DNA from: Nostoc sp. ATCC 43529 | Lineage (GTDB): Bacteria; Cyanobacteriota; Cyanobacteriia; Cyanobacteriales; Nostocaceae | Assembly (NCBI GenBank): GCA_003326205.1 | Contig: LWTK01000034.1 | Span: 1 to 64,000 of the forward strand | Direction: 5' to 3' | DNA: 64,000 nt | In this document: positions 1 to 64,000 of the stretch, piece by piece | Position numbering within the stretch: position 1 is the stretch's first letter | How the letters are laid out: every line of letters starts with the position of its first letter | Notes under the pieces: model-generated | Told to the model about the DNA's origin: nothing | Seen by the model: only the letters and a program-made list of their open reading frames with translations | Databases searched by the model: none | Position numbers and translations under genes: made by a program

Positions 1-590
1 ATTGCTTTGGCAAGTGTACGGGTATCGGTTTTATTGATTCAACGAGTCTCAAAGTCTGTCATAATCGTCGGATTTCTAGACATAAAGTATTTAAAGGTTT
101 AGCGGCGCGTGGCAAAACTTCCGTGGATTGGTTTTTTGGTTTCAAGCTTCACATTGTCGTCAACGAGCTGGGACAACTCTTAAATGTCACTCTCACTCCT
201 GGTAACATTGATGACCGCCAACCAGTGCCTGATTTGCTAAGTGAATTGTTTGGCAAAATTTTTGGCGATCGCGGATATGTTTCTCAGAAACTAGCTGATC
301 AACTTTTAGAAGACTTCGACATTCAATTTTTTGCCAAACCCCGTCGCAATATGAAAAACAAACTCATGCTTTTGCATGACAAGCTTTTATCCCGTAAACG
401 CTCGATCATTGAAACTATTAACGACCAACTCAAAAATATTTCTCAGATTGAACATTCACGGCATCGTAGTCCTGTTAATTTTTGCGTTAACGTTTTGTGT
501 GGATTGATCGCTTATTGCCATCAACCGAAGAAACCCAGCCTTCAGATGGAATGGCTTTTATCTCACAATGCTTAACCCGAACTCAGGTTA
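1..590 (+). mobile_element. IS982-family insertion sequence, right part only
   Basis: The window opens inside an insertion sequence. Its transposase frame is open from the first bases and stops at 573-575. Directly after the stop lies AACCCGAACTCAGGTT (574-589), a typical position and style for the right terminal inverted repeat of IS982 elements. The left end and target duplication lie outside the window, so whether the element is complete cannot be judged. The right boundary near 590 is an inference from the repeat-like sequence. Confidence 0.75.
3..575 (+). CDS. IS982-family transposase (5' end outside window)
   Basis: This is a DDE transposase that cuts and pastes its own element. The frame is open from base 3 with no start codon in view, so the N-terminal part of the protein is missing. 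Visible family features are the FIDST motif near the window edge (first catalytic Asp), the stretch reading GKTSVDWFFGFKLH, the LTPGNIDDR motif, FGDRGY (second Asp region) and SRKRSIIET with the probable catalytic Glu. The C-terminal part, with VNVLCGLIAY, is also typical of IS982. A GTG at 123 lies inside the domain and should not be taken as the start. No frameshift or internal stop is seen, so this portion looks intact. Confidence 0.9.
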   Translation, partial: CFGKCTGIGFIDSTSLKVCHNRRISRHKVFKGLAARGKTSVDWFFGFKLHIVVNELGQLLNVTLTPGNIDDRQPVPDLLSELFGKIFGDRGYVSQKLADQLLEDFDIQFFAKPRRNMKNKLMLLHDKLLSRKRSIIETINDQLKNISQIEHSRHRSPVNFCVNVLCGLIAYCHQPKKPSLQMEWLLSHNA

Positions 591-966
591 GCTAAACTTG
601 ATACTCTGACAGAATAGAGCTTGTTGGGCGATTATGCAAACACTAACCGGGGGCGATCGCCCACATCCACCCCATCACCAGAAGTGCGTAGGCGTAGCCC
701 GTCGTAGACATCGCTGGCTATCACCAAAAGCGATCGCCTGTAGTAAAGTAGCAGATGCAATTGTAGTAACTATTTATGCATAGCATTTATAAAATTAAGT
801 AGGTAGACATAATTAAATGTAAAATGCCAATCTCCAGAAACTAGATAGAATAAGCTTTTTTCCTTCTGCCGTCTGCCTTCTTCCTTCTGCCTTCTACTTA
901 AACTAATAGATTGATTTGTAGCTAGACTTATAGCTAATAGATAGATTTAAAAAACAACAGGGCTAG
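591..966. other. Intergenic region with scattered cyanobacterial repeats
   Basis: I see no gene here. It holds two HIP1-type GCGATCGC sites (around 654 and 731), a copy of the GTAGGCGTAGCCCGTCGTAG-type small palindromic repeat near 689-708, and a pyrimidine-rich tract with repeated CTTCTGCC units at about 860-898. The last 60 bases are A+T-rich and could carry the promoter of the following gene, but no clear -10/-35 pair is evident. Confidence 0.6.
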
Positions 967-1326
967 ATGATGCAAATCACTGTTGAGGTATCTGACGAGC
1001 TAGGACAGCAATTACAGCAGTTCCAAGACCGTTTACAAGAGATAGTAGAACGCGGTCTACAAGAGTTATTGAGCGAACAGTCTGGCAATTTTCTCGATGA
1101 AAAGGAGATTATTGCATTGTTGGCGAGTCAGCCTACATCAGAACAAATTCTGGCAATCCGACCCTCACCGGAATTCCAGACTCGTGTCAGTGATTTGCTA
1201 GCACAAAGTAAAGCAGGAACACTTTCAGCCAAAGGTGAAGCTGAATTAGAACGCTATCTGACCATAGAACATTTTGTCCGTATAGCAAAAGCTCACGCTT
1301 TCAAGCAATTACGCCAAAACCCATGA
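967..1326 (+). CDS. Conserved hypothetical protein paired with an HNH protein
   Basis: This 119-residue protein has no membrane segment or signal peptide. The first 40 residues are acidic and helix-forming, beginning with a short ITVEVSDEL beta-like strand, which recalls the DNA-binding or dimerisation region of small antitoxin-like proteins. The remainder is helical. It overlaps the next gene by four bases (ATGA), so the two are translationally coupled and probably act together. Two adjacent ATG codons (967, 970) could start it; no strong ribosome-binding site separates them. I do not recognise a named domain. An antitoxin or immunity role for the HNH partner is possible but is inference only. 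Confidence 0.75.
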   Translation: MMQITVEVSDELGQQLQQFQDRLQEIVERGLQELLSEQSGNFLDEKEIIALLASQPTSEQILAIRPSPEFQTRVSDLLAQSKAGTLSAKGEAELERYLTIEHFVRIAKAHAFKQLRQNP

Positions 1327-1730
1327 CTTATGTATCAGCCCAATTACGGAAACTCGTAATTGAACGAGCGAACGAAAGGTGTAAGTATTGCTTATTCCCT
1401 CAGAGTGCAGCACTATTTAGCTTTGAGATGGAACATATTATTGCCGAAAAACATCGTGGCACTACTGAAGCAGAAAATCTAGCTCTCGCCTGTCCATATT
1501 GTAATCGTGCAAAGGGTACTGATTTGGGGTCACTCGATCCGGAAACGGGGAAACTAACACCCTTTTTCAATCCAAAGACTCAAAAATGGAGCGACCATTT
1601 TCAGTTGAATGGAGCAGAGATTGCACCATTGACCGCAGAAGGGCGAGTAACTGTTGCAATTCTCCAATTTAATCAATCAGAGCGTTTAGAAGAACGGGAC
1701 AGGTTGATTTGGGCAGGTCAGTATTTTTAG
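1323..1730 (+). CDS. HNH endonuclease
   Basis: This small nuclease-type protein has 135 residues. It shows the full zinc-stabilised HNH layout: CKYC at residues 20-23, EHI at 37-39 with the metal-coordinating His38, Asn52, and CPYCNRAKG at 57-65 carrying the second Cys pair and the final N and K. Such domains cleave DNA with a single divalent metal. No target-recognition or other domain is attached. The start overlaps the stop of the upstream gene (ATGA), implying a two-gene unit. Similar stand-alone HNH genes are numerous in cyanobacteria, and their targets are mostly unknown. The active-site residues look intact, so the protein is likely functional. Confidence 0.9.
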   Translation: MTYVSAQLRKLVIERANERCKYCLFPQSAALFSFEMEHIIAEKHRGTTEAENLALACPYCNRAKGTDLGSLDPETGKLTPFFNPKTQKWSDHFQLNGAEIAPLTAEGRVTVAILQFNQSERLEERDRLIWAGQYF

Positions 1731-1791
1731 GTTTAGTGTTCATTCTCATGCCACTAAGCTATTTATTTGACTAATTCCAAAATTTGTAGCT

Positions 1792-2544
1792 ATGGCGATC
1801 GCATACTTCTACTTTCACGCAGAATTGAATCATTTTTTACCACGGCATCAAAAACAAGTGAAAATTTCCCATTGTTTTGAGGAGAGAGCCTCGATTAAGG
1901 ACACCATCGAGTCGTTAGGCGTTCCTCATCCAGAAGTTGATTTTATAAAAGTTAATGATGAATATGTAGATTTTTCTTACATCGTTGCGGATGGAGATAT
2001 TATCAACGTTTATCCAATTTCTAGTAGGAGCAATATTACACCAAGTATTTATTTGTTACCAGAACCACTGAGTAATATTCGTTTTGTTTTAGATATTCAT
2101 TTAGGTAAACTAGCAACATCTCTCAGACTTTTAGGCTTTGATACTTTATATCGCAATGATTACGAGGATGAAGAATTAGCAAAAATATCTTACAGCCAAA
2201 CACGGATTCTCTTAACTCGTGATAAAGGGTTATTAATGCGTAGTTTGGTAACGTATGGGTATTATGTGAGAAATACTAACCCCGAAAAACAAATCCTCGA
2301 AGTATTGCAGCGCTTCGACTTATTTAAATTAGTTTCGCCATTTAAAAGGTGTTTGCGCTGCAATGGATTATTAGAATCTGTAGATAAGCAATCGATTATT
2401 GAACAACTACCAGAAAATGTCCGATGGCAGGTTGAGGAATTCCAGCGCTGTCAAACTTGCGATCGCATTTATTGGAAAGGTTCACATTATGAACGATTGC
2501 AACAGTTTATCGATCGAGTGGTTGACTCAAAAAGAGGTGAGTGA
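1792..2544 (+). CDS. Mut7-C RNase domain protein with ubiquitin-like N-terminus
   Basis: The protein has 250 residues. Residues 1-80 look like the ThiS/ubiquitin-fold domain that precedes many bacterial Mut7-C proteins. Residues 95-245 are the Mut7-C (PIN-fold) RNase domain, with LDIHLGKLATSLRLLGFD and LLTRDKGL carrying the acidic residues. It ends in a zinc ribbon built from CLRCNG and CQTCDRIYWKGSHY. A role in RNA processing or decay is expected from the family; the substrate is unknown. Its TGA stop is directly followed by the ATG of the ROK kinase gene, so the two genes are probably cotranscribed and coupled. Confidence 0.9.
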   Translation: MAIAYFYFHAELNHFLPRHQKQVKISHCFEERASIKDTIESLGVPHPEVDFIKVNDEYVDFSYIVADGDIINVYPISSRSNITPSIYLLPEPLSNIRFVLDIHLGKLATSLRLLGFDTLYRNDYEDEELAKISYSQTRILLTRDKGLLMRSLVTYGYYVRNTNPEKQILEVLQRFDLFKLVSPFKRCLRCNGLLESVDKQSIIEQLPENVRWQVEEFQRCQTCDRIYWKGSHYERLQQFIDRVVDSKRGE

Positions 2545-3498
2545 ATGACATTAATTTTAGCTCTCGATTTTGGCGGAACTAAACTAGCGGCTGCATTAGT
2601 AAACATCGGTTCTAGAAAGTGGTTACGTTACGAACGCCGCTTGTCGCCAGAGAATGCAGATGCTAACACTGATTTGGAAATCATGCGATCGCTAATTTAC
2701 TCTTTACTACAAGATACAAAACCGAGTGCCATCGGTGTTAGCTTTGGCGGTCCTGTAGATGCTTCCACGGGGACGGTGCGACTATCTCATCATGTCGCTG
2801 GCTGGGAAAATATTCCCCTCAAAAACCTATTGGAAGAGGAGTTTGGTGTGAGTGTTGGTGTCGATAACGATGCTAACGTTGCTGCTTTGGGAGAACATCG
2901 CTTTGGTGCGGGGCAGGGTTACGATAGCTTGTTTTATATAACTGTCAGCACCGGCGTAGGTGGTGGTTGGATACTCAACGGCCAGCCTTGGCGGGGTGTA
3001 GGTGGGATGGCTGGCGAAATTGGACACGTGGTTGTAGATCCTGCTGGGCCGATTTGTTTGTGTGGGAAGCGGGGATGTGTGGAACGTTTGGCTTCGGGGC
3101 CTTATATGGCGCAAAATGCCAGGGAAGTTTTAGAAAATCAACCTCACAAAGGTGGGGAAGTGTTGAGAAATTTGGTTGGGAATGATTTAACGTTGCTGAC
3201 GGGACAGTTGGTGAGTCAGGCGGCGGCGGCTGGCGATGATGTGGCTAAGGAAATTTTGTACAAGGCTGCTTGGGCGCTGGGTGTGGGTATTGGGAATGTG
3301 GCGAATTTAATGAATCCGCAGCGCTTTGTGTTGGGTGGTGGCGTGACGAAGGCGGGGGAGGATTTTTGGCGGGTAGTGCGACGTGTGGCGCGGGAGACTG
3401 CTTTACCGGAAGTTGATTTTGAAGTTGTACCGGCGGCGTTGGGTGATGATGCGCCTTTGTGGGGGGCAGTGGCTTTAGCAGAAATGGGGATGGCTTGA
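2545..3498 (+). CDS. ROK-family sugar kinase (glucokinase-like)
   Basis: This is a cytoplasmic ATP-dependent sugar kinase of the ROK family, 317 residues, the usual length. Visible motifs are the phosphate-binding LDFGGTK near the N-terminus, GVSFGGPVD, the DNDAN motif with the catalytic Asp, GTGxGGG-type STGVGGG, and the ROK zinc signature GHxxVDxxGxxCxCGxxGCxE (CLCGKRGCVE). This set points to glucokinase or a related hexose or N-acetyl-sugar kinase; the sugar cannot be fixed from sequence. It starts immediately after the Mut7-C gene's stop, with AGAGGTGAG serving as ribosome-binding site inside the upstream gene. It could also be a sugar-sensing kinase without a repressor domain, as no HTH is present. 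Confidence 0.9.
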   Translation: MTLILALDFGGTKLAAALVNIGSRKWLRYERRLSPENADANTDLEIMRSLIYSLLQDTKPSAIGVSFGGPVDASTGTVRLSHHVAGWENIPLKNLLEEEFGVSVGVDNDANVAALGEHRFGAGQGYDSLFYITVSTGVGGGWILNGQPWRGVGGMAGEIGHVVVDPAGPICLCGKRGCVERLASGPYMAQNAREVLENQPHKGGEVLRNLVGNDLTLLTGQLVSQAAAAGDDVAKEILYKAAWALGVGIGNVANLMNPQRFVLGGGVTKAGEDFWRVVRRVARETALPEVDFEVVPAALGDDAPLWGAVALAEMGMA

Positions 3499-3620
3499 AA
3501 GGTAAAAACGCGATCGCTGTTCTGTAGACATTTTATGCCGATGATTTCATTATTTAACTTAAAGAAATCAGTTAAACCAGTTAGCATTAACACACATAGT
3601 AAGCAATAAAGAACAGCAAA

Positions 3621-4343
3621 TTACCTTCCCGGTTTTCGTCTGTAATGCCCATTCTTATTCACCAGCTTACCATTTCTCTTATAAGGCCCGATATATACAT
3701 AATCACTTGTATTAGAAATTTTCTCATACTCTTTGGGCGTAATCTTTTGCTTCGTTGCTCTCCTTAGAGGCTCTGGTGGTTTTTTTTGCAGGGGTTGATA
3801 TAGTCGAATTGGTTGTACCGATTTTTGAGATGGCGGTTGAGATGAGTTTCTCAAAGGAGTTTGTGCTTCCTCTTGTGACGGGTATGGTGAAGTTGGTTGT
3901 ACTGGTTTTTGATATGGTGGCTGAGTTGAGCTTTGAGAAGGTGTGTTTGTTTGTTGATTAACGCGTTGTTTGAACTTAGCGGCAGAAGTAGCTCTGATGT
4001 TGCTGACTTTATATCTTACCTGATCAAAAGTAGGAAACTGATTTCTAATCTCAGGGTTTCTGTGAGCAAATTTCCCAAGTAAATCTTGAGCCAAAGCTGA
4101 GGTCGCAATTACCTTTTGAAGTTTGTATGTATCCTCAATAGCGTTTAAATCTGCTAATTTTTCACAAGAAAATTCATAAAATAGACCGAAGCTACCGGCT
4201 ATTCCTCCAAACACCACCATAGCCCAGTATAATTGAGCGAGTTGCCCAAGAGTTATATAACCGACCATACACAATATGGCTAGTGTCCAACTCCAGTCAA
4301 CTATTTCTTTAATCCGCTGAAAATGCTGGCGCAGTGATAACAT
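3621..4343 (-). CDS. Hypothetical membrane protein with proline/glutamine-rich repeats
   Basis: The protein has 240 residues. After a short basic, amphipathic N-terminus there are one or two transmembrane helices between about residues 18 and 56. Residues 70-125 are helical. Residues 128-195 are low-complexity, with several imperfect repeats of a P-[SY]-Q-x-[SP]-x-Q-P type, and the basic C-terminus contains GPYKRNGKLVNKNGHYRRK. I do not recognise a family. It lies 18 bases downstream of another anchored small protein on the same strand, suggesting a two-gene unit. A cell-envelope or scaffold function is possible but unproven. Confidence 0.7.
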   Translation of the reverse strand: MLSLRQHFQRIKEIVDWSWTLAILCMVGYITLGQLAQLYWAMVVFGGIAGSFGLFYEFSCEKLADLNAIEDTYKLQKVIATSALAQDLLGKFAHRNPEIRNQFPTFDQVRYKVSNIRATSAAKFKQRVNQQTNTPSQSSTQPPYQKPVQPTSPYPSQEEAQTPLRNSSQPPSQKSVQPIRLYQPLQKKPPEPLRRATKQKITPKEYEKISNTSDYVYIGPYKRNGKLVNKNGHYRRKPGR

Positions 4344-4361
4344 TTAAGGATACTGAAAAAG

Positions 4362-4796
4362 TTAACTATTAGGTGTAGATTTCTTTTGAGGTACTGAGCA
4401 TTTCAAAAAAATAGGTTTAGGTCTATCAGGGTTACTTTTCAAATTTAAGTCTTGCTTATAAGGCTGACAAGAATTTTTATATATGCGAACTTTAACGTAG
4501 TCTGTAGTTGGTATTTGAACTCGGAAAGCACCTAAATTATCAGTTGTATCTGTATCAGACCCACCTTCAGATTCCATTATTACTTTTGCCCCAACTATAG
4601 GTACTTGAGTCGCTTCATCAAAAACGCTAACTTTTACACTACTTGAGTCTACTACTTTAGAAGGTTTATTTTCAGGGCTTTCTTTATCTGAGCCATTCAG
4701 TCCTGGAACGTGAGTTGCAGCTCCATAGCCTATAGTCAACAAGAGAAATCCAGTAAGAGCGTACCAAACAGGTTTCGGTATATTACTCAGATCCAT
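4362..4796 (-). CDS. Membrane-anchored protein with carboxypeptidase-regulatory-like domain
   Basis: The protein has 144 residues. One N-terminal transmembrane helix (about 9-28) is followed by a short polar linker. A domain of about 80 residues follows that looks like a CarboxypepD_reg/transthyretin-type beta sandwich: KVSVFDEATQVPIVGAKVIME, then a turn of Asp and Thr, then NLGAFRVQIP and a YVKVRIYK strand. Such domains are small Ig-like modules in exported proteins. Two cysteines near the C-terminus may form a disulphide. It is the first gene of a pair with the downstream membrane protein. No enzymatic motif is visible. Confidence 0.7.
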   Translation of the reverse strand: MDLSNIPKPVWYALTGFLLLTIGYGAATHVPGLNGSDKESPENKPSKVVDSSSVKVSVFDEATQVPIVGAKVIMESEGGSDTDTTDNLGAFRVQIPTTDYVKVRIYKNSCQPYKQDLNLKSNPDRPKPIFLKCSVPQKKSTPNS

Positions 4797-4969
4797 ATAG
4801 TTGGCAGATGCGGATGTGTATTGATTAGGAAAGTTAAAATCTAAACATACTTATACTACCGCACGGGAAGGATAGTTTATCGAGTCTTCACGAAACAAGC
4901 TCATCTGTAAAAAACTGGTTAAGAATTTAGTGAAATTGAAAAATCACTAATCATTTCACCTGACTATTA

Positions 4970-5554
4970 CTATTGAATACCCTGGCGAAAGTCTCTAATC
5001 GCTTCCAAGGGAGACGACAACAACAGACAACGATTGAGCCAAGATAAATCTAATTCTGAAAATAGCCCACTTCTAACAACTTTCTCATATTCTTGTTCTC
5101 GCAAACAGTAAACTTCAAATGTGCTATGTTCCCAAAACCAAACTTCTGGAACTTGCATTAATTTGTACTTCTGCAATTTGATGGGACTACCGCTAGTAAT
5201 CACTACTTCAATGCACAAATCTGGTACGGGTTTATCCGTTCCAAAGCAATAAGATAAATCTGCTTGATATTCTACTATCTCAGGAATAATCTGACTAAAA
5301 CTACCACTGGGGAAAAATTGGATGCCTTTGACTTCAAAATAAGTAACTAGCAGTGCAGCAATTAAACACTTAATCGTCTCATGAGGCTTACCAATAGTCA
5401 CAATTTCTAAGACTCCCTGACAATAAAACAGCCGCACGCCTGGGACATTTTCAAAACTAGCTTGAATCGCTTTAAATTTTTCCCAACTTAATCCACCTCG
5501 GAAGAAGCGTTGTTCTTCTGGTAAATTCAGAGAATTTTCTAACGTTTGAGTCAT
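4970..5554 (-). CDS. Uma2-family protein (restriction-endonuclease-like fold)
   Basis: The protein has 194 residues and belongs to the Uma2/DUF820 family, which is expanded in cyanobacteria. The order LSWEKFKAIQ, LFYCQGVLEIVT, ADLSYCFG, then PDLCIEVV and KLQKYKLMQVPEVWFWE matches the PD-(D/E)XK-like core. The Asp and Glu of PDLCIEV and the Lys of QKYK are the likely active-site residues. The biological role of the family is unclear, and many members sit near mobile DNA. The gene stands alone between two unrelated minus-strand genes, with about 40 bases to proB downstream of it in map order. Confidence 0.85.
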   Translation of the reverse strand: MTQTLENSLNLPEEQRFFRGGLSWEKFKAIQASFENVPGVRLFYCQGVLEIVTIGKPHETIKCLIAALLVTYFEVKGIQFFPSGSFSQIIPEIVEYQADLSYCFGTDKPVPDLCIEVVITSGSPIKLQKYKLMQVPEVWFWEHSTFEVYCLREQEYEKVVRSGLFSELDLSWLNRCLLLSSPLEAIRDFRQGIQ

Positions 5555-5596
5555 AATATTGTTCGCTCTCCCAGTTAGTAGTCACTTATTTATATG

Positions 5597-6706
5597 CTAA
5601 GTTAAAACCAAATTATCTCGATGAATCACAGTTTCCGCACCCGCATAGCCTAAAATTGTAGAAATTTCTCGTGAATGATACCCGCGAATTTTTTCTAGTT
5701 CATTACTGTTATAATTCACAAGTCCTCTGGCAATTTCGTTACCGTTGATGTCACACAATTGCACTGCATCTTGTGTGTCAAACTCTCCTTCTATTGCCTT
5801 AATTCCAGCTGCTAATAAAGATTTTCCAGCCAAAGAAATTGCCGCGATCGCACCTTCATCTAAATACAATTTTCCCGCAGGTACAAGTCCGTAAGCTATC
5901 CAACGTTTACGTGCAGAAGTTGGTTCCGGTTGCGGTTCAAAATGCGTTCCAATCAATTCACCTTGGATAATTTTTTCTATATTCTGGGGAAATCGTCCTT
6001 GGGTAATTACAGTCCGCACTCCAGCCGCGATCGCAATTCTCGCAGCGGAAATTTTTGTCACCATACCGCCAGTACCCCATTGAGAACCTTGGGAACCTGT
6101 TTGTATTTGTAATTGAGCTAATTCTTTAATGCTACTAACTAAAGCGATCGGTCGCGCATCTGGTACGGAACGCGGATCGGCTGAGTAAAGGCGATCGACA
6201 TCAGTCAGTAAAAATAACCAATCAGCTTCCACTAAACTTGCAACCAAGGCCGAAAGGGTGTCGTTGTCCCCAAATTTTAGTTCTTCTACTGCTACGGTAT
6301 CATTTTCATTAACTACAGGAATCACTCCCAAACCCAATAATTCTTGAAAAGTATTGTAAACATTCAGGTAGCGGCTACGCTGAACTAAGTCGCTGCGAGT
6401 CAATAATACCTGAGCGATCGGCTGTTGCAAAGTATTAAATAAGTCGTCATATACGTGGATCAATCGCCCTTGGCCAACTGCTGCTACAGCCTGTTTGAGA
6501 GCGATCGCTTTGGGACGTTCGGTTAAGCCTAACCGCGCACAACCCACCCCGACAGCACCAGATGAAACCAAAATTACTCGGTGTCCCTGGCGTCTTAAAT
6601 GACAGAGTGTCTCCGCCAATGTGGCGATGGTAGAAAGTGCTAATAGTCCAGTTTCTGGTTGGGTGAGGCTAGAAGTGCCGATTTTGACAACAATCGTTAG
6701 TGACAT
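5597..6706 (-). CDS. proB: Glutamate 5-kinase
   Basis: The enzyme catalyses ATP-dependent phosphorylation of glutamate, the first step of proline biosynthesis, in the cytoplasm. It has 369 residues, the usual length for the two-domain form. The amino-acid kinase domain covers about 1-255, with [10 protein letters not shown] at the start, [23 protein letters not shown] and [12 protein letters not shown]. The PUA domain covers about 275-360. I chose the ATG at 6704-6706; an in-frame TTG immediately upstream adds only one residue. The expected partner proA is not adjacent. The gene looks intact. Confidence 0.95.
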
Positions 6707-6709
6707 CAA

Positions 6710-7039
6710 AAAAGTTAGGAGTCATTGAATTTTAGATTTTAGATTTTTTCTTCGTCCAAAATCCAAAAACCAAAAAATACGTAATACCCAATTTCCAATG
6801 CCCTATGCCCTATGCCCTATGCCCCATGCCCCATGCCCTATGCCCCATGCCCCATACACAATTTGTAAAGCGCCAGCGTTCTATAAGTGAACGCCGACGC
6901 TTTATGAGTTTATATTTATTTGTTATGCGCTAGAGTCTTTTTTGGCTGACTCCATGTTATTAATACCTATGATCCCCGATTTTTGGATTCTAGTAAGATT
7001 CCTTAATCATTTCTTAAGATTTACTTTCCTGACGATTTC
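6710..7039. other. Intergenic region with short tandem repeats
   Basis: No gene is seen. The proB-proximal part contains TTTTAGA-type repeats and CAAAATCCAAAAACCAAAA. A block of eight heptamers sits at 6801-6856. The rest, 6857-7039, is unremarkable, with AAAGCGCCAGCGTTCTATAAGTG-like sequence and a partial inverted copy (CGCCGACGCTTTAT) that could form a weak hairpin. Confidence 0.55.
6801..6856. repeat. STRR heptamer array, 8 units of CCCTATG/CCCCATG
   Basis: Eight consecutive 7-base units alternate between CCCTATG and CCCCATG, with the last unit ending in A. Short tandemly repeated repetitive sequences of this sort are characteristic of heterocystous cyanobacterial intergenic DNA. No coding role is likely. 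Confidence 0.9.
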
Positions 7040-7579
7040 TCAAGTTTTGTGAATTTTATTTTTCTTGGGGGTAATAGATGCTCCAAGTATTTCAGATACC
7101 CAAACTTCAAAATTTCGGACGGGATGAGAGCGCAGAGCCGCGTCTGGATGAATAATCGGTTCAACTAAAATGGTAAACATTCCTAAGCGATTACCTGCTA
7201 AAACATCAGTAAACAAGCGATCGCCTACCATCCCGACTTGATGCACTGGTAAATTCATTGCTTGCAGTGCTGCTCTAATTTTACGTCGGGAAGGCTTAGC
7301 TGCACCCAAATAGTAAGGTAAATTGAGCGATCGCGCAATTCCACCAATTCGCGCTTCACTCAAGTTATTGCTCACTAACCACAATGCAGTACAAGCACGG
7401 ATTTCCTCTACCCAGCTTTCTAGTTCTGGGGAAGCCGCCCCCACTCTAAAGGGTACTAAAGTTTCATCCACATCCAACACCAGCCCCTTGAGACCGTACT
7501 GTTGAATAATGTCCGGTGTTAGGTTTAACACAGAACCTTCTAAAATTAAGTCAGGCTGTAAAAAATTGTTCCAGGTCAT
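7040..7579 (-). CDS. YqeG-family HAD-IIIA phosphatase
   Basis: The protein has 179 residues from the chosen ATG at 7577-7579; an alternative in-frame TTG at 7612 would add 11 hydrophobic residues. The HAD signature is clear: LVLDVDETLVPF holds the nucleophile and acid-base Asp pair, LVSNN is motif II, the Lys of GAAKPSRRKI is motif III, and VGMVGDRLFTDVLAGN is motif IV. YqeG-like proteins are small phosphatases; a phosphatidylglycerophosphate phosphatase role is known for some relatives, including plant and cyanobacterial ones. The substrate here is not proven. The C-terminus is lysine-rich. Confidence 0.85.
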   Translation of the reverse strand: MTWNNFLQPDLILEGSVLNLTPDIIQQYGLKGLVLDVDETLVPFRVGAASPELESWVEEIRACTALWLVSNNLSEARIGGIARSLNLPYYLGAAKPSRRKIRAALQAMNLPVHQVGMVGDRLFTDVLAGNRLGMFTILVEPIIHPDAALRSHPVRNFEVWVSEILGASITPKKNKIHKT

Positions 7580-7633
7580 AGTCAACAGGCAAATGTAAAT
7601 AGCTCCAGACAAAAGAGCATAACCTAATAAAGT

Positions 7634-8260
7634 TTAGTTAGTCGAACTCCATCCTGGAATATCCCCACGAACACTTTGAGATAAAATCCCTAAAATTTTA
7701 TCTATCTCTTTAATGTAATAATTATTCAAATCAATAAATATCTCGTTTGCTTCTAACTTCAAAAACTTCCAAATTTCTCCCGTTGTTAGCGCACCCAAAA
7801 TTTTTTTAATTTCATTTCCTTCCTGTTGATTAAACAATTGTGCTGCCAACATTGCCGCAGCACATTGACCTAATTCGCCTTTAATATTTTCATTTTTTGC
7901 TTCAATAATAATCACCACAGGCACATTAATTGTTAGTTGTTCTTTAGAACGACTGATAATAAAATCACAATAACCATTTAGGCCTTTCTCTGCATCTACA
8001 TTCAAATCTGTTCCAGAAAATAAACTAATTGGATAATTAGCCCTACGTCTTACCTCCAATAAAATTGGTGTAATAATCATTTCTGAACGAGCTTTTTCAG
8101 TATTAATTGCTAAAGCCAATTACGTGGTTTCTTCTAAGGTATTTGTGAGTTTATCGCTTGGCTGTAGAGGTTCTATATTGCCATACAAATCGGTTTCTTC
8201 ATCAATGCCGATGCTGAATGACTTTTTAAATTTACTTAATGTAAAGTCGCTATAAGCCAT
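7634..8260 (-). pseudogene. Restriction-endonuclease-like hypothetical gene, interrupted by an in-frame TAA
   Basis: The frame starts at ATG 8258-8260, preceded by a good ribosome-binding site (GAGGTG, 6 bases away). It runs 46 codons as MAYSDFTLSKFKK..., hits TAA at 8120-8122, and continues in the same frame to 7634 without further stops. The downstream part has the layout of a PD-(D/E)XK-like nuclease domain: GYCDFIIS, then [27 protein letters not shown], with D and ExK residues. Both halves match one roughly 208-residue protein type common in cyanobacteria. A TTG directly after the stop could restart translation, but it lacks a binding site. It is most likely a recently inactivated gene, or a sequencing error at one codon. 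Confidence 0.75.
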
Positions 8261-8422
8261 TTTCAGCACCTCATAGCAATTTGGGATTTTAGATTGCCCA
8301 ATATCCTATTTGCAAGCTAGACGGCGATATGATAAATCACACAACAAGGGCAGACAAATATTTCTTTCCCAGTTATCACTCAACAGTCAACTCTAATTTC
8401 AAGACAGCTTTAATCTTCGATT

Positions 8423-8995
8423 TTACTCTACTTCATTAAAAAGATGTTCTTCTAAGAGCGGTTGTACTTGACGAAACTCCTCTGGAGAAAGTAATTCAGG
8501 TTCACCTGTTTTTGATATGCGTGCAAAAAACAATAGCGGATCTAGAGGTGTATAGATTGCATATTCCTGATGTTCGTCATAGAAGCTAGCCAATAGCTGT
8601 AATTGCTCTGGTTCTAAATCTGCTTCTTCGTCTTCAATTTCTAAAGTAAAGAGTTCTGATTCTTCAACTGGTGGTAAATCACCTGCAACTGTCAGAGCAT
8701 AAGCTGTATTCTTCAGCGTCAAGTTTTGCTCAGATAAGACAGCTTGAGCGGTGCCAAAAATTTGCTCAATAATGGCGTCATCTTCTACAAGAACTGCTTC
8801 TTCTTCCTCATCTTCACCTTGCCAAGAAAAAATTTCTACAGGTGAGTCTACAGGAAGAAGTAAAACATATTCTTGCCCATCTACCTCCAGGGTATGCTCT
8901 ATGTAACATTCGAGCGATCGCCCTTTTTCATCAGTCAAAGTGATGGAACCGGCATGAGCGTTATCATTTTCTTCAGGAAATTCAGAGGAAAACAT
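8423..8995 (-). CDS. DUF3727/DUF1292-type protein
   Basis: The protein has 190 residues and is very acidic. The N-terminal half (about 15-70) resembles DUF1292, with GSITLTDEKGRSLECYIEH and an EYVLLLPVDSPVEIF strand. The second half, with YAIYTPLDPLLFFAR and LSPEEFRQVQPLLEEHLF, matches DUF3727, a family conserved in cyanobacteria and chloroplasts with unknown function. I chose the ATG at 8993-8995 over a TTG two codons upstream. It lies about 120 bases downstream of ruvX on the same strand and is often found near it in relatives, as I recall. No membrane segment is present. Confidence 0.85.
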   Translation of the reverse strand: MFSSEFPEENDNAHAGSITLTDEKGRSLECYIEHTLEVDGQEYVLLLPVDSPVEIFSWQGEDEEEEAVLVEDDAIIEQIFGTAQAVLSEQNLTLKNTAYALTVAGDLPPVEESELFTLEIEDEEADLEPEQLQLLASFYDEHQEYAIYTPLDPLLFFARISKTGEPELLSPEEFRQVQPLLEEHLFNEVE

Positions 8996-9115
8996 GGTCA
9001 AAATTTATAACTTTAATAAATACCAGCAACTTTGTAAATTGTTCAGCTATCAAATAGCTTTACACGTAAATCCAAATGCTGGGTAATCGTTTTCAGAATA
9101 TCATGTTAAAAGGTA

Positions 9116-9613
9116 TCAATACTCAATAGCTGCTACTGAAGTGTGGGAATTAGCACGCTTCATATCCAACCATTGTTGCAAAATCAAAGAGGCTGCCTTG
9201 CGGTCAATTAAAGCTTTATGGCGTGATGGAGAGCGATTTTCAGCTATTAGCAGTTGTTCTGCTTGAAATGAAGTCAATCGTTCATCTACGTATTCCACAG
9301 GCAAATTCAGCGCTTTACCAAGCCTTTTAGCAAACTTTTGGACTTGATGCGCTTGAAATCCCAATGAGCCATCCATTGAATAAGGTAAACCTATAACCAG
9401 GACTTGCACCTGGCGTTCATTAATTATTTGCCGGATTTGCTCGACATCTTGCTCAAAAGATGTACGTTCAATTGTAGTGATACCCGTGGCAATTAAGCCG
9501 GTGCGATCGCATCCTGCCACACCAATCCGCTTGCGACCGCAGTCTAATCCCAAAGCTGAAATAAACGGTTTTGCTTGCTGTTGGGGTATCACACTACTTC
9601 TCCTGCTGTGCAT
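9116..9613 (-). CDS. ruvX: RuvX/YqgF-type Holliday junction resolvase-like nuclease
   Basis: The protein has 165 residues with an RNase H-like fold. The signature ALGLDCGRKRIGVAGCD (about 20-35) carries the first catalytic Asp, VLVIGLPYSMDGS follows, YVDERLTSFQAEQ carries the Glu, and IDRKAASLILQQWLD the final Asp. The family acts on nucleic acid as putative Holliday junction resolvase or in 16S rRNA 5' processing. The ATG at 9611-9613 lies 20 bases inside the end of the upstream acetyltransferase gene, so the two are translationally coupled. The residues before the signature are variable, so a GTG a few codons downstream is also possible. Confidence 0.93.
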   Translation of the reverse strand: MHSRRSSVIPQQQAKPFISALGLDCGRKRIGVAGCDRTGLIATGITTIERTSFEQDVEQIRQIINERQVQVLVIGLPYSMDGSLGFQAHQVQKFAKRLGKALNLPVEYVDERLTSFQAEQLLIAENRSPSRHKALIDRKAASLILQQWLDMKRANSHTSVAAIEY

Positions 9614-10850
9614 CTGCTGATTCGGGAATCGCTGATGCTTCCATGCTAGTGTTTTTTACCGAAAAATTAATCGGTTCTGATTTGCTTGGCTGTGGTCTAT
9701 CTGACGCTGGCGATTTTCCTGGTTGTATCCAAGACATTCCCCCTGGTATGGGTTTGCGAGCCGGTTGTAGACCTTGTAGCATATCAGTCCACTGAATTCC
9801 TTCTAAGGACACGAATTTTGACTCCCGTAGCTTGTGCCACACAGAGCGAGACATAATTAGGGTATGTTCTATACGTTTTGCCCCAATTCGCTCCAAATAT
9901 TCTTCTCGCTCTGCCTGATAATCTGAGGAAGCTAATTGTAAGCCTTGCTGAGGAAAATCTTGGGCAATGCGAGCTAGTTGAGATAGTAATTCTGGATACA
10001 GCCAGGTGTAGGCTGGGTGAACGGTCAGCGTGGCAACGTGGGGGACTTCACCCTTGCGGTCAAGTTGTACCTGAAAATAGCCTATGGCGGCTTTGCGTTG
10101 CGGTTCAAATACGTAACCACTGACTACTTCTGTTTTGGTTACCCATTGCTTGACGGCATCCATTAAAGCGCCGAACAAACTGGTTTTAAAATCGCGGGTA
10201 TTGCGGTCAAAAACTTGACGCACCAAAGGTGGCATCGATGCCGTATCTAACTGATATAACAACTGAGCATCAGCATTGCTCACTGGCAAAAGGTTGGGCA
10301 AATCTGGCTCTGCTTGCGCCAATTCAACCAGTAATTCCGGCTCGATTTCCCAATATGTCATTTCTGCCAGACGCTGAAATCCATTTTGACGATACAGTGC
10401 CAGGGCTTCTATGTCGTTGATATTAACTTCCAGTAGCCAAGTGCGAGCTTCCAAAATCGATTCAAAGCAATGACGCAAAAGCTGGGAGCCAATTCCTTGT
10501 TTATCCCCACCACGTTCTAGTAGCACTCGATCGATCCGCCAAGTGCTGCGTGTGCGGTTAAAAGGTGACACCTGAATCATTCCTAGAAGCATCCGCCCTT
10601 GCTCTGCTACATAAGCACAGAGGCGATACTGTAGCGGGTTAGGAAACCAACTCAAAAATTTGAGTAATCCATACCAGCGACGTAACCACTGCATCTGGCT
10701 GATGGCAAAATTGGCTCCCTTGGGAGTAAGGGCTGCGAATGACTCTTGAGTTATGCGCTCAACTCCGTCCAGATCCCGGTATTGGAGTGGTCGGATGACA
10801 ATGCTGAGATTTCGGGGAAGTAATGAAGTCATTTTAATTCGAGCCGCCAT
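9594..10850 (-). CDS. GNAT-family N-acetyltransferase
   Basis: The protein has 418 residues. A GNAT acetyl-CoA-binding domain covers about residues 17-155: VIRPLQYRDLDGVERI at the start, IDRVLLERGGDKQGIGSQLL with the QGIGS pyrophosphate-binding loop, and LEVNINDIEALALYRQNGF at the end. Residues 190-350 form a second region with weaker resemblance to an acetyltransferase fold. The last 60 residues are a low-complexity Pro/Ser-rich tail. It overlaps ruvX. ATG at 10848-10850 was taken; a second ATG six codons in is nearly as good. The acyl acceptor is unknown. Confidence 0.85.
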   Translation of the reverse strand: MAARIKMTSLLPRNLSIVIRPLQYRDLDGVERITQESFAALTPKGANFAISQMQWLRRWYGLLKFLSWFPNPLQYRLCAYVAEQGRMLLGMIQVSPFNRTRSTWRIDRVLLERGGDKQGIGSQLLRHCFESILEARTWLLEVNINDIEALALYRQNGFQRLAEMTYWEIEPELLVELAQAEPDLPNLLPVSNADAQLLYQLDTASMPPLVRQVFDRNTRDFKTSLFGALMDAVKQWVTKTEVVSGYVFEPQRKAAIGYFQVQLDRKGEVPHVATLTVHPAYTWLYPELLSQLARIAQDFPQQGLQLASSDYQAEREEYLERIGAKRIEHTLIMSRSVWHKLRESKFVSLEGIQWTDMLQGLQPARKPIPGGMSWIQPGKSPASDRPQPSKSEPINFSVKNTSMEASAIPESADAQQEK

Positions 10851-11054
10851 TTAGCCTTAACTAACTGCTCTTTGTCGTAAGTGCTGCAATCATCTTAACT
10901 ACTTTCTGCTCTTGACTATTGCGCCAAAAGGGTGATTTTAGTAACTTAATACTTAAAAAAGCAGAAAAAGCAGATTTTGTGAGAACGCCATTGGCATTAA
11001 CTCGACAACATCTGCCTTTATTTTATTTGAATTTTGATTAAAGTATGTGTATAT

Positions 11055-11267
11055 TTATAAGCCTTGTCGAGAAACTAGCTTTTCAAAGTGGGCTTGGGTT
11101 TGATGGAGTAGTTGCTGGCGGCTATCGAAGAGTGTTTGCTGGAGGGGTGGAACAAGATTACGAGCTTGCAAAGTCATGTGTAGTTGTAAGTTAGCAACAT
11201 ATTCACTGAAATCTTGATTCATTTCATCTGCGATCGCATCCGTTAAGAAATTGGATTCCATTGCCAC
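11055..11267 (-). CDS. Small hypothetical protein
   Basis: This small soluble helical protein has 70 residues and starts at GTG 11265-11267. The start is chosen because AGGAGA lies six bases upstream; a longer in-frame extension upstream has no such site, and an internal ATG two codons later is too close to change the protein. The sequence is rich in Gln, Leu and Asn, with heptad-like spacing in LQLHMTLQARNLVPPLQQTL, which may form a coiled coil. No family is recognised. It stands alone, with about 200 bases of unannotated DNA on either side. Confidence 0.65.
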   Translation of the reverse strand: MAMESNFLTDAIADEMNQDFSEYVANLQLHMTLQARNLVPPLQQTLFDSRQQLLHQTQAHFEKLVSRQGL

Positions 11268-11413
11268 TGTGTTCTCCTGTGTTAATCCTTTGCTGTCTCT
11301 GGACATCATCAAAAATTATCACGTTGTGTGGCCTAACTTCTTAGTTTGCAATGAACTTTAACGCTTCTTTAGAGATAGCCATCTCTACGACGGGCTACGC
11401 CAAAGCAAACCCA

Positions 11414-11902
11414 TCAAAATCTTAAACCAATCCCACCTTGCACAGAAACAGCTGTACCACCACTATCACGGTAAGCATCAAAAGCGATGATGGCGTTACC
11501 AAAAAGCACAGTATTGCTATTTGGAATCATATAATCAATTCCCGGCTGTAAAGCAAAACTAATTTTGTCGCCCACAGGAGAAGAATCACCAGCAAACACC
11601 AATCCTGCACCCAAATAAGCATCAGCTTGCCAATTCAAAGGCACATCATAAGAAACCGTTGGTACAATTGCCGTACCATTACCAATTAAAACTTGGGCAC
11701 GCAGAGAAATTGGTGCTTCCAAAAGCTTGTAACGCCCAGCTATCACCCCCCCAATTTGCACGCCATCAGTGATACCAATAGTCGGGCCGATACCAATATA
11801 ACTGCCATAGGCTACTTGAGCCTGCGCTGGTTTAGCACTCATAGCTAAACTCAAGGCCAAGCCAGCCCCCAAAACAGAAAGCGAATATGGAACAAATTTC
11901 AT
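11414..11902 (-). CDS. Exported beta-barrel-like protein
   Basis: The protein has 162 residues with a Sec signal peptide: MKFVPYSLSVLGAGLALSLAM, with a cleavage site after AQA. The mature part consists of short alternating beta strands with Gly and aromatic residues (YGSYIGIGPTIGI, ISLRAQVLIG, AVSVQGGIGLRF), ending in Phe as in outer-membrane barrels. ATG 11900-11902 is preferred over a GTG five codons upstream because GAGGAAT sits nine bases before it. It is likely a small outer-membrane barrel of unknown function. A cluster of inverted repeats (TAGAGATAGCCATCTCTA near 11371-11388) follows the gene. Confidence 0.75.
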   Translation of the reverse strand: MKFVPYSLSVLGAGLALSLAMSAKPAQAQVAYGSYIGIGPTIGITDGVQIGGVIAGRYKLLEAPISLRAQVLIGNGTAIVPTVSYDVPLNWQADAYLGAGLVFAGDSSPVGDKISFALQPGIDYMIPNSNTVLFGNAIIAFDAYRDSGGTAVSVQGGIGLRF

Positions 11903-11983
11903 AGCCCAATTCCTCACACCAATGTGTCATTTGTTATTTGTCATTGGGCATGGTGTATTGGGCATTGGCTTAGGAAAACTTTT

Positions 11984-12025
11984 CCCCAGTCCCTAGTCCC
12001 CAGTCCCCAGTCCCCAGTCCCTATT
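11984..12025. repeat. STRR heptamer array, 6 units of CCCCAGT type
   Basis: Six adjacent 7-base units (CCCCAGT, CCCTAGT, three further CCCCAGT, then CCCTATT) lie between an exported-protein gene and the pentapeptide-repeat gene, ending six bases before the stop codon of the latter. They are preceded by GGGCATT-type units around 11946-11967. Confidence 0.88.
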
Positions 12026-12030
12026 CCATT

Positions 12031-14187
12031 TTACGGGCAACGAGGATGAATGCCACCTTGTGTACAAATATACGCTAGCTGCTTGGGATCTAAATTTTTG
12101 GCTTGAGAAAAATCAACGCCTTGGACTACCGCGGATACTGAGCCTAAGTCTGGAGTTTGGACAAATTGATCGGCTGGATCTTGTTTAGTGGGAGCGAGAA
12201 TTGTTCCTTGGAAATTTGCTCCTGCTACATTCGCTCCCCGTAAATCTGCAAGACTGAGGTCAGCATTTTGCAGGTTAGCGTTTTCCATCTGAGCAGAACG
12301 CAAAACGGCACCAGTTAGACGAGTGGCGCTCAGGTTTGCATTGCTGAGATTCGCCCGATCCAAATACGCCCCTGATAAATCTGCTCCTTCCCAATCGGTG
12401 TTAGTTAAATTGGCAAAGGATAATTGTGTTCCTATGGCACTGACGCGACCTAAACGCGCAGCGTACAAATTCGCTTCGTTCAACTTAGCGTCACCTAAAT
12501 CTGCTCCAGTTAAGCTGGCTTGTTCTAAGAGTGCATTTTGCAGATCGGCTCCCACTAATTGGGTGCTGTTGAGCCTAGCCTCATATAAACGGGCGTTGGA
12601 TAAATTGGCTCTGTTAAGGGTGGCGCGGCTCAAATCGGTGCGGTTCATCATCACCCGGCTGAGGTTGGCATCAGTCAGATTAGCTTGCTGCAACTGAGCT
12701 TGGCTTAAGTCAGCCATCACATCGTCGAAGGTATCCCAGCGTCCATCCTCACCCATACCCCGAAAGCGGGCGCCCTTAAGATTGGCTTGGTTCAAATTTG
12801 CAGATTTTAATTTAACTCCTGACAAATCAATACCATCTAGTACCAAATTGAATAAGGAACTACCTGGAGTACCGTTTTGACCTAATTGGATGCGGCTCAG
12901 GTCAACACCCTCGATTTTGCCAGTGTAAACAGACAGAATTTTATTGATTGTCCGTTGATTTCTTTGTAGTCGTCCTTGGCGGAGTTCTCGTTCTGGGCTT
13001 GCACCGCTGCTCAAAGACTCTAGTTCACTCACTAGAAACTGATTCTTATTTTTTAATTCGGGGATAGCTGTGGGACCGACACTTGTCAAAGCTTGCTGAA
13101 TCGTATCCACAAGGCTGGGGTTGGTTTCCTTCACCAAGAGATCCGCAAGAAATTGAATCGATTGTTGGTCTTTGAGACCGCCCAATGCCAAAATTGCACT
13201 TTGACGTTGTTCAGTGGTAGCCCCAGAGTCGGGACTTAATTGTTTGACAAGTTCTAGGAACTGTTGTCCGTTGATTTGCTTGGTTGCTCGCTGGGATTGT
13301 TGAACTTGGATATAAACTTGAGTTCCGATTAAAGTTGCCAACACAGCAGTCATGCTCGTTAGCCCTACCCCAAACAAAGTCAGATTAGGATTTTGCTGTA
13401 TCCGCCGCCATAGACGAGGTGTCTTAGTTGGTGCGGCGGCGGCCAATACTTCATTTCCCTCCTGCCATTCTTCTGCTGGTTGGTCGCTATCCCCAACAGA
13501 CTGAGCTTGTCTGTTAGCTAAGAGTGAAGAAGGGCGAGTCGCATCTATACTGTAAGTACCTGCGAGTCGATCGTGCAAGGCGCGACGCCCTCCCCGGCGC
13601 GACGGTAAAGCTATTCCTTCACCCAGCACCATTAACACAGCCAAAAAAGTGAATAATCCTAAATTCGGAAAAGCAAAGCTATAACGCCACAATAGATAAG
13701 CGATAGAAACGGGTACAGTCCAACGACCAACTCCTTCTCTAATGGCAACTGCTCCCAAACCAGGGGGCGCTCCTTGCTCGTTGACAACCCGTATTCCTAA
13801 CCAACGTTTGGGAATTGTGCTACCAGTCTTAGCCAGTAAATACAATTGCCACCAAGAAAGGGTTACAGGCGCTAATAGGGCTATTGTCCACAAAAAATTA
13901 GTAGGCCACGCTACGTTACGGATACCATAACTAACAGGCAGAGCCAATGGTCTGGCGATCGCTCTTTCCGTTGTTACCAACACAGGATTGAGCGGCACTC
14001 GATTCAAATCGCTTCTCGAATCGACATAGACACCAATGCCAAAGGGAATCAACCCACTGGTAACCACTAGTGTGATTTCAGCCGCCCAAGCAGCAAAACG
14101 CCTGCTCGCTAGCATTAGCGAATTGGCTCTTTCCGGTTCTTGTGACTGACCAGATTGATTACTTCTCCTCACAGTTGGTGTCGTCAT
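12031..14187 (-). CDS. RDD-domain membrane protein with HEAT-like and pentapeptide repeats
   Basis: The protein has 718 residues and combines three modules. Residues 25-220 form an RDD-type membrane domain with about four hydrophobic helices and the Arg and Asp residues in LASRRFAAWAAEI and RRALHDRLAGTYS. One further transmembrane helix lies near 270-290. Residues 300-400 look like a short HEAT/PBS-lyase-type helical segment (AILALGGLKDQQSIQFLADLL). Residues 420-680 are pentapeptide repeats of the A(D/N)Lxx type forming a right-handed beta helix. RDD proteins are thought to transport or sense small solutes. The function of this combination, which is common in Nostocales, is unknown. Confidence 0.88.
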   Translation of the reverse strand: MTTPTVRRSNQSGQSQEPERANSLMLASRRFAAWAAEITLVVTSGLIPFGIGVYVDSRSDLNRVPLNPVLVTTERAIARPLALPVSYGIRNVAWPTNFLWTIALLAPVTLSWWQLYLLAKTGSTIPKRWLGIRVVNEQGAPPGLGAVAIREGVGRWTVPVSIAYLLWRYSFAFPNLGLFTFLAVLMVLGEGIALPSRRGGRRALHDRLAGTYSIDATRPSSLLANRQAQSVGDSDQPAEEWQEGNEVLAAAAPTKTPRLWRRIQQNPNLTLFGVGLTSMTAVLATLIGTQVYIQVQQSQRATKQINGQQFLELVKQLSPDSGATTEQRQSAILALGGLKDQQSIQFLADLLVKETNPSLVDTIQQALTSVGPTAIPELKNKNQFLVSELESLSSGASPERELRQGRLQRNQRTINKILSVYTGKIEGVDLSRIQLGQNGTPGSSLFNLVLDGIDLSGVKLKSANLNQANLKGARFRGMGEDGRWDTFDDVMADLSQAQLQQANLTDANLSRVMMNRTDLSRATLNRANLSNARLYEARLNSTQLVGADLQNALLEQASLTGADLGDAKLNEANLYAARLGRVSAIGTQLSFANLTNTDWEGADLSGAYLDRANLSNANLSATRLTGAVLRSAQMENANLQNADLSLADLRGANVAGANFQGTILAPTKQDPADQFVQTPDLGSVSAVVQGVDFSQAKNLDPKQLAYICTQGGIHPRCP

Positions 14188-14242
14188 TGCATAATTCCCT
14201 TTGACATTATTTCTAGGCCTTGATTGGCAAAATTAAAATAGA

Positions 14243-14590
14243 CTATTGCTTACGTTGAAAGCTACTAGACACAAAAAATTTGTATCCAACATACACTAAC
14301 ACTGCTAAAAGTGCCAGACTGATTACAGATGCAACCAGTTTAAACACAGCTTGCACTATCGCCAAGCCCAACAGCACTGCTACACCCGAAAATACCAGCT
14401 TTTTTGTAGCTGATAAATTGCCAAACCAGATGCGAAATCGCTCCAGTTGCAAATTGAAGTTAGCAAAGCTAAACTCAAATGTCTGTTTTTGTTCTTCTGG
14501 TGATTGAGGAACCACCTGTGGTGAAGAATTAATCTCTGCCTCTAGCTTATCGAGGCGACGCTGCAAGTCTTCTTCTCTTTGAGGATTCAT
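14243..14590 (-). CDS. Small membrane protein, conserved hypothetical
   Basis: The protein has 115 residues. The charged N-terminal third (EEDLQRRLDKLEAEI) is a coiled-coil candidate. It is followed by a linker and two closely spaced transmembrane helices between about residues 63 and 107 (KLVFSGVAVLLGLAIVQAVF and VISLALLAVLVYVGYKF). It lies about 55 bases upstream of the pentapeptide-repeat gene on the same strand, so cotranscription is likely. I recall similar small proteins in other filamentous cyanobacteria but no assigned role. Confidence 0.72.
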   Translation of the reverse strand: MNPQREEDLQRRLDKLEAEINSSPQVVPQSPEEQKQTFEFSFANFNLQLERFRIWFGNLSATKKLVFSGVAVLLGLAIVQAVFKLVASVISLALLAVLVYVGYKFFVSSSFQRKQ

Positions 14591-15030
14591 CTATTTTTTC
14601 TACCTCAGCTAGGACACTTACTCAACAACATACCAACCAAATTCTATTTTGGTGGTTGTCTTAGTGATTTTAGCTAATGTCTGTGTATGCAAGACCTTTA
14701 TCAGCAGGGAGAAATTATGTTTTTTTCTTGTTATTTTCCAGCCTGCTTTCTACCCTTAGTACTATTACTGATAAAACCAGTAAAAAATAATATTGATACA
14801 AATTTGTGCCAATGATGAAGTGCCAAATTTTCCACATTAATAGTGACTGATTAAATCAATTCATTAAGGATACGTTTATAGCCCAGACTTTTCTAAATTC
14901 TATAAACAATCCCCAATTTATAAGTATTAAAAGATACGGCAGCTTTTGGAACAAAGTAGGAATTGCTGTCGTCTATGATGTCAGAGTATATAACTATATT
15001 GCTCTAGAAAAATCTGGAGCATTAATTAAG
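14591..15030. other. Divergent intergenic region, no gene seen
   Basis: This 440-base A+T-rich region lies between a minus-strand and a plus-strand gene and should contain promoters for both. Nothing longer than short inverted repeats is visible. A single TTTTCCACA, resembling a DnaA box, occurs near 14829-14837, but it is isolated. Confidence 0.5.
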
Positions 15031-15462
15031 ATGAAGACGTTTAGTCTATTGACAATTGTTCCTACAACTTTAGCGATCGGTTTGATTTTCACTGAGGCTA
15101 ATTTAGCACAGACACCAAATATAGAAATTAATCGAAATCTGCAACCAGATCCGCTAATTTTGAACGGAAAGTCTGGGGGACCTGTCAAAAGCAACTGTGG
15201 CAATATCACCACTGCACCCAATCAAATTATCCAAGTTAAGGAATCACTGCCTTACTTACGATTAACAGTAGAGAGCCAAGGTAAGCCAACACTGTTGATT
15301 GACGGGCCTGGAGGAAAGTTTTGCGTACAACCAGATAGCTACTCTGGAGGCAAGCCAGAACTTTCTGGTTACTGGCAGGCAGGAAGATATTCGGTGTATG
15401 TAGGCGAACTCTCTGGGCAACAGTATAACTACATCCTTTCAATTTCGCAACAAAAGAAATAA
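15031..15462 (+). CDS. Exported hypothetical protein
   Basis: The protein has 143 residues with a probable Sec signal peptide ending near TEANLAQ (residue 27). The mature domain contains two cysteines (VKSNCGNIT and GKFCVQPD), likely joined in a disulphide, and beta-rich segments such as LRLTVESQGKPTLLIDGPGG and GRYSVYVGELSGQQYNYILSIS. The pattern resembles the small pre-peptidase or Ig-like modules found in exported cyanobacterial proteins. It is a single gene, followed by tandem GACTAAT repeats. No enzyme motif is visible. Confidence 0.72.
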   Translation: MKTFSLLTIVPTTLAIGLIFTEANLAQTPNIEINRNLQPDPLILNGKSGGPVKSNCGNITTAPNQIIQVKESLPYLRLTVESQGKPTLLIDGPGGKFCVQPDSYSGGKPELSGYWQAGRYSVYVGELSGQQYNYILSISQQKK

Positions 15463-15535
15463 TGCTTGTCACTAGTCATTTGTCCTTCGTCAGTTGGCAT
15501 TTATCCTTTTTCTAAAACTAATGACCTGTTTGACC

Positions 15536-15560
15536 AATGACTAATGACTAATGACTAATC
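15536..15560. repeat. TGACTAA-type STRR
   Basis: About three consecutive TGACTAA heptamers lie here; related GTCA/CATT words occur upstream near 15468-15500. The array runs into the stop codon of the following minus-strand gene. Confidence 0.75.
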
Positions 15561-15926
15561 TTCCAATGATTGAGTTGGTACTTCAACTGCTTTGACATCA
15601 ATAGTGCCTGCTGGTGTGATGCGCTGAAAATGACTATTTTGTACTAACAACGACTCACCACAGTTAGGACACTGTACCTGGCTGTTATTTAAACCTGTAA
15701 ATTCATATCTACAGACGGGACACTGCTCAGCAACCAAGTTACGTTGCAACCACCAACGAAAACCAAAGAAAGCCACAAGGGGTGCCAAAAACAGCAACCC
15801 AACAATAATTAGCAACGAATTAACCAACCAACCTAAGCCCAGTGATGCTAGCAACCAAGTAACTGCTAGCAGAGTGAGCCAGGGTCGGAGATTTAAAAGA
15901 TTCAATTGAAATGACTTAAAGCTCAT
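15555..15926 (-). CDS. Membrane protein with C-terminal zinc ribbon
   Basis: The protein has 123 residues. Two transmembrane helices (about 15-36 and 39-58) are followed by a basic loop and a zinc ribbon made of CPVCRYEF and CPNCGESL (about 69-92), then a polar tail. Zinc-ribbon membrane proteins of this size are widespread in cyanobacteria without known function. It is placed downstream of the GT4/GMD pair on the same strand, about 60 bases past a repeat-filled gap. The four Cys ligands are intact. Confidence 0.75.
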   Translation of the reverse strand: MSFKSFQLNLLNLRPWLTLLAVTWLLASLGLGWLVNSLLIIVGLLFLAPLVAFFGFRWWLQRNLVAEQCPVCRYEFTGLNNSQVQCPNCGESLLVQNSHFQRITPAGTIDVKAVEVPTQSLED

Positions 15927-15975
15927 TTTTTAAGTTTCGTCCTGCTCTCCCTCTAGGATAGCGATTTTGGCCATC

Positions 15976-16009
15976 AGTCATTAGTCATTATTCATTAGTC
16001 ATTAGTGAT
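15976..16009. repeat. GTCATTA-type STRR overlapping a gene end
   Basis: Five heptamer-like units (GTCATTA, GTCATTA, TTCATTA, GTCATTA, GTGATTT) overlap the last codons of the glycosyltransferase gene, so its final residues (SLMTNE) are encoded by repeat DNA. Confidence 0.8.
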
Positions 16010-17193
16010 TTGTCACTGGGGCTTAGAGCTGAGGATAGAAGCAGATGTTGTAACTTATGTTGGAACGCATCCAAACCAAACAGAGCGATCGCTTGTTCTC
16101 TTAGCCACTGTCCATCACACCGTTGGTCGTTACCTTGCAGCATTTCTATACAAGCTGCTGCTACAGCGTCAGGATTGCGGTGTGGTACTCGCCATCCAAG
16201 TTTACCATCCTGTAAGGGGTCAGCCGATCCATCGTCGTCACCGGATAATACAGGTACTTGACAAGCCATTGCCTCTAAATAAACGATGCCGAAGCCTTCT
16301 TGGGAAGGCATAATGTAGGCATCAGCAAGGCGATAATGTTGCATTAATTCTTCTGTGGCGACGAAACCAGCAAACACAACGCGATCGCTCACACCTAAGT
16401 ATGCAGCAAGTTGAGCTAATCGCGGTTGGTCATCACCACGACCAATTACCAAATATTTGACTTGTGGGAAAACCTCAGCGATTTGTGGTAAAGCACGAAT
16501 CGTGACATCCACGCCTTTGTAAATATCCCCTGACCATAACCGCGCCACTGTCATTAGCACCTTAGCACCAGTTAAGCCATACTTTTCAACTAATTCTGGC
16601 TGTTTGTCACCAGGGGTGAATTTATCGCCATCAATTGCACAAGGCATCATCTGGATAGTTTTGGGGTCTAGACCATTGGCAATACAAGCGCGATCGCGGC
16701 TGTAGCGACTAATTGTCCAAATTTCGGCTGCTGATGCTAAGGCACGGCGTTCTTGATTTTTCAGCGGTTCCCAGACTTCTTTACCGTAAGTTAGTACGGT
16801 GTAAGGAATCCCCAAGGGTTGGCAAAGGGTTTGGATTAATACTGCTAAGTTAATGTGACCGCAGAAAACTTGTTCGGGACGGTTTTGCAATAGACACTTC
16901 AGTAAAGCCGCTGCCATTTTGACTCTTCCCAGCTGGGGAGAGTTATTTTTAAAGTAATGAAATTTTAAATTTTCGTCTTCAAAAGAATTTAAGCAATTCG
17001 CACTATCTCGCAGCAAAAAGACTTCCGCCTTATAGCCTTGATTTAATTTTAGATAAGCTCGAAAAATATCTTTTATATATGATTGAATACCGCCTTCGCG
17101 AGCAAAAATTTCTAAGAACACGAAGACGTGGTTAGTTTTTTTGTTAACTTTATTACCTAATTTTAGGTTTTCTGTCACTGTATTAATGAGCAT
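15988..17193 (-). CDS. Glycosyltransferase family 4
   Basis: This 401-residue retaining GT-B glycosyltransferase probably transfers a sugar from a nucleotide donor during polysaccharide synthesis. Visible features are the N-terminal acceptor-side motif FAREGGIQSYI, VLMTVARLWSGDIYKGVDVTIRALP at the start of the donor domain, YLVIGRGDDQPRL, and the EX7E-type PSQEGFGIVYLEAMACQVPVL. The gene starts 10 bases after the GDP-mannose dehydratase gene on the same strand, so the two likely supply one pathway (GDP-sugar use). The extreme C-terminus reads into tandem repeats and may not be native. Confidence 0.9.
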   Translation of the reverse strand: MLINTVTENLKLGNKVNKKTNHVFVFLEIFAREGGIQSYIKDIFRAYLKLNQGYKAEVFLLRDSANCLNSFEDENLKFHYFKNNSPQLGRVKMAAALLKCLLQNRPEQVFCGHINLAVLIQTLCQPLGIPYTVLTYGKEVWEPLKNQERRALASAAEIWTISRYSRDRACIANGLDPKTIQMMPCAIDGDKFTPGDKQPELVEKYGLTGAKVLMTVARLWSGDIYKGVDVTIRALPQIAEVFPQVKYLVIGRGDDQPRLAQLAAYLGVSDRVVFAGFVATEELMQHYRLADAYIMPSQEGFGIVYLEAMACQVPVLSGDDDGSADPLQDGKLGWRVPHRNPDAVAAACIEMLQGNDQRCDGQWLREQAIALFGLDAFQHKLQHLLLSSALSPSDKSLMTNE

Positions 17194-17203
17194 GTTTAGT
17201 TAT

Positions 17204-18193
17204 TTACACTCTTGGCAAGGGGGCGATGGCACCGCTTTCTAATCGTTCTAAATCTGTTTTTACCATTGTTTCTAAAAGTTCTTCAAAGCTTAGTTGGGGT
17301 TCCCAGCCAAGGTTTATTTTTGCTTTACTAGGGTTGGCAACTAGTTGAAAATGCTCGTCTTGCCGCAATAAATTAGTATTTATAATTACATGATTTTGCC
17401 AATCCAATCCCACGGACTCAAAGGCTGTAGCCACTAAGTCTCTGACGCTGTGTAGCTTGCCTGTACCAATCACGTATTCTTCTGGCTCATCTACCTGCAA
17501 CATACGCCACATTGCTTCTACATAATCTCCTGCAAACCCCCAATCGCGTTTGGCATCTAGGTTACCCATTTCTAAGGTGTCAGTTAAACCCAATTTAATT
17601 GATGCAACTGCTAAAGAAACTTTGCGTGTGACAAACTGAGGTGCGCGTAGAGGAGATTCATGATTGTATAAAATTCCGCTACAAGCAAAGAGTCCATAGC
17701 GCTGTCTGTGATGCACCATCGTCCAATGGGCGTGCATCTTGGCCGCAGCATAGGGATTTTTCGGACGGAAAGGAGTTTCCTCATCTTGAGGCGAAGAGAA
17801 AACATCGCCAAACATTTCTGAACTGCTGGCTTGATAAAATCTGGTAGACAAACCAACGTGTCGCACTGCTTCTAAGAGCCTGGTCGCTGTACCAGTTATC
17901 AGATCTAAAGTGCCCAAAGGGTCGTTCCACGAATCTGGTACAAAACTCGGAGCTGCCAAATTATAAATTTCTTGGGGACGCAGTTGTTCAACAGCTGTCA
18001 GCAGTGCCGTACTATCCCTCAGGTCTACTGTAAAAATTTCTACTTGAGTTGCTAGAGTTCCTAATTTTGTCAAATTAGGCTGTCGATGCGGGGGTACTAA
18101 TCCTACAACTCGGTAACCCTGGTTAAGGAGCAAATGGCTGAGATAGTAGCCATCTTGACCAGTAATTCCTGTAATTAGGGCTGTCTTAGTCAT
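17204..18193 (-). CDS. gmd: GDP-mannose 4,6-dehydratase-type enzyme
   Basis: The protein has 329 residues and belongs to the extended short-chain dehydrogenase family. It has the NAD(P)-binding GITGQDGYYLSHLL at the N-terminus, the SSSEMFG motif with the catalytic Ser/Glu, NPYAAAK as YxxxK, and RDWGFAGDYVEAMW, all features of GDP-mannose dehydratases that make GDP-4-keto-6-deoxymannose for fucose, rhamnose or perosamine sugars. The length is slightly short for the family (about 340-370). The gene is directly upstream of a GT4 gene. A related nucleotide-sugar epimerase is the main alternative. Confidence 0.87.
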   Translation of the reverse strand: MTKTALITGITGQDGYYLSHLLLNQGYRVVGLVPPHRQPNLTKLGTLATQVEIFTVDLRDSTALLTAVEQLRPQEIYNLAAPSFVPDSWNDPLGTLDLITGTATRLLEAVRHVGLSTRFYQASSSEMFGDVFSSPQDEETPFRPKNPYAAAKMHAHWTMVHHRQRYGLFACSGILYNHESPLRAPQFVTRKVSLAVASIKLGLTDTLEMGNLDAKRDWGFAGDYVEAMWRMLQVDEPEEYVIGTGKLHSVRDLVATAFESVGLDWQNHVIINTNLLRQDEHFQLVANPSKAKINLGWEPQLSFEELLETMVKTDLERLESGAIAPLPRV

Positions 18194-18723
18194 ATTTTGT
18201 CCCCTATGTATTCTATCTCTTTATTAAGCACTAAATGGCACTTGTTGGAGAACAAAAGTAAGACTCTCAACACTGCTGACAAATCTTAGCAAGGGAGCTT
18301 CTATAACTCGAATGCTATCTTTACTGCATTCAATAATTCTTTTTATACAAGAATGGTCTTTTGTTTTTACCAAAAAAATATAATAGTTAAGCAATTTCAC
18401 GGAAAAAACATATTACATTCGTTCACCTATTCTTGAAAAAGTAGTATACTTGTGTCAATCAAATAAGCGTCTGTTTAAGCAATTAGTGGCTATGATAATA
18501 CATCTGTTCGCTAACAAATAGCTCAAGATACGCCAAACTCATCTTGGCATTACCACTGGGAAGGATTTTGTAAAAATAAAAAGGTAACAAACCCCATGTT
18601 CGTTCTTAGCTTTTGCAGAGGTATGGCTCTAACGGACTAAGGACAAGCAATTATTACGTACTTTCCGCAAAATCTCAAATTGGCATCAAAAGCATTTTGC
18701 CTCAGCTTATCCTTAAGAATGCT
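18194..18723. other. Intergenic region, no gene seen
   Basis: This region of 530 bases lies upstream of gmd and downstream of the anti-sigma-type kinase gene. It is A+T-rich, with CACGGAAAAAACATATTACA and TTGAAAAAGTAGTATACTTG stretches, but no ORF with family features and no clear terminator. The promoter of the gmd-GT4 unit should lie in its left part. Confidence 0.5.
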
Positions 18724-19173
18724 TCACTTTGACTTTTGTACTTTTGTAGAATATTTGACAATCAGCAGACAATTTCTACCATCTGCACCACGCTCGTACA
18801 CTACACGGTCAGCCAAACGCCGGAGGAGAAACCATCCATATCCGCCTATTATAAGACTACCTGGTTTTGGCTCTGGGATCGCATCTGGATTGAAAGGTTT
18901 TCCATGATCCCAAATTCTAATCTCTAGGCGATCGAGCCACAGAGAAACGTCAATGTCAATGGTTGTTTCCGGTGGTAAAGCATGATGAGCATGACGAACA
19001 GCGTTGGTAAAGCCTTCTGCTAATGCTAAATTGAGACGTTCGAGTTGAGTTTGTGGCCAGCCAAGTTGAGACAAATGTTGAAGAAAAAATTGCTCAAACC
19101 ATTCTTGTACATCGTCTAAGAGGCTGAGTTCGCTCCTAACCGTCAGATGGTCTTGGTGCACTAGGGTAAGCAT
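18724..19173 (-). CDS. Anti-sigma regulatory factor (RsbW-like Ser/Thr kinase)
   Basis: The protein has 149 residues from the chosen ATG at 19171-19173; an open frame extends 46 codons further upstream but reads as non-family sequence. It is a single HATPase_c domain: LNLALAEGFTNAVRHAH is the N-box, IRIWDHGKPFNPD the G1-like motif, and GSLIIGGYGWFLLRRLAD the glycine-rich lid. Such RsbW/SpoIIAB-like proteins bind sigma factors or anti-sigma antagonists and phosphorylate the antagonists. In cyanobacteria they take part in general stress signalling, with partners elsewhere in the genome. No antagonist gene is adjacent. Confidence 0.87.
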   Translation of the reverse strand: MLTLVHQDHLTVRSELSLLDDVQEWFEQFFLQHLSQLGWPQTQLERLNLALAEGFTNAVRHAHHALPPETTIDIDVSLWLDRLEIRIWDHGKPFNPDAIPEPKPGSLIIGGYGWFLLRRLADRVVYERGADGRNCLLIVKYSTKVQKSK

Positions 19174-19380
19174 TAACTGTGACTTGAATGAAAGTAAACC
19201 CAAGTTGCTAGCGATCAAATTTTGCCCTTTTTGCAAAATTTTTCTGACATCTAAAAATCTAAATTGACATATTCTGTCTAAGAAAATACAAAACATGAAC
19301 AATTTTGGCATTCGAGAGTTATAACTGGCAACTTACGTAAGAGCTAAATCAAAATTATTTATATTTGTTTACCGTGCCAA

Positions 19381-19408
19381 TTTTAGATTTTAGATTTTAG
19401 ATTTTAGA
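19381..19408. repeat. STRR, 4 units of TTTTAGA
   Basis: Four perfect TTTTAGA heptamers in tandem sit in non-coding DNA; the same word recurs near 6729 and 53454. Confidence 0.9.
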
Positions 19409-19792
19409 TTAAAAATTATTTCGGTACTCCTGCAAAGAAGCAAGTTACATACCCCGCCCCTAGCCGGCTGAACAAATCCTTTCATCCAAAATTTAAAATT
19501 TTCAAGCCCCTATCCAGAGTGGTTGGGGTTAATCCAAAATCTAATGATTGACTTTTAGTGATTTGAGATTTTGGAAGTTCCACCTAAGGCTTTCTTAGCT
19601 TGAAACTTCAAAGGCGAATACTAGACAAAGGGAGAGTCACATAAGTTCAAAAATCAAAAGAAGATTGTAATGAATGACTATATCAATCATACTAAATCAC
19701 TTATAGGTTCTGAATTTTGGTTCTTTTATACCCAATTCTGACGCTTTTTTCCCCAAAAGGTCAAATCCAAGATTCAAGCTAGATTATTAAAA

Positions 19793-19856
19793 TTGACGCC
19801 TGTTTATTTTTTCAAAAGCACATTTGCAATATGCTCTTAAAACTCACAGGCGTCAA
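19793..19856 (-). terminator. Probable terminator of petB-petD
   Basis: TTGACGCCTGT (19793-19803) and ACAGGCGTCAA (19846-19856) form a perfect 11-base stem with a 42-base loop. Read on the minus strand, the stem is followed by TTTTAATAAT. It lies 22 bases past the petD stop, so it fits as the operon's transcription end; the long loop makes a classical terminator less certain. Confidence 0.6.
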
Positions 19857-19877
19857 AGCACTTTTTGGTGACTAATT

Positions 19878-20360
19878 TTAGAATAGTCCCAAGGTCAAAG
19901 ATTTATCCAATGGCAAGGCAGCACCAATACCCAGCCAAATGGTAACAAGGGTACCAAATAGGAACACTGTGGTTGCAACTGGACGGCGGAAGGGGTTTTG
20001 GAACTTATTGACGTTCTCAATAAAAGGAACGAGGATTAGTCCCAAGGGTACGGAAGCCATTGCTAACACTCCTAAAAGTTTGTTAGGAAGCGATCGCAAA
20101 ATTTGGAACACTGGATACAGATACCACTCTGGTAAAATTTCCAGTGGTGTGGCGAAAGGATTTGCTGGTTCACCTGTCATGGCGGGGTCTAGCACAGCTA
20201 GAGCCACAATTGCAGCGAAGGAACCCATAATTACGATGGGAAACACGTAAAGTAGGTCATTAGGCCAAGCGGGTTCACCATAGTAGTTGTGACCCATACC
20301 TTTAGCCAGTTTGGCTCTTAACTGGGGGTCGCTGAGGTCAGGTTTTTTCTGTGTTGCCAT
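19878..20360 (-). CDS. petD: Cytochrome b6f complex subunit IV
   Basis: The protein has 160 residues, exactly the usual length, and is a thylakoid membrane protein with three transmembrane helices (about 36-56, 95-115, 127-150). The quinol-oxidation-site PEWY motif is present in [22 protein letters not shown]. It corresponds to the C-terminal half of mitochondrial cytochrome b. With PetB it forms the core of the complex that passes electrons from plastoquinol to plastocyanin or cytochrome c6. It lies 252 bases downstream of petB on the same strand, the conserved cyanobacterial order. Confidence 0.98.
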
Positions 20361-20432
20361 TTTTAAATGTGCTCTCCTGCTTAAGTTGAATTAAAGCATT
20401 TGTGAAAGCTATCGGCTATTAGGCAACTCTAG

Positions 20433-20469
20433 GAAGCGGCGTTGTGTCTCCTATGCGGTCAGCCGCTTC
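20433..20469 (-). other. Hairpin between petB and petD
   Basis: GAAGCGGC (20433-20440) and GCCGCTTC (20462-20469) form a perfect 8-base stem around a 21-base loop, flanked by weaker outer pairing (AGGC with GCCT). No T-run follows on the minus strand. It may be an RNA-processing or stabilising structure in the bicistronic message, or simply a dispersed repeat. Confidence 0.45.
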
Positions 20470-20612
20470 GAGGATGCCTAAAGCTTTCGGCTTGTGATGC
20501 AAGTGTTTGCTTTTTGTAACTTATGTAGAATTACTTTCTTGTGTTTCATAAGTTTAAAACAAACAACTCGATCTGGAAACTGACAAATGTTGCCTTTTGC
20601 TAATCTTTGAGA

Positions 20613-21260
20613 TTACAAAGGCCCAGAAATACCTTGTTTGCGGATCATCAAGAAGTGAAACAGCATGAAGACTGCAATTAACCAAGGCAAAACAAAGGTG
20701 TGTGCGCTGTAGTAACGAGTCAATGTTGCTTGACCGACACTAGAACCACCACGCAATAGGTCGGAGATCAGAACACCAACCACGGGAATTGCTTCTGGTA
20801 CGCCGCTAACGATTTTCACAGCCCAGTAGCCAACTTGATCCCAAGGCAGGGAGTAGCCAGTAACTCCAAAGGAAACGGTGATTACAGCCAGGATGACACC
20901 ACTTACCCAGGTCAATTCGCGGGGCTTTTTAAAACCACCAGTCAGATAAACCCGGAAGACGTGCAAAATCATCATCAATACCATCATGCTGGCAGACCAG
21001 CGATGAATGGAACGAATTAGCCAACCGAAGTTCACTTCATTCATGATGTATTGAACTGAGGAGAAAGCTTCAGTGACTGTTGGCTTGTAGTAGAACGTCA
21101 TGGCAAATCCAGTGGCAAACTGGATCAAAAAGCAAGTCAGGGTAATTCCACCCAGGCAGTAAAAAATGTTGACGTGGGGAGGGACGTACTTGCTAGTAAC
21201 GTCTTCGGCGATCGCTTGAATCTCCAGGCGTTCCTCAAACCAGTCGTAAACGTTGGCCAT
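20613..21260 (-). CDS. petB: Cytochrome b6
   Basis: The protein has 215 residues, the standard length. Four transmembrane helices carry the paired histidines for the two b hemes, in [23 protein letters not shown] and in the [20 protein letters not shown] helix. Cys35 in IFYCLGG is the covalent ligand for heme c(n), a hallmark of b6f. It is the core electron-transfer subunit between photosystem II and photosystem I, also used in respiration. It is first in the unit with petD and divergent from ctpA, so their promoters share the 500-base gap to the right. Confidence 0.98.
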
Positions 21261-21774
21261 ACAATCTCAAGTTCCTAAGAATCGGTTGCGTTTGATAAAT
21301 TCCGAAGTTCTAAATCGGCGACGAAAGTTTTCAGGGCCTCAAGCCTCGGCATCTTATGAGTTCGGCTTTAAGCGTTACTCCACCAGATGCCACAGCCTAG
21401 AGTAGCAGCATAACCCTTTGCGGACTTTCTAGAAGCCGCCGAGTCGTGACTTCTCTCCCAATTAGCAATTTTGGGATTTTAGTAAAGGGGACTTTTTGTT
21501 TGTCAGCTTTCAGAGTGCTAAGAGTTTTAAGAAACTTTACACTCTGTAAAGATGGAATGTATTGCGATCTCTTTATGCTCCAACCCACAAAATGGTGGAC
21601 ACAAAGTAGATTTTATCCTTTGCTGAGTGGGATGAACTGCATCAGTTGAGTAAACAAGTTGATGAGAAGAATGCACCACTTCTATAAAAAAAGTAACATA
21701 ATCGAGAGATAGATTTCATCAACAACAGGACAACAGGGCATTTCTAGGCAATTTGGGTTGAGGTGGAATTGATA
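21261..21774. other. Divergent promoter region of petB and ctpA
   Basis: This region of 514 bases between divergent genes has no ORF with family features. A plausible ctpA promoter is given separately. The petB promoter cannot be placed confidently by eye. Confidence 0.5.
21659..21688 (+). promoter_or_regulatory. Candidate ctpA promoter
   Basis: TTGATG (21659-21664) and TATAAA (21683-21688) are separated by 18 bases, close to the sigma-70 consensus. They lie about 87 bases before the ctpA start codon, on the same strand. Recognised by eye only. Confidence 0.4.
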
Positions 21775-23016
21775 ATGGGGTTCATGAACAAATTTTTTCG
21801 AGTTGGATTTTCACTGCTAATGGCGTTTTGCTTGTCTTTGGGTATAATTACTCAGCCTGCATTGGCTTTGACAGCACAACAAAAGCTGGTTTCTGAAGTT
21901 TGGCGAATCGTCAATCGGACTTATCTGGATGAGACGTTTAACCATCAAAATTGGGCGTTAGTCCGGCAAAAAGTTCTTGAAAAGCCGCTTAGCGATTCCA
22001 ATGGGGCTTATAGCGCCATTCAGACGATGCTCAAGAGCCTCGACGATCCTTTTACCCGTTTTTTAGACCCAGAACAGTACCGCAGCTTACAGGTAAACAC
22101 TTCTGGGGAATTGACGGGGGTGGGATTGCAAATTGCTCTCAATGCTGAAACTGGTAAGTTGGAAGTAGTAGCTCCCATAGCGGGTTCGCCAGCGGAGAAA
22201 GCGGGGATTAGACCGCGCGATCGCATTCTCAAAATTGAAGGCGTTCCCACTGAAAATTTGACTCTGGATGAAGCTGCGACGAAAATGCGCGGGCCCAGTG
22301 GCAGCCTTGTGACTCTCATCATCGAACGAGACGGAGAGCCAGAGACGGAAATTAGACTGACGCGCGATCGCATTACTCTTAATCCTGTGGTTTCGGAATT
22401 GCGCGTTTCTGGCCAGGGTACGCCCATTGGCTACCTTCGTCTGACTCAATTCAATGCCAACGCCTCCACGGAATTGGCAAACGCTATTTCTAGTCTAGAA
22501 AAAAAAGGGGCTGCTGCCTACATTCTAGATTTGCGAAATAATCCTGGCGGGTTATTACAAGCCGGAATAGAAATCGCCCGTTTGTGGTTAGACTCCGGCA
22601 CTATTGTCTACACTGTTAACCGACAAGGCATTCAAGGTAGTTTTGAAGCGTTTGGGCCTGCCCTAACCGACGATCCTTTGGTGATTTTGGTAAATCAAGG
22701 AACTGCTAGTGCTAGCGAGATTCTTGCTGGCGCACTCCAAGATAATGGGCGTGCCCAACTTGTGGGGGAAACGACTTTTGGTAAAGGCTTAATTCAATCT
22801 TTGTTTGAATTATCAGATGGTTCAGGTTTAGCAGTGACAATTGCTAAGTATGAAACTCCTCAACATCGGGATATTAATAAACTAGGTATTAAGCCAGATA
22901 AAGTGATTTCTCAAACACCCCTAAACCGGGAACAGATTGGCACAACTGCGGATCTGCAATATCAAGCAGCGTTGGAACTATTGAATGAAAATTCGGTTGT
23001 GGCGGGAAAGACTTAA
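21775..23016 (+). CDS. ctpA: Carboxyl-terminal processing protease (CtpA-type, S41)
   Basis: The protein has 413 residues. The start at ATG 21775 is supported by GAGGTGG ending eight bases upstream; a GTG four codons earlier is less likely. There is an N-terminal signal peptide (to about QPALA), a PDZ domain around 95-175 (GVGLQIALNAETGKLEVVAPIAGSPAEKAGIRPRDRI), and an S41 protease core with the catalytic Ser in GTASASEILAGALQDN and Lys in ETTFGKGL. In cyanobacteria this protease removes the C-terminal extension of the photosystem II D1 precursor in the lumen. Several paralogues usually exist, so CtpA rather than CtpB or CtpC is a best guess. Confidence 0.9.
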   Translation: MGFMNKFFRVGFSLLMAFCLSLGIITQPALALTAQQKLVSEVWRIVNRTYLDETFNHQNWALVRQKVLEKPLSDSNGAYSAIQTMLKSLDDPFTRFLDPEQYRSLQVNTSGELTGVGLQIALNAETGKLEVVAPIAGSPAEKAGIRPRDRILKIEGVPTENLTLDEAATKMRGPSGSLVTLIIERDGEPETEIRLTRDRITLNPVVSELRVSGQGTPIGYLRLTQFNANASTELANAISSLEKKGAAAYILDLRNNPGGLLQAGIEIARLWLDSGTIVYTVNRQGIQGSFEAFGPALTDDPLVILVNQGTASASEILAGALQDNGRAQLVGETTFGKGLIQSLFELSDGSGLAVTIAKYETPQHRDINKLGIKPDKVISQTPLNREQIGTTADLQYQAALELLNENSVVAGKT

Positions 23017-23029
23017 AAACTTGAGCGCT

Positions 23030-23060
23030 GCACCCGATTTGGTTGTGGAAGTGCTTTTTT
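23030..23060 (+). terminator. Possible ctpA terminator
   Basis: GCAC at 23030-23033 can pair with GTGC at 23051-23054, with CC/GG pairing inside, and is followed at once by six T residues (23055-23060). The stem is short, so this is tentative. Confidence 0.35.
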
Positions 23061-23125
23061 AGGTAGCGAAAATGAGCGCGGCGATCGCAAAGTGAAACTG
23101 CGGTTTTATTTCCTTAAGCTGACTG

Positions 23126-26100
23126 TCAAACCGAAATGTCAATGATAAATTCTGTTCCTTTCCCAAGAATAGAGTTGCAAGTTAATTTTCCTCTGTGGGC
23201 TTCTTCGACAATTTGACGAGCGATCGCCAACCCCAACCCCGTTCCTTTACCAACGCCTTTCGTAGTAAATAAATGGTCAAAAATATTTTGTTTTACTTCT
23301 TCGCTCATCCCCTTGCCGTTATCAGCAATAATAACTTTCACGCAGTTATTTTCTAGGAAGGTTTGAATTCTAATTAAATTGGGATTTAGCTGAATTTCCT
23401 CAAAACTGCGTCCATGATTTGAGTCTTCCAAAGCATCAATAGCATTGGCTAAAAGATTCATAAATACTTGATTTAGCTGACCAGGGAAACATTCGATTTG
23501 TGGAAGATTACTATATTCAGTTAATACTTCAATGGCGGGACGTTGTTCATTTGCTTTGAGACGATGTTTCAAAATTAAAATGGTGCTGTCAATGCCTTGG
23601 TGGATATTAAACGGAACTTTGTAATCTCTATCGGCACGGGAGAAGGTGCGGAGACTGGTGCTAATATTTTTTAGCCTTTCACAGGCCATCGTCATGGAAT
23701 CAATTACTTTGGGTAAGTCTTCTAAGGTATAGTCCAAGTCAATTTCTTGGGCATGATCGAGAATTTCTTCGCTCTTGTTTGGTAGAATTTCTTGATATAG
23801 TCTCAGATGTTCAACAAGATCGGCAATGGTAGGTTTAGTTTGTTTGAGACTGGCAGAAATAAAACCAAGGGGATTATTCATTTCGTGAGCGACACCAGCA
23901 ACTAAATTACCCAAAGCAGACATTTTTTCACTTTGGATAATTTGTAATTGGGCGTTTTGCAAATTAGTTAGAGCTTGTTCTAAATCTTGTGATTTTTGCT
24001 GTAAAGCAAGTTCTGATTGTTTGCGATCGCTAATATCTCGCATCACAGCTACCGCACCGAGTTTGTTACCCGCAGCATCAATAATCGCTTGTCCGCTGGC
24101 TAACAAAATTCTCTTCGAGCCATGCTTTGGTGCAATTATCATTTCGGCATTTTCGACAATTTCCCCTTGAAAGGCGCGAAACAAAGGAATTTCCGTCATT
24201 GATAGGGGTGTTTCACCATCAGCTTGATAGAGATCGAAATTTTCTGCCCATTCTTCTGGTGCTAATGATTCTACTGATAAGCCATGAAATTCACGAGTTG
24301 CTTTATTAAATAAAATCAATTTTCCAGTAGCATCGCAGACAACAATGCCATCAGTAATATTGTGAATGATGGCATTTAAAAACTCTCGTTCTTTGGCTAG
24401 AGATGCTTCAACTTGTTTGCGATCGCTAATATCAATTACTACCCCATCCCATACAATTGCACCATCGGCTTGTCGCTCTGGACGAGCAGCAGATTGAATC
24501 CATTTCACGGTTCCTGAAGGGAGGATAATCCGCCATTCTTGTTCAAAAGGTGTCAAAGTTTGGGCAGAGTAGATCATTGCTTGTGTAATAGCTGGGTTAT
24601 CGTCAGGATGATTCGTAGCGTAAAGGCTATGCGTCCCCGCTATCACCAATTCTGGCTCTAAGCCATACAACTCCAAACAGCCAGAACTAACGTAGGGTGT
24701 TGAAATTGAACCATCCGCAGCCAGACGGAATTGGTACACCATACCAGGAATATTATTTGCCAAATTTTGGAAGCGGGTTTCACTAGCCTGCAATTTTGCT
24801 AGAGATTGTGCTAATTGTTGAGCATAAGTCTGAGAATTGCCATAAAGTCGGGCATTTTCCAGGGAAATGGCAGCTTGAGCGCAGAGTAAATTCAGCAGTT
24901 CAACGCGATCGCTGGTAAAGGCTCCACTAACAAGATTGTTTTCTAAGTACAATACACCAAGCAACTTCCCCTGATGCAAAATCGGGCTACACAAAATACT
25001 CTTGGGCTGCTGTCGCTGAATGTATGGGTCATTAGTTAATTGTCCATTTGTTCTAGCATCAATAATTACCGTAGCTTGTAAGCTGCGTTTGACAGTATTA
25101 ATCAGACTTACCGGCACATCCTCGCTGTCTTCAAAAAATTGTGGCTTCACCAGCACTGGGCAAAAATCGCCATAAGTGACGGATTGCACCATCAACTGTT
25201 CTTCATCAGACAGCAGCAAGACACATTTCTCGGCTCCGGAATTTTCAATGAGAATATTTAGCAATGTGGAGAGTAGTTTTTCCAGTTCGATTTCCCCAGC
25301 AAGAATTTGGGAAGCTTTGAGAACGGCAGCTAAATCTAAAGCGACAGAGACGCTGGTGCTACTGGAAGTTGCAGAACTAGTGGAGGTGATTCCTAAGTTG
25401 AAGATAGTTTCGGAAGTGGAGAGGGAAGAACGGGTTTGCTGGAGGATGGGGGCGAGTAGTTGGGGATAGCGTTTTTCTAAGTCGGCGACTTTGGCTTTGG
25501 CACCCCAACGAGCATAGCCATAGTAAGCTTCTATCATGTATTCTTGGGCAATGCGCTGTTTACCCCAATCTAGGTAGAAGTTAGCGGCTAGTTCGTTGGC
25601 AAGTGCTTCTTCTTGGGTGTAACCGTGTTCTTTAGCTAAAGTTATGGCGCGATCGTAATAATCCATTGCCTCGGCTTTGTTGCCTAGAATACGATACTGT
25701 TCTGCTGCAACCAAATCAAATTTATGTTGGAAATTCATTGGCACATCAGTCGCCCATTGTTTCATCTTTTCCTGATTATTCGTGACTCGATTCAGGAGGT
25801 TTTCTCGTTGCGAATCTGCTAGGGATGGATAGATTGCCAAGTGCGCCAAAGAATCATAGAAGTAAGATACTGGTACAACCAAAAGACCTGGCACTCCATC
25901 TAAGTACTGTTCAGCTTGCAGTGCATTTTCCTGCGCTTGTAGATAGTTTCCAAAAAAGTAGCAAAGAATAAGTTTGTTGAAATAAAAGTGATGCAACCCA
26001 GTTCTATCGTGAGCATCCAAAAGCTTTGGTAAAGCTATTTTTTCGTTGTAGACTTCACCTTGTAAAAGGCATGGATATTCTGAATAATTTAGCAAGTTAA

Positions 26101-29100
26101 TCGCTGATTGTTGAAAGATTTGATGAAAGTTTAAAGCATTTTGTTGCTTGAGTCGGAATAGCATATCACTAATAGTTGCCATTTCTTGTGCAACTATTGT
26201 CAATTCTTGTCCCATCAGATATGTATGCTGGGATTTATGTATGGCAGCATGGGTAGCAAATATAAAATTGCCACCTTCTAGGCCACTTTGGAAGGCATCC
26301 GAAAGAATTGGTAACGTTTCTCTGACATGAACTTTGCCATGAGCTATACAAACTCCTACTACAAAGAATGTAGAGCTTTTGATGTCTGGAAAATTGAATT
26401 TTTCTGCTAAGTTTAAGGCTATTTTCCCAATTTTATAAGCTAATTTAATATTATGAAATACTGCATTTAAAAGGATGCCGTAACAAGCGTAACCATAACT
26501 TGAGAAAGGTGAATTACCATAGTTGATTGATAAGTTCATCAATTCACATATCACTAATGGAAATAGTATCGGTGCAGCTTGATAGGTAGCAGGGCCAATA
26601 GTGGCTAACATCTTTGCAGCGCATAGATGCTCGATATCTGTCATTAATGGTAAGTTAATCAATTCTTCGATATTCTTCGCCTCCAAATTGCTTGCAACTT
26701 GAGTGAGTGCTTGCTGAATATCTGACGGTTCGGGTGATTCTGGTATGGTTACTCCCACAAGTTGTAAAGCTTCTAATCCAATTTTGACTGCTTCTAGCTT
26801 TTTGACTTGTGCCATATAAGCTTGGATTTTGACAGCATAAACTTTCATTTTGTCAACAGAAGTTTTTGCCTCTTGCATAACAATATCTATCCACTGCTCC
26901 ATCTGACCAAAATCACCGCTAAGATATGCGGTTTCTGCTGCTAGTTCGTACAGCGCCAGGGTGAGTTCGTAGTGGTTTTTCCAGCAATATTCATCTTGAG
27001 ATTGAGAAAAAGTTAGTAAAGAAATACCTGTAGTTGAGTACTGATACGCGGCTGCATAAGCTATGGCGGCTTTAGCTTTTTGTGCTGCTTGCAAATTGAG
27101 TTCAGCGATTTTTATTTGTGGCGATTGCTCAATAATCAAGGATTTTCCAATGTTGAGTTGATTGACAATCTCAAACAAATTTGCATCTAGTTCTGTGACT
27201 GGCGTATTGTTAAGCAGCAGTTGTCCAATTTTCAGGTGCGTTGCTTGTTTTTGCTCCTCAGGAATCAGAGAATATGCCGCTTGTTGAACGCGATCGTGCA
27301 AAAATTTATAACCTGTCTTTTGTCCTTGGTCATTGGTTATTTGTTGGAGTTCGTCTACGAATGACAAATGACTATTGACTAATGACTCTTGTTGATAAAA
27401 TTTGTAAACTTCATTGGTGGGAATCACAAGTCCTTCTTGCAAAGCTTTCCACAAATCCGTAGCGGTTTCTGTCTGAGACTTTTGATAAACGATCGCCAAT
27501 GTACTTAAATCAAATTGATTCCCAATACAAGCTGCTAATTTGAGAACTTCCTGAGTGTTTGGCGATAACTTTAAAAGTTGAATTGCCATAAACCCAACGA
27601 CATCATCTGTGAGAGCGAGCGATCGCACTTGTGCCACATCACACTGCCAAAAACCCGTATGCCAATCAAAGGTAATTAACCCCTCGTCATATAATGCCTT
27701 GAGAAACTGAGTTGTAAAAAACGGATTGCCTTTGGCTTTTTGATAAACTAGTTCAGTCAACGGCAGGGCAACTTCTGTCGAGCAACTCAATGTGTCTGCA
27801 ATCAAATTATTGACATCGGCCTGATTTAATGGTATCAGCGTTAGAGTGTTTACTTTAGCCACCTTCTCAATTTCTTTAAGCGTCAGTATTAAGGGATGAG
27901 CCGCAAATACTTCGTTATCGCGGTATGCACCAATAATGAATAAATAGCCATTCAAAGTTTCATCCATCAACAGCTTTAGCAAATTCAGTGATGCTGAATC
28001 CGCCCATTGCAAATCGTCTAAGAAAATTACTAATGGATGCTCCCTTGTAGCAAAGACCTGAATAAACTTGACAAACAGCAGATTGAAGCGGTTTTGTGCG
28101 GCACTACCTGATAGTTCTGGCGCAGGCGCTTGTTTGCCAATAATCTGTTCTAATTCGGGAATCACATCAATTATTACCTGCCCACTTTCACCCAAAGCAG
28201 ACAGAATTTTATTTCGCCACTGTTCGAGTTGACTGTCGCTTTCACTGAATAATTGTGTCATCAAATCGCGGCAAGCTCGAACAAAAGCAGACAGGGGAAT
28301 GTTGCGGTTGAATTGGTCATACTTACCTTTGATGAAATACCCACTCCAGCGGACAATGGGTTTATGTACTTCATTCACCACCGCAGTTTTACCAATACCG
28401 GAGAAACCAGCCACCAACATCAACTCGGCTGCTCCATTGGCGACTCGGCCAAATGCTTCTACCAAGGTTTGGACTTCTTGCTCTCGTCCATAGAGTTTTT
28501 CTGGGATGACAAAGCGATCGCTAATATCGTGCTGTGCTAAATCAAACCAGGTATGTTTGCCTGTTGCTTGCCATTCCTGGCAACATTTTTCTAAGTCATA
28601 TTTCAGCCCCAATGCACTCTGATAGCGGTCTTCAGCGTTCTTCGCCATCAGCTTGCCAATAATTTCTCCCAGCATTAAAGGCATTTCCGCGTTGAGGTCA
28701 CAGATGGAATTCGGCTGTTTAGCAATATGGGAATGCACTAATTCCATTGGCTCGTCGGATGTAAAAGGCAGTTGTCCGCTCAGTAACTCAAAAAATGTCA
28801 CACCTAATGAATAAAAGTCGCTGCGGTAGTCAATACCTCGGTTCATCCGCCCAGTTTGCTCTGGCGATAGATACGCTAGCGTGCCTTCGAGTCCATTGAT
28901 ACTCTGAATTTCCTGGGTTTCCCTTGGTAAGACCGAGGCAATACTGAAGTCAATCAGTTTGACTTGTTTGGTGTCAGGGTGAATTAGGATATTGGCTGGT
29001 TTAATGTCCTTGTGAATGACGCGCTGTTGGTGCAACTGGTGTAAAGTATCTAGCAGTTGCAAGGCAATGGGTAGAAATTCTTGTAATTTCAGTGGTTTTG

Positions 29101-29431
29101 CATAAGTAAATTGGCGTAGGGAAATACCGCCAAAATCCTCCATTACCAAGGCATAGCCATTGTGATAGGGTTCGAGGCTGTAGGGTTTGATGATGCCAGA
29201 AATATCTAGATTTTTGGCGATCGCATATTGGTTGCGAAACTGTACTAATTCGCCCAAAGTCGGGTATTCTCGTTTTAAGAGCTTGATGACAACTGGCTGG
29301 CGATGCCTGGGTTGGGCTGCGCCTACGCATTCTCGTATTGCCCGATATACATGAGTGCGAGAACCTGAATAAAGTTGTTCCACAATCTCGTAGCTAGCGA
29401 TTTTTACAGTTTCAACAACTTTTGCGCTCAT
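23126..29431 (-). CDS. Giant Ser/Thr kinase - AAA ATPase - GAF/PAS - histidine kinase
   Basis: This is a 2101-residue soluble signalling protein. An N-terminal Hanks-type kinase (about 13-275) has a VIK lysine at 50, HKDIKPAN at 140-147 and LIDFSIAS at about 159-166, where the usual DFG is DFS. A large STAND/AAA-type ATPase follows, with Walker A GFSGIGKTA at about 342-350 and Walker B VIFLDDLQWAD. Next is a long TPR-like helical region (about 740-1330). A GAF domain lies around 1370-1530, with LLGVLYLENNL, then two PAS domains. The end is a histidine kinase with GVAHEMNNPLG (His near 1842) and an ATPase domain with DNGKGM and GTGLGLAIARQI. Such triple-function kinases are typical of Nostocales. 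The signal and the response regulator are unknown. Confidence 0.95.
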   Translation of the reverse strand: MSAKVVETVKIASYEIVEQLYSGSRTHVYRAIRECVGAAQPRHRQPVVIKLLKREYPTLGELVQFRNQYAIAKNLDISGIIKPYSLEPYHNGYALVMEDFGGISLRQFTYAKPLKLQEFLPIALQLLDTLHQLHQQRVIHKDIKPANILIHPDTKQVKLIDFSIASVLPRETQEIQSINGLEGTLAYLSPEQTGRMNRGIDYRSDFYSLGVTFFELLSGQLPFTSDEPMELVHSHIAKQPNSICDLNAEMPLMLGEIIGKLMAKNAEDRYQSALGLKYDLEKCCQEWQATGKHTWFDLAQHDISDRFVIPEKLYGREQEVQTLVEAFGRVANGAAELMLVAGFSGIGKTAVVNEVHKPIVRWSGYFIKGKYDQFNRNIPLSAFVRACRDLMTQLFSESDSQLEQWRNKILSALGESGQVIIDVIPELEQIIGKQAPAPELSGSAAQNRFNLLFVKFIQVFATREHPLVIFLDDLQWADSASLNLLKLLMDETLNGYLFIIGAYRDNEVFAAHPLILTLKEIEKVAKVNTLTLIPLNQADVNNLIADTLSCSTEVALPLTELVYQKAKGNPFFTTQFLKALYDEGLITFDWHTGFWQCDVAQVRSLALTDDVVGFMAIQLLKLSPNTQEVLKLAACIGNQFDLSTLAIVYQKSQTETATDLWKALQEGLVIPTNEVYKFYQQESLVNSHLSFVDELQQITNDQGQKTGYKFLHDRVQQAAYSLIPEEQKQATHLKIGQLLLNNTPVTELDANLFEIVNQLNIGKSLIIEQSPQIKIAELNLQAAQKAKAAIAYAAAYQYSTTGISLLTFSQSQDEYCWKNHYELTLALYELAAETAYLSGDFGQMEQWIDIVMQEAKTSVDKMKVYAVKIQAYMAQVKKLEAVKIGLEALQLVGVTIPESPEPSDIQQALTQVASNLEAKNIEELINLPLMTDIEHLCAAKMLATIGPATYQAAPILFPLVICELMNLSINYGNSPFSSYGYACYGILLNAVFHNIKLAYKIGKIALNLAEKFNFPDIKSSTFFVVGVCIAHGKVHVRETLPILSDAFQSGLEGGNFIFATHAAIHKSQHTYLMGQELTIVAQEMATISDMLFRLKQQNALNFHQIFQQSAINLLNYSEYPCLLQGEVYNEKIALPKLLDAHDRTGLHHFYFNKLILCYFFGNYLQAQENALQAEQYLDGVPGLLVVPVSYFYDSLAHLAIYPSLADSQRENLLNRVTNNQEKMKQWATDVPMNFQHKFDLVAAEQYRILGNKAEAMDYYDRAITLAKEHGYTQEEALANELAANFYLDWGKQRIAQEYMIEAYYGYARWGAKAKVADLEKRYPQLLAPILQQTRSSLSTSETIFNLGITSTSSATSSSTSVSVALDLAAVLKASQILAGEIELEKLLSTLLNILIENSGAEKCVLLLSDEEQLMVQSVTYGDFCPVLVKPQFFEDSEDVPVSLINTVKRSLQATVIIDARTNGQLTNDPYIQRQQPKSILCSPILHQGKLLGVLYLENNLVSGAFTSDRVELLNLLCAQAAISLENARLYGNSQTYAQQLAQSLAKLQASETRFQNLANNIPGMVYQFRLAADGSISTPYVSSGCLELYGLEPELVIAGTHSLYATNHPDDNPAITQAMIYSAQTLTPFEQEWRIILPSGTVKWIQSAARPERQADGAIVWDGVVIDISDRKQVEASLAKEREFLNAIIHNITDGIVVCDATGKLILFNKATREFHGLSVESLAPEEWAENFDLYQADGETPLSMTEIPLFRAFQGEIVENAEMIIAPKHGSKRILLASGQAIIDAAGNKLGAVAVMRDISDRKQSELALQQKSQDLEQALTNLQNAQLQIIQSEKMSALGNLVAGVAHEMNNPLGFISASLKQTKPTIADLVEHLRLYQEILPNKSEEILDHAQEIDLDYTLEDLPKVIDSMTMACERLKNISTSLRTFSRADRDYKVPFNIHQGIDSTILILKHRLKANEQRPAIEVLTEYSNLPQIECFPGQLNQVFMNLLANAIDALEDSNHGRSFEEIQLNPNLIRIQTFLENNCVKVIIADNGKGMSEEVKQNIFDHLFTTKGVGKGTGLGLAIARQIVEEAHRGKLTCNSILGKGTEFIIDISV

Positions 29432-29520
29432 AAATTTTTACTAGAATTCCTTGTCTCAGGTTTAGAATTCCCTAGACAGCATCCTGGTTAACAGATATGG
29501 GAAAATTTGCATAGGGCACA

Positions 29521-29548
29521 GGGCATTGGGCATTGGGCATTGGGCCTT
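29521..29548. repeat. STRR, GGGCATT units
   Basis: Three GGGCATT heptamers plus one GGGCCTT unit lie upstream of the giant kinase gene; the same word recurs at 40010, 43744 (complement) and 54232. Confidence 0.85.
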
Positions 29549-29562
29549 GGGGTAAGAGGGAA

Positions 29563-29626
29563 AAGTCTTTGATATTTCGTCAACGAGTCTTTGATATTCG
29601 CAAACGAGTCTTTGGTACTCGATAAA
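29563..29626. repeat. Three tandem copies of a 21-22-base repeat
   Basis: The units begin at 29563, 29585 and 29606 and share GAGTCTTTGATATTCG, the third copy reading GGTACTCG. They end three bases before the stop codon of the MBL-fold gene and do not resemble the heptamer class. Function is unknown: regulator binding sites or an RNA structure are possible. Confidence 0.7.
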
Positions 29627-29628
29627 TT

Positions 29629-30363
29629 TTAAAGTAGCGGCTGTAACCGCAGCAAAGCTTGTAAATCCAAAGAGGCGAGGTGTTGGTAAGCTCCATCTAT
29701 GGCACGCTTGCCTCTCAAGAAACCTGTATTAGCTCCGGGGCAAATGTACTCAAGAGTTTCTGGTGTAAAACGTTCTAATAACAACCGAAGACTCTTAATT
29801 TGTCGCGGCCAGTGAAAAGTTTTCGCTGTCCGTAATAGTACTGGTTGACCTTGCTGGTTGGGGAGTAAATGACGACCGGAAAACAGGATACCTCCAAATT
29901 CACTGTAGTATAGGCAAGATGAACCAGGAGAATGACCTGGTGTCCAAATCACTTGTGTTTCTGGATCGATAATAAATTCTTGGCTAAAAGTAGTTACGGT
30001 TAAGCCTGGTAATAAATAAGCTTCCTGTTCTTGAATCAGGACTTTGCACTCAAAAATTTGCTGAAATTCAGCGGTCTTGCCAATAGCGCCTCGATGGGTG
30101 AGAAATAACCAATCCACGCCCCCATGTGCTGCTAAAAAATCTTGATTTGTTTGGTCTAGGCTAGGGCAGTCTATGAGGATATTGCTTTCATTTCTTACAA
30201 TAAAATAAGAGGTTCCCCCTAATGTGTCCCGATTGGGTGGGAAAGCAAAAATGCTCTCTTGTGCGAAGTCCATTTTTAGAGAATCTTCGCTAGAAATTTC
30301 GTTCGGGAACACAACCCGTGGTGGGTTGGTTGTGCGACTCGGCTGTTGAGGTGAAGGGGACAT
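29629..30363 (-). CDS. MBL-fold protein with degenerate metal site
   Basis: The protein has 244 residues. The fold is recognisable from NILIDCPSLDQTN, VDWLFLTHRG, the strand-turn VIWTPGHSPGSSCLYY and GGILFSGRHLL. In active metallo-beta-lactamase enzymes the third element reads THxHxDH; here it is THRGAIGK, so most zinc ligands are missing, and the later Asp (usually in SGD) is replaced by Arg in SGRHLL. Only the His in TPGHSPG remains. The protein is thus probably not a standard metal hydrolase and may have a binding or structural role. It is a single gene divergent from the S2P protease. Confidence 0.8.
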   Translation of the reverse strand: MSPSPQQPSRTTNPPRVVFPNEISSEDSLKMDFAQESIFAFPPNRDTLGGTSYFIVRNESNILIDCPSLDQTNQDFLAAHGGVDWLFLTHRGAIGKTAEFQQIFECKVLIQEQEAYLLPGLTVTTFSQEFIIDPETQVIWTPGHSPGSSCLYYSEFGGILFSGRHLLPNQQGQPVLLRTAKTFHWPRQIKSLRLLLERFTPETLEYICPGANTGFLRGKRAIDGAYQHLASLDLQALLRLQPLL

Positions 30364-30557
30364 AATGTAAAGAACCGAAACTGAGGAGTTGTGGATAATC
30401 TGGTTACAGTGTAAAAATTCTCAAGGATTGAAACTTAAGCGTTAACTAGCAATGTTAACGGTTGGTTAAAAAATTAGGGTTTGAGGTCTACCTTGTAGTT
30501 AAGGCGATGGTGCTAAAGCTACTGGTGGGGCATTTTGTCAAAATTACTGAAAATAAT

Positions 30558-32081
30558 ATGGAATTTTGGTTTTTGTTTCTCCTCCTACTGGGGCTAGCTA
30601 CTTATCTAATGGTGCAGCATAGCGTCGCTCAGATCACCCGGACGCCAGTATGGTTGTTGTGGTTGGTTTTAATGACACCAGCATTGCTGTTGATTGGATG
30701 GATGCTGATGTACGGGGCGAAACAACCTCCGCCAGTAGCGTTGTTCATGTGGTCTTTATTTATCTGCATACTGTTTTACTGGATATTGTTTCAATGGGGG
30801 CGTCGAGTACCAACAAATACACAGACCGATGAAGCCCAAGCCCAAGCCTCAGAATCACAGGCAATTACACAGCCTACCGCAGAAACAACAGTGCGTCCAA
30901 TTGAACCAAGAGAAGAAACTCAACTGCGAAATTGTTTTCCTTGGTCTGTATATTACGTTCAAAATATTGAGTATCGACCACAAGCGGTGATTTGTCGCGG
31001 CCAGTTGCGAACTAAAGCTAGCAATGCTTACCAACAGATTAAGGCTAATATTGAAGCACAATTTGGCGATCGCTTTCTCCTAATCTTTCAAGAAGGTTTC
31101 AATGGCAAACCTTTCTTTGTACTGGTTCCTAACACTCAAGCTACTAAACAGACAGATACGCCACAACGCGGCCAACAACAGTTAACTCGACCAGGATTAG
31201 CGCTTTTACTGCTTCTCGCTACTTTGCTAACTACTACTTTGGTAGGAGTGGAAATTGCTGGTGTTTCTCTCCCACGCACATCGGAAATAGGATCTTTGCT
31301 GAAAACTCTATTTAGCCCTGATGTTCTCCTCCAAGGTTTGCCCTATGCTTTAGGACTAATGGCAATTTTAGGCACTCATGAACTCGGACATTATCTAACA
31401 GCTAGATTCTACAATATTCGCTCGACTTTGCCTTATTTTATTCCTGTACCTTTCTTCTTGGGAACATTTGGTGCATTCATTCAAATGCGTAGTCCGATTC
31501 CTAACCGCAAAGCTTTATTTGATATTAGTATTGCTGGCCCCCTTGCGGGCTTTGTGGTCACGTTACCGATTTTAATTTGGGGATTGGCTCATTCTGATGT
31601 GGTTGCTCTGAATGAAAAAACTCGACTTTTGAATCCTGATGCCCTCAATCCAAAGTATTCTATTTTATTAGCCCTACTCTCAAAGTTAGCTTTGGGAAGT
31701 CAATTAACAGCAAAATCGGCTCTTGATTTGCATCCACTGGCAGTAGCCGGTTTCTTAGGATTAGTTGTCACCGCTTTAAATTTAATGCCTGTGGGACAAT
31801 TAGATGGAGGTCACATTGTCCATGCAATGTTTGGACAACGAACTGCAATTGTAATTGGTCAAATTGCTCGCGTATTGTTACTATTACTTTCTTTAGTTCG
31901 AGAAGAGTTTTTGTTGTGGGCAATTATCCTACTATTTATGCCATTGGTTGATGAACCTGCCCTGAATGATGTTACTGAATTGGATAATAAACGTGACGTT
32001 TGGGGATTATTATCAATGGCATTGTTGGTTATTATTGTTTTACCACTACCGCAGGCGATCGCCAACCTTTTACAAATTTAA
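30558..32081 (+). CDS. Site-2-protease family (M50) membrane protease, EGY-like
   Basis: The protein has 507 residues from ATG 30558; an open frame extends 32 codons upstream but the hydrophobic N-terminus begins at this ATG. Two N-terminal helices (about 3-25, 36-55) are followed by a soluble domain of about 110 residues and then a multi-helix membrane protease core. The zinc-binding GTHELGHYLTARFY motif and the second-half NLMPVGQLDGGHI (NxxPxxxLDG) are both intact. The layout matches the cyanobacterial and chloroplast EGY type, which act in regulated intramembrane proteolysis in thylakoid-linked functions. The substrate is unknown. Confidence 0.92.
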   Translation: MEFWFLFLLLLGLATYLMVQHSVAQITRTPVWLLWLVLMTPALLLIGWMLMYGAKQPPPVALFMWSLFICILFYWILFQWGRRVPTNTQTDEAQAQASESQAITQPTAETTVRPIEPREETQLRNCFPWSVYYVQNIEYRPQAVICRGQLRTKASNAYQQIKANIEAQFGDRFLLIFQEGFNGKPFFVLVPNTQATKQTDTPQRGQQQLTRPGLALLLLLATLLTTTLVGVEIAGVSLPRTSEIGSLLKTLFSPDVLLQGLPYALGLMAILGTHELGHYLTARFYNIRSTLPYFIPVPFFLGTFGAFIQMRSPIPNRKALFDISIAGPLAGFVVTLPILIWGLAHSDVVALNEKTRLLNPDALNPKYSILLALLSKLALGSQLTAKSALDLHPLAVAGFLGLVVTALNLMPVGQLDGGHIVHAMFGQRTAIVIGQIARVLLLLLSLVREEFLLWAIILLFMPLVDEPALNDVTELDNKRDVWGLLSMALLVIIVLPLPQAIANLLQI

Positions 32082-32257
32082 ATAACAGACCCTTTAAACA
32101 CACGCGGATTAACGACTGCTAGAAATCGGAATGTTAATGCGATTGCCAATGTTTAAACGAGCTATGAGCGCAGTCCAACCAGTTTGGCGGCTTGCTCCTA
32201 TTTTATTGGTCCAAATATTCCACAAGTTCACAAGTTTGGGTTGTATTAGCCAATATT

Positions 32258-32282
32258 AAACCTTCGTGATTGGCGAAGGTTT
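32258..32282 (+). terminator. Stem-loop after the M50 protease gene
   Basis: AAACCTTCG (32258-32266) and CGAAGGTTT (32274-32282) form a perfect 9-base stem with a 7-base loop between two convergent genes. The T-run after it is short, so termination efficiency is uncertain. Confidence 0.5.
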
Positions 32283-32308
32283 TGCTGATAAAAAATATTA
32301 AATTTAAT

Positions 32309-32325
32309 CCCCCAGAAATAGGGGG
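32309..32325 (-). terminator. Possible terminator of the bilin lyase gene
   Basis: CCCCC (32309-32313) pairs with GGGGG (32321-32325) around a 7-base loop. On the minus strand the stem is followed by ATTAAATTTAATATTTTTT. It is about 20 bases past the stop of the lyase gene. Confidence 0.45.
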
Positions 32326-32342
32326 AAAATTTTGTATCAAAA

Positions 32343-32909
32343 CTAACTCGATACTGAGCTAGCTGCCTCAGAAGTCTTCGCCGCAGGTGGAAAGCCACCC
32401 AAGCGAATCTCAGAAGTGAAGGAAGTGATACTAAACCCACCAGAGCGCTTTAAGACATTCACCCGCATTCGCAAATTGGGGCTAGCAAACCACAGACGCT
32501 CCTCAGACTGCATGGTTTCATCTTCTGTAGTTAGAGTCAAAGCACCATCACTATCTATCTGATAGCGTCCAGGAACTGGAGTTTTTTGGGCATCAACTAT
32601 CTGCCTGAGTAACTTGCCTTGGGCCGGATTATCGGTATCAGGTACTGAAACTAAGACGGTTGAACCACTATGTTTTACTTGCTCCCGTTCCATTGTGCCG
32701 TTCCAAGTGACTTTTAGACCACAGGAGGCGGAACTAGGGTTAATTGCGTACTGTTGACACAATTTGCTTACTTCTGGATGATCTGCTGGTAGTGTCTCGA
32801 TAATGGTGTCTGACTTGCCATGTTCAGATTGATTTAAAGCTAAATGATGAATAGTACGATGAGAAAACCATTTACCAGCACTTAACTCAAAAAACTCTTC
32901 AATATTCAT
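32343..32909 (-). CDS. cpcS: Phycobiliprotein lyase, CpcS/CpeS family
   Basis: The protein has 188 residues and belongs to the lipocalin-like S-type bilin lyases, which attach phycocyanobilin or a related bilin to a cysteine of phycobiliprotein beta subunits. Family features are the N-terminal [23 protein letters not shown], the central VTWNGT strand, and [19 protein letters not shown] with the conserved Trp and Arg residues. The C-terminal Ser/Ala tail is variable. It lies 75 bases downstream of a HEAT-repeat gene, a pairing that suggests a shared role in phycobilisome assembly or turnover. CpcS, CpcU and CpeS cannot be told apart safely by eye. Confidence 0.88.
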
Positions 32910-32984
32910 GAATGAAATTACCCTGCATCAAAATGCAAAAATTCCCACTTAATTATTATTAAAAGGTAGCAGGAGGCTTTAATA

Positions 32985-33665
32985 TTAAGCTTGATTACCT
33001 ATTTCCTCAAGCCTCTTGAGGCTAATTCTTGCTGCCTCAGCAACGTTGTAATGATTGTCTTTTTCCAGATATTTCAACGCTGAGACGCTCTTAGGAGTTG
33101 GAAGATTGCCCAAGGCTTCAGCCAAACGTTGCCTAATAAACCAATCATCTGATTGAGCAAACCGCAGGATACTATCAACAGACTCAACGGCTCTAATTTC
33201 TCCAAGCGCGGAGATTGCAGCCTCTTGCAATACTTTTTCTTTGCTATCGAGGGCTTGTAGCAGAAGTTGACGGGCACGCGGATCTTTAAGATTACCTAGC
33301 GATACGGCTGCGCTAAAGCGTACTAACCAATCAGTATCTTCATAAAACGCCCGTGAGAGTGCCTCAAAAGCTCTGACATCACCTAAATATCCTAAAGCAC
33401 CAGCGGCATCAGCACGCATACCATAATCTGGATCGTTTTCGAGAATTCTGACCAAAATTGGATAACATTCTGGTGTAGGCTTGACTCCAAGGGCAAAGAT
33501 CGCCATCGATCGCAATTGCAAAGATTCGTCGTCTAGTACTTTTTTAATCAAAGGTACTGCATCCTCAGCTGCAACATGACGCAGATTAGCAAGGGCTACC
33601 ATGCGATCGCGCAAATCAGGACTTTCTAACTGAGTAGAAATTTCTTCTAAGCTTAAAGTTGTCAT
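32985..33665 (-). CDS. HEAT-repeat protein (phycocyanin lyase/NblB-like)
   Basis: The protein has 226 residues and is built almost entirely of five or six HEAT/PBS-lyase-type repeats of about 31 residues (for example RSMAIFALGVKPTPECYPILVRIL, AAGALGYLGDVRAFEALSRAF, AAVSLGNLKDPRARQLLLQAL). This architecture is shared by CpcE/CpcF bilin lyases and by NblB, which helps dismantle phycobilisomes during starvation. The neighbouring CpcS-type lyase supports a phycobilisome link. I chose the ATG at 33663-33665; a TTG three codons upstream is less likely. Which of these functions applies is not decided. Confidence 0.82.
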   Translation of the reverse strand: MTTLSLEEISTQLESPDLRDRMVALANLRHVAAEDAVPLIKKVLDDESLQLRSMAIFALGVKPTPECYPILVRILENDPDYGMRADAAGALGYLGDVRAFEALSRAFYEDTDWLVRFSAAVSLGNLKDPRARQLLLQALDSKEKVLQEAAISALGEIRAVESVDSILRFAQSDDWFIRQRLAEALGNLPTPKSVSALKYLEKDNHYNVAEAARISLKRLEEIGNQA

Positions 33666-33935
33666 TTGGTTCAAAACGTTTTCTTTACTTATCTTAATTT
33701 ACCCGATCCCTTCATCAGGCTGTCGCCATCATAAAGTACGAGTTTGGCGACTTTACAAAATGGCTCAATTATGAGTCAAAAATAAATAAATGTTAATTCC
33801 TGCAAGATTGTGTATGGAATTTAGCAGTCAGATTTAACACTTAGCTGTGCCTGAGGTGTGAAGAGAAGACTTGATAAGGGACGTAGGTTAGGGGTGTGAC
33901 TGTGAAATACACCGTTAACCTTTAGGAAAATCACA

Positions 33936-34487
33936 ATGGTTCAACTTAGCGAACGTCCAGGCACTAAAAAAATCACAAACTTGCGCGATAAGTTCGTCTA
34001 CGAACTTGGTGGAATATACGATGCTGAACATCGCTTTTTGGAAGCTCAGCAGCTAATGTGGCAGTGTAGCCAACATAACCAATTGAAGTCCTTGCTCGAA
34101 ACCCATATTCGGGAAACCGAGCAGCAAATTAGAAATCTGGAGCAAGTATTCAGCAACTTGGGACAGCAACCACAGCGGGTGACTTGTGACGCTGCGGCTG
34201 GCCTAATTAGCGATGCCCAAAAGTTAACACTACTGGCTGCTGATAATCCTAAAATTGTGGAACTAGGATTGGCAGGAGCGCAGGCTAAGGTCGAACAATT
34301 GGAAATTGCTTGCTATCGCAGCTTGATTAAAGGTGCTGAACAGATGGGGCAAAACGAAGTTGTGCGACTGCTACAGCAGAACTTACAACAGGAAGAACAG
34401 ACAGCCCAAAAGATTGAGCAGCATCTCCCGCACTTACTTCAAGAAGCCAAATCTGCTGAAAGTTCAAGTGGTAATAGGTCTCGCTAA
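33936..34487 (+). CDS. DUF892 family ferritin-like protein
   Basis: The protein has 183 residues and is a four-helix bundle of the YciE/YciF/DUF892 type. The helices carry acidic and His residues that resemble a di-iron site: YELGGIYDAEHRFLEA, LLETHIRETEQQIRNLEQVF, AKVEQLEIACYRSLIKGAEQ and LLQQNLQQEEQTAQKIEQHL. Such proteins are stress-induced in many bacteria; ferroxidase activity is suspected rather than proven. Translation starts 8 bases after an AGGAAAA site. It is a single gene divergent from the HEAT protein and followed by a strong hairpin. Confidence 0.88.
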   Translation: MVQLSERPGTKKITNLRDKFVYELGGIYDAEHRFLEAQQLMWQCSQHNQLKSLLETHIRETEQQIRNLEQVFSNLGQQPQRVTCDAAAGLISDAQKLTLLAADNPKIVELGLAGAQAKVEQLEIACYRSLIKGAEQMGQNEVVRLLQQNLQQEEQTAQKIEQHLPHLLQEAKSAESSSGNRSR

Positions 34488-34523
34488 TCTCTTGTAGGAT
34501 CAATGTAGTAGACTGAGATACAA

Positions 34524-34554
34524 CAAAAGCAAGGCAATTGTGACCTTGCTTTTG
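34524..34554. terminator. Hairpin terminator between convergent genes
   Basis: CAAAAGCAAGG (34524-34534) and CCTTGCTTTTG (34544-34554) form a perfect 11-base stem with a 9-base loop. A-rich and T-rich flanks on either side make it suitable as a bidirectional terminator for the DUF892 gene and the Rpn-type fragment. Confidence 0.75.
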
Positions 34555-34607
34555 TGCTATATCAGCCCTTTTTTGAATCAACTACAAATACTAAAAAAAG
34601 AGCATCT

Positions 34608-35004
34608 TTATTGCTGCTGTTGCAACCAGGCTACTAAATCACTTTCAGTAGAAAAATCTAGTAAGGCTTCAGCTAAGTCTTCTAACTGAGTTAACGATAA
34701 CTTACCTAGCTGCTGTTGCAACTCAGTAGTAATTGCACCAATGCGTCTTGTTAATAAACGTTGGATGATTTTCAATTCTCCTTGTTGTATTCCTTCTTCC
34801 ATCCAACTGGTGACGATTTGCATAACTCCCTCTTGTTGAGTTGGTTCAAATTGAGCAATTTCAGCCTGAAAAATTTGTTTTTCTTGGGTATTTAGTCGTA
34901 GGTAAGTGTCAATGAAACCGGAAATTAATTGCATCCGTGCTGGATCTAATTGCAACGTAGCTAGCAGGCGCAGACACTCAGATTTTACTCTGGGGGGGTC
35001 TTTT
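34608..35004 (-). pseudogene. 5'-truncated duplicate of the Rpn-type nuclease gene
   Basis: This stretch repeats the last about 130 codons of the complete gene at 35046-35942, with roughly 90% matching residues (for example RMQLISGFIDTYLRLN, QQGELKIIQR, SLTQLEDLAEALLDFST). It lacks the N-terminal nuclease region. Homology breaks off at about 35004, after which unrelated DNA of 41 bases precedes the stop of the complete copy. A 115-codon frame from ATG 34953-34955 remains open, but with no upstream nuclease domain it is probably a leftover of a tandem duplication and deletion. Confidence 0.8.
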
Positions 35005-35045
35005 ATCTACGAAAGGCTACGCCAACGCTTGATGAAATACATATG

Positions 35046-35942
35046 TTATTGCTGTTGCAACCACGCCACTAAATCAGCTTCAGTAGAAAAATCTAGTAAA
35101 GCTTCAGCTAAGTCTTCTAACTGAGTTAACGATAACCCACTTAGCTGCTGTTGTAATTCCGGAGTAATTACACCAATTCGTCTTATTAATTGACGCTGGA
35201 TGATTTTCAATTCTCCTTGTTGTATTCCTTCTTCCATCCAACTGGTGACGATTTGCATAACTCCCTCTTGTTGAGTTGGTTCAAATTGAGCAATTTCAGC
35301 CTGAAAAATTTCTTTCTCTTGGACATTTAGTCGTAGGTAGGTGTCGATAAAGCCGGAAATCAATTGCATCCGTGCTGGATCTAATTGCAACGTAGCTAAC
35401 AGGCGCAGACACTCAGATTTTACTCTGGGACGGTCTTTTGGTGCTATGCTCATTTTAGCCATGAGTGCGCTAGCTACGGGATTTTGTTGTTGCAAGAATT
35501 CTCGCCAATTCAAGCGATTCAACTGGATAACATCATAGTTGAACTGCAACACAACTTTGTTGGGAAATACTACTTGATGAAAATTGGGTTCGAGTTTTTT
35601 GGGGCTATCGTAAGAAAATAAGGCGATGGGATAAACTGGCAGAGCGTATTTTTCGTATAATCTAGCGAAGTAACGATACATCCGTAAATCAAAAGCTTCT
35701 TGATAATAAGCTTGATGTTCTAAATGTACGAGAAAACACGATTCTTGTTCTCTAAATCTGGCTTTTACTACTATGTCAGTTTCATATTTTTCTCCAGCAG
35801 TAACATCCGTAAATACTTCTTTGTCGAGAAAGGTGATGGTGTCTCTTTCTAAATAAGCAGTTATCTCTGGAAAGAATAATTCAAGGAATTCCCAGAAGAA
35901 GGTGGTTAGCAGTTCTTTGAATAAGCGATCGTGGTCTATCAT
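35046..35942 (-). CDS. Rpn-family (recombination-promoting nuclease/DUF4351-type) protein
   Basis: The protein has 298 residues. The N-terminal part matches the Rpn/PDDEXK transposase-like nuclease family: DRLFKELLTTFFWEFLELFFP, then TDIVVKARFREQESCFLVHLEHQA, where Asp, Glu and Gln give the modified PD-(D/E)XQ site. The C-terminal about 100 residues are a DUF4351-type helical region (GELKIIQRQLIRRIG, LSLTQLEDLAEALLDF). These genes are numerous in filamentous cyanobacteria. Homologues promote recombination or act as antiphage or growth-inhibiting nucleases. The complete copy looks intact, with an ATG start at 35940-35942. Its 3' part is duplicated downstream. Confidence 0.87.
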   Translation of the reverse strand: MIDHDRLFKELLTTFFWEFLELFFPEITAYLERDTITFLDKEVFTDVTAGEKYETDIVVKARFREQESCFLVHLEHQAYYQEAFDLRMYRYFARLYEKYALPVYPIALFSYDSPKKLEPNFHQVVFPNKVVLQFNYDVIQLNRLNWREFLQQQNPVASALMAKMSIAPKDRPRVKSECLRLLATLQLDPARMQLISGFIDTYLRLNVQEKEIFQAEIAQFEPTQQEGVMQIVTSWMEEGIQQGELKIIQRQLIRRIGVITPELQQQLSGLSLTQLEDLAEALLDFSTEADLVAWLQQQ

Positions 35943-36120
35943 GCCAAATTTATATCATGTCTTGAATTGAAGAGCGATCGCTTTTTTTAACGAACCACAG
36001 AGACGCAGAGAACACAGAGGAAGGAGATAAGAGGCAATACTTGTGGTAAGCTACGCTAACGTACAGTCTAAACATCATATTTTGATTACGATTAATAATA
36101 GACTGACTCTATAAATTTAT

Positions 36121-36422
36121 ATGCAAATCAAAGAAATTCTTCAAGCACTTCCAAGTTTGAGCATAAGCGATCGCTTAAAGATAGCTGAATCAGCCCTAGA
36201 ATCCGTTCTTCAAGAAAAACACTCACTTACCAAACCAAAGATGAGCAAAAACAACAATTAACACTAGCAGCAATGACAGCTATTGCAGATTATGTACCTG
36301 GTAGTAAATTAAATATATTCTCAGATTTAGAGGGAGAAGATTTTTACGATTATCCAGATGAAGACTTCTATAACTCAGAAACTTATGTACAAAGCTTAAG
36401 TTTGGATACACCTATTAGATGA
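36121..36422 (+). pseudogene. Small hypothetical gene with a one-base frameshift
   Basis: From ATG 36121 the frame reads MQIKEILQALPSLSISDRLK and continues to about codon 39. It then leaves the sensible frame and stops at 36259-36261. Shifting back by one base near 36235-36240 restores a continuous frame, DEQKQQLTLAAMTAIADYVPG and so on, to a stop at 36420-36422. The combined product of about 100 residues looks like the small helical, acidic-tailed proteins common in Nostocales, possibly antitoxin-like. The simplest explanation is loss of one base in the ACCAAACCAAAG segment. No toxin gene is adjacent. Confidence 0.65.
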
Positions 36423-36452
36423 TTAACCTTACAAAGAGCTATTTAATTTTAA

Positions 36453-37217
36453 TTATCGGTTCCAGTATGATAAATTAATAATCGTATATTCAGTTTTTTC
36501 TTCTCCTGTCGCAGGATTTATAGAAGATATTTCTTGAATGGTGGCAGTATATAATTTTCCTATAGTTAATTCTATAGCTTTGTTATTTATAACATTATTA
36601 ATAGCCTTACCTATATATCTTTTTTTATCTTGAAAAGCGTCTATTTCAAGATTATTTGTGTTCTTATTAGCTGCAATTAACTGCCCGTTTACAATATACT
36701 CTGATGGATCTTCAACTTCCATTTTATTTATAAACTCTATAGTAGTAATTACATTATCAAAAGATAATTCTGCTCTGCCACCTTTCTCTGGGTTGACGGA
36801 ACCCCAATCAAAATAAAAATTAGCTTCTGAGTTTAGTAAAGTCATTAAAAATTTGCGATATCTAGAAGCTGATCTCTTTCTCAGTCTAAGTAGATGTTCT
36901 TTCAATCTTGCTTTTTCAGGATAGTTGCTGAGATGGATAAGTTCAATAAAAGTTTCACTAACTCTTTCTGCTAGTGGTCTTTCAAGAAAATTTAATTGTT
37001 GTGGATGTGGAGCTAAAGCTAGTTTTATGCCAAAAGAACCTTGAAAAGTTTCAAATACAGAAAGTTCTGTTCTTTCGGCAATTTCTTTTTGAATTCTTCC
37101 ATTTTCTGAAATTTTCCCTGATTCAGATTGACCAACAGCATCAAATAATTCTTGTAGAGAGTTTAAAACAATACCCATTTTTTTTGCTGGTATTTGTTTT
37201 TGATTTTCTTTATACAA
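36453..37217 (-). CDS. Hypothetical protein, C-terminal part of a split accessory protein
   Basis: The frame encodes 254 residues from a TTG at 37215-37217; the first ATG is at 37176-37178. The frame is open further upstream to an A-run at 37248-37254, where it would join the preceding 103-residue frame by a one-base slip. The sequence has no membrane segment. It contains a basic helix, ARLKEHLLRLRKRSASRYRKFLMTLL, FDWGSVNPEKGG, and a C-terminal small beta-barrel-like region (GKLYTATIQEISSINPATGEE). The residues IPAKK before the first ATG look like part of the domain, which supports reading in from upstream. A+T-rich. I do not recognise a named family with certainty. Confidence 0.65.
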   Translation of the reverse strand: MYKENQKQIPAKKMGIVLNSLQELFDAVGQSESGKISENGRIQKEIAERTELSVFETFQGSFGIKLALAPHPQQLNFLERPLAERVSETFIELIHLSNYPEKARLKEHLLRLRKRSASRYRKFLMTLLNSEANFYFDWGSVNPEKGGRAELSFDNVITTIEFINKMEVEDPSEYIVNGQLIAANKNTNNLEIDAFQDKKRYIGKAINNVINNKAIELTIGKLYTATIQEISSINPATGEEKTEYTIINLSYWNR

Positions 37218-37234
37218 AAATTTAAATTTTAATG

Positions 37235-37546
37235 TTAATATTTCTTGTTTTTTTCTAGTGCTATATCTTTAACATTTTTAACTACATTAATGATTTCTGA
37301 TAATGGTCTTTGTTCAAAAAATTCTAGAGTTTTAAAAACTTCATATATACGATCATAAAAATCGGGAAGTTCAGTATCTAAAGGCAACAAAATAGAGAAT
37401 TTTTTATTATTTTTTCTTTTTGCCCAAATGGATGCTCTACTATCAATTTTTTCTTCTTCTTCCCAGCCATTAGTAACAAGATATTCAACAACAGAGCTTG
37501 GTTCTATGGAGTTTAATATAGGAATATATCCTTTACTGAAATTCAT
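37235..37546 (-). CDS. Hypothetical protein, N-terminal part of a split accessory protein
   Basis: The frame encodes 103 residues. It starts at ATG 37544-37546, overlapping the DUF4365 gene by four bases. The sequence has a compact alpha/beta layout: VVEYLVTNGWEEEEKIDSRAS, then WAKRKNNKKFSILLPLD, then a helix with YDRIYEVFKTLEFFEQRPLSEII. That resembles the N-terminal domain of longer uncharacterised proteins found near defence genes. It runs into AAAAAAC at 37248-37254 and stops 12 bases later. A one-base slip there continues into the 254-residue frame, giving a 364-residue product. This is either a genuine slip, a mutation, or two separate proteins. Confidence 0.6.
   Translation of the reverse strand: MNFSKGYIPILNSIEPSSVVEYLVTNGWEEEEKIDSRASIWAKRKNNKKFSILLPLDTELPDFYDRIYEVFKTLEFFEQRPLSEIINVVKNVKDIALEKNKKY
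37248..37254 (-). other. Slippery A7 run joining two frames
   Basis: On the minus strand the last codons read GAA AAA AAC AAG. The heptamer A AAA AAC has the X XXY YYZ form used for -1 ribosomal frameshifting. A -1 shift, or one extra A in the transcript, leads into the open frame of the downstream ORF. No obvious stimulatory stem-loop was seen after it. Confidence 0.5.
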
Positions 37547-38061
37547 AACTCCTCTTTCCGCGCTATTTTGCTCATAATCGAAGAAAGAGCAAATGGAGTC
37601 AATATATTTTCATGTGGTATATCTATTGTAATTGTAGTAGTATTTTCAGTTTTTGGTCTTCCCTTCAGAGAAATCCAATATCCACATCTTTTCATTAAGG
37701 TTTTTTCTTCAGATATGTTTATCCAGCCATTAATATCAGTAGGAACTAAAACAACAATTAATAGCTGGGGTGTTAATGGTTTTTCATGCCTTAATTTATG
37801 ATAATTTTTAACTTCTAGAGGAAATTTAATGTAATTACTATGAAAAACATTTTGCGAAGAAGTACATTTTACTTGTGCATCAAATTTAGGAAATAATATT
37901 TCACCTATTTCTCCAGGGACTTCAATAGTGACATCAACTCCAGCATTATCCATAGCTCTTTGCTTATTTTCAACTGTATATCCTGCAACTGAAGCAACTG
38001 CTCGAATATATGCATAACTAAATTCTTCTTTTTGTGTATTACTGTCCATTGATAGTGTCAT
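37543..38061 (-). CDS. DUF4365-domain protein (nuclease-like)
   Basis: The protein has 172 residues. The N-terminal helix YIRAVASVAGYTVE, then NAGVDVTIEVPG and PKFDAQVKCTSS, gives the D...QxK arrangement of the DUF4365 family. This family has a restriction-endonuclease-like fold and often sits in accessory or defence loci. The C-terminal half has ISLKGRPKTENTTTITIDIP and a helix. It is the first gene of an A+T-rich three-frame cassette with four-base overlap to the next frame. The start ATG at 38059-38061 was chosen; a second ATG four codons in is possible. The target is unknown. Confidence 0.8.
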   Translation of the reverse strand: MTLSMDSNTQKEEFSYAYIRAVASVAGYTVENKQRAMDNAGVDVTIEVPGEIGEILFPKFDAQVKCTSSQNVFHSNYIKFPLEVKNYHKLRHEKPLTPQLLIVVLVPTDINGWINISEEKTLMKRCGYWISLKGRPKTENTTTITIDIPHENILTPFALSSIMSKIARKEEL

Positions 38062-38194
38062 ATTTAAGACGTTCCATAATTACAAACTCTACCTTAACTT
38101 ATTTGTATAAAATTTTAAAAGCCTTGGCATTGTAAACTTTTTAATACTTGTATAAACTAAAAATAAAACTATTTAATATCCAAAGTTTTACCAA

Positions 38195-38236
38195 CAAAAA
38201 AACTTGCCTCAGAAGCATCACACTCCCAAGGCAAGC
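38195..38236 (-). terminator. Rho-independent terminator of the pnt operon
   Basis: On the minus strand CTTGCCT (38229-38235) pairs with AGGCAAG (38203-38209), a 7-base stem with a 19-base loop, followed immediately by seven T residues. It lies 50 bases past the pntB stop, which makes this the clearest intrinsic terminator in the window. Confidence 0.8.
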
Positions 38237-38285
38237 TAACTCTCTAAATTTTAGACTCTGCGCTCTCTGCGCCTTTGCGCTTCGT

Positions 38286-39689
38286 TTACAGTTGCTTCAC
38301 TTCGGAAACTAACTTCGACACCATATCTTTCGCGCTACCAAAGAGCATCGTAGTTTTATCCTTGTAGAACAACTCGTTATCTACACCGGCAAAACCAGTA
38401 CTCATCCCGCGCTTAATTACAATTGTCTGCTTCGCCCGATCTACTTCCAGAATCGGCATACCATAAATCGGGCTATTTGTATCACTCCGTGCCGCTGGAT
38501 TTACTACATCATTTGCCCCAATCACTAAAGCCACATCAGCTTGTTCAAACTGGGGATTAATATCATCCATGTCGTATAACTGCGTATAAGGCACATTCGC
38601 CTCAGCCAACAACACATTCATGTGCCCCGGCATTCTTCCCGCTACGGGGTGAATGGCATACTTGACATCTACGCCCATCCGTTCTAGTTGATCTGACAAT
38701 TCGCGGACGCTATGTTGTGCTTGGGCAACTGCCATCCCATAACCAGGTACAATTACCACAGAACGGGCATATCCCAACATCATCGCTCCTTCTTCAGGAT
38801 CGATGCTGCGGACAGTTTGATCTACCGCAGCACCACCAGCACCACCACCAGCAGCACTGGCTGTACCAAAAGCGCTGAACAGCACGCTGAAGAGGGAACG
38901 GTTCATTGCTTTACACATAATTTCGGTCAGGATAATACCAGATGCTCCCACCAGTGCGCCAGCAATGATCAACATGTTGTTCATCACCACGAATCCAGCG
39001 GCCGCAGCTGCTATACCTGACAAGGAGTTCAACAGCGAAATTACTACAGGCATATCGCCACCACCAATGGGGATGACGAACATCACACCCAACACCAACG
39101 AAACAGCAACTACTCCCAAGAATATGGGTAGGCTATCCGGTGTCATGATTAAATAGACACTGCCAGTTACGTAAGCAGCTAGAAGTATGAGGTTAAATGG
39201 TTGCTGTAATGGAAATGTAATCGGGGAACCACTGATTAAACCTTGCAATTTGGCAAAGGCGAGAAAACTACCCGTGAAGGTAACGCCACCGATTAACACA
39301 TCCAGCAGCATGGAAATGTTCACATCTAGGGGTACGGGTGCGCCAGAATCCAATAACCGCCAGAATTCGGCAACGGCGACTAATGCTGAAGCAGCACCGC
39401 CCAAACCGTTGAGCAAACCCACCATTTGGGGCATTTCCGTCATTTGAACTTTGTAGGCTGCGATCGCACCAATCCCAGATCCAATTGCCAAGCCTAACAA
39501 AATCATTTCATAGTTCAACACATGTTGATCTAGCATTGTGGCTACAATTGCCAGCAACATCCCCACTGCTGCAATGACGTTACCATTCCGTGCTGTCGCT
39601 GGCGAACCCAGCTTTTTCAAACCAAAAATGAATAAGGATGCAGCGACTAAATATGTCAGCTGAATGCCAGTTGGTAAAAAGTCGCTCAC
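38286..39689 (-). CDS. pntB: NAD(P) transhydrogenase subunit beta
   Basis: The protein has 467 residues. The N-terminal about 270 residues contain eight or nine transmembrane helices of the proton channel. The C-terminal domain binds NADP(H), with the GYGMAVAQAQH fingerprint, GRMPGHMNVLLAEANVPY, DVALVIGANDVVNPAA and RGMSTGFAGVDNELF. It couples hydride transfer between NADH and NADP+ to proton movement across the membrane. Start and upstream gene stop overlap (ATGA at 39686-39689), so translation is coupled. It is last in the three-gene unit before a strong terminator. Confidence 0.97.
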   Translation of the reverse strand: MSDFLPTGIQLTYLVAASLFIFGLKKLGSPATARNGNVIAAVGMLLAIVATMLDQHVLNYEMILLGLAIGSGIGAIAAYKVQMTEMPQMVGLLNGLGGAASALVAVAEFWRLLDSGAPVPLDVNISMLLDVLIGGVTFTGSFLAFAKLQGLISGSPITFPLQQPFNLILLAAYVTGSVYLIMTPDSLPIFLGVVAVSLVLGVMFVIPIGGGDMPVVISLLNSLSGIAAAAAGFVVMNNMLIIAGALVGASGIILTEIMCKAMNRSLFSVLFSAFGTASAAGGGAGGAAVDQTVRSIDPEEGAMMLGYARSVVIVPGYGMAVAQAQHSVRELSDQLERMGVDVKYAIHPVAGRMPGHMNVLLAEANVPYTQLYDMDDINPQFEQADVALVIGANDVVNPAARSDTNSPIYGMPILEVDRAKQTIVIKRGMSTGFAGVDNELFYKDKTTMLFGSAKDMVSKLVSEVKQL

Positions 39690-39979
39690 GCCTTAATCTC
39701 CTTTTTCTTGAACATAAGCAGCATTCTGTCTGTGACAAGGAAACCACCGACAACGTTGACGGTTGCCAGTACCACAGCAATTAAACCGAGAATCACTGAC
39801 ACACTCGTTTCTCTAGCACCTGAGGCCACAATTGCCCCAAGTACCGCAATGCCAGAAATTGCGTTTGAGCCTGACATTAAAGGGGTGTGTAGCGTCGGAG
39901 GTACTTTGTTGATGACTTCAAAGCCAATAAAAGACGCCAAAACGAACACAAACAAAGCAGCGAGTAATGCCTCTGTCAT
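39686..39979 (-). CDS. pntA2: NAD(P) transhydrogenase subunit alpha, membrane part
   Basis: The protein has 97 residues with three transmembrane helices: LLAALFVFVLASFIGFEVI, ISGIAVLGAIVASGA and VILGLIAVVLATVNVVGGFLV. It corresponds to the C-terminal membrane segment of the one-piece E. coli PntA, as in other three-subunit enzymes. I place the start at ATG 39977-39979, with AAGGAG 9 bases upstream. The frame is open for 19 codons further, but those codons translate the GGGCATT repeat (giving Met-Pro-Asn-Ala-Gln-Cys type residues) and are not part of the protein. Confidence 0.95.
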   Translation of the reverse strand: MTEALLAALFVFVLASFIGFEVINKVPPTLHTPLMSGSNAISGIAVLGAIVASGARETSVSVILGLIAVVLATVNVVGGFLVTDRMLLMFKKKEIKA

Positions 39980-40009
39980 GAAATAAAACTCCTTTTGTAA
40001 ATGGGAATG

Positions 40010-40037
40010 GGGCATTGGGCATTGGGCATTGGGCATT
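40010..40037. repeat. STRR, 4 units of GGGCATT
   Basis: Four perfect GGGCATT heptamers lie between pntA1 and pntA2, followed by a TCTCCCTTG-type tandem near 40046-40070 and a CCCCATTCCCTATTCCCTA stretch just before the pntA1 stop. Confidence 0.88.
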
Positions 40038-40088
40038 GGTTATTTCTCCCTTGTCTCCCTTGTCTCCCTACTCCCCATTCCCTATTCC

Positions 40089-41264
40089 CTAACTAACCGC
40101 CGGTTCTTGAGTATTCAAAGCTTGTAGCGCATCTCGCACTCGTTGATTGCGAATTTCACCTGCGTGGGTAACGCAAGCTGCATCAACGATGTCGTCACCA
40201 AAGTCAACTTGCAAAGCTTTCTCTTTGTTAATCAATAGTTGGATTAACGATGTCAGATTCTTGGAATACAATTGGCTGGCGTGGACTGGCATCGAGGATG
40301 GTAAATTGATGGGGCCGATAATTGTGACGCCATTCCAGACAATATCTTTGCCGGGTTCGGTGCAGGCGCAGTTACCACCCTGTTCGGCTGCTAAATCTAC
40401 AATTACTGAACCGGGTTTCATCTGTGCCACCATTTCTTCTGTTACGAGTCGTGGTGCTTTTTTGCCGGGTACTTGGGCAGTGGTAATCACCACATCCGAA
40501 TTTTTGATGTGTTCGGCGACAACTTCTTGGGTACGTTGTTTGCTAGCCTCAGAAATTTCTTTGGCGTAACCACCAGCAGCGACGGTTTCTTCTTCGAGTT
40601 TGACTTCGACGAATTTTGCCCCTAAGCTTTGCACTTCTTCTTTCACAGCGGGACGAATATCGAAGGCTTCTACCACTGCTCCCAAGCGTCTAGCAGTGGC
40701 GATCGCTTGCAATCCAGCCACGCCAGCACCCATAATAAATACTTTCGCTGGAGCGATTGTGCCTGCGGCTGTTGTGAGCATCGGGAAATATTTTGGTAAT
40801 GCAGCTGCGGCAATCAATACTGCCTTGTAACCTGCTAGTGAAGCTTGCGAGGATAAAGCATCCATACTTTGTGCCCTGGTGGTACGGGGAATCATTTCCA
40901 TACTCAAGGCTGTGACTTTGCGATTTGCCAATTGCTGTGCCACCACAGGATTTCCTAAAGGATTCAGGAAGCTAACTAATACAGCTCCTTCCTTTAACAA
41001 ATCAACTTCTGAACGGCCATCTTCTCGTTCTTGGGGTGGGCTGACTTTGAGCAAAATGTCTGCTTCGCTCCATAATTTGACAGAATCGCTAATAATTTTG
41101 GCTCCTGCTGCTTCATAAGCAGGATCGCTGAAAAAAGATCGCTCTCCCGCACCCGATTCCACCCAAACTTCTAAACCTTGTTTTACCAATCGGGCAACAA
41201 TGTCAGGAATTAATGCCACACGACGTTCGCAAACTTCAATTTCTTTAGCAACTGCTATTCTCAT
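40089..41264 (-). CDS. pntA1: NAD(P) transhydrogenase subunit alpha, soluble NAD-binding part
   Basis: The protein has 391 residues from ATG 41262-41264, which is preceded by CAGGAG seven bases away; a 12-codon upstream extension has no such site. It has the alanine dehydrogenase/PNT N-terminal domain (RIAVAKEIEVCERRVALIPDIVARL) and the NAD-binding domain with VFIMGAGVAGLQAIATARRLGAVVEAFD. The RQD-type loop and the closing GPINLPSSMPVHAS are present. It is a cytoplasmic peripheral subunit, and the membrane helices are supplied by pntA2. First gene of pntA1-pntA2-pntB; the gap to pntA2 holds heptamer repeats. Confidence 0.96.
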   Translation of the reverse strand: MRIAVAKEIEVCERRVALIPDIVARLVKQGLEVWVESGAGERSFFSDPAYEAAGAKIISDSVKLWSEADILLKVSPPQEREDGRSEVDLLKEGAVLVSFLNPLGNPVVAQQLANRKVTALSMEMIPRTTRAQSMDALSSQASLAGYKAVLIAAAALPKYFPMLTTAAGTIAPAKVFIMGAGVAGLQAIATARRLGAVVEAFDIRPAVKEEVQSLGAKFVEVKLEEETVAAGGYAKEISEASKQRTQEVVAEHIKNSDVVITTAQVPGKKAPRLVTEEMVAQMKPGSVIVDLAAEQGGNCACTEPGKDIVWNGVTIIGPINLPSSMPVHASQLYSKNLTSLIQLLINKEKALQVDFGDDIVDAACVTHAGEIRNQRVRDALQALNTQEPAVS

Positions 41265-42025
41265 GAAATCTCCTGAAGATAAATACTTAATCTCTGCCAA
41301 GTAAGCGATCGCTCAGATGAGAGATATTTCGCACTTTTAATACTGAGGCAGGAACATCAGCCATGACTTTTTCTAGTAGATTGAACCTTGAATCTTTCCT
41401 CTCCCACTCTTCGTTCTCCGCGCAAAGCCTCACTTTGCGGCTTGCAGATGTTACATTTTCAGATATTTGCAAATAGGGTTACGTATTGCACATGCTATGT
41501 TAATTCCCAAATTTTGCATCTTTATCTTCAGCTTATTTTCGGGATTCAGAAATTGGCTATATCCTTTCTTATAGAGTAATATTGACCAAATTTTGGAAGC
41601 TTGATAATTTTCAAATCAAATTTTAATAATTCCGACTTTCGTTCAAGCTTATTTTAATCAATTTATCTCAAGTTCACTGGCGATCGCTAATCATACGGCT
41701 CAATTTTTATAACAAAAATCTTAAATTTAGATACACTTATACATATTCGGAAACACAATCTCATCTCAACTGTGTTTTCATTTAGTTCCAAATTTGACTA
41801 ACCTAGCAATCAAACCAAGTCTCTGTAAGAATAATGAAGTGAATTGATTTAAAGTTAAATATCTGACTAAGCAAAATTACTTTTAGCTAAAAGTCACCAA
41901 AAATGGCACTTTTTTTGCTATTCAACGTCTATTGTCAGGAAGTCCGTAGTAAAGTTTAGTAAAGAATACTAACATACAGTTATTTAGATAACAGAGTTTA
42001 TATTTTTGGTGGAGGGAGCCTAAAT
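41265..42025. other. Divergent intergenic region (760 bases)
   Basis: The region lies between pntA1 (minus) and the DUF2808 gene (plus). A 61-codon minus-strand frame at 41287-41472 has no recognisable features. The middle is A+T-rich and without structure. A GCGATCGC site occurs near 41307 and another near 41682. A candidate promoter for the plus-strand gene is listed separately. Confidence 0.5.
41932..41960 (+). promoter_or_regulatory. Candidate promoter of the DUF2808 gene
   Basis: TTGTCA (41932-41937), a 17-base spacer and TTTAGT (41955-41960) give a reasonable sigma-70 pair, about 65 bases upstream of the ATG. Recognised by eye only. Confidence 0.35.
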
Positions 42026-42538
42026 ATGCGACGTTTACTTTCTGCTTTAGCCGTAACTAGCTTTTTGCTGGCTGGATTTCCAGTTATGAGTTTGGCGCAA
42101 AGCTTACCTGGATTTACGCTGTTTAGCGGTGTCAAAGGGGAAAATCAGCTGCCCTTCCGGTTAGATTTTGGCGGGCAAACCAATGGTTGGGATCGTTATA
42201 GATTGAGGATTCCAGGTCAAAGAATGAAATTGGCAGTTGCTCAATTTGCCATTACCTATCCTGATTATTACGAAGGAATTTTTGACCCCAAAAAAATTGA
42301 GGTACGAGTCAAAGGTAAATCAGTTAAGCTTTCTGAGGTCAAGTGGGACAAAGAAGGCAAGCTAATTAGTATTTTTCCCGAAGAACCTGTACCAGCAGGT
42401 AGTGGAGTTGAGTTAGTTTTTTCTAACGTCAAAAACCCCTCCTTTGGTGGGATGTATTATTTCAACTGCCAAGTTCTCTCCCCTGGCGATGTGCCACTAC
42501 TGCGCTACATGGGAACCTGGATTTTAAGTATTAGTTGA
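42026..42538 (+). CDS. DUF2808 domain exported protein
   Basis: The protein has 170 residues with a signal peptide ending near VMSLAQ (residue 25). The mature domain matches DUF2808, a cyanobacterial exported family with a beta-sandwich-like fold: WDRYRLRIPGQRMKLAVAQFAITYPDYYEGIFDPKKIEV, then VPAGSGVELVFSNVKNP and GGMYYFNCQVL. The function is unknown. The start follows a GGAGGGAG site. It is the first plus-strand gene before the rpmH cluster, but about 200 bases of repeat DNA separate them, so it is likely its own unit. Confidence 0.87.
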   Translation: MRRLLSALAVTSFLLAGFPVMSLAQSLPGFTLFSGVKGENQLPFRLDFGGQTNGWDRYRLRIPGQRMKLAVAQFAITYPDYYEGIFDPKKIEVRVKGKSVKLSEVKWDKEGKLISIFPEEPVPAGSGVELVFSNVKNPSFGGMYYFNCQVLSPGDVPLLRYMGTWILSIS

Positions 42539-42541
42539 GTT

Positions 42542-42672
42542 TGGGGACTGGTGACTGGGGACTGGGGAGATGGGGAGATGGGGAGAGAATTACACCCCAC
42601 CACCCCATCATCCCACCAGCCAAATTCTCTGCTTGCCCAATGCCCAATGCCCCATTTCCTATTTCCCATTCC
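42542..42672. repeat. Mixed GGGGACT/GGGGAGAT and CCCAATG repeats
   Basis: The gap before rpmH starts with GGGGACTGG/GTGACTGG/GGGGACTGG units, then GGGGAGAT twice. Further on it holds GCCCAATGCCCAATGCCCC and short TTTCC units. Complementary G-rich and C-rich arms could fold together. Confidence 0.7.
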
Positions 42673-42735
42673 CTGTTAAAGTGATAAAATTAGAGATTGT
42701 GAGTTTTTCTAAAAATCACCTAACAGGAGGATAGT

Positions 42736-42870
42736 ATGCAAAGAACACTGGGCGGTACTTGTCGCAAGAGAAAAAGAACCTCTGGTTTTCGCGCTCGGAT
42801 GCGGACGCCAGATGGCAGAAACGTAATTAGAGCTAGAAGAAGAAAGGGGCGTCATCGTCTGAGCGTTTAG
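42736..42870 (+). CDS. rpmH: 50S ribosomal protein L34
   Basis: This 44-residue, very basic protein is a ribosomal large-subunit component: [20 protein letters not shown], then [19 protein letters not shown] and HRLSV. The MQRTLGGT start and GFRARMRT core are diagnostic. AGGAGG lies six bases before the ATG. The stop is 16 bases before the rnpA start, the near-universal bacterial rpmH-rnpA arrangement. Confidence 0.98.
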
Positions 42871-42886
42871 GGCGTATAGAGAATCT

Positions 42887-43309
42887 GTGGCTTTGCCCAA
42901 AGCAAATCGGCTAAAATCCCGAAAAGATTTCCAGGCAGTTTTCCGGGAAGGAATTCGGCGTCATGGCTCTTATTTAACATTGAGAGCCTTAAAACCTTTA
43001 TCTTTAATAAATCCTTCTTTGGACGCCGCCACTGAGACTAAACAAGCAACTGACTCAGGACATCTTGCCAGCACAAAAATTGGCATTTCGATTAGCACAA
43101 AAGTCAGCAAAAGAGCAGTGGTTCGCAACCGGATAAAACGGCAAATTACTGCTGCTTTGTATGACTTACTGCCGAAATTGTCACCAGGATGGCGGTTAGT
43201 GGTGGTTGTCAAACCTACAGCAGCAGAATCTAAGTGCGTAAGCCCACAATTTCTGCAAGAATTAGAGCAGTTGTTGGCACAAGCCGAGGTGTTCGATGGG
43301 CATTCGTGA
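42887..43309 (+). CDS. rnpA: Ribonuclease P protein component
   Basis: The protein has 140 residues and is the protein subunit that helps the RNase P RNA cut tRNA 5' leaders. The start is GTG at 42887, giving MALPKANRLKSRKDFQAVFREG. The RNR signature is visible in KVSKRAVVRNRIKRQI, and the C-terminal part has PGWRLVVVVKPTA. An extra segment of about 20 residues (NPSLDAATETKQATDSG) sits between the N-terminal strand pair and the RNR helix, longer than in E. coli. It overlaps the PH-domain gene by 14 bases. Confidence 0.96.
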   Translation: MALPKANRLKSRKDFQAVFREGIRRHGSYLTLRALKPLSLINPSLDAATETKQATDSGHLASTKIGISISTKVSKRAVVRNRIKRQITAALYDLLPKLSPGWRLVVVVKPTAAESKCVSPQFLQELEQLLAQAEVFDGHS

Positions 43310-43688
43310 AGAAGTTTATTATGAAGGCGGCCCCCATATTGGGGATCTAATTATAAACCTGCTAATTGGGCTAACCGTTGTTGGCATACCCTTGACAGTC
43401 GGGGCAATTGTCAGAGCATTATGGCTGCGTTTTCGCATCACCGATCGCCGAGTTACTGTAACAGGAGGTTGGCAAGGGCGCGATCGCACTGACGTAATTT
43501 ACTCAGAAATTGTCAAAGTTGTCAAAGTCCCACGCGGCATAGGTCTTTGGGGAGATATGGTACTAACCCTGAAAAACGGCAGCCGTCTGGAACTGCGTGC
43601 GATTCCCAATTTTCGGGAAGTGTATGACTACATTAATGAAAAAATTGCTGCGAAAAACCCCCAATATACTGCCCCTGCTAACAAGTAA
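43296..43688 (+). CDS. Membrane-anchored PH (bPH2)-domain protein
   Basis: The protein has 130 residues. One or two hydrophobic helices at about 16-46 (DLIINLLIGLTVVGIPLTVGAIVRALWL) are followed by a bacterial PH-like beta barrel: RFRITDRRVTVTGGWQGRDRTDVIYSEIVKVV and GDMVLTLKNGSRLELRAIPNFREVYDYI. In cyanobacteria a gene of this kind regularly sits between rnpA and yidC. Its role is unknown, but the position suggests membrane-protein biogenesis. It overlaps rnpA by 14 bases. Confidence 0.88.
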   Translation: MGIREEVYYEGGPHIGDLIINLLIGLTVVGIPLTVGAIVRALWLRFRITDRRVTVTGGWQGRDRTDVIYSEIVKVVKVPRGIGLWGDMVLTLKNGSRLELRAIPNFREVYDYINEKIAAKNPQYTAPANK

Positions 43689-43690
43689 TG

Positions 43691-43772
43691 GCGAGAGACT
43701 GGGGACTGGGGATTGGGAGCAGGGAAGAAGAGTTTTTCCCCTCTGCCCAATGCCCAATGCCCAATGCCCAAA
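43691..43772. repeat. GGGGACT and CCCAATG repeats
   Basis: GACTGGGGACTGGGGATTGGG lies near 43697-43717 and a GCCCAAT tandem (three units) near 43744-43767; these could pair. They lie between the PH gene and yidC, the same type of material as before rpmH. Confidence 0.7.
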
Positions 43773-43876
43773 AAAAATTGTGCGGCTATCCGTAGCAAAG
43801 GACAGTCGCACATAAGTCATGATTTAGATAAATTAGATTCAGTCAGTTTACAGTAACTCAGGTTAAATTCAGAATA

Positions 43877-45097
43877 ATGGATTTTGGTATCGGCTTTCTC
43901 TCGAACAACGTGATGCTGCCAATCATAGATTTTTTCTATGGAATTTTTCCTAGCTATGGATTGGCGATCGTTGCTTTGACACTGATAGTCCGCTTTGCGC
44001 TCTATCCCCTGAGTGCTGGCTCAATTCGCAACATGCGGAAGATGCGAATTGTACAACCTCTGATGCAAAAGCGGATGGCAGAAATTAAAGAGCGCTTTAA
44101 AGACGATCCGCAAAAGCAGCAGGAAGAAATGGTCAATGTCCAAAAAGAATTTGGCAACCCTTTAGCTGGCTGTTTTCCATTGCTGATCCAAATGCCAGTT
44201 TTATTAGCGCTGTTCGCTACTTTGCGGGGTTCGCCTTTTGCAGGTGCGAACTACAGTGTTAACTTACAAATCTTTCCGGCAGAACAAATCGAACAAATTC
44301 AACCGCAAGCCTTTGCCACTCCTCCTCAAAATATTTACATTGCAGATGGCGAACACGTTAAGGTAACTGCAATTCTTCCCAGCGGTAACAAACTCGCTGT
44401 GGGCGAACAAACCAAAATACAATATCAGACCGTTGAGGGCAAACCATTTCAGGTACTTTTAACAGAACACCCAGAAACTAAGCTGATTCCTGAGTGGAAA
44501 GTTACCAAAGGCGAAGAAAGGGTAAAAATTGATGCCCAAGGTAATTTAGAAGCCTTGCAGCCTGGAGAAGTAACCATTCAAGGAACAATTCCTGGGCTAG
44601 CAGCCGATAAAGGATTTTTATTTATTGATGCTTTAGGTAGAGTTGGCGCACAAGATCCAGATGGCACAATCCACTGGGATATCGTCGCCATGATTGTTTT
44701 CTTTGGAATCAGCCTTTATGTCAGCCAAATGCTTTCTGGGCAAAATTCCAGTGGTGGCAATCCCAACCAGGATACAGTTAACAAAATCACCCCAGTCATT
44801 TTTTCTGGAATGTTTTTGTTCTTTCCCCTACCAGCTGGGGTACTGATGTATATGGTGATTGGTAATATCTTCCAGACATTGCAAACCTATATTCTCTCCC
44901 GCGAACCATTACCAGAAGAATTGCAAAAAATCGTAGACGCTCAAGAAAAAGAAGCAGGCAAAGAACAAAAAGCATTGCCGTTTGAGCCGACAAGTTCCAA
45001 AAAAACTGAGGCGACAAGTTCTAAGAAAACTGAGCCAGCAAGTTCCAAAAAAACTGAGCCGAAAAGTTCTAAGAAAAAGGCTACAGGGGGTTCATGA
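43877..45097 (+). CDS. yidC: Membrane protein insertase YidC/Oxa1/Alb3
   Basis: The protein has 406 residues and inserts membrane proteins, including thylakoid proteins, alone or with SecYEG. The Oxa1 core is split: the first helices and cytosolic hairpin ([26 protein letters not shown], then [19 protein letters not shown]) lie at about 14-118. The last helices ([52 protein letters not shown]) lie at about 270-345. The roughly 130 residues between look like a periplasmic or lumenal beta domain with a Big_2-like end ([17 protein letters not shown]). The tail carries four imperfect SSKKTE units. It overlaps jag by four bases. Confidence 0.96.
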
Positions 45098-45609
45098 GCA
45101 ATATTCCCATGCAGCGAGGTCAGCAGTGGTTAAAAACACTGCTGGAACTCAGTGGGATATCTACTGAGATTCACGGTAGTTTAGAAGCTGCCCAACCTCA
45201 AGACGAGGATTTCCCAGAATCAGATAGCTACTGGTTGACAATTGATGAAACGAATTTGACGCCAGAACAAATCCAGGTATTAATTGGCCCTGATGGTTCT
45301 GCGCTAGATGCAATTCAGTATCTAGCAAATTCGGTTCTCAACTTGAGCCAATCCCAGGAAGGACAAGCTTCTTACACCATTGAATTGAATGGCTACCGTG
45401 TCAAAAGACAAGCCGAAATTCGCGCATTAGCAGAAGCAGCAGCCGATGAAGTGCGCTTTTCTGGTAGAGAAGTGGAAATTAAATCTCTCAGTTCTGCGGA
45501 ACGGCGTCAAGTTCATACTTTCTTGAAAGATTTTAGAGATTTGGAAACCTTCAGTCGTGGCAAAGAACCACATCGTCATTTGGTTGTGCGTCCGGCTGCG
45601 TTGGAGTAA
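45094..45609 (+). CDS. jag: Jag/KhpB-type RNA-binding protein (KH and R3H)
   Basis: The protein has 171 residues. A KH domain lies around 50-100 ([24 protein letters not shown] with the GxDG loop), followed by the R3H region [16 protein letters not shown] and [33 protein letters not shown]. Such proteins bind RNA and influence cell division and the envelope in firmicutes; the cyanobacterial role is unknown. The ATG overlaps the yidC stop (ATGA), showing translational coupling. No N-terminal Jag domain is present, as is usual in cyanobacteria. Confidence 0.93.
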
Positions 45610-45627
45610 CTTAGGGATTAGGAGTAG

Positions 45628-45647
45628 AGACGCGATTAATCGCGTCT
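45628..45647. repeat. 20-base perfect palindrome (dispersed repeat type)
   Basis: AGACGCGATTAATCGCGTCT is its own reverse complement. It is framed by GTAG and GTAC and lies 19 bases past the jag stop. This motif resembles an abundant small palindromic repeat of filamentous cyanobacteria. It could form a hairpin in RNA, with no T-run. Confidence 0.75.
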
Positions 45648-45791
45648 GTACATGGGTTACGAGTTAATTGAGAACTCTAACGACATAATTTCAAAATTTC
45701 TATTATCCCTAAGAGATAAAATAAAAAATGTACTATCAGACCAATTGCTGATAATCAAGATAAATTTTCGTGAGGATGTCTCACAAATCCT

Positions 45792-46310
45792 ATGGACGCA
45801 ATTTATATTCCGCAGCTAACTAGAGCATCGGAGCGGACAGAGGAAGTTCAAGTTAAAGAATTTCTGCCTGGTCTAGAAACGTTGACACCAGTTCGCGGTC
45901 GTGTACGCGTACAGCATCATGGTAATTATTTGCAAGTATCCGGTCAGGCAGAAGCTATTATTACTTGTACCTGCAACCGCTGTTTGCAGCAATATAATCA
46001 ACGCTTGGGGATTGATACGAAGGAAATCATCTGGTTAGATGAAACTGCAAATCAGGTAAAAGACTTGCCTTTAGAAAGGGAAGTAACTATGGAAGATTTG
46101 GTAGAAAGTTTACCACCAGATGGTTATTTTTATCCCAACGAATGGCTATATGAGCAAATGTGCTTAGCAATGCCTCAACGTCAATTGTGCGATCGCAATT
46201 GTCCAGGTATTCCACCAAGTACTACTGTTGATGATTCTGATAGTTCCGAAACTCCAGTTGATAACCGTTGGGCTGGTTTGGAAGCATTGAAAAAGCAACT
46301 TCCGGGCTAA
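45792..46310 (+). CDS. YceD/DUF177 family protein
   Basis: The protein has 172 residues. It matches the YceD (DUF177) family: RVQHHGNYLQVSGQAEAIITCTCNRCLQQY with the CxCxRC pair near residues 58-62, then WLDETANQ and a later cysteine segment, EQMCLAMPQRQLCDRNCPGIPP. Family members are linked to 23S rRNA or ribosome biogenesis, and the Cys residues likely bind zinc. In many bacteria the gene precedes rpmF; here it closes the rpmH-yidC cluster, with 180 bases between it and jag. Confidence 0.9.
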   Translation: MDAIYIPQLTRASERTEEVQVKEFLPGLETLTPVRGRVRVQHHGNYLQVSGQAEAIITCTCNRCLQQYNQRLGIDTKEIIWLDETANQVKDLPLEREVTMEDLVESLPPDGYFYPNEWLYEQMCLAMPQRQLCDRNCPGIPPSTTVDDSDSSETPVDNRWAGLEALKKQLPG

Positions 46311-46317
46311 CAGCTTG

Positions 46318-46381
46318 ATTTCCCGCCTGTGCGATCGCTTTTAGGAATATTAATTACACAGAGACAGCATGGGCGGGAAAT
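46318..46381. terminator. Long stem-loop between convergent units
   Basis: ATTTCCCGCC (46318-46327) and GGCGGGAAAT (46372-46381) form a perfect 10-base stem around a 44-base loop containing a GCGATCGC site. It lies just after yceD and before the stop of the convergent GTPase operon. It may end transcription from either side, but no long T-run is seen. Confidence 0.5.
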
Positions 46382-46456
46382 ATATAAAGTTTCGAGAAAG
46401 CGATCGCAACGCTAACCAATCCCCACCGACAAAAATTGCTAGTGTAGGTTGTGACT

Positions 46457-47050
46457 TTATTCATAAATAGGTAAAGATTTAATATACTTAATTAAGTCAG
46501 AATAACACTTCAAAATTTTATGATTATAATCACTTTCATCATTAAACTGATATGTTTGACAGTATAAAATAAACCAGGCTAAATAATTTACATTTCTTTG
46601 TTCAAAAGGAGGTAAGTTAATAAAATTGTCAATCATTGGCAAGCATTCTGGTATTTTTGAAATCAATTCAAGACTAAATTTTGTAGATTTATCTTCAACA
46701 TTTTTCTTATAAAATTTATTATTTATTTTTGAAATTATATTTTTTTTATAAATGTTATAAATGCGGTGGTCTTTTTGATTGTCAGCAGTGTTGGGTGAAT
46801 GATAGTTTTTTAAAAATTTAACTAACTCAAACAAATTATTGTTGTTTCCAACCCCTAGTTTATCCATCAAAAATATTAAATCTGGATTTCTTGCTACCTC
46901 TAAATATTGGTAGATTAAGTTCCAATCTCTTTGAAATGGATTTGTGAATTCTTCTTTGTTTGATGTGGAGCTTACACTGGGGATGGAAATCCCAGAATTA
47001 TGAATAATATCACTATTACTCCCACCAGCAACATTATCATTATCCGCCAA
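46457..47050 (-). CDS. Hypothetical protein, probable frame-shifted extension of the 306-aa partner
   Basis: The frame encodes 197 residues from a TTG at 47048-47050. There is no in-frame ATG before codon 63, and the frame stays open upstream to a stop near 47140. The open part therefore reaches back to an A9 run at 47124-47132 inside the 306-residue gene. Residues 1-35 are an Asn/Ser-rich linker; the rest is a helical globular domain (RDWNLIYQYLEVARNPDLIFLMDKLG, then NNLFELVKFLKNYH, and LAWFILYCQTYQF). The lack of a start codon and binding site, plus the A-run, suggest it is translated as a C-terminal extension, giving a 478-residue fusion. No known family recognised. Strongly A+T-rich. Confidence 0.6.
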   Translation of the reverse strand: MADNDNVAGGSNSDIIHNSGISIPSVSSTSNKEEFTNPFQRDWNLIYQYLEVARNPDLIFLMDKLGVGNNNNLFELVKFLKNYHSPNTADNQKDHRIYNIYKKNIISKINNKFYKKNVEDKSTKFSLELISKIPECLPMIDNFINLPPFEQRNVNYLAWFILYCQTYQFNDESDYNHKILKCYSDLIKYIKSLPIYE

Positions 47051-47892
47051 AGAATTGGAATCGGCTGATGGGATACTTGAAGTTGTTCTGGCTGGAATGT
47101 CTCCAGTGAAGGTAATACTTCCGTTTTTTTTTGCGGTAATTCAACGACTTCTCTTGCAGGTTCTTCTACATTATTTGCAAAACCTCTCCACACACCAGCT
47201 TTGTGCAGAATAGTTCTTTTTTCTAAATTTTCTGTCACAACAATTAAAACGCCATCGTTTTTTGTTTTGCCATCCCAATTCAACCATTGTTTAGGCAGAC
47301 TATAATTTCGGAGATCTTCTGCCAATTTCTCTAAACTTTCAGACGATTTATGTCCTATTTGATATTTTGAATAAAATTCTGCATCACTAAATTGATGGCT
47401 ATAAACTGGTTCAATATGCCCAATATATTCGTTAATATTTTTTATATTGACTCGAAATTCTTCTAATCCATAAAATTCTACTGATTTTTCAATCATTTCA
47501 CTGAATGAGAAATCTTTTTGTAAAATATTTTGGATTGCACTATGAGCAATCTTTCGTAAGACTACTTCATTTTCTTCTATATCATCAGCTATCCAAACGA
47601 TAGAATTGAAAACTTTTCGGTTTAGTTTAGTAGAGCGTTGGGGTGATTCGATTCCTGTAGTTTCTAATAAAAGCTTTTTGTTTTCATTATCTCTCAATAT
47701 AAGTAGTGAAGGTTTCACTTCATCAATTAAGTCATTAACAATAGCTATTTGACCATTTTGTTCTCCAAAAACTTGGCGTTTGATCAAACTAGGATCTTTT
47801 CTAGGCTGATGTTCTTCACTCTCGATACTACGCCAGTGAATACCTGTATTGCCTAGTGCTGAGGTTTTAACATAAATTTCAAAGTTACTCAT
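46972..47892 (-). CDS. GTPase-operon partner protein with C-terminal membrane anchor
   Basis: The protein has 306 residues. The N-terminal about 230 residues form a soluble alpha/beta region (YVKTSALGNTGIHWRSIES; FNSIVWIADDIEENEVVLRKIAHSAI; DGVLIVVTENLEKRTILHKAGVWRG). It is followed by a polar linker and one transmembrane helix at 282-303 close to the C-terminus, so it is a tail-anchored type. It follows the 425-aa GTPase gene by 22 bases. Codons 254-257 contain nine consecutive A residues; a one-base slip there would skip the anchor and add a 222-residue soluble tail. I do not recognise a named family. It resembles the associated proteins of predicted GTPase conflict systems. Confidence 0.75.
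   Translation of the reverse strand: MSNFEIYVKTSALGNTGIHWRSIESEEHQPRKDPSLIKRQVFGEQNGQIAIVNDLIDEVKPSLLILRDNENKKLLLETTGIESPQRSTKLNRKVFNSIVWIADDIEENEVVLRKIAHSAIQNILQKDFSFSEMIEKSVEFYGLEEFRVNIKNINEYIGHIEPVYSHQFSDAEFYSKYQIGHKSSESLEKLAEDLRNYSLPKQWLNWDGKTKNDGVLIVVTENLEKRTILHKAGVWRGFANNVEEPAREVVELPQKKTEVLPSLETFQPEQLQVSHQPIPILWRIMIMLLVGVIVILFIILGFPSPV
47124..47132 (-). other. A9 slippery run with dual-coding consequence
   Basis: The minus strand reads CCG CAA AAA AAA ACG in the 306-aa frame. A -1 shift on A AAA AAA, or insertion of one A by transcriptional slippage, gives CAA AAA AAA AAC GGA and enters the frame of the 197-aa ORF. Downstream, 46972-47123 then codes in two frames: a hydrophobic anchor in one and an Asn/Ser-rich linker in the other. 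Confidence 0.55.
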
Positions 47893-47914
47893 AACACATC
47901 ATCCTTGTTACTCA

Positions 47915-49192
47915 CTAGAAAATAGACTGGGGAACATGGAACCACTTGTGTCCTTGAACAATTGCAAACCCATCATTATTTTTACAACCGATGGCAAATT
48001 TATATAAGGCATTGTTGAATGCATTAATTTGTTCTTGAGTCGCTTGAACTTTGAGCGAAGTTAATTGAAAGTTTGATTGGGTTTCTTGAAGCTCAATTTG
48101 TTTTTGTTCAAATTGTCCTTTAGATGCATAATACGGTGATTCTCTATCATCAAAAATATTGAATATAGCTCTAGCTAGCCACCACATCTCATTACGTTCA
48201 TTTAAGAGTCTTTGTTTTTCATCAAATTCTCTTTTTGCAGCGTCTAATTTCTGTTTATCCTTACCAATCTCACTTGTAAGTATTTTTAACTTCTCTTGTT
48301 CATTTTGCAGTATTTCTTTTTTATTTTCTAAAAATACATTAATTAGAAACAATAAAATATATCGCAGAGGTTGATCGCCATCTTTAGGTTCGTAGGGAGC
48401 GTTAATAGGAGTTTTATGGTAGTAAAATTTAGTATAACCATTGTCATCAGTCTTGGCATAACTGAAAACTACATTTCCAATAGTTTCGACTGGAGTTATT
48501 ACTACAGCTACCTTATCAATTAAAGATTCTGATTTCAAAAAATTGAGCAACTCACTATATCCTATTTGGACATGGTATAGTAAGCTTTCTGCGTCTCTAG
48601 ATGTTTTAGTATAAGTTTCACACTTGACGGGAGCTAAAATTACTAATCTAGGCGATTTTACATTAGTATAAGCATCTTTTAAAAGTTGAGTAATGCGCTG
48701 AGAATTATTTTTTTCTTCATGCCATGTGCCGATTTCGGCATTATTTACCTTTCCCGTCTTTTTTTGCATGAGTGCAGTAGCATCAATAGGAATTACTACC
48801 GCATCACATTCATTTAACTGCCTTTTAACATATTCTTTGTATTCACCTGTAGCATCTGGATTAAAGTATTCACCAGAAGGATCGGTGAACCTCAATTTCA
48901 TAAACTTTTTTCCACTACTACCAAGCTCAAAGCTAAAACCTTGGTCATTCCAAGGGTTATCTCTAGGCTGTGTAGGAGTAACTTGATTTTCTAATTTTGC
49001 ACCGATATTTCTCAAAACAGATTTACATTCTTGTATCGCACGTAATGTATTGTTATCATCTACCCAAGTTTGGAGATTAGCTCTGTCGAAAGTTTTGTGA
49101 AATTCTTCGTGCATGGCTGCTAAAAGACTGGTTTTCCCCATTCCTCTGAGAGCAACCATAATAATTTTTAATTCTTCATTTCCATCTGCCAT
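47915..49192 (-). CDS. Small GTPase/ATPase with coiled coils (two-GTPase system component)
   Basis: The protein has 425 residues. The P-loop domain covers about 8-290: ALRGMGKTSLL (14-24) is a Walker A with Ala in the first position, FTDPSGE (103-108) gives the DxxG element, and LAPVKCE (186-192) is where NKxD is expected. Residues 290-335 and 355-395 are predicted coiled coils, interrupted by an aromatic segment, WWLARAIFNIFDD. The C-terminus has a short conserved-looking WFHVPQ. It lies 15 bases after the dynamin-like GTPase gene and 22 before the anchored partner. It is similar in style to GTPases of predicted double-GTPase conflict systems; the nucleotide specificity is inferred. Confidence 0.75.
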   Translation of the reverse strand: MADGNEELKIIMVALRGMGKTSLLAAMHEEFHKTFDRANLQTWVDDNNTLRAIQECKSVLRNIGAKLENQVTPTQPRDNPWNDQGFSFELGSSGKKFMKLRFTDPSGEYFNPDATGEYKEYVKRQLNECDAVVIPIDATALMQKKTGKVNNAEIGTWHEEKNNSQRITQLLKDAYTNVKSPRLVILAPVKCETYTKTSRDAESLLYHVQIGYSELLNFLKSESLIDKVAVVITPVETIGNVVFSYAKTDDNGYTKFYYHKTPINAPYEPKDGDQPLRYILLFLINVFLENKKEILQNEQEKLKILTSEIGKDKQKLDAAKREFDEKQRLLNERNEMWWLARAIFNIFDDRESPYYASKGQFEQKQIELQETQSNFQLTSLKVQATQEQINAFNNALYKFAIGCKNNDGFAIVQGHKWFHVPQSIF

Positions 49193-49207
49193 AATTTTTC
49201 CTTACTA

Positions 49208-51460
49208 TTATTGAGCTAAATTAAAAGATTCAAGTTCATTAATTATATTAACTTGATTAACTGACTCCATCCATTTTTTTCTCATCTCTCTGTCCCTTTC
49301 TTTTTTTCCAAAAATTTCTGACCAAATCTGTCCGCGAAGTCCCCTGAGAAAATTTTTCCATTCTTTTTGAATATCTTTTTGACGAATGATATTATCAATA
49401 AATTCCTCTACCATTGCATGAGCCGCTTCGTTGGGTTCACACAGTAACTCTTCTATGGCTGGTTTAATAGTATTAATTGCTTTATTATAATCGATTTCCA
49501 AAGCTGTAAAAATATCGTCGGCAGTCGTATCTTTAGAAACAGTAAGTGTTTTATCTTGTTGTTCGGAAATTCCTCCTGATTGGCCTGTCATAGCACTAAT
49601 ATTAGTAAGTCCATCTAAGTGTTGGCGAATCCGAGGAAGAATTAATCCACGATATGATAATTGGAAATCAGCTATGATTCTAAACCCTGCTTTTAGCTTG
49701 GTAAAACGCTCTGGTATAAGTTGAGAAATTTCGGTAAAAAACTCTGAGCCTTCGCTATTACTGATAATATTTAAACGCCCTTTTTCTTTTAAAACATTAA
49801 CAACCTGATTTTTAACTAATTCCACTGTCCGTTTGAGATTCTCATCTAAAGATAAGAAACGATGAGAAATCAAGACTCTCAGTTCATCTTGGTAATCAGG
49901 ATAAGCTCTAAATGCACTACTAATCATAATTCGATTATTAATCTCTTGTAGTGCATTTTCTAGTGATAAAATTCCTTTATCTTGTTCGCAATTTTTAATT
50001 GCATTCAGGACACCATGATATAACTCTTCATTGGGGGTTTGACGTAGATACCAAAGCTCTGTTCTAAGTGTTTGAAGTGCTAATGCGACATCTTTCCACC
50101 AGCCATTGTCACTATCTCCGAATAAGTCGCTGAAGAGTTCTTCAATTTCTTGAGAATCATCTTCTAAGTTTTGATTAAAGACAGTTTTGGCTTTATTCAA
50201 TTCAGCATTGACGGCTTGATGAGTTTCTAATAAACGTTTTTGACAAGTAGAAGTGTATTGTTTATCGAGAACAGTCAAATTATTAGTTAAATAATCTAAA
50301 ACTGTATCTAAAAGTTGACTTGTTTCTGTGTCATTAGCACAGTTAGCAATCAAACATTTTTCTACGTTGATGTGTTTTTCTTCTACTGTATTTAATAAAT
50401 CTTCGCAGTTTTTGAAATTATCGCCATTATTGGATTCAGCATTAGTTTTATTGAGTACTACAAATGACCATAAGTTAACTGGCAAATCCACTAAGGCTGA
50501 ACGAGCAGTATCGTATAATTTAACATCGACATCTGCCCAGTAATCTCCAGCAGATTTAGGCATTCTCACAAATAAAACAAAATCAATATCTTTGCCTAAT
50601 GCTTTAATTAACCTTTCTTCGTCTCCAAGTCCGGTATCTCCTAAACCTGGCATATCAACTAATGCAATTTTACCAATATCAACATTGGGAAATTTGCAGG
50701 TAATTTTTACTTCTTTAACTGCTAAATAGTTAAATAAAATCCGTTGACCGTCAGGAGTATCTTGGGAAACATATTCTCGAATGTTATCTTTCTGAATAAT
50801 TCGAGGCGAGGTTTCTCTCAGGAGATGATGATATTGATCGAGATGAGTATGATATCGCTTTAAATGTTCATACATTGCCCCTGGTGCTGCATAACCAGGG
50901 ATATCTTGAGGTAATTGTGGTAAGGGTTTATTGGCAAATTCTTCTAAAGTGATGGGTTTTATACCTAAACGAAGTTTTTCATAATAAGGAGCAATCACAT
51001 CATCTAAAAACGATCGCTCCGTATGAAACCACACTTCTGCATAAGTATCTACTTGAGGATTATGATGAATTGTACTCCGAACTCCTGTACAATGCTGGCG
51101 ATCGCCATCAGGAATTTCTGCTGCACTTAATCCGGTTAAACTTTGCAAAAGACGGCTTTTTCCTTGTCTAGCACGTCCTACAACACCTATATTGAGAGTA
51201 TCGCGAGAAAAACGGTTTTTAAGCTTAGTTAAAGCCTCTAATTCAGAGGCGATAGTCAACTGAATGTTAGAAAAATTAATTTCTTCAAGTCTTCCAATAA
51301 CATTCGGTTCGTCAACTTGTTTTAAAAGGTGGTTGCGGTACTCCTCCAGTTGATTCAGCGCTGTGGAAAGAGTTTTCAAGTTCCCCTCTACCAGTTGAAT
51401 CCTCTGAGCAAGGGGCTTACGCTTCTCAAGAATGCTGGTAATAATTGTGGCTCTGTCCAT
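49208..51460 (-). CDS. Dynamin-like large GTPase
   Basis: The protein has 750 residues. After about 90 helical residues the GTPase domain shows GRARQGKS (95-102) as G1, a Thr-containing G2 region around CTGVRST (124-130), LVDMPGLGD (267-275) as G3, and VVLNKTN (334-340) as a variant G4 where NKxD reads NKTN. A long helical region follows (about 400-750), without a clear transmembrane helix. This is the layout of bacterial dynamin-like or DO-type GTPases, which use GTP-driven assembly, some in antiphage defence. First gene of the operon. A TATAAT-like -10 sits about 36 bases before its ATG. Confidence 0.85.
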   Translation of the reverse strand: MDRATIITSILEKRKPLAQRIQLVEGNLKTLSTALNQLEEYRNHLLKQVDEPNVIGRLEEINFSNIQLTIASELEALTKLKNRFSRDTLNIGVVGRARQGKSRLLQSLTGLSAAEIPDGDRQHCTGVRSTIHHNPQVDTYAEVWFHTERSFLDDVIAPYYEKLRLGIKPITLEEFANKPLPQLPQDIPGYAAPGAMYEHLKRYHTHLDQYHHLLRETSPRIIQKDNIREYVSQDTPDGQRILFNYLAVKEVKITCKFPNVDIGKIALVDMPGLGDTGLGDEERLIKALGKDIDFVLFVRMPKSAGDYWADVDVKLYDTARSALVDLPVNLWSFVVLNKTNAESNNGDNFKNCEDLLNTVEEKHINVEKCLIANCANDTETSQLLDTVLDYLTNNLTVLDKQYTSTCQKRLLETHQAVNAELNKAKTVFNQNLEDDSQEIEELFSDLFGDSDNGWWKDVALALQTLRTELWYLRQTPNEELYHGVLNAIKNCEQDKGILSLENALQEINNRIMISSAFRAYPDYQDELRVLISHRFLSLDENLKRTVELVKNQVVNVLKEKGRLNIISNSEGSEFFTEISQLIPERFTKLKAGFRIIADFQLSYRGLILPRIRQHLDGLTNISAMTGQSGGISEQQDKTLTVSKDTTADDIFTALEIDYNKAINTIKPAIEELLCEPNEAAHAMVEEFIDNIIRQKDIQKEWKNFLRGLRGQIWSEIFGKKERDREMRKKWMESVNQVNIINELESFNLAQ

Positions 51461-51927
51461 CGGATAACTTGATTGAGGTGTCTACCCCTCAGTGTATTAT
51501 AAAATGCGACGTTAAGGAGTATGAAAACGCCAGGGAAAATTTTGAGATTGGCTGCGCTTTGACGACAGTATTTGAGAAAAACACTACATAACTCAATCGG
51601 CTTTGTTAAGGCTATACCTCTTTGTCAAAGTCAATTTTTTTAGTGTAGACGCGCAGCGGCTTGCCGAAGGCTACCACAGAGACGCAGAGAACACAGAGAG
51701 AAGGGAAAAATACTTAACTGAACTGTACTGCTATATAACTTTGATATATCAAATTTTATAAGTAATTGAGTTATTCAGATTTTTCAGTTAATAAATACTG
51801 CTAGTTAGAGAGCCATATTTTACATTAAATATATTGATGTAAGAATTCAGGTTAAAGAAGGTAATAGTGTTGTGAAAGATAATACAAACCTGAACAATTA
51901 GAGAAGAAGTAATAACCATAGCTAAAT
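51461..51927. other. Divergent intergenic region with dispersed repeats
   Basis: This region of 467 bases between the GTPase operon and the Ycf46-like gene holds a copy of the ACAGAGACGCAGAGAACACA repeat (51678-51697), also present near 35996, next to a GCAGCGGCTTGCCGAAGGCT element. The remaining DNA is A+T-rich. No gene is seen. Confidence 0.55.
51496..51501 (-). promoter_or_regulatory. Candidate -10 box of the GTPase operon
   Basis: The minus strand reads TATAAT here, about 36 bases before the ATG of the dynamin-like GTPase gene. The -35 region is weak (TTCATA/TCATAC at 17-18 bases), so regulation by an activator is possible. Recognised by eye only. Confidence 0.4.
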
Positions 51928-53439
51928 ATGAACTTCCGTGAAGAGTTTAAACTGCTGCTACGCGCCCGCTACCCTTTGATTTATATTCCTACATACGAAG
52001 AAGAACGAGTAGAAGCATCTATCCGAGAAGAAGCAGCAAACCAAGGCAATCGGCCTGTGTATACTTGGGATTTTGTCGATGGTTACCAGGGAAATCCTAA
52101 TGATGCGGGGTTTGGGCGGCGTAACCCGCTGCAAGCTTTGGAATTCGTGGAAAAATTACCAGCCTCAGCGCCAGCGGTATTGATTTTACGAGATTATCAT
52201 CGCTTTTTAGAAGATGTGGCGATCGCCCGCAAACTCCGCAACCTCGCCCGTCTCTTGAAGTCGCAACCCAAAAATATTGTACTGCTGTCGCCACGCATCG
52301 CCATTCCCGACGACTTAACCGAGGTGCTGACAGTTGTGGAGTTTCCCTTACCCAACGCCCCAGAAATTAAAACTGAGGTAGAACGCTTACTGCAAAGTAC
52401 TGGGAACTCACTCTCTGGAAAAGTTTTAGATGACTTGGTGCGTTCTTGTCAAGGACTTTCGATGGAACGAATTCGGCGAGTTTTGGCAAGAGCGATCGCT
52501 AGCCACGGGGAATTGCAGCCAGAAGACGTGGATCTGGTTTTGGAAGAAAAGCGCCAAACTATCCGCCAAACCCAAATTCTGGACTTCTACCCCGCCACTG
52601 AGCAAATTTCTGATATCGGCGGACTGGATAACTTAAAAGACTGGCTGATTCGTCGGGGAGGCTCTTTTAGCGAACGGGCAAGGCAGTACGGATTACCGCA
52701 CCCCCGTGGTTTAATGTTGGTGGGTATTCAGGGAACTGGCAAATCGTTAACAGCAAAAGCGATCGCTCATCACTGGCATTTACCCCTGCTACGTTTGGAT
52801 GTCGGGCGGTTATTTGGTGGTTTGGTAGGCGAATCGGAATCTCGCACCCGCCAAATGATTCAGGTAGCTGAAGCCCTTGCCCCTTGTATTTTATGGATTG
52901 ATGAAATAGATAAAGCCTTTTCAGGACTTGGTAGCAAAGGTGATGCGGGCACTACTAGCCGTGTGTTTGGCACATTTATTAACTGGCTAGCTGAAAAAAC
53001 CTCACCCGTGTTTGTTGTCGCCACCGCCAACGATATCCAAGCCCTACCGCCAGAAATGCTGCGTAAAGGGCGATTTGATGAAATTTTCTTTGTCGGGTTG
53101 CCCACCCAAGAAGAGAGAAAAGCAATTTTTAATGTTCATTTATCCCGACTGCGCCCCCACAACTTAAAAAGTTATGACATCGATAGGTTAGCTTATGAGA
53201 CACCTGATTTTTCTGGGGCAGAAATTGAGCAAACTTTAATTGAAGCCATGCACATTGGATTTAGCCAAAACCGTGATTTTACTAAAGACGATATTTTAGA
53301 GGCTGCCAGTCAAATTATCCCCTTAGCACGAACCGCAGTAGAGCAAATTCAGCAACTTCAAGAATGGGCTGCTGCGGGGAGGGCGCGTTTAGCATCGAAA
53401 CACAGCCCTTTGAGCGATAGCTTCGGTAAGCTACGCTGA
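51928..53439 (+). CDS. Ycf46-like AAA ATPase
   Basis: The protein has 503 residues. The N-terminal about 220 residues are a divergent domain with [17 protein letters not shown] and [11 protein letters not shown]. The AAA+ module covers about 230-480, with [15 protein letters not shown] as Walker [15 protein letters not shown] as Walker B and [14 protein letters not shown] as arginine-finger region. It matches the Ycf46 family known from algal plastid genomes and all cyanobacteria, linked to CO2 or photosynthesis regulation in Synechocystis. It is a single gene, divergent from the GTPase operon. The last few codons read into a dispersed repeat. Confidence 0.9.
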
Positions 53440-53445
53440 TACCAT

Positions 53446-53700
53446 TTTGGATTTTAGATTTTAGACTTTCCTGCGGAACGCTACGCGAACGGCTACGCTC
53501 AGTCGAACGATTTTGGATTGGGGATTTCTCTGTGTTAAAGGGTTCTATGAATCCATCTGTTGCATTCATTTTCCAAATTGGTATAACAGAGTGGCACCTA
53601 GAATAATCGATTGAAACAGAACTGCGTCCCCTTGTAGTCTCTTTACAATCCAAAATCCAAAATCCAAAATCTAAAATTGATTGACCCCTAAATAATCAGG
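53446..53700. repeat. Dispersed and tandem repeats after the Ycf46-like gene
   Basis: The gap contains two TTTTAGA units (near 53451-53464), a GCGGAACGCTACGCGAACGG palindromic repeat near 53472-53491, and three ATCCAAA plus one ATCTAAA heptamers (53648-53675). No gene is seen. Confidence 0.75.
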
Positions 53701-53708
53701 TATTAATT

Positions 53709-54218
53709 ATGTTGTCTGGTTTGGTAAAGTATATACTTGGCTTTTTCTTAGCGATCGCTGTCTTAATTGGTAGCGGTGTTGCAGTTGCACTCTATTTTAT
53801 GAATCGCACCGGCATACCCCCTGCCAAACCGATTTTCTCCAATGATAGCCCCTCGGTCAAAGCCCAAGCCCCCAAAGCAACTGAGCCTGGAGGTAAACCC
53901 ACCTCTACACCCAGCGCTACTAAATCACCTTCCAGTACAACCCCTACTCCTTCCTCCACTGAATCACCTCAACCTACCCCATCCCCAACACCATTGCCAT
54001 CAGGAGCTTACCGAGGGCGTGTAAGTTGGGCTGAAGGCTTGAGTTTGCGGGCACAACCAAATCAAGACGCTGAACGTATTGGTGGCGTTGGTTTTAATCA
54101 GAAAATTATTGTCTTGGAAGAAAGCGAAGATAAAGCTTGGCAAAAAATCCGTTTGGAAGATAGCGGACAAGAAGGTTGGGTGAAAGCAGGTAATACTGAA
54201 AAAACTGATGAACAATAG
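53709..54218 (+). CDS. Membrane-anchored SH3-domain protein
   Basis: The protein has 169 residues. An N-terminal transmembrane helix (about 5-28, YILGFFLAIAVLIGSGVAVALYF) anchors it. Residues 40-95 are a Pro/Ser/Thr-rich linker of the cell-wall-spanning type, and residues 98-165 are a bacterial SH3 domain (GRVSWAEGLSLRAQPNQDAERIGGVGFNQKIIVLEES, then WQKIRLEDSGQEGWVKAG). It probably binds peptidoglycan or protein ligands in the periplasm. It is placed before a peptidoglycan-binding protein gene with which it may share a role, though repeats separate them. Confidence 0.88.
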   Translation: MLSGLVKYILGFFLAIAVLIGSGVAVALYFMNRTGIPPAKPIFSNDSPSVKAQAPKATEPGGKPTSTPSATKSPSSTTPTPSSTESPQPTPSPTPLPSGAYRGRVSWAEGLSLRAQPNQDAERIGGVGFNQKIIVLEESEDKAWQKIRLEDSGQEGWVKAGNTEKTDEQ

Positions 54219-54270
54219 GTATGGGGCATGGGGCATTGGGCATGGGGCATTGGGCATTGCTTGTTCTTTC
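54219..54270. repeat. GGGGCAT/GGGCATT repeats
   Basis: A mixture of GGGGCAT and GGGCATT/GGGCATG heptamers lies directly after the SH3 gene, the same class as the arrays at 29521 and 40010. Confidence 0.85.
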
Positions 54271-54399
54271 TCCACCTGCCTCCCCTGTTCCTCATCACCT
54301 CACTCCCCAATTCAATTAGTTGTAAAGAATCATACAAAAAATAAATATTACACAGAGTAAATGGTATAATCTTGTATGGTCATAACTTGAAAAAAACAA

Positions 54400-55803
54400 G
54401 TGAATATAGGGGTAGATAGCTCTTTAACTGAGCTAGCCTCAGCCTTTGAGGCATCTGAAAGTATCAAGGTTGTTCATCTGCCAGTTATTTTAAAACTTTT
54501 GAATTGGAAAAATTTACCTAGCTCTGCTGCAATGCGTCTTTTGTCTGTAGCATTGACTATGGGAATTCTCAGTGTTGCTGGGGAAGTTTTAGCAGTTCAG
54601 AAAATTGGAAGTAATAATTCGCAAGTCGCTAGTAGCCAAAGATGTTTGAAAAAGTTAGGCTACTTTAAAGGCCCGGTGACAGGCAAGTTTGCTAGTTTGA
54701 CTCAGAATGCTGTAATTAAATTTCAGCAAGCTAATAGATTACCTGCGGTTGGGTTTATAGGCCCTAGTACTCAAAGAGCGTTGCAAAGAGCGTGTCAGAG
54801 TAAAACCTCTAGTAGGAATGTTAATCGAAATTCGCCATCGGCAGTAAATCAATATCCTACTCTCTCTCAGGGTAACACTGGTGCAGCCGTGACCAAGTTG
54901 CAACAGCGTTTAAAGCAGCGTGGTTACTTTAATGCTAATCCCACAGGAAATTTTGGGCGAATTACTAAAGATGCTGTGATTGCATTCCAGCGAAATGCCG
55001 GTATATCTGCCACTGGAACTGTTGGTCGGCAAACTTGGAACGCACTACTAGGTTCTTCTCCGGCTCCAGCTAGATCGAGTCTTTCCAGTCAACAAATCAG
55101 AGAACTGCAAGAGCGTTTACGACAACTGGGTTATTTTAAAGCTAATCCCACCGGGACTACTGGCCCAATTACCAGAGACGCGATCGCCAACTTTCAACAA
55201 GATTATAAACTACCAGTCAATGGCACAGCCAATGCCCAAGTTTTGGCAGCAGTACGTAGAGCCTCAGCTGGTGGATATGCTACTCAACAACCAGCTAGAA
55301 ATTATCTCACTGTTGGCGATCGCTCAGATAATGTCAGATTAGTTCAAGACCGTTTATGGCAATTGGGCTTTTTTAATGCCAATTCTGATGGCTATTACAG
55401 CGATCTTACTAGAGACTCTGTAATGGCATTCCAGCAATCTTCTCGACTCAATTCTACTGGAAATGTAGATTGGCAAACTTGGGAAGCATTAGGATTGAAT
55501 AACTCAAATGGGGGCAATTCTGTTGAAACTAACCGCTATGTAGTACCCGTTACTAATGGCTATTTCTCATCTGAAACTAACGGTAACATTTTAGCTGGTA
55601 CACTTCGGTATAAAATTATCGTGCCAATCTTCAGTAATGATACTCTCACTAAAGTACAACAATATATACCCAATGCTGTGGCAGAGCAATCAAACCTGGG
55701 TGATTATGTGAATGCTGGAGCGTATAGCGATCGCAAACAAGCAGAAAGGGTAACGAAAATGCTCCGCTCCTATGGTTTGGATGCACGGGTTAAATACAAT
55801 TGA
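54400..55803 (+). CDS. Peptidoglycan-binding protein with four PG_binding_1 repeats
   Basis: The protein has 467 residues. GTG 54400 was taken as the start; a TATAAT lies 30 bases before it. A cytosolic-looking lead of about 44 residues precedes a hydrophobic export segment (MRLLSVALTMGILSVAGEVLA), so ATG 54532 is an alternative start. Four PG_binding_1 domains follow, at roughly 75-130, 155-215, 225-290 and 305-365, each with a CLKKLGYFKGPVTG- or RLKQRGYFNANPTG-type motif and AVIxFQxxxxLxxTG. The C-terminus (about 400-467) resembles a SPOR-like module (YVNAGAYSDRKQAERVTKMLRSYGLDARV). It acts in the periplasm on cell wall; no catalytic domain is present. Confidence 0.88.
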   Translation: MNIGVDSSLTELASAFEASESIKVVHLPVILKLLNWKNLPSSAAMRLLSVALTMGILSVAGEVLAVQKIGSNNSQVASSQRCLKKLGYFKGPVTGKFASLTQNAVIKFQQANRLPAVGFIGPSTQRALQRACQSKTSSRNVNRNSPSAVNQYPTLSQGNTGAAVTKLQQRLKQRGYFNANPTGNFGRITKDAVIAFQRNAGISATGTVGRQTWNALLGSSPAPARSSLSSQQIRELQERLRQLGYFKANPTGTTGPITRDAIANFQQDYKLPVNGTANAQVLAAVRRASAGGYATQQPARNYLTVGDRSDNVRLVQDRLWQLGFFNANSDGYYSDLTRDSVMAFQQSSRLNSTGNVDWQTWEALGLNNSNGGNSVETNRYVVPVTNGYFSSETNGNILAGTLRYKIIVPIFSNDTLTKVQQYIPNAVAEQSNLGDYVNAGAYSDRKQAERVTKMLRSYGLDARVKYN

Positions 55804-55879
55804 AGAAGGAGTCAGAATTCACTATTCACAAATCAGAATCAAGGGCATAGGGCATTAACAACCGTCAACAGTCAACCAC

Positions 55880-58800
55880 TTAAATTGACAAACTCAACTG
55901 TGAACCTTGCTGAGTTTTATTCACCTCAATCCTAGCTTGGAAAGCTTCTTTGAGGTGGGGCATGTGGGTGACAGTGAGAATGCAAGCAAAATCAGAAGCG
56001 ATCGCGTTAATCGCTGCAACTAAGCGATCGCATCCTTCAGCATCCTGTGTTCCAAAACCTTCATCTACAATCAACAATTGCAACGCCGCCCCCGCCCGTT
56101 GCGCTAATAATTTCGCCAAGGCTAAACGGATAGCAAAGTTAATTCTAAAAGCTTCTCCACCAGAATAAGTTTCATAAGCCCGCGTTCCTCTGGAATCGGC
56201 GATTAAAATATCCAAAGTATCTATCAACTTTGCATTTTTCTTAGTTGATTTTCCATGACGCCCAGCTTTTTGAGTAATAAATTGTACATGAAATTGATTA
56301 GCGCTCAATCGCGAAAGTAATTGATTTGTCTCAGCTTCCAGTTGCGGCAAGACATTTTCAATCATCAGTGTTTGGATACCATTTTTACCAAAAGCCTGCG
56401 CTAATTCCTGATAAACACGTTGTTCGTGTTTGCAAGATTGTAATTGTTTGTACTGTTGTTCGTATTGAATTTGCAGCGTTTGAAGTTGATGCACCAACTG
56501 TTCTAAACGCCCCAACTTGGCAATTTGCTCGTCGAGTTGACGCCTGCGTATTGCTAGCTGCTGCTCTAGGGCTTGAATTTGGGCAGATGGGTTGGCTGTT
56601 GCTTGTAGTTGCTCTATTATGCTTTCGATTTGGTTAGCAAGTTTTTGTCGCTCCGTTATTCTGACACCTCTAGATTCTTCTAGTTCTTGCAATCTCGTTT
56701 GGAGTTGGGGATACTGCTGCTTGGCTGCGAAAAGTTGCTGATACCGCAAATGCCAAGATTGAGCTTGCTTAACACCTATACGGAGGTTGTTGTGCAGTTC
56801 CGAACTGTAGCCAATTTCAACAATGTGACGTTCCAGAGCCGCAATTTGTTTGGCATATTCAGAATCGGTTTGTTCTAAATGGATTCTGGCTTGTAATTCG
56901 GCAATACTAGCTAGAAGTTCTGGCTTTCGGGCTGCTAGCTGTGCTTGTCGCTTAGTAGCGTCTTTAATCTGGCTTTGTTTAATTTCTGCCCAACGCCAAC
57001 GCTCAACTTCGCTGCGAGCTAGGGCATGGTCTTGTTCATTATAATTAACTTGTTGCAGATATTGGTCTAACTTTCGCAGTTCGGTTTGTTGTTCGGGAGC
57101 GTAATCACCAGCTTGTAGCGATCGCTCTAAATGTTGTTTTTCAGTAACAATTTGTTGTAATTGATGTTGGACATCAGTCGTCGCTTCTAACTGGGCTGCC
57201 AATTGTCCCCGCTGTTCGCGCAAACCATCATAAATCGCTAATTGTTGCGATATTTCTCGATATTCCTGCCTAAGTACTTGAATTTCTCTATCGGACACAG
57301 CCATTTGTTCCCGCACTACCCAAAACTGTCCTTGAGTATCATCCAACTCAGTTTGGGTTTTTTCCACCACACGGCTCCAGTGATGTTCGTCTAAAGGACG
57401 TTCGCACAACGGACAAAGAGCATCGGGATTTTGCAGCATTTGGAGTTTTTGCTCTAATTCTCCCAACAGTTTTTCATAATCCCGTTGATGAGCTTGTAAG
57501 CGTTCGATAAAGTGACGCCTTTCTTGCCCTTTTTCCTGGACTCGTTGCAGATAAACCCGCTTTTTGTCGAGTTCTTCAATTTGGATTGCCACATCCATCA
57601 CCGCTTGTTGTAGTTGCGGTTGGCGTCGTTGTTGGTGTTGCAATTGATTTTCTGTATTTTGCAGTTGTTCGAGTCGTGCTACCAAGCCAGCATGAGTCCG
57701 ATCTAATTGGCTTTGTAAAGCTGCTCGTTGTTGCAACAAAGGAGTCACCTGCATTTGCAATCGATCTAAATGAGCGAGATGGTTACGTGCTGCGCCCAGT
57801 TGTGATAAAGCAGCTTCGACTTCACCCGATTTGGTGAGAGTTTGCTGAATTTCTCGCTCTTGTTGCTGCAAAGCTTCGAGTTGGGCTTGGGCTTGTTGCA
57901 GTTGTCGTTCGATTTCCTGAATTTGTTTGGTAAGCTGTTGTTGCTTTTGTTGGCGAGTCTGCCCAGCGCGGGTGTATTCTTCAAATTTGGCGCTCATCGC
58001 TTCTTCTTGAGATTGCAGACTTTGATATTGGGCGTATCCAGCCTTAATCTCGGCTTCTCGATCTAAGATTTTCTCTATCTCTGATAGCTGACCACCAACC
58101 ACTAACTGTTCTTGTTGGAGGCGATCGCAATCTTGATTAAGATTTTGATATTGCTGCTTGACAAAGTTCAGTTGTTGTTCCCAGTTTTGGCGCTGGTGCT
58201 GGACAACTTGCAAACTTTGTAATTGAATATTGTCAAAAGCTTGTACTTGTTGTAATTGATTGAGTTCAGCTTCTAACTGTTCTCTTTGCGCCTCGGTTGT
58301 CTTTTGTTGTTGCAGCTGAATTTTAATCGCATCTAAAGAACGCTCTAATTCCTCCGCCCGTGCTTTGAATTGACGAGAAGATTCCTTTGCCCGTTCTTCC
58401 AAATCATCGTACTGATTGAGTTTCAACAACTCTGCTAAAATTTCTTTGCGTTCCGTAGGCCGTTTGAGCATGAATTCATCTGCACGACCTTGACGCAGAT
58501 AGGCAGAATTAATAAAAGTATCGTAATCGAGCTTAATGTGTTCTAAAATCGAATCTTGGGTTGCCCTTACCCCTTTGCCAGTGAGCGGGCGAAATCCAGA
58601 GGGCGTTTCTATTTGAAATTCCAGGACGCTACTAGCTCCCCGAATTCGAGTGCGAATCACCCGATAGGTTTGCTGGTTACTTTGGAAAATAAAATCAACC
58701 CGGACTTCTTTCGCACCAGAATAAATAACATCGTCTTCAGCACTGGCGCGGCTTTCACCCCAAATTGCCCAAGTGATTGCTTCTAAAAGAGAAGATTTAC

Positions 58801-58906
58801 CCGCACCATTGGAACCAGAAATACAAGCCGTATGCAAACCACGAAAATCTAAAGTTGCATCACGGTAACTAAGGAAGTTTTTGAGGATAAGTTGTACTGG
58901 GATCAT
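55880..58906 (-). CDS. sbcC: SbcC-type exonuclease subunit / SMC-like ATPase
   Basis: The protein has 1008 residues. The N-terminal ATPase half has GSNGAGKSSLLEAITWAIWG (Walker A) and TACISG. Two long coiled-coil arms of Gln/Glu-rich sequence flank a zinc hook, CPLCERPL, near residue 500. The C-terminal half has the ABC signature YSGGEAFRINFAIRLALAKL and Walker B LLIVDEGFGTQD. With the SbcD nuclease it would process DNA ends, hairpins and palindromes. The partner sbcD gene is not adjacent in this window. The single coiled-coil gene is intact. Confidence 0.95.
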   Translation of the reverse strand: MIPVQLILKNFLSYRDATLDFRGLHTACISGSNGAGKSSLLEAITWAIWGESRASAEDDVIYSGAKEVRVDFIFQSNQQTYRVIRTRIRGASSVLEFQIETPSGFRPLTGKGVRATQDSILEHIKLDYDTFINSAYLRQGRADEFMLKRPTERKEILAELLKLNQYDDLEERAKESSRQFKARAEELERSLDAIKIQLQQQKTTEAQREQLEAELNQLQQVQAFDNIQLQSLQVVQHQRQNWEQQLNFVKQQYQNLNQDCDRLQQEQLVVGGQLSEIEKILDREAEIKAGYAQYQSLQSQEEAMSAKFEEYTRAGQTRQQKQQQLTKQIQEIERQLQQAQAQLEALQQQEREIQQTLTKSGEVEAALSQLGAARNHLAHLDRLQMQVTPLLQQRAALQSQLDRTHAGLVARLEQLQNTENQLQHQQRRQPQLQQAVMDVAIQIEELDKKRVYLQRVQEKGQERRHFIERLQAHQRDYEKLLGELEQKLQMLQNPDALCPLCERPLDEHHWSRVVEKTQTELDDTQGQFWVVREQMAVSDREIQVLRQEYREISQQLAIYDGLREQRGQLAAQLEATTDVQHQLQQIVTEKQHLERSLQAGDYAPEQQTELRKLDQYLQQVNYNEQDHALARSEVERWRWAEIKQSQIKDATKRQAQLAARKPELLASIAELQARIHLEQTDSEYAKQIAALERHIVEIGYSSELHNNLRIGVKQAQSWHLRYQQLFAAKQQYPQLQTRLQELEESRGVRITERQKLANQIESIIEQLQATANPSAQIQALEQQLAIRRRQLDEQIAKLGRLEQLVHQLQTLQIQYEQQYKQLQSCKHEQRVYQELAQAFGKNGIQTLMIENVLPQLEAETNQLLSRLSANQFHVQFITQKAGRHGKSTKKNAKLIDTLDILIADSRGTRAYETYSGGEAFRINFAIRLALAKLLAQRAGAALQLLIVDEGFGTQDAEGCDRLVAAINAIASDFACILTVTHMPHLKEAFQARIEVNKTQQGSQLSLSI

Positions 58907-59759
58907 TCACGCTATGGCGCCACATCTACTTTTAATCATTAAGAGTACAGATGCACTGTTTGTTAGTTTAGCTATCTAGATATCAGGTTTCTAGTCCTGA
59001 AGACATCAAATTTACAAAAATTTACAATTTTATGAGTGAATTTTTTTTGTTGCATGAATAATTTTTGCTCTATTCGGAAAAAATTAAACAGTCACAAAGA
59101 CTCTCCTTTATTTCTTGGTACTGGCGGAGAATAAAAAATCAAAAGAGATGGGGAGGATAAGGGGGTGAAGGACTTAATAATTCAAAATTCAAAATTCAAA
59201 ATTCAAAATTAAAGATATTATATTTGGGGACTGTTACCCTGGCTGAAACTGAGACTATGTATAGATATAGCGCTTTCGTCTGTAGCAAGATCCCGGAAGG
59301 TGCACCAGAAGCCGCACTCAGAACTTTCCAAGAGAGGGGGCTTAAACCCTTTGACCTAAGATAAGGGACATATTAATTCTTCATATTCTTTATTGCTAGA
59401 TGCTATATCTGAACCAACTTAGTATATGGAACTTCTATTTGATTTTTGAACTAACTCGTTCTCAACTGGATTCCCTACTCCCAACTCCCCTGGCTATTAC
59501 TTGACGAGGTATCAACAGTCCAATATATTTACCTAGAGCAATGAGGAAGTTCAATATGCGATGGGGATAAATCCCCAATTTGGCAGTAAAAATCAGCACA
59601 AATGTAACGCTGAGATGATATCCTGGCGATCGCTTTGCTGTTTTCCAAGTTGCTAAACCAGCCACATCACCAGTAACGTTTTGCGTTTACTTTTCGAGAA
59701 GTTGGTGAAGTTGTATTGCGTAAAAATCCAAAAACTTCAAATATTCAGGCAGTAATCCG
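58907..59759. other. Intergenic region (850 bases), no convincing gene
   Basis: This is the longest gap. It contains four ATTCAAA heptamers (59180-59207). A 67-codon minus-strand frame at 59462-59665 includes a hydrophobic stretch but shows no family features. The first 250 bases are A+T-rich. Nothing more can be supported. Confidence 0.5.
59180..59210. repeat. STRR, 4 units of ATTCAAA
   Basis: Four perfect ATTCAAA heptamers followed by ATT lie in the gap upstream of the methyltransferase gene. Confidence 0.88.
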
Positions 59760-60725
59760 ATGATTGAAAAAACAGTAAAAGTAATAAAAGGCGAATTATT
59801 GCCAGATGGAGATTATGTTTCACCAGGATTTTCCATTATTCAGCCAGATTCATGTTTTCCTAATATGATTTTGGGAAATACATACGATAGTTTTTGGTTT
59901 TATCTGCGGCGTAATATTCCTCACAACTGGTACGTAGATAGGCGACAGCCGGGTACGGGATTTGTTAGCAGAGATGAAGCTCATATTCTGTACAATACAG
60001 CCTTAAAATTTCAGGGTAAGAAAGCTTTAGAAATAGGCTGTTGGATGGGTTGGTCAGCTTGTCATTTAGCTTTAGGAGGAGTTGAGCTAGATGTTATCGA
60101 TCCGATGCTATCCACAGAATTATTTTATGAAAGCGTCACAGATTCGCTCAAGTCGGCCGGCGTTAAGGAATCTGTAAATCTCATACCAGGATATAGCCCC
60201 CAAGCAGTAGAAGAATTAGCAAATAAATTTCAACGTAAATGGTCATTAATATTTATAGATGGTCACCACGAAACACCAGCGCCACTCAATGATGTAATGA
60301 TTTGCGAACAATTTGCCGAACCAGATGCATTAATTTTATTTCACGATTTAGCTTCCCCTGATGTTGGTGAAGGATTGGACTACTTGAAAAACAAAGGTTG
60401 GAACACAATGGTATATCAAACTATGCAAATCATGGGAGTTGCATGGCGGGGAAATGTTGAACCGGTAATACATCAACCAGATCCTGAAATTAACTGGCGC
60501 TTACCTCCACATTTACAAAAGTATTATGTTAGTGGTTCCATCCCAACTTTGACGGAAGATAAATCTAGAAAAATACTCAAATCAGTCCGAGCAAATACTT
60601 TATTAAATCAAGGAAAGTTATTGTCGTTGTATAGCCACGTAGAGCAACTATATTATTATCTTTCTTGGCTACCACAAATGTTAAAACAGGCGATCGCCAA
60701 AAAGAAACCCCAGGAACGCTACTGA
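59760..60725 (+). CDS. Class I SAM-dependent methyltransferase
   Basis: The protein has 321 residues. The Rossmann core lies at about 80-225: KALEIGCWMGWSACHLALGG is motif I with the EIGxxxGxS loop, LDVIDPMLSTE motif II, NLIPGYSPQAVEELA, and WSLIFIDGHHETPAPLNDV motif IV with the DGHH segment found in cephalosporin-hydroxylase/Methyltransf_24-like enzymes. LILFHDLASPDVG follows. The N-terminal 75 residues and C-terminal 90 residues are extra, without recognised domains. It is probably an O-methyltransferase or sugar-modifying enzyme; the substrate is unknown. It stands alone in the window. Confidence 0.85.
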   Translation: MIEKTVKVIKGELLPDGDYVSPGFSIIQPDSCFPNMILGNTYDSFWFYLRRNIPHNWYVDRRQPGTGFVSRDEAHILYNTALKFQGKKALEIGCWMGWSACHLALGGVELDVIDPMLSTELFYESVTDSLKSAGVKESVNLIPGYSPQAVEELANKFQRKWSLIFIDGHHETPAPLNDVMICEQFAEPDALILFHDLASPDVGEGLDYLKNKGWNTMVYQTMQIMGVAWRGNVEPVIHQPDPEINWRLPPHLQKYYVSGSIPTLTEDKSRKILKSVRANTLLNQGKLLSLYSHVEQLYYYLSWLPQMLKQAIAKKKPQERY

Positions 60726-61264
60726 TTAGCAAATCCTAAGAATATCTTGATGGGATGGGCAGCATCGCCTATCCTACTGTAGATTGCCTAAATAGCGATT
60801 GTTATTTCAGCCGTGAAGTGCGACAAAAAATAGAAGATGCTTTGGTATTATCGATCGCACACATTAAACAGCGCCAGCAACAATCTTAAACAGATAAGAA
60901 AAAAGCTAAGGTTTTCAAGTTGTACCTGGCACAAGAAAAAATCAAAGACAAGTCTTATATAATGGAAGTAATAGTTCGCAATAGCGTAAGTATCTGGACG
61001 TAAGCAATAAAACAAAGTCAGGAAACAATTAAACTAATTTAGCGTCATTAAGAGTATCTTGCCTCCTATTTAGTAACGCAGATTAGGAGAGTAAAAATTC
61101 TGACAAGCCATACCTCCGAACGGCTAGACCTACGCACACACTTCTAGTCAAATAAGTGCTTTTACCTTCGGAATATGACTAAAGTCATGTTCAAGAATAG
61201 TATGAAACAAACTCAGTAAACCCTCGTCATCACACATATCACATACATAAAGGTCAACTCACCT
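60726..61264. other. Intergenic region with a tiny possible ORF
   Basis: A 44-codon frame at 60755-60889 (with SREVRQKIEDALVLSIAHIKQRQ near its end) looks like a soluble helix and could be the remnant of a longer gene, but no start region or domain supports it. The rest of the 540 bases holds no gene. The promoter of the following exported protein lies here. Confidence 0.4.
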
Positions 61265-61948
61265 ATGACTCCTCTACTTCGATGGAAATCCGGAACTGCT
61301 GCACTCATGGCAATGGCTGTTACCACCACCGTCATTGCTCCCATGATTCCCTTTGCTCCTGCTAATGCACAATACAATGTTGGGCAATATGGAAACGTGA
61401 CAATTCCTTCTGGAGTGAATCTTCCTGTTAACTACGAAAAAGAAACAATTACTATTGCTCCTGGGGAAAGTAAATCCGTAACGTTGAGAATCAGCTCTAA
61501 CATTACTGACAGGAATAGAAACGTCTTAATTCCTGCTGGTACTAAAGTAATTGGACGGCTAGAACCTGTCGATCTAGATGGTTATTCACAAGATGATGAT
61601 AACAAAGGAAAAGGCGTGCGCTTTGTAGCCCAAGAATTAGAATTTTCCAACGGTCGCCGTCAGTCAATTAATGCAACTTCTCGGACATACACCACAACTC
61701 AAAAAGTTAAACAAGGGCCTAGCACAGGTCAAGTATTAACTGATGCAGCTATTGGTGGTGGTGCTGGTCTTTTGGGTTCACTAATTACTGGCAATAACAG
61801 AGTTGATGATTTAAAACCTGTGATTGGTGCAGCTGCGGGTGCAGGAGCAAGCGTCCTGTTGCGGAAAAAAGAAACCAATGCGTTTGTTATCAGACCTGCA
61901 CAAGATTTGAGGCTGACACTGAATTCTAACTTAACCTTATACCGCTAA
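61265..61948 (+). CDS. Exported protein sharing a C-terminal domain with the SLH protein
   Basis: The protein has 227 residues with a signal peptide ending near PANA (residue 36). The mature part starts with a beta-rich module (NVTIPSGVNLPVNYEKETITIAPGESKSVTLRISS, then VLIPAGTKVIGRLEP, then GVRFVAQELEFSNGR) and continues with QKVKQGPSTGQVLTDAAIGGGAGLLGSLITG, a glycine-rich hydrophobic segment, before VIRPAQDLRLTLNSNL. The same order recurs in the C-terminal half of the next gene, including the RWxSGTAALMA signal-peptide motif, so the two are paralogues. It looks like an outer-envelope protein; the function is unknown. Confidence 0.8.
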   Translation: MTPLLRWKSGTAALMAMAVTTTVIAPMIPFAPANAQYNVGQYGNVTIPSGVNLPVNYEKETITIAPGESKSVTLRISSNITDRNRNVLIPAGTKVIGRLEPVDLDGYSQDDDNKGKGVRFVAQELEFSNGRRQSINATSRTYTTTQKVKQGPSTGQVLTDAAIGGGAGLLGSLITGNNRVDDLKPVIGAAAGAGASVLLRKKETNAFVIRPAQDLRLTLNSNLTLYR

Positions 61949-62407
61949 TAGGTTTAACTTGATTTAAGTTGTGAATTTAATCATCAATGAATAGGCGATC
62001 GCCACTTTAACTATAGTGTGCGATCGCCTTCATTTTTAACCTCAAAAAATCTATTTCCGCGCAACTATTCTATCTCTGCATCGTCTTAAGAGATATCTAG
62101 AGTTTTGGTAATCATTACAGCATAATTCAGCCTCTAGAAGTAAAACCAGCTTTATATCTACCGAACAGACGCATCGTTGTGTAGTTCACCTTCGTTGAAA
62201 TCTGCTTTATTGAGTAAAGCTAATCAGCAAAAGGCTAATTACTCTATTATCTATTGCTGAGAAATTTGGGTAGGCATTTTTAAATTTTAGTTGTATTTTT
62301 CAAAGGAATATTTCTGAGAAAAATTTCAATTAATGGGAACATAAAACTTCAGCAATTGTCTAATTAATTAACAGTAGAAAAAATAAATTTAAGGAAGTAA
62401 AAAAGCA
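61949..62407. other. Intergenic region between the paralogues
   Basis: It holds the HIP1-based terminator (61993-62036) and about 370 A+T-rich bases leading to the SLH gene, with an AAGGAAGT-like ribosome-binding site at the end. No ORF of interest. Confidence 0.55.
61993..62036 (+). terminator. Terminator built from two HIP1 sites
   Basis: AGGCGATCGC (61993-62002) pairs with GCGATCGCCT (62020-62029); CAC/GTG extends the stem with one bulged T and a 10-base loop, and TCATTTTT follows. Two HIP1 octamers in inverted order thus form the stem, 44 bases after the stop codon. Confidence 0.7.
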
Positions 62408-63649
62408 ATGTTTAGTTTAAATCGTTGGCAATCTGGAACAGCAGCACTCATGGCTTTAAGCGTCACAGTTGGAACTGTAGCACCCTTTGTGACAGCTGCA
62501 CCTTCTTTTGCTCAAACTACTTTTTATGATGTTTCATCTAATTATTGGGCAGCACCATTTATTCAACAATTATCACAACGAGGTGTAATTGCCGGATTCC
62601 CTGATGGTAGTTTCCGCCCTGAAGAAGCAGTAACACGCGCTCAATTTGCTGCTATGGTGAACAAAGCTTTCCAAAAAGCACAACAGCGATCGCCAATCAA
62701 TTTTACTGATGTGCCTAGCAATTATTGGGGATACAGCGCCATTCAGCAAGCTTATACCATTGGTTTCTTATCAGGATATCCCGGTAATCGCTTTGAGCCT
62801 AACCAAGCTATTCCCCGCCAACAAGTTTTAGTTTCCCTCGCTAACGGTTTGGAATATACTGCTAGCGGTAATACCGAAAGCACTCTGCAATACTTCAACG
62901 ATGCTTCTAACATTGCTAGCTACGCCCGTAGCCCCATCGCTGCGGCGACTGAGAAGCAAATCGTGGTGAACTATCCCAATGTGAAGTTCCTCAATCCAAC
63001 TGCGACCGCGACTCGCGCCCAAGTAGCAGCTTTTATTTACCAAGCATTGGTTAGTTCTAATCAAGCCTCAGCAATTAACTCACCCTACATCGTAGCTCTT
63101 GGGAATACTACCCCAACACCTGTATCTGTAACAATTCCTCAAGGAACTGCTATCCCTGTCAAGTATGACAAGGCAGAAAAAATTCTGGTCACCAAGGACG
63201 AAACAGCACCTTTGACACTGACAGTATCCCAAAGCGTAGTTACCCAAGAAGGATCTGTGGTGATTCCTGCTGGTAGCCAAGTTATTGGTCAACTCAAACC
63301 TGCTACAGGCGGTTCTCAATTCGTTGCTGAAAAACTAGTTTTGACTACAGGTCAAGAATATCAACTTAACGCCAGTTCTGAAGTGATTACCAAGACTCAA
63401 ACCGTTAAAAAGGGTACTAGCACCGGATCGATTATTCAGAATACCGTGTTGGGCGCAGGAGCCGCCGCTGCGGTATCTGCCGTCACAGGCGATCGCGCCA
63501 TCGCCACAGAAGAAGTCTTGGGTGGTGCTGGTATCGGTGCGTTGATTGGTCTATTCTTCGGTAGAAATAGTGTTGACTTAATCGCAATTGACCCAAATAC
63601 CGATTTACAAATGACAATCAATCAAAACTTGTTGGTTTCACTTAGATAG
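62408..63649 (+). CDS. S-layer homology (SLH) domain exported protein
   Basis: The protein has 413 residues with a signal peptide ending near SFAQ (residue 36). Three SLH domains follow, at about 38-92, 97-150 and 158-218, each starting with a (Y/F)xDVxxNYW-like element and containing GFPDGSFRPEEAVTRAQFAAM, GYPGNRFEPNQAIPRQQ or a weaker copy. They bind peptidoglycan-linked polymer. The C-terminal half (about 240-413) is the same beta-rich plus glycine-rich module as in the preceding gene (VTIPQGTAIPVKYDKAEKI, VVIPAGSQVIGQLKP, VKKGTSTGS). The structure suggests a link between cell wall and outer membrane. Confidence 0.9.
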   Translation: MFSLNRWQSGTAALMALSVTVGTVAPFVTAAPSFAQTTFYDVSSNYWAAPFIQQLSQRGVIAGFPDGSFRPEEAVTRAQFAAMVNKAFQKAQQRSPINFTDVPSNYWGYSAIQQAYTIGFLSGYPGNRFEPNQAIPRQQVLVSLANGLEYTASGNTESTLQYFNDASNIASYARSPIAAATEKQIVVNYPNVKFLNPTATATRAQVAAFIYQALVSSNQASAINSPYIVALGNTTPTPVSVTIPQGTAIPVKYDKAEKILVTKDETAPLTLTVSQSVVTQEGSVVIPAGSQVIGQLKPATGGSQFVAEKLVLTTGQEYQLNASSEVITKTQTVKKGTSTGSIIQNTVLGAGAAAAVSAVTGDRAIATEEVLGGAGIGALIGLFFGRNSVDLIAIDPNTDLQMTINQNLLVSLR

Positions 63650-63740
63650 TCATTAGTCATTAGTCATTGGTCATTGGTTATTAGTCATTAGTAATTGGCA
63701 AATGACAAATGACTAATGACAACGGACAAATGACGAAAGA
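63650..63740. repeat. GTCATTA/TGACTAA repeats in inverted order
   Basis: Units of TAGTCAT and TGGTCAT type on the left and AATGAC/ACTAATGAC type on the right are complementary and could fold into a long imperfect hairpin between the convergent SLH gene and the histidine kinase gene. Confidence 0.8.
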
Positions 63741-64000
63741 CTAATGACTTTCCGGTAACCAAATAATAAATGTAGTTCCCGGTCTATTAGGTGAAGTTAA
63801 TTTAGAGTTAATTGCAGGGCTGAAAACCTCGATTTCGCCCTGCATTTGTTCTATTAACTGTTTAGCGATCGCTAACCCCAAACCTGTACCGGGAATTTCT
63901 GTTTGCGCTTGTACGCCCCGGTAATGTCGTTCTCCAAGATGCTCTAAATCTTCAGCCGGAATGCCAGGGCCGTTGTCACTAATGACAATTCCTTGAAGAT
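63741..64000 (-). CDS. Sensor histidine kinase, C-terminal end (5' part outside window)
   Basis: The frame is open from the window edge to a TAG at 63741-63743 and encodes the last about 85 residues of a HATPase_c domain. VISDNGPGIPAEDLEHL is the D-box (G1), followed by YRGVQAQTEIPGTGLGLAIAKQLIEQM as G2, then EIEVFSP and GTTFIIWLP at the end. It is typical of a two-component histidine kinase; its sensor part cannot be seen. No internal stop. Confidence 0.9.
   Translation of the reverse strand, partial: LQGIVISDNGPGIPAEDLEHLGERHYRGVQAQTEIPGTGLGLAIAKQLIEQMQGEIEVFSPAINSKLTSPNRPGTTFIIWLPESH

Follow-up and report, generated by a model that had tools for sequence, protein, structure and literature searches.

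A mobile cyanobacterial operon that combines a dynamin-like protein, a DO-GTPase2-family protein and a predicted membrane-anchored partner

The window analysed here, a stretch of 64,000 nucleotides from a Nostoc-type genome (Nostoc sp. ATCC 43529, contig LWTK01000034.1), contains an operon on the minus strand. Reading of the open reading frames confirmed that it comprises the three frames of 750, 425 and 306 amino acids described in the initial annotation, which are separated by gaps of 15 bases (gene 1/gene 2) and 22 bases (gene 2/gene 3). The features of the locus are as follows:

49208..51460, minus strand: gene 1, dynamin-like large GTPase, 750 amino acids (open reading frame and fold)
51155..51178, minus strand: P-loop of gene 1, GRARQGKS, residues 95-102 (sequence)
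47915..49192, minus strand: gene 2, P-loop protein of the DO-GTPase2 family, 425 amino acids (PF19993)
49130..49153, minus strand: P-loop of gene 2, ALRGMGKT, residues 14-21 (sequence)
48872..48883, minus strand: DPSG motif of gene 2, residues 104-107 (sequence)
48014..48316, minus strand: coiled-coil insertion of gene 2, residues ~293-393 (alignment)
46972..47892, minus strand: gene 3, putative membrane-anchored partner, 306 amino acids (predicted structure and hydropathy)
46990..47055, minus strand: predicted C-terminal membrane helix of gene 3, residues 280-301 (model helix and Kyte-Doolittle)
46457..47050, minus strand: gene 4, accessory open reading frame with TTG start, 197 amino acids (homologues in some relatives)
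46310..51868, no strand: segment that most congeners with a resolved site lack or have replaced (flanking identity)

As had been claimed, the operon is richer in A+T than its surroundings, with a GC content of 0.356 for gene 1, 0.340 for gene 2, 0.338 for gene 3 and 0.264 for gene 4 versus 0.424-0.478 for the eight flanking genes. Terminator-like sites are at background level (3 versus 2.6), and 29 promoter-like sites were counted versus 20.7 expected (standard deviation 4.6). The left end of the feature lies at 46457 because the open reading frame of gene 4, which overlaps gene 3, was included. Gene 4 is nearly confined to the subclade of the window: homologues are found in L031, L034, L057, L059, L090-L096, L098, L099 and L102 and weakly in L032, all with a long gene 2, and a 22-bit match is present in L157, whose gene 2 is short. 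Its start is uncertain, as homology with L034 begins near residue 50.

The dynamin-like protein, the DO-GTPase2-family protein and the anchored partner form a real conserved module. Gene 2 is present in 25 of 386 cyanobacterial genomes, and all 25 gene-2 loci from 24 other cyanobacterial genomes carry gene 1 upstream and gene 3 downstream; for gene 3, tblastn alone detected 22/25 and blastp 24, and L033 was added via tblastn, which gives the combined 25/25. From 113 named loci the best 80 were taken; the stretch fetched around each contains a same-strand gene 1 in 69 cases, gene 3 in 76 and both in 67. In this set, genes 1 and 2 are directly adjacent in 60 pairs (median gap 18 bp) and genes 2 and 3 in 69 pairs (median gap 13 bp). 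The distance matrices of the operon genes correlate with r values of 0.69, 0.61 and 0.83, the largest value of 1000 permutations being at most 0.23. The scan was open to all phyla; 75 of these best 80 loci have cyanobacterial titles, and the trio is also found in Nonomuraea (Actinomycetota). Chance adjacency of the three genes is thus excluded by their co-occurrence across genomes, and the initial proposal of an operon of two different GTPases with an anchored partner was borne out by the synteny survey it had called for.

The locus is mobile and patchy across cyanobacteria. Flanking identity with congeners stops at 46309 and restarts at about 51869, and of the 28 congeners compared at this site, 18 are empty or carry other genes, one contains the operon and nine were unresolved. 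The other genes include those for OLD/GajA-like ATPases, PIN, HNH and NOV_C proteins. Two plasmid copies of the operon were found, and each of the three genes occurs as a broken copy (gene 1 in L174, gene 2 in G298 and gene 3 in L032). Searches for relatives in phages and in viral contigs found none.

Gene 1 is by its predicted fold a clear member of the dynamin superfamily, although its sequence reaches only 22.0 bits against the Pfam model Dynamin_N, below the cut-off of 27; the earlier designation as a dynamin-like GTPase stands by fold. Among the 53 aligned gene-1 sequences, 49 match Dynamin_N at E 0.001 or better, and the single relatives L054, L171 and L137 exceed the cut-off. The protein consists of a large GTPase domain with G1-G3 motifs, which is set between helical neck and trunk bundles, and residues G95, G100, K101 and S102 of the P-loop are invariant in the 53 sequences. 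GTP hydrolysis and membrane remodelling are its predicted activities. The fold search gave the Nostoc punctiforme BDLP (2j69) and SynDLP (7zw6) among its first three matches; both share the GTPase domain between helical bundles, with 12% identity to gene 1 in the fold alignments. In a 2018 survey, however, BDLP falls into the Tandem groups, in which one dynamin is paired with a second, and SynDLP is assigned to the KGK clade, which typically has a KGK protein gene downstream (PMC5827413). Some relatives of gene 1 encode the dynamin as a fusion with a HEPN_Swt1 or AAA_35 domain, and the HEPN_Swt1 fusions suggest an effector-type role in these relatives. The LeoBC model of PADLOC, which belongs to the dynamin-type defence Eleos, matches gene 1 only at E 0.024 and only within residues 32-123.

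Gene 2 exceeds the cut-off of PF19993 (DO-GTPase2; 42.3 bits, E 9.1e-11, cut-off 27), and all 25 members of alignment A1 match this family at E 0.01 or better; at the same threshold, 10 of 25 gene-2 relatives match MMR_HSR1. The DPSG motif noted earlier is present, and we take it to be the Walker B/switch II motif; its residues D104 and G107 are invariant in the 25 aligned sequences, as are G19 and K20 of the P-loop, and the short forms mostly have DYPG. The long coiled coil of the initial annotation, which was judged by eye, exists in the window protein but is no feature of the family, as it is an insertion found in six of the 25 aligned sequences and absent from the forms of 313-365 amino acids. 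The idea that a C-terminal motif shifts into the next gene in the short forms was wrong, since the A1 alignment keeps the motif within gene 2 and identifies the coiled coil as inserted. That the 425-amino acid protein might be a housekeeping GTPase, a possibility raised at the outset, is ruled out by its PF19993 membership and its presence in only 25/386 genomes.

Gene 3 was modelled with a pLDDT of 87 as a folded alpha/beta domain (residues 1-250), a disordered linker (251-277) and a membrane helix. The C-terminal anchor that had been read from the sequence was recovered as a model helix at residues 280-301, where the 19-residue Kyte-Doolittle mean peaks at 3.34, and 65 of 74 gene-3 relatives possess a C-terminal hydrophobic segment. 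In 66 gene-3 sequences, 2.2 K/R residues precede this segment versus 0.9 after it, and the predicted orientation puts the N-terminal fold on the cytoplasmic side and the variable tail across the membrane. The tails of the relatives range from a few residues up to coiled-coil-like, WD40 or Ig-like stretches. The profile search assigned gene 3 to no Pfam family above its cut-off, and the sequence search for relatives of known structure gave nothing convincing. Among the families that it listed, the fold search gave weak matches to the longin type, whose fold is beta-beta-alpha-beta-beta-beta-alpha-alpha, and gene 3 is possibly a longin-like regulator.

We tentatively favour the view that the trio is a mobile three-part membrane switch, which is most likely used in conflict or envelope stress; it has the appearance of a not yet described system that acts on membranes in defence or stress. 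The analysis itself shows that the three genes form a conserved, mobile set, to which families genes 1 and 2 belong, and which helix and orientation are predicted for gene 3. Gene 3 would be anchored by its C-terminal helix, its N-terminal fold facing the cytoplasm and its variable tail lying opposite, and the cytoplasmic domain might bind and regulate gene 2 in the way longin/roadblock proteins act on small GTPases. Active gene 2 would then recruit or license gene 1 to oligomerise on the membrane of gene 3, where gene 1 may seal, fuse, tubulate or break the membrane, for instance during phage attack. How the three proteins interact, in which order they act, what triggers them and what the host gains is what we infer from co-inheritance, folds, the helix and K/R bias of gene 3, mobility, the HEPN_Swt1/AAA_35 fusions and the precedent of DynA. 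To our knowledge, DynA is a single dynamin without a DO-GTPase or an anchored partner. DynA of Bacillus subtilis, likewise a bacterial dynamin acting at the membrane, is described as giving resistance against phage infection (PMC8844932). The logic proposed here for the switch resembles that of GTPase and roadblock/longin pairs of the MglA/MglB and Rag/Ragulator-FLCN type, in which a protein of the longin or roadblock kind governs a small GTPase at a membrane.

A bolder version of the switch is unlikely as a whole: gene 3 would be a transmembrane receptor, whose variable tail senses an extracytoplasmic or membrane signal and whose longin-like cytoplasmic domain passes it via the DO-GTPase switch to the dynamin as immune effector; the module would then parallel, in bacteria, the eukaryotic combination of a small GTPase, a longin-type regulator on a membrane and a dynamin. 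If this is true, no bacterial dynamin known to us before it would have had a small-GTPase switch and a membrane receptor of its own. Bacterial dynamins are widespread, and the cues for where and when they act are mostly unknown; the literature describes their functions in a similar way. In the module a dynamin is accompanied almost constantly by a small GTPase and a membrane protein, across tens of cyanobacteria and one actinobacterium, so that three proteins suffice for a direct test of how a bacterial dynamin is controlled.

The strongest competing explanation, on the unlikely side but to be taken seriously, is physiological membrane maintenance, in which gene 3 marks a domain of the cell or thylakoid membrane and genes 1 and 2 remodel it for dynamics, fusion or repair, without any role in conflict. 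Cyanobacteria are rich in membranes, and the fold matches to BDLP and SynDLP as well as the cyanobacterial titles of 75 of the best 80 loci are in line with this. So are the comparisons with known defence genes: no match better than E 0.0021 was found in PADLOC-DB for any of the four proteins, and the enrichment near defence genes that had been suggested as a check was not seen. The neighbour survey (150 proteins drawn from 257 eligible, at most 75 cyanobacterial loci, E 1e-12; five loci with non-cyanobacterial titles and proteins over 900 amino acids left out) gave 69 PADLOC families, no more than the 95 obtained from a background of 125 proteins, which came from 20 random stretches in ten module-carrying genomes and served as control; it is a coarse test, since families rather than proteins are counted, one protein can match many models (Cas1 and DpdF in the control) and a few of the neighbours are AAA_35 genes from the module's own variants. 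The suspected link to conflict thus retains the mobility of the locus and the defence- and toxin-type genes at its site in congeners, but not the enrichment. However, the presence of gene 2 in so few genomes, the absence or replacement of the operon in 18/28 congeners, the plasmid copies and the broken copies point to gain and loss unusual for a maintenance gene, and the HEPN_Swt1 fusions also speak against this explanation.

A literature search found no paper on the trio; a looser cyanobacterial group of "dynamin + HSR1 GTPase" has been published, and it is improbable that the trio is this HSR1 group. The survey describes the group as a dynamin gene followed downstream by an HSR1-type GTP-binding protein with a possible regulatory role (PMC5827413), an order identical to that of genes 1 and 2; in addition, the MMR_HSR1 matches of 10/25 gene-2 relatives fit, and some gene-1 relatives may be in the survey set because many carry Dynamin_N, the family used there. 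However, nearly all of the 121 cBDLPs of the survey possess the extended P-loop GxxxxGKS/TxL/INALL/I (PMC5827413), whereas gene 1 has GKSRLLQSLTGL. In the window, the stretch reads GRARQGKSRLLQSLTGL; the consensus of 53 sequences is identical, with Q106, S107 and L108 at 90% or more. Moreover, the window protein falls below the Dynamin_N cut-off, DO-GTPase2 is matched by all 25 gene-2 relatives, and the section of the survey on the HSR1 group mentions no third, anchored gene (PMC5827413). The window genome also encodes other dynamin-type genes, one of which (L240, 836 aa) has a 584-aa P-loop protein downstream, an order that resembles the published HSR1 arrangement.

Little probability attaches to the reading of gene 3 as a shortened or divergent GAP1 and of the dynamin as a variable effector of a described DO-GTPase/GAP1 system. 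We know of no predicted DO-GTPase system that has been experimentally tested. Gene 2 does belong to the "double-GTPase" family predicted to be conflict-linked (Kaur et al. 2020, PMC7159879), so that this part of the initial comparison with known double-GTPase loci holds, and these systems, too, contain membrane components. However, with matches up to E 1 considered, the Pfam search of the four proteins gave no GAP1, GASH or FNIII-repeat model, and GAP1-N2, the sole GAP1 model searched genome-wide, is absent from the window genome and from G320; with no GAP1 recognised by these models, the trio falls outside the canonical DO-GTPase conflict systems. A paralogous DO-GTPase pair was reported in 38% of the systems only and is therefore not required for membership (PMC7159879); the window operon has a single DO-GTPase gene, and among the 80 loci surveyed (the best of 113) two intact DO-GTPases occur only in L169, with split frames in L136 and L144. 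The described systems were reported as nearly completely absent in cyanobacteria, and the main text of Kaur et al. does not mention dynamin (PMC7159879), whereas the trio has a cyanobacterial host, a small anchored partner and a dynamin that is near-constant rather than variable. Should the favoured conflict reading of the switch be true, a membrane-acting dynamin arm would be added to the predicted DO-GTPase systems. In favour of the GAP1 reading, a second cyanobacterial locus, L171, couples a more distant dynamin of the gene-1 kind with a DO-GTPase1 protein.

The window belongs to contig 34; the assembly totals 8.46 Mb, and the named genomes closest to it are Nostoc. Four minus-strand genes are enclosed there by two plus-strand genes, which we take to encode a YceD/DUF177-like protein (45792-46310) and an AAA-ATPase (51928-53439):

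49208-51460, minus strand, gene 1, ORF of 750 aa, dynamin-like large GTPase
47915-49192, minus strand, gene 2, ORF of 425 aa, DO-GTPase2-family P-loop protein
46972-47892, minus strand, gene 3, ORF of 306 aa, partner with a C-terminal membrane helix
46457-47050, minus strand, gene 4, accessory ORF of 197 aa with a TTG start

The gaps between genes 1, 2 and 3 measure 15 and 22 bases, and the GC content of the four operon ORFs is 0.26-0.36 compared with 0.42-0.48 in eight flanking genes, which bears out the initial annotation on both the close packing (15-22 bases) and the A+T-richness relative to both sides. The TTG start of gene 4 at 47050 is doubtful, because its homology to locus L034 begins near residue 50. 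Clear relatives of gene 4 are found solely beside a long gene 2, and a 22-bit match (L157) lies beside a short one. A profile search assigned gene 2 to DO-GTPase2 (PF19993, 42.3 bits), a family that is also matched by 25/25 members of an alignment of gene-2 relatives, in which G19, K20, D104, G107 and E192 are invariant (n=25). The long coiled coils noted earlier for gene 2 hold for the window protein but not for the family: an insertion of around 100 residues, coiled-coil-like by eye, is present in 6 of the 25 aligned proteins, and the remaining ones are 313-365 aa long.

Genes 1, 2 and 3 form a real, conserved and mobile module. Gene 2 is present in 25/386 cyanobacterial genomes sampled, and in 25/25 loci taken from the 24 of these other than the window's own it is preceded by gene 1 and followed by gene 3 (in L033 by tblastn only), so that the expected co-occurrence was found. 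The reverse search with gene 1 (E 1e-20) identified 30/386 genomes, including all 25 gene-2 genomes. Among the other five genomes, G305 (L170) has a contig that stops directly after gene 1, G360 (L173) has a gene 1 fragment that reaches past the contig end with no gene 2 after it, G346 (L174) a broken gene 1 adjoining a gene that is transposase-like by eye, G042 (L172) a longer dynamin with no adjoining gene 2, and G320 (L171) a dynamin followed by a DO-GTPase1 protein. A scan with one genome per species, partly covering the same genomes, yielded 113 gene-2 relatives; among the best 80 of these loci, 69 have a same-strand gene 1, 76 a same-strand gene 3 and 67 both, with 60 gene 1/gene 2 and 69 gene 2/gene 3 pairs as direct neighbours. 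Eleven of the best 80 loci lack gene 1; three of them have less than 1 kb of upstream sequence, and six belong to Okeania or Hydrocoleum. Furthermore, inter-protein distances of genes 1-3 correlate across 53 loci (r 0.69, 0.61 and 0.83; permutation maxima 0.23, 0.19 and 0.15), shared ancestry of the species being ignored. In L131, L137, L148 and L160, other genes lie between genes 1 and 2 (Symploca) or no gene 1 is nearby (Okeania); a linked dynamin may therefore be dispensable for genes 2 and 3. In L032 (6917-9416), gene 3 is split by an insertion of around 1.6 kb, with N- and C-terminal matches on opposite sides, which carries 224- and 172-aa ORFs that are transposase-like by eye only.

The operon site was compared in 28 other genomes of the genus. 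Six congeners have the flanking genes 0.3-1.1 kb apart and no operon; for 14 more, a wider stretch revealed both flanks without the operon in 12 (1.5-5.6 kb between flanks), the operon in G398 and a single flank in one. Overall, the site was resolved in 19/28 congeners, 18 without and one with the operon. Family searches identified OLD-like AAA ATPases (L265, L266), PIN (L271), HNH (L276), NOV_C (L272), SMI1/KNR4 (L264) and a ParA-like gene (L268) at the site, and likeness of the first residues only points to further OLD-like (L274, L277), PIN (L268, L270, L272, L275) and SMI1-like (L275) genes; L267 contains nothing but short ORFs. The DUF177/AAA intergenic site (window 45700-52100; L264-L277) is thus an exchange hotspot, and it also houses defence- and toxin-type genes. 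The two site ATPases tested strongly match the PADLOC defence models Old, GajA, PtuA and HEC-01A, yet such matches are generic for these ATPases; eight more site proteins gave weak matches or none. Genes 1-4 are all present on two Nostocales plasmids, close to a TrsK-like transfer gene, and a third plasmid is named as carrier of one gene-2 relative (P0179). Beyond cyanobacteria, a complete Nonomuraea record holds genes 1, 2 and 3 in order, with a gene 3 match of only 56 bits, and module genes occur in five MAG loci titled Chloroflexota, Hyphomicrobiales or Bacillota, some of which may be mis-binned.

The mobility, the company at the site and fusions in relatives favour a possible role in conflict. 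L054 (10278-14180) encodes a dynamin joined to both AAA_35 and a Swt1-like HEPN domain, the database protein P0301 (51% identity) joins HEPN_Swt1 to dynamin, and L137 encodes a dynamin with an AAA_35 fusion; HEPN_Swt1 domains are of the conflict type. In addition, AAA_35 or AAA_35/vWA proteins adjoin the operon in L054, L055 and L130. The neighbour survey does not support this role: enrichment near defence genes, raised in the initial annotation, was not seen in a coarse wider survey, in which the module's nearest neighbours (150 proteins, 69 PADLOC families) showed no excess over random stretches (125 proteins, 95 families). Neither did the proteins of genes 1-4 give a good match to PADLOC models, nor were relatives of the module found in the phage records and viral contigs searched; together, these three points argue against defence.

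DO-GTPases and their GAP1 partners were defined by Kaur et al. 2020 (PMC7159879), who describe DO-GTPase/GAP1 systems as 'nearly completely absent' in cyanobacteria; the word dynamin does not occur in their main text. DO-GTPase1 matches are present in 20/146 cyanobacterial genomes sampled, 15 above the cut-off, which is commoner than the wording of that study suggests for GTPase-centric systems; two of the weaker matches are gene 2 of the present module. A 2018 survey of cyanobacterial dynamins (PMC5827413) describes an 'HSR1 group' with a GTP-binding protein downstream, for which regulation was suggested. However, the signature motif given there is absent from gene 1 of the present module, and an arrangement resembling the HSR1 group by description is found at L240, another dynamin-type gene of the same genome. 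Searches covering few subscription papers found no literature combining 'dynamin' with 'DO-GTPase' or naming PF19993 or DO-GTPase2, and the words dynamin and GTPase are both absent from the main text of the DefensePredictor paper. As anticipated, the three-gene module has no described counterpart in the searchable literature; its novelty lies where two known kinds meet, bacterial dynamin operons and DO-GTPase systems. A switch-and-dynamin mechanism fits best, in which gene 3 would regulate gene 2, which in turn would license gene 1 to act on the membrane.

A second DO-GTPase locus of the window's own genome, L050 (G000:C38:72501-92500, 6618-13604), encodes a run of three small P-loop proteins: DO-GTPase2, DO-GTPase1 and a third that gives sub-cut-off matches only. 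It also includes a radical-SAM gene and genes for two proteins of 377 and 893 aa that lack Pfam domains, and the 20 kb examined contain no dynamin of the gene-1 family. In another cyanobacterium, a gene-1-family dynamin (35% identity) adjoins a DO-GTPase1 protein (L171, 8060-16410), together with 1030- and 506-aa proteins without Pfam domains, an arrangement that may connect the module to canonical DO-GTPase systems. Within the window, a further A+T-rich patch (36001-38000, GC 0.30-0.32) with 254- and 172-aa ORFs adjoins a presumably transposase/nuclease-like ORF (35046-35942) and is possibly a second insertion.
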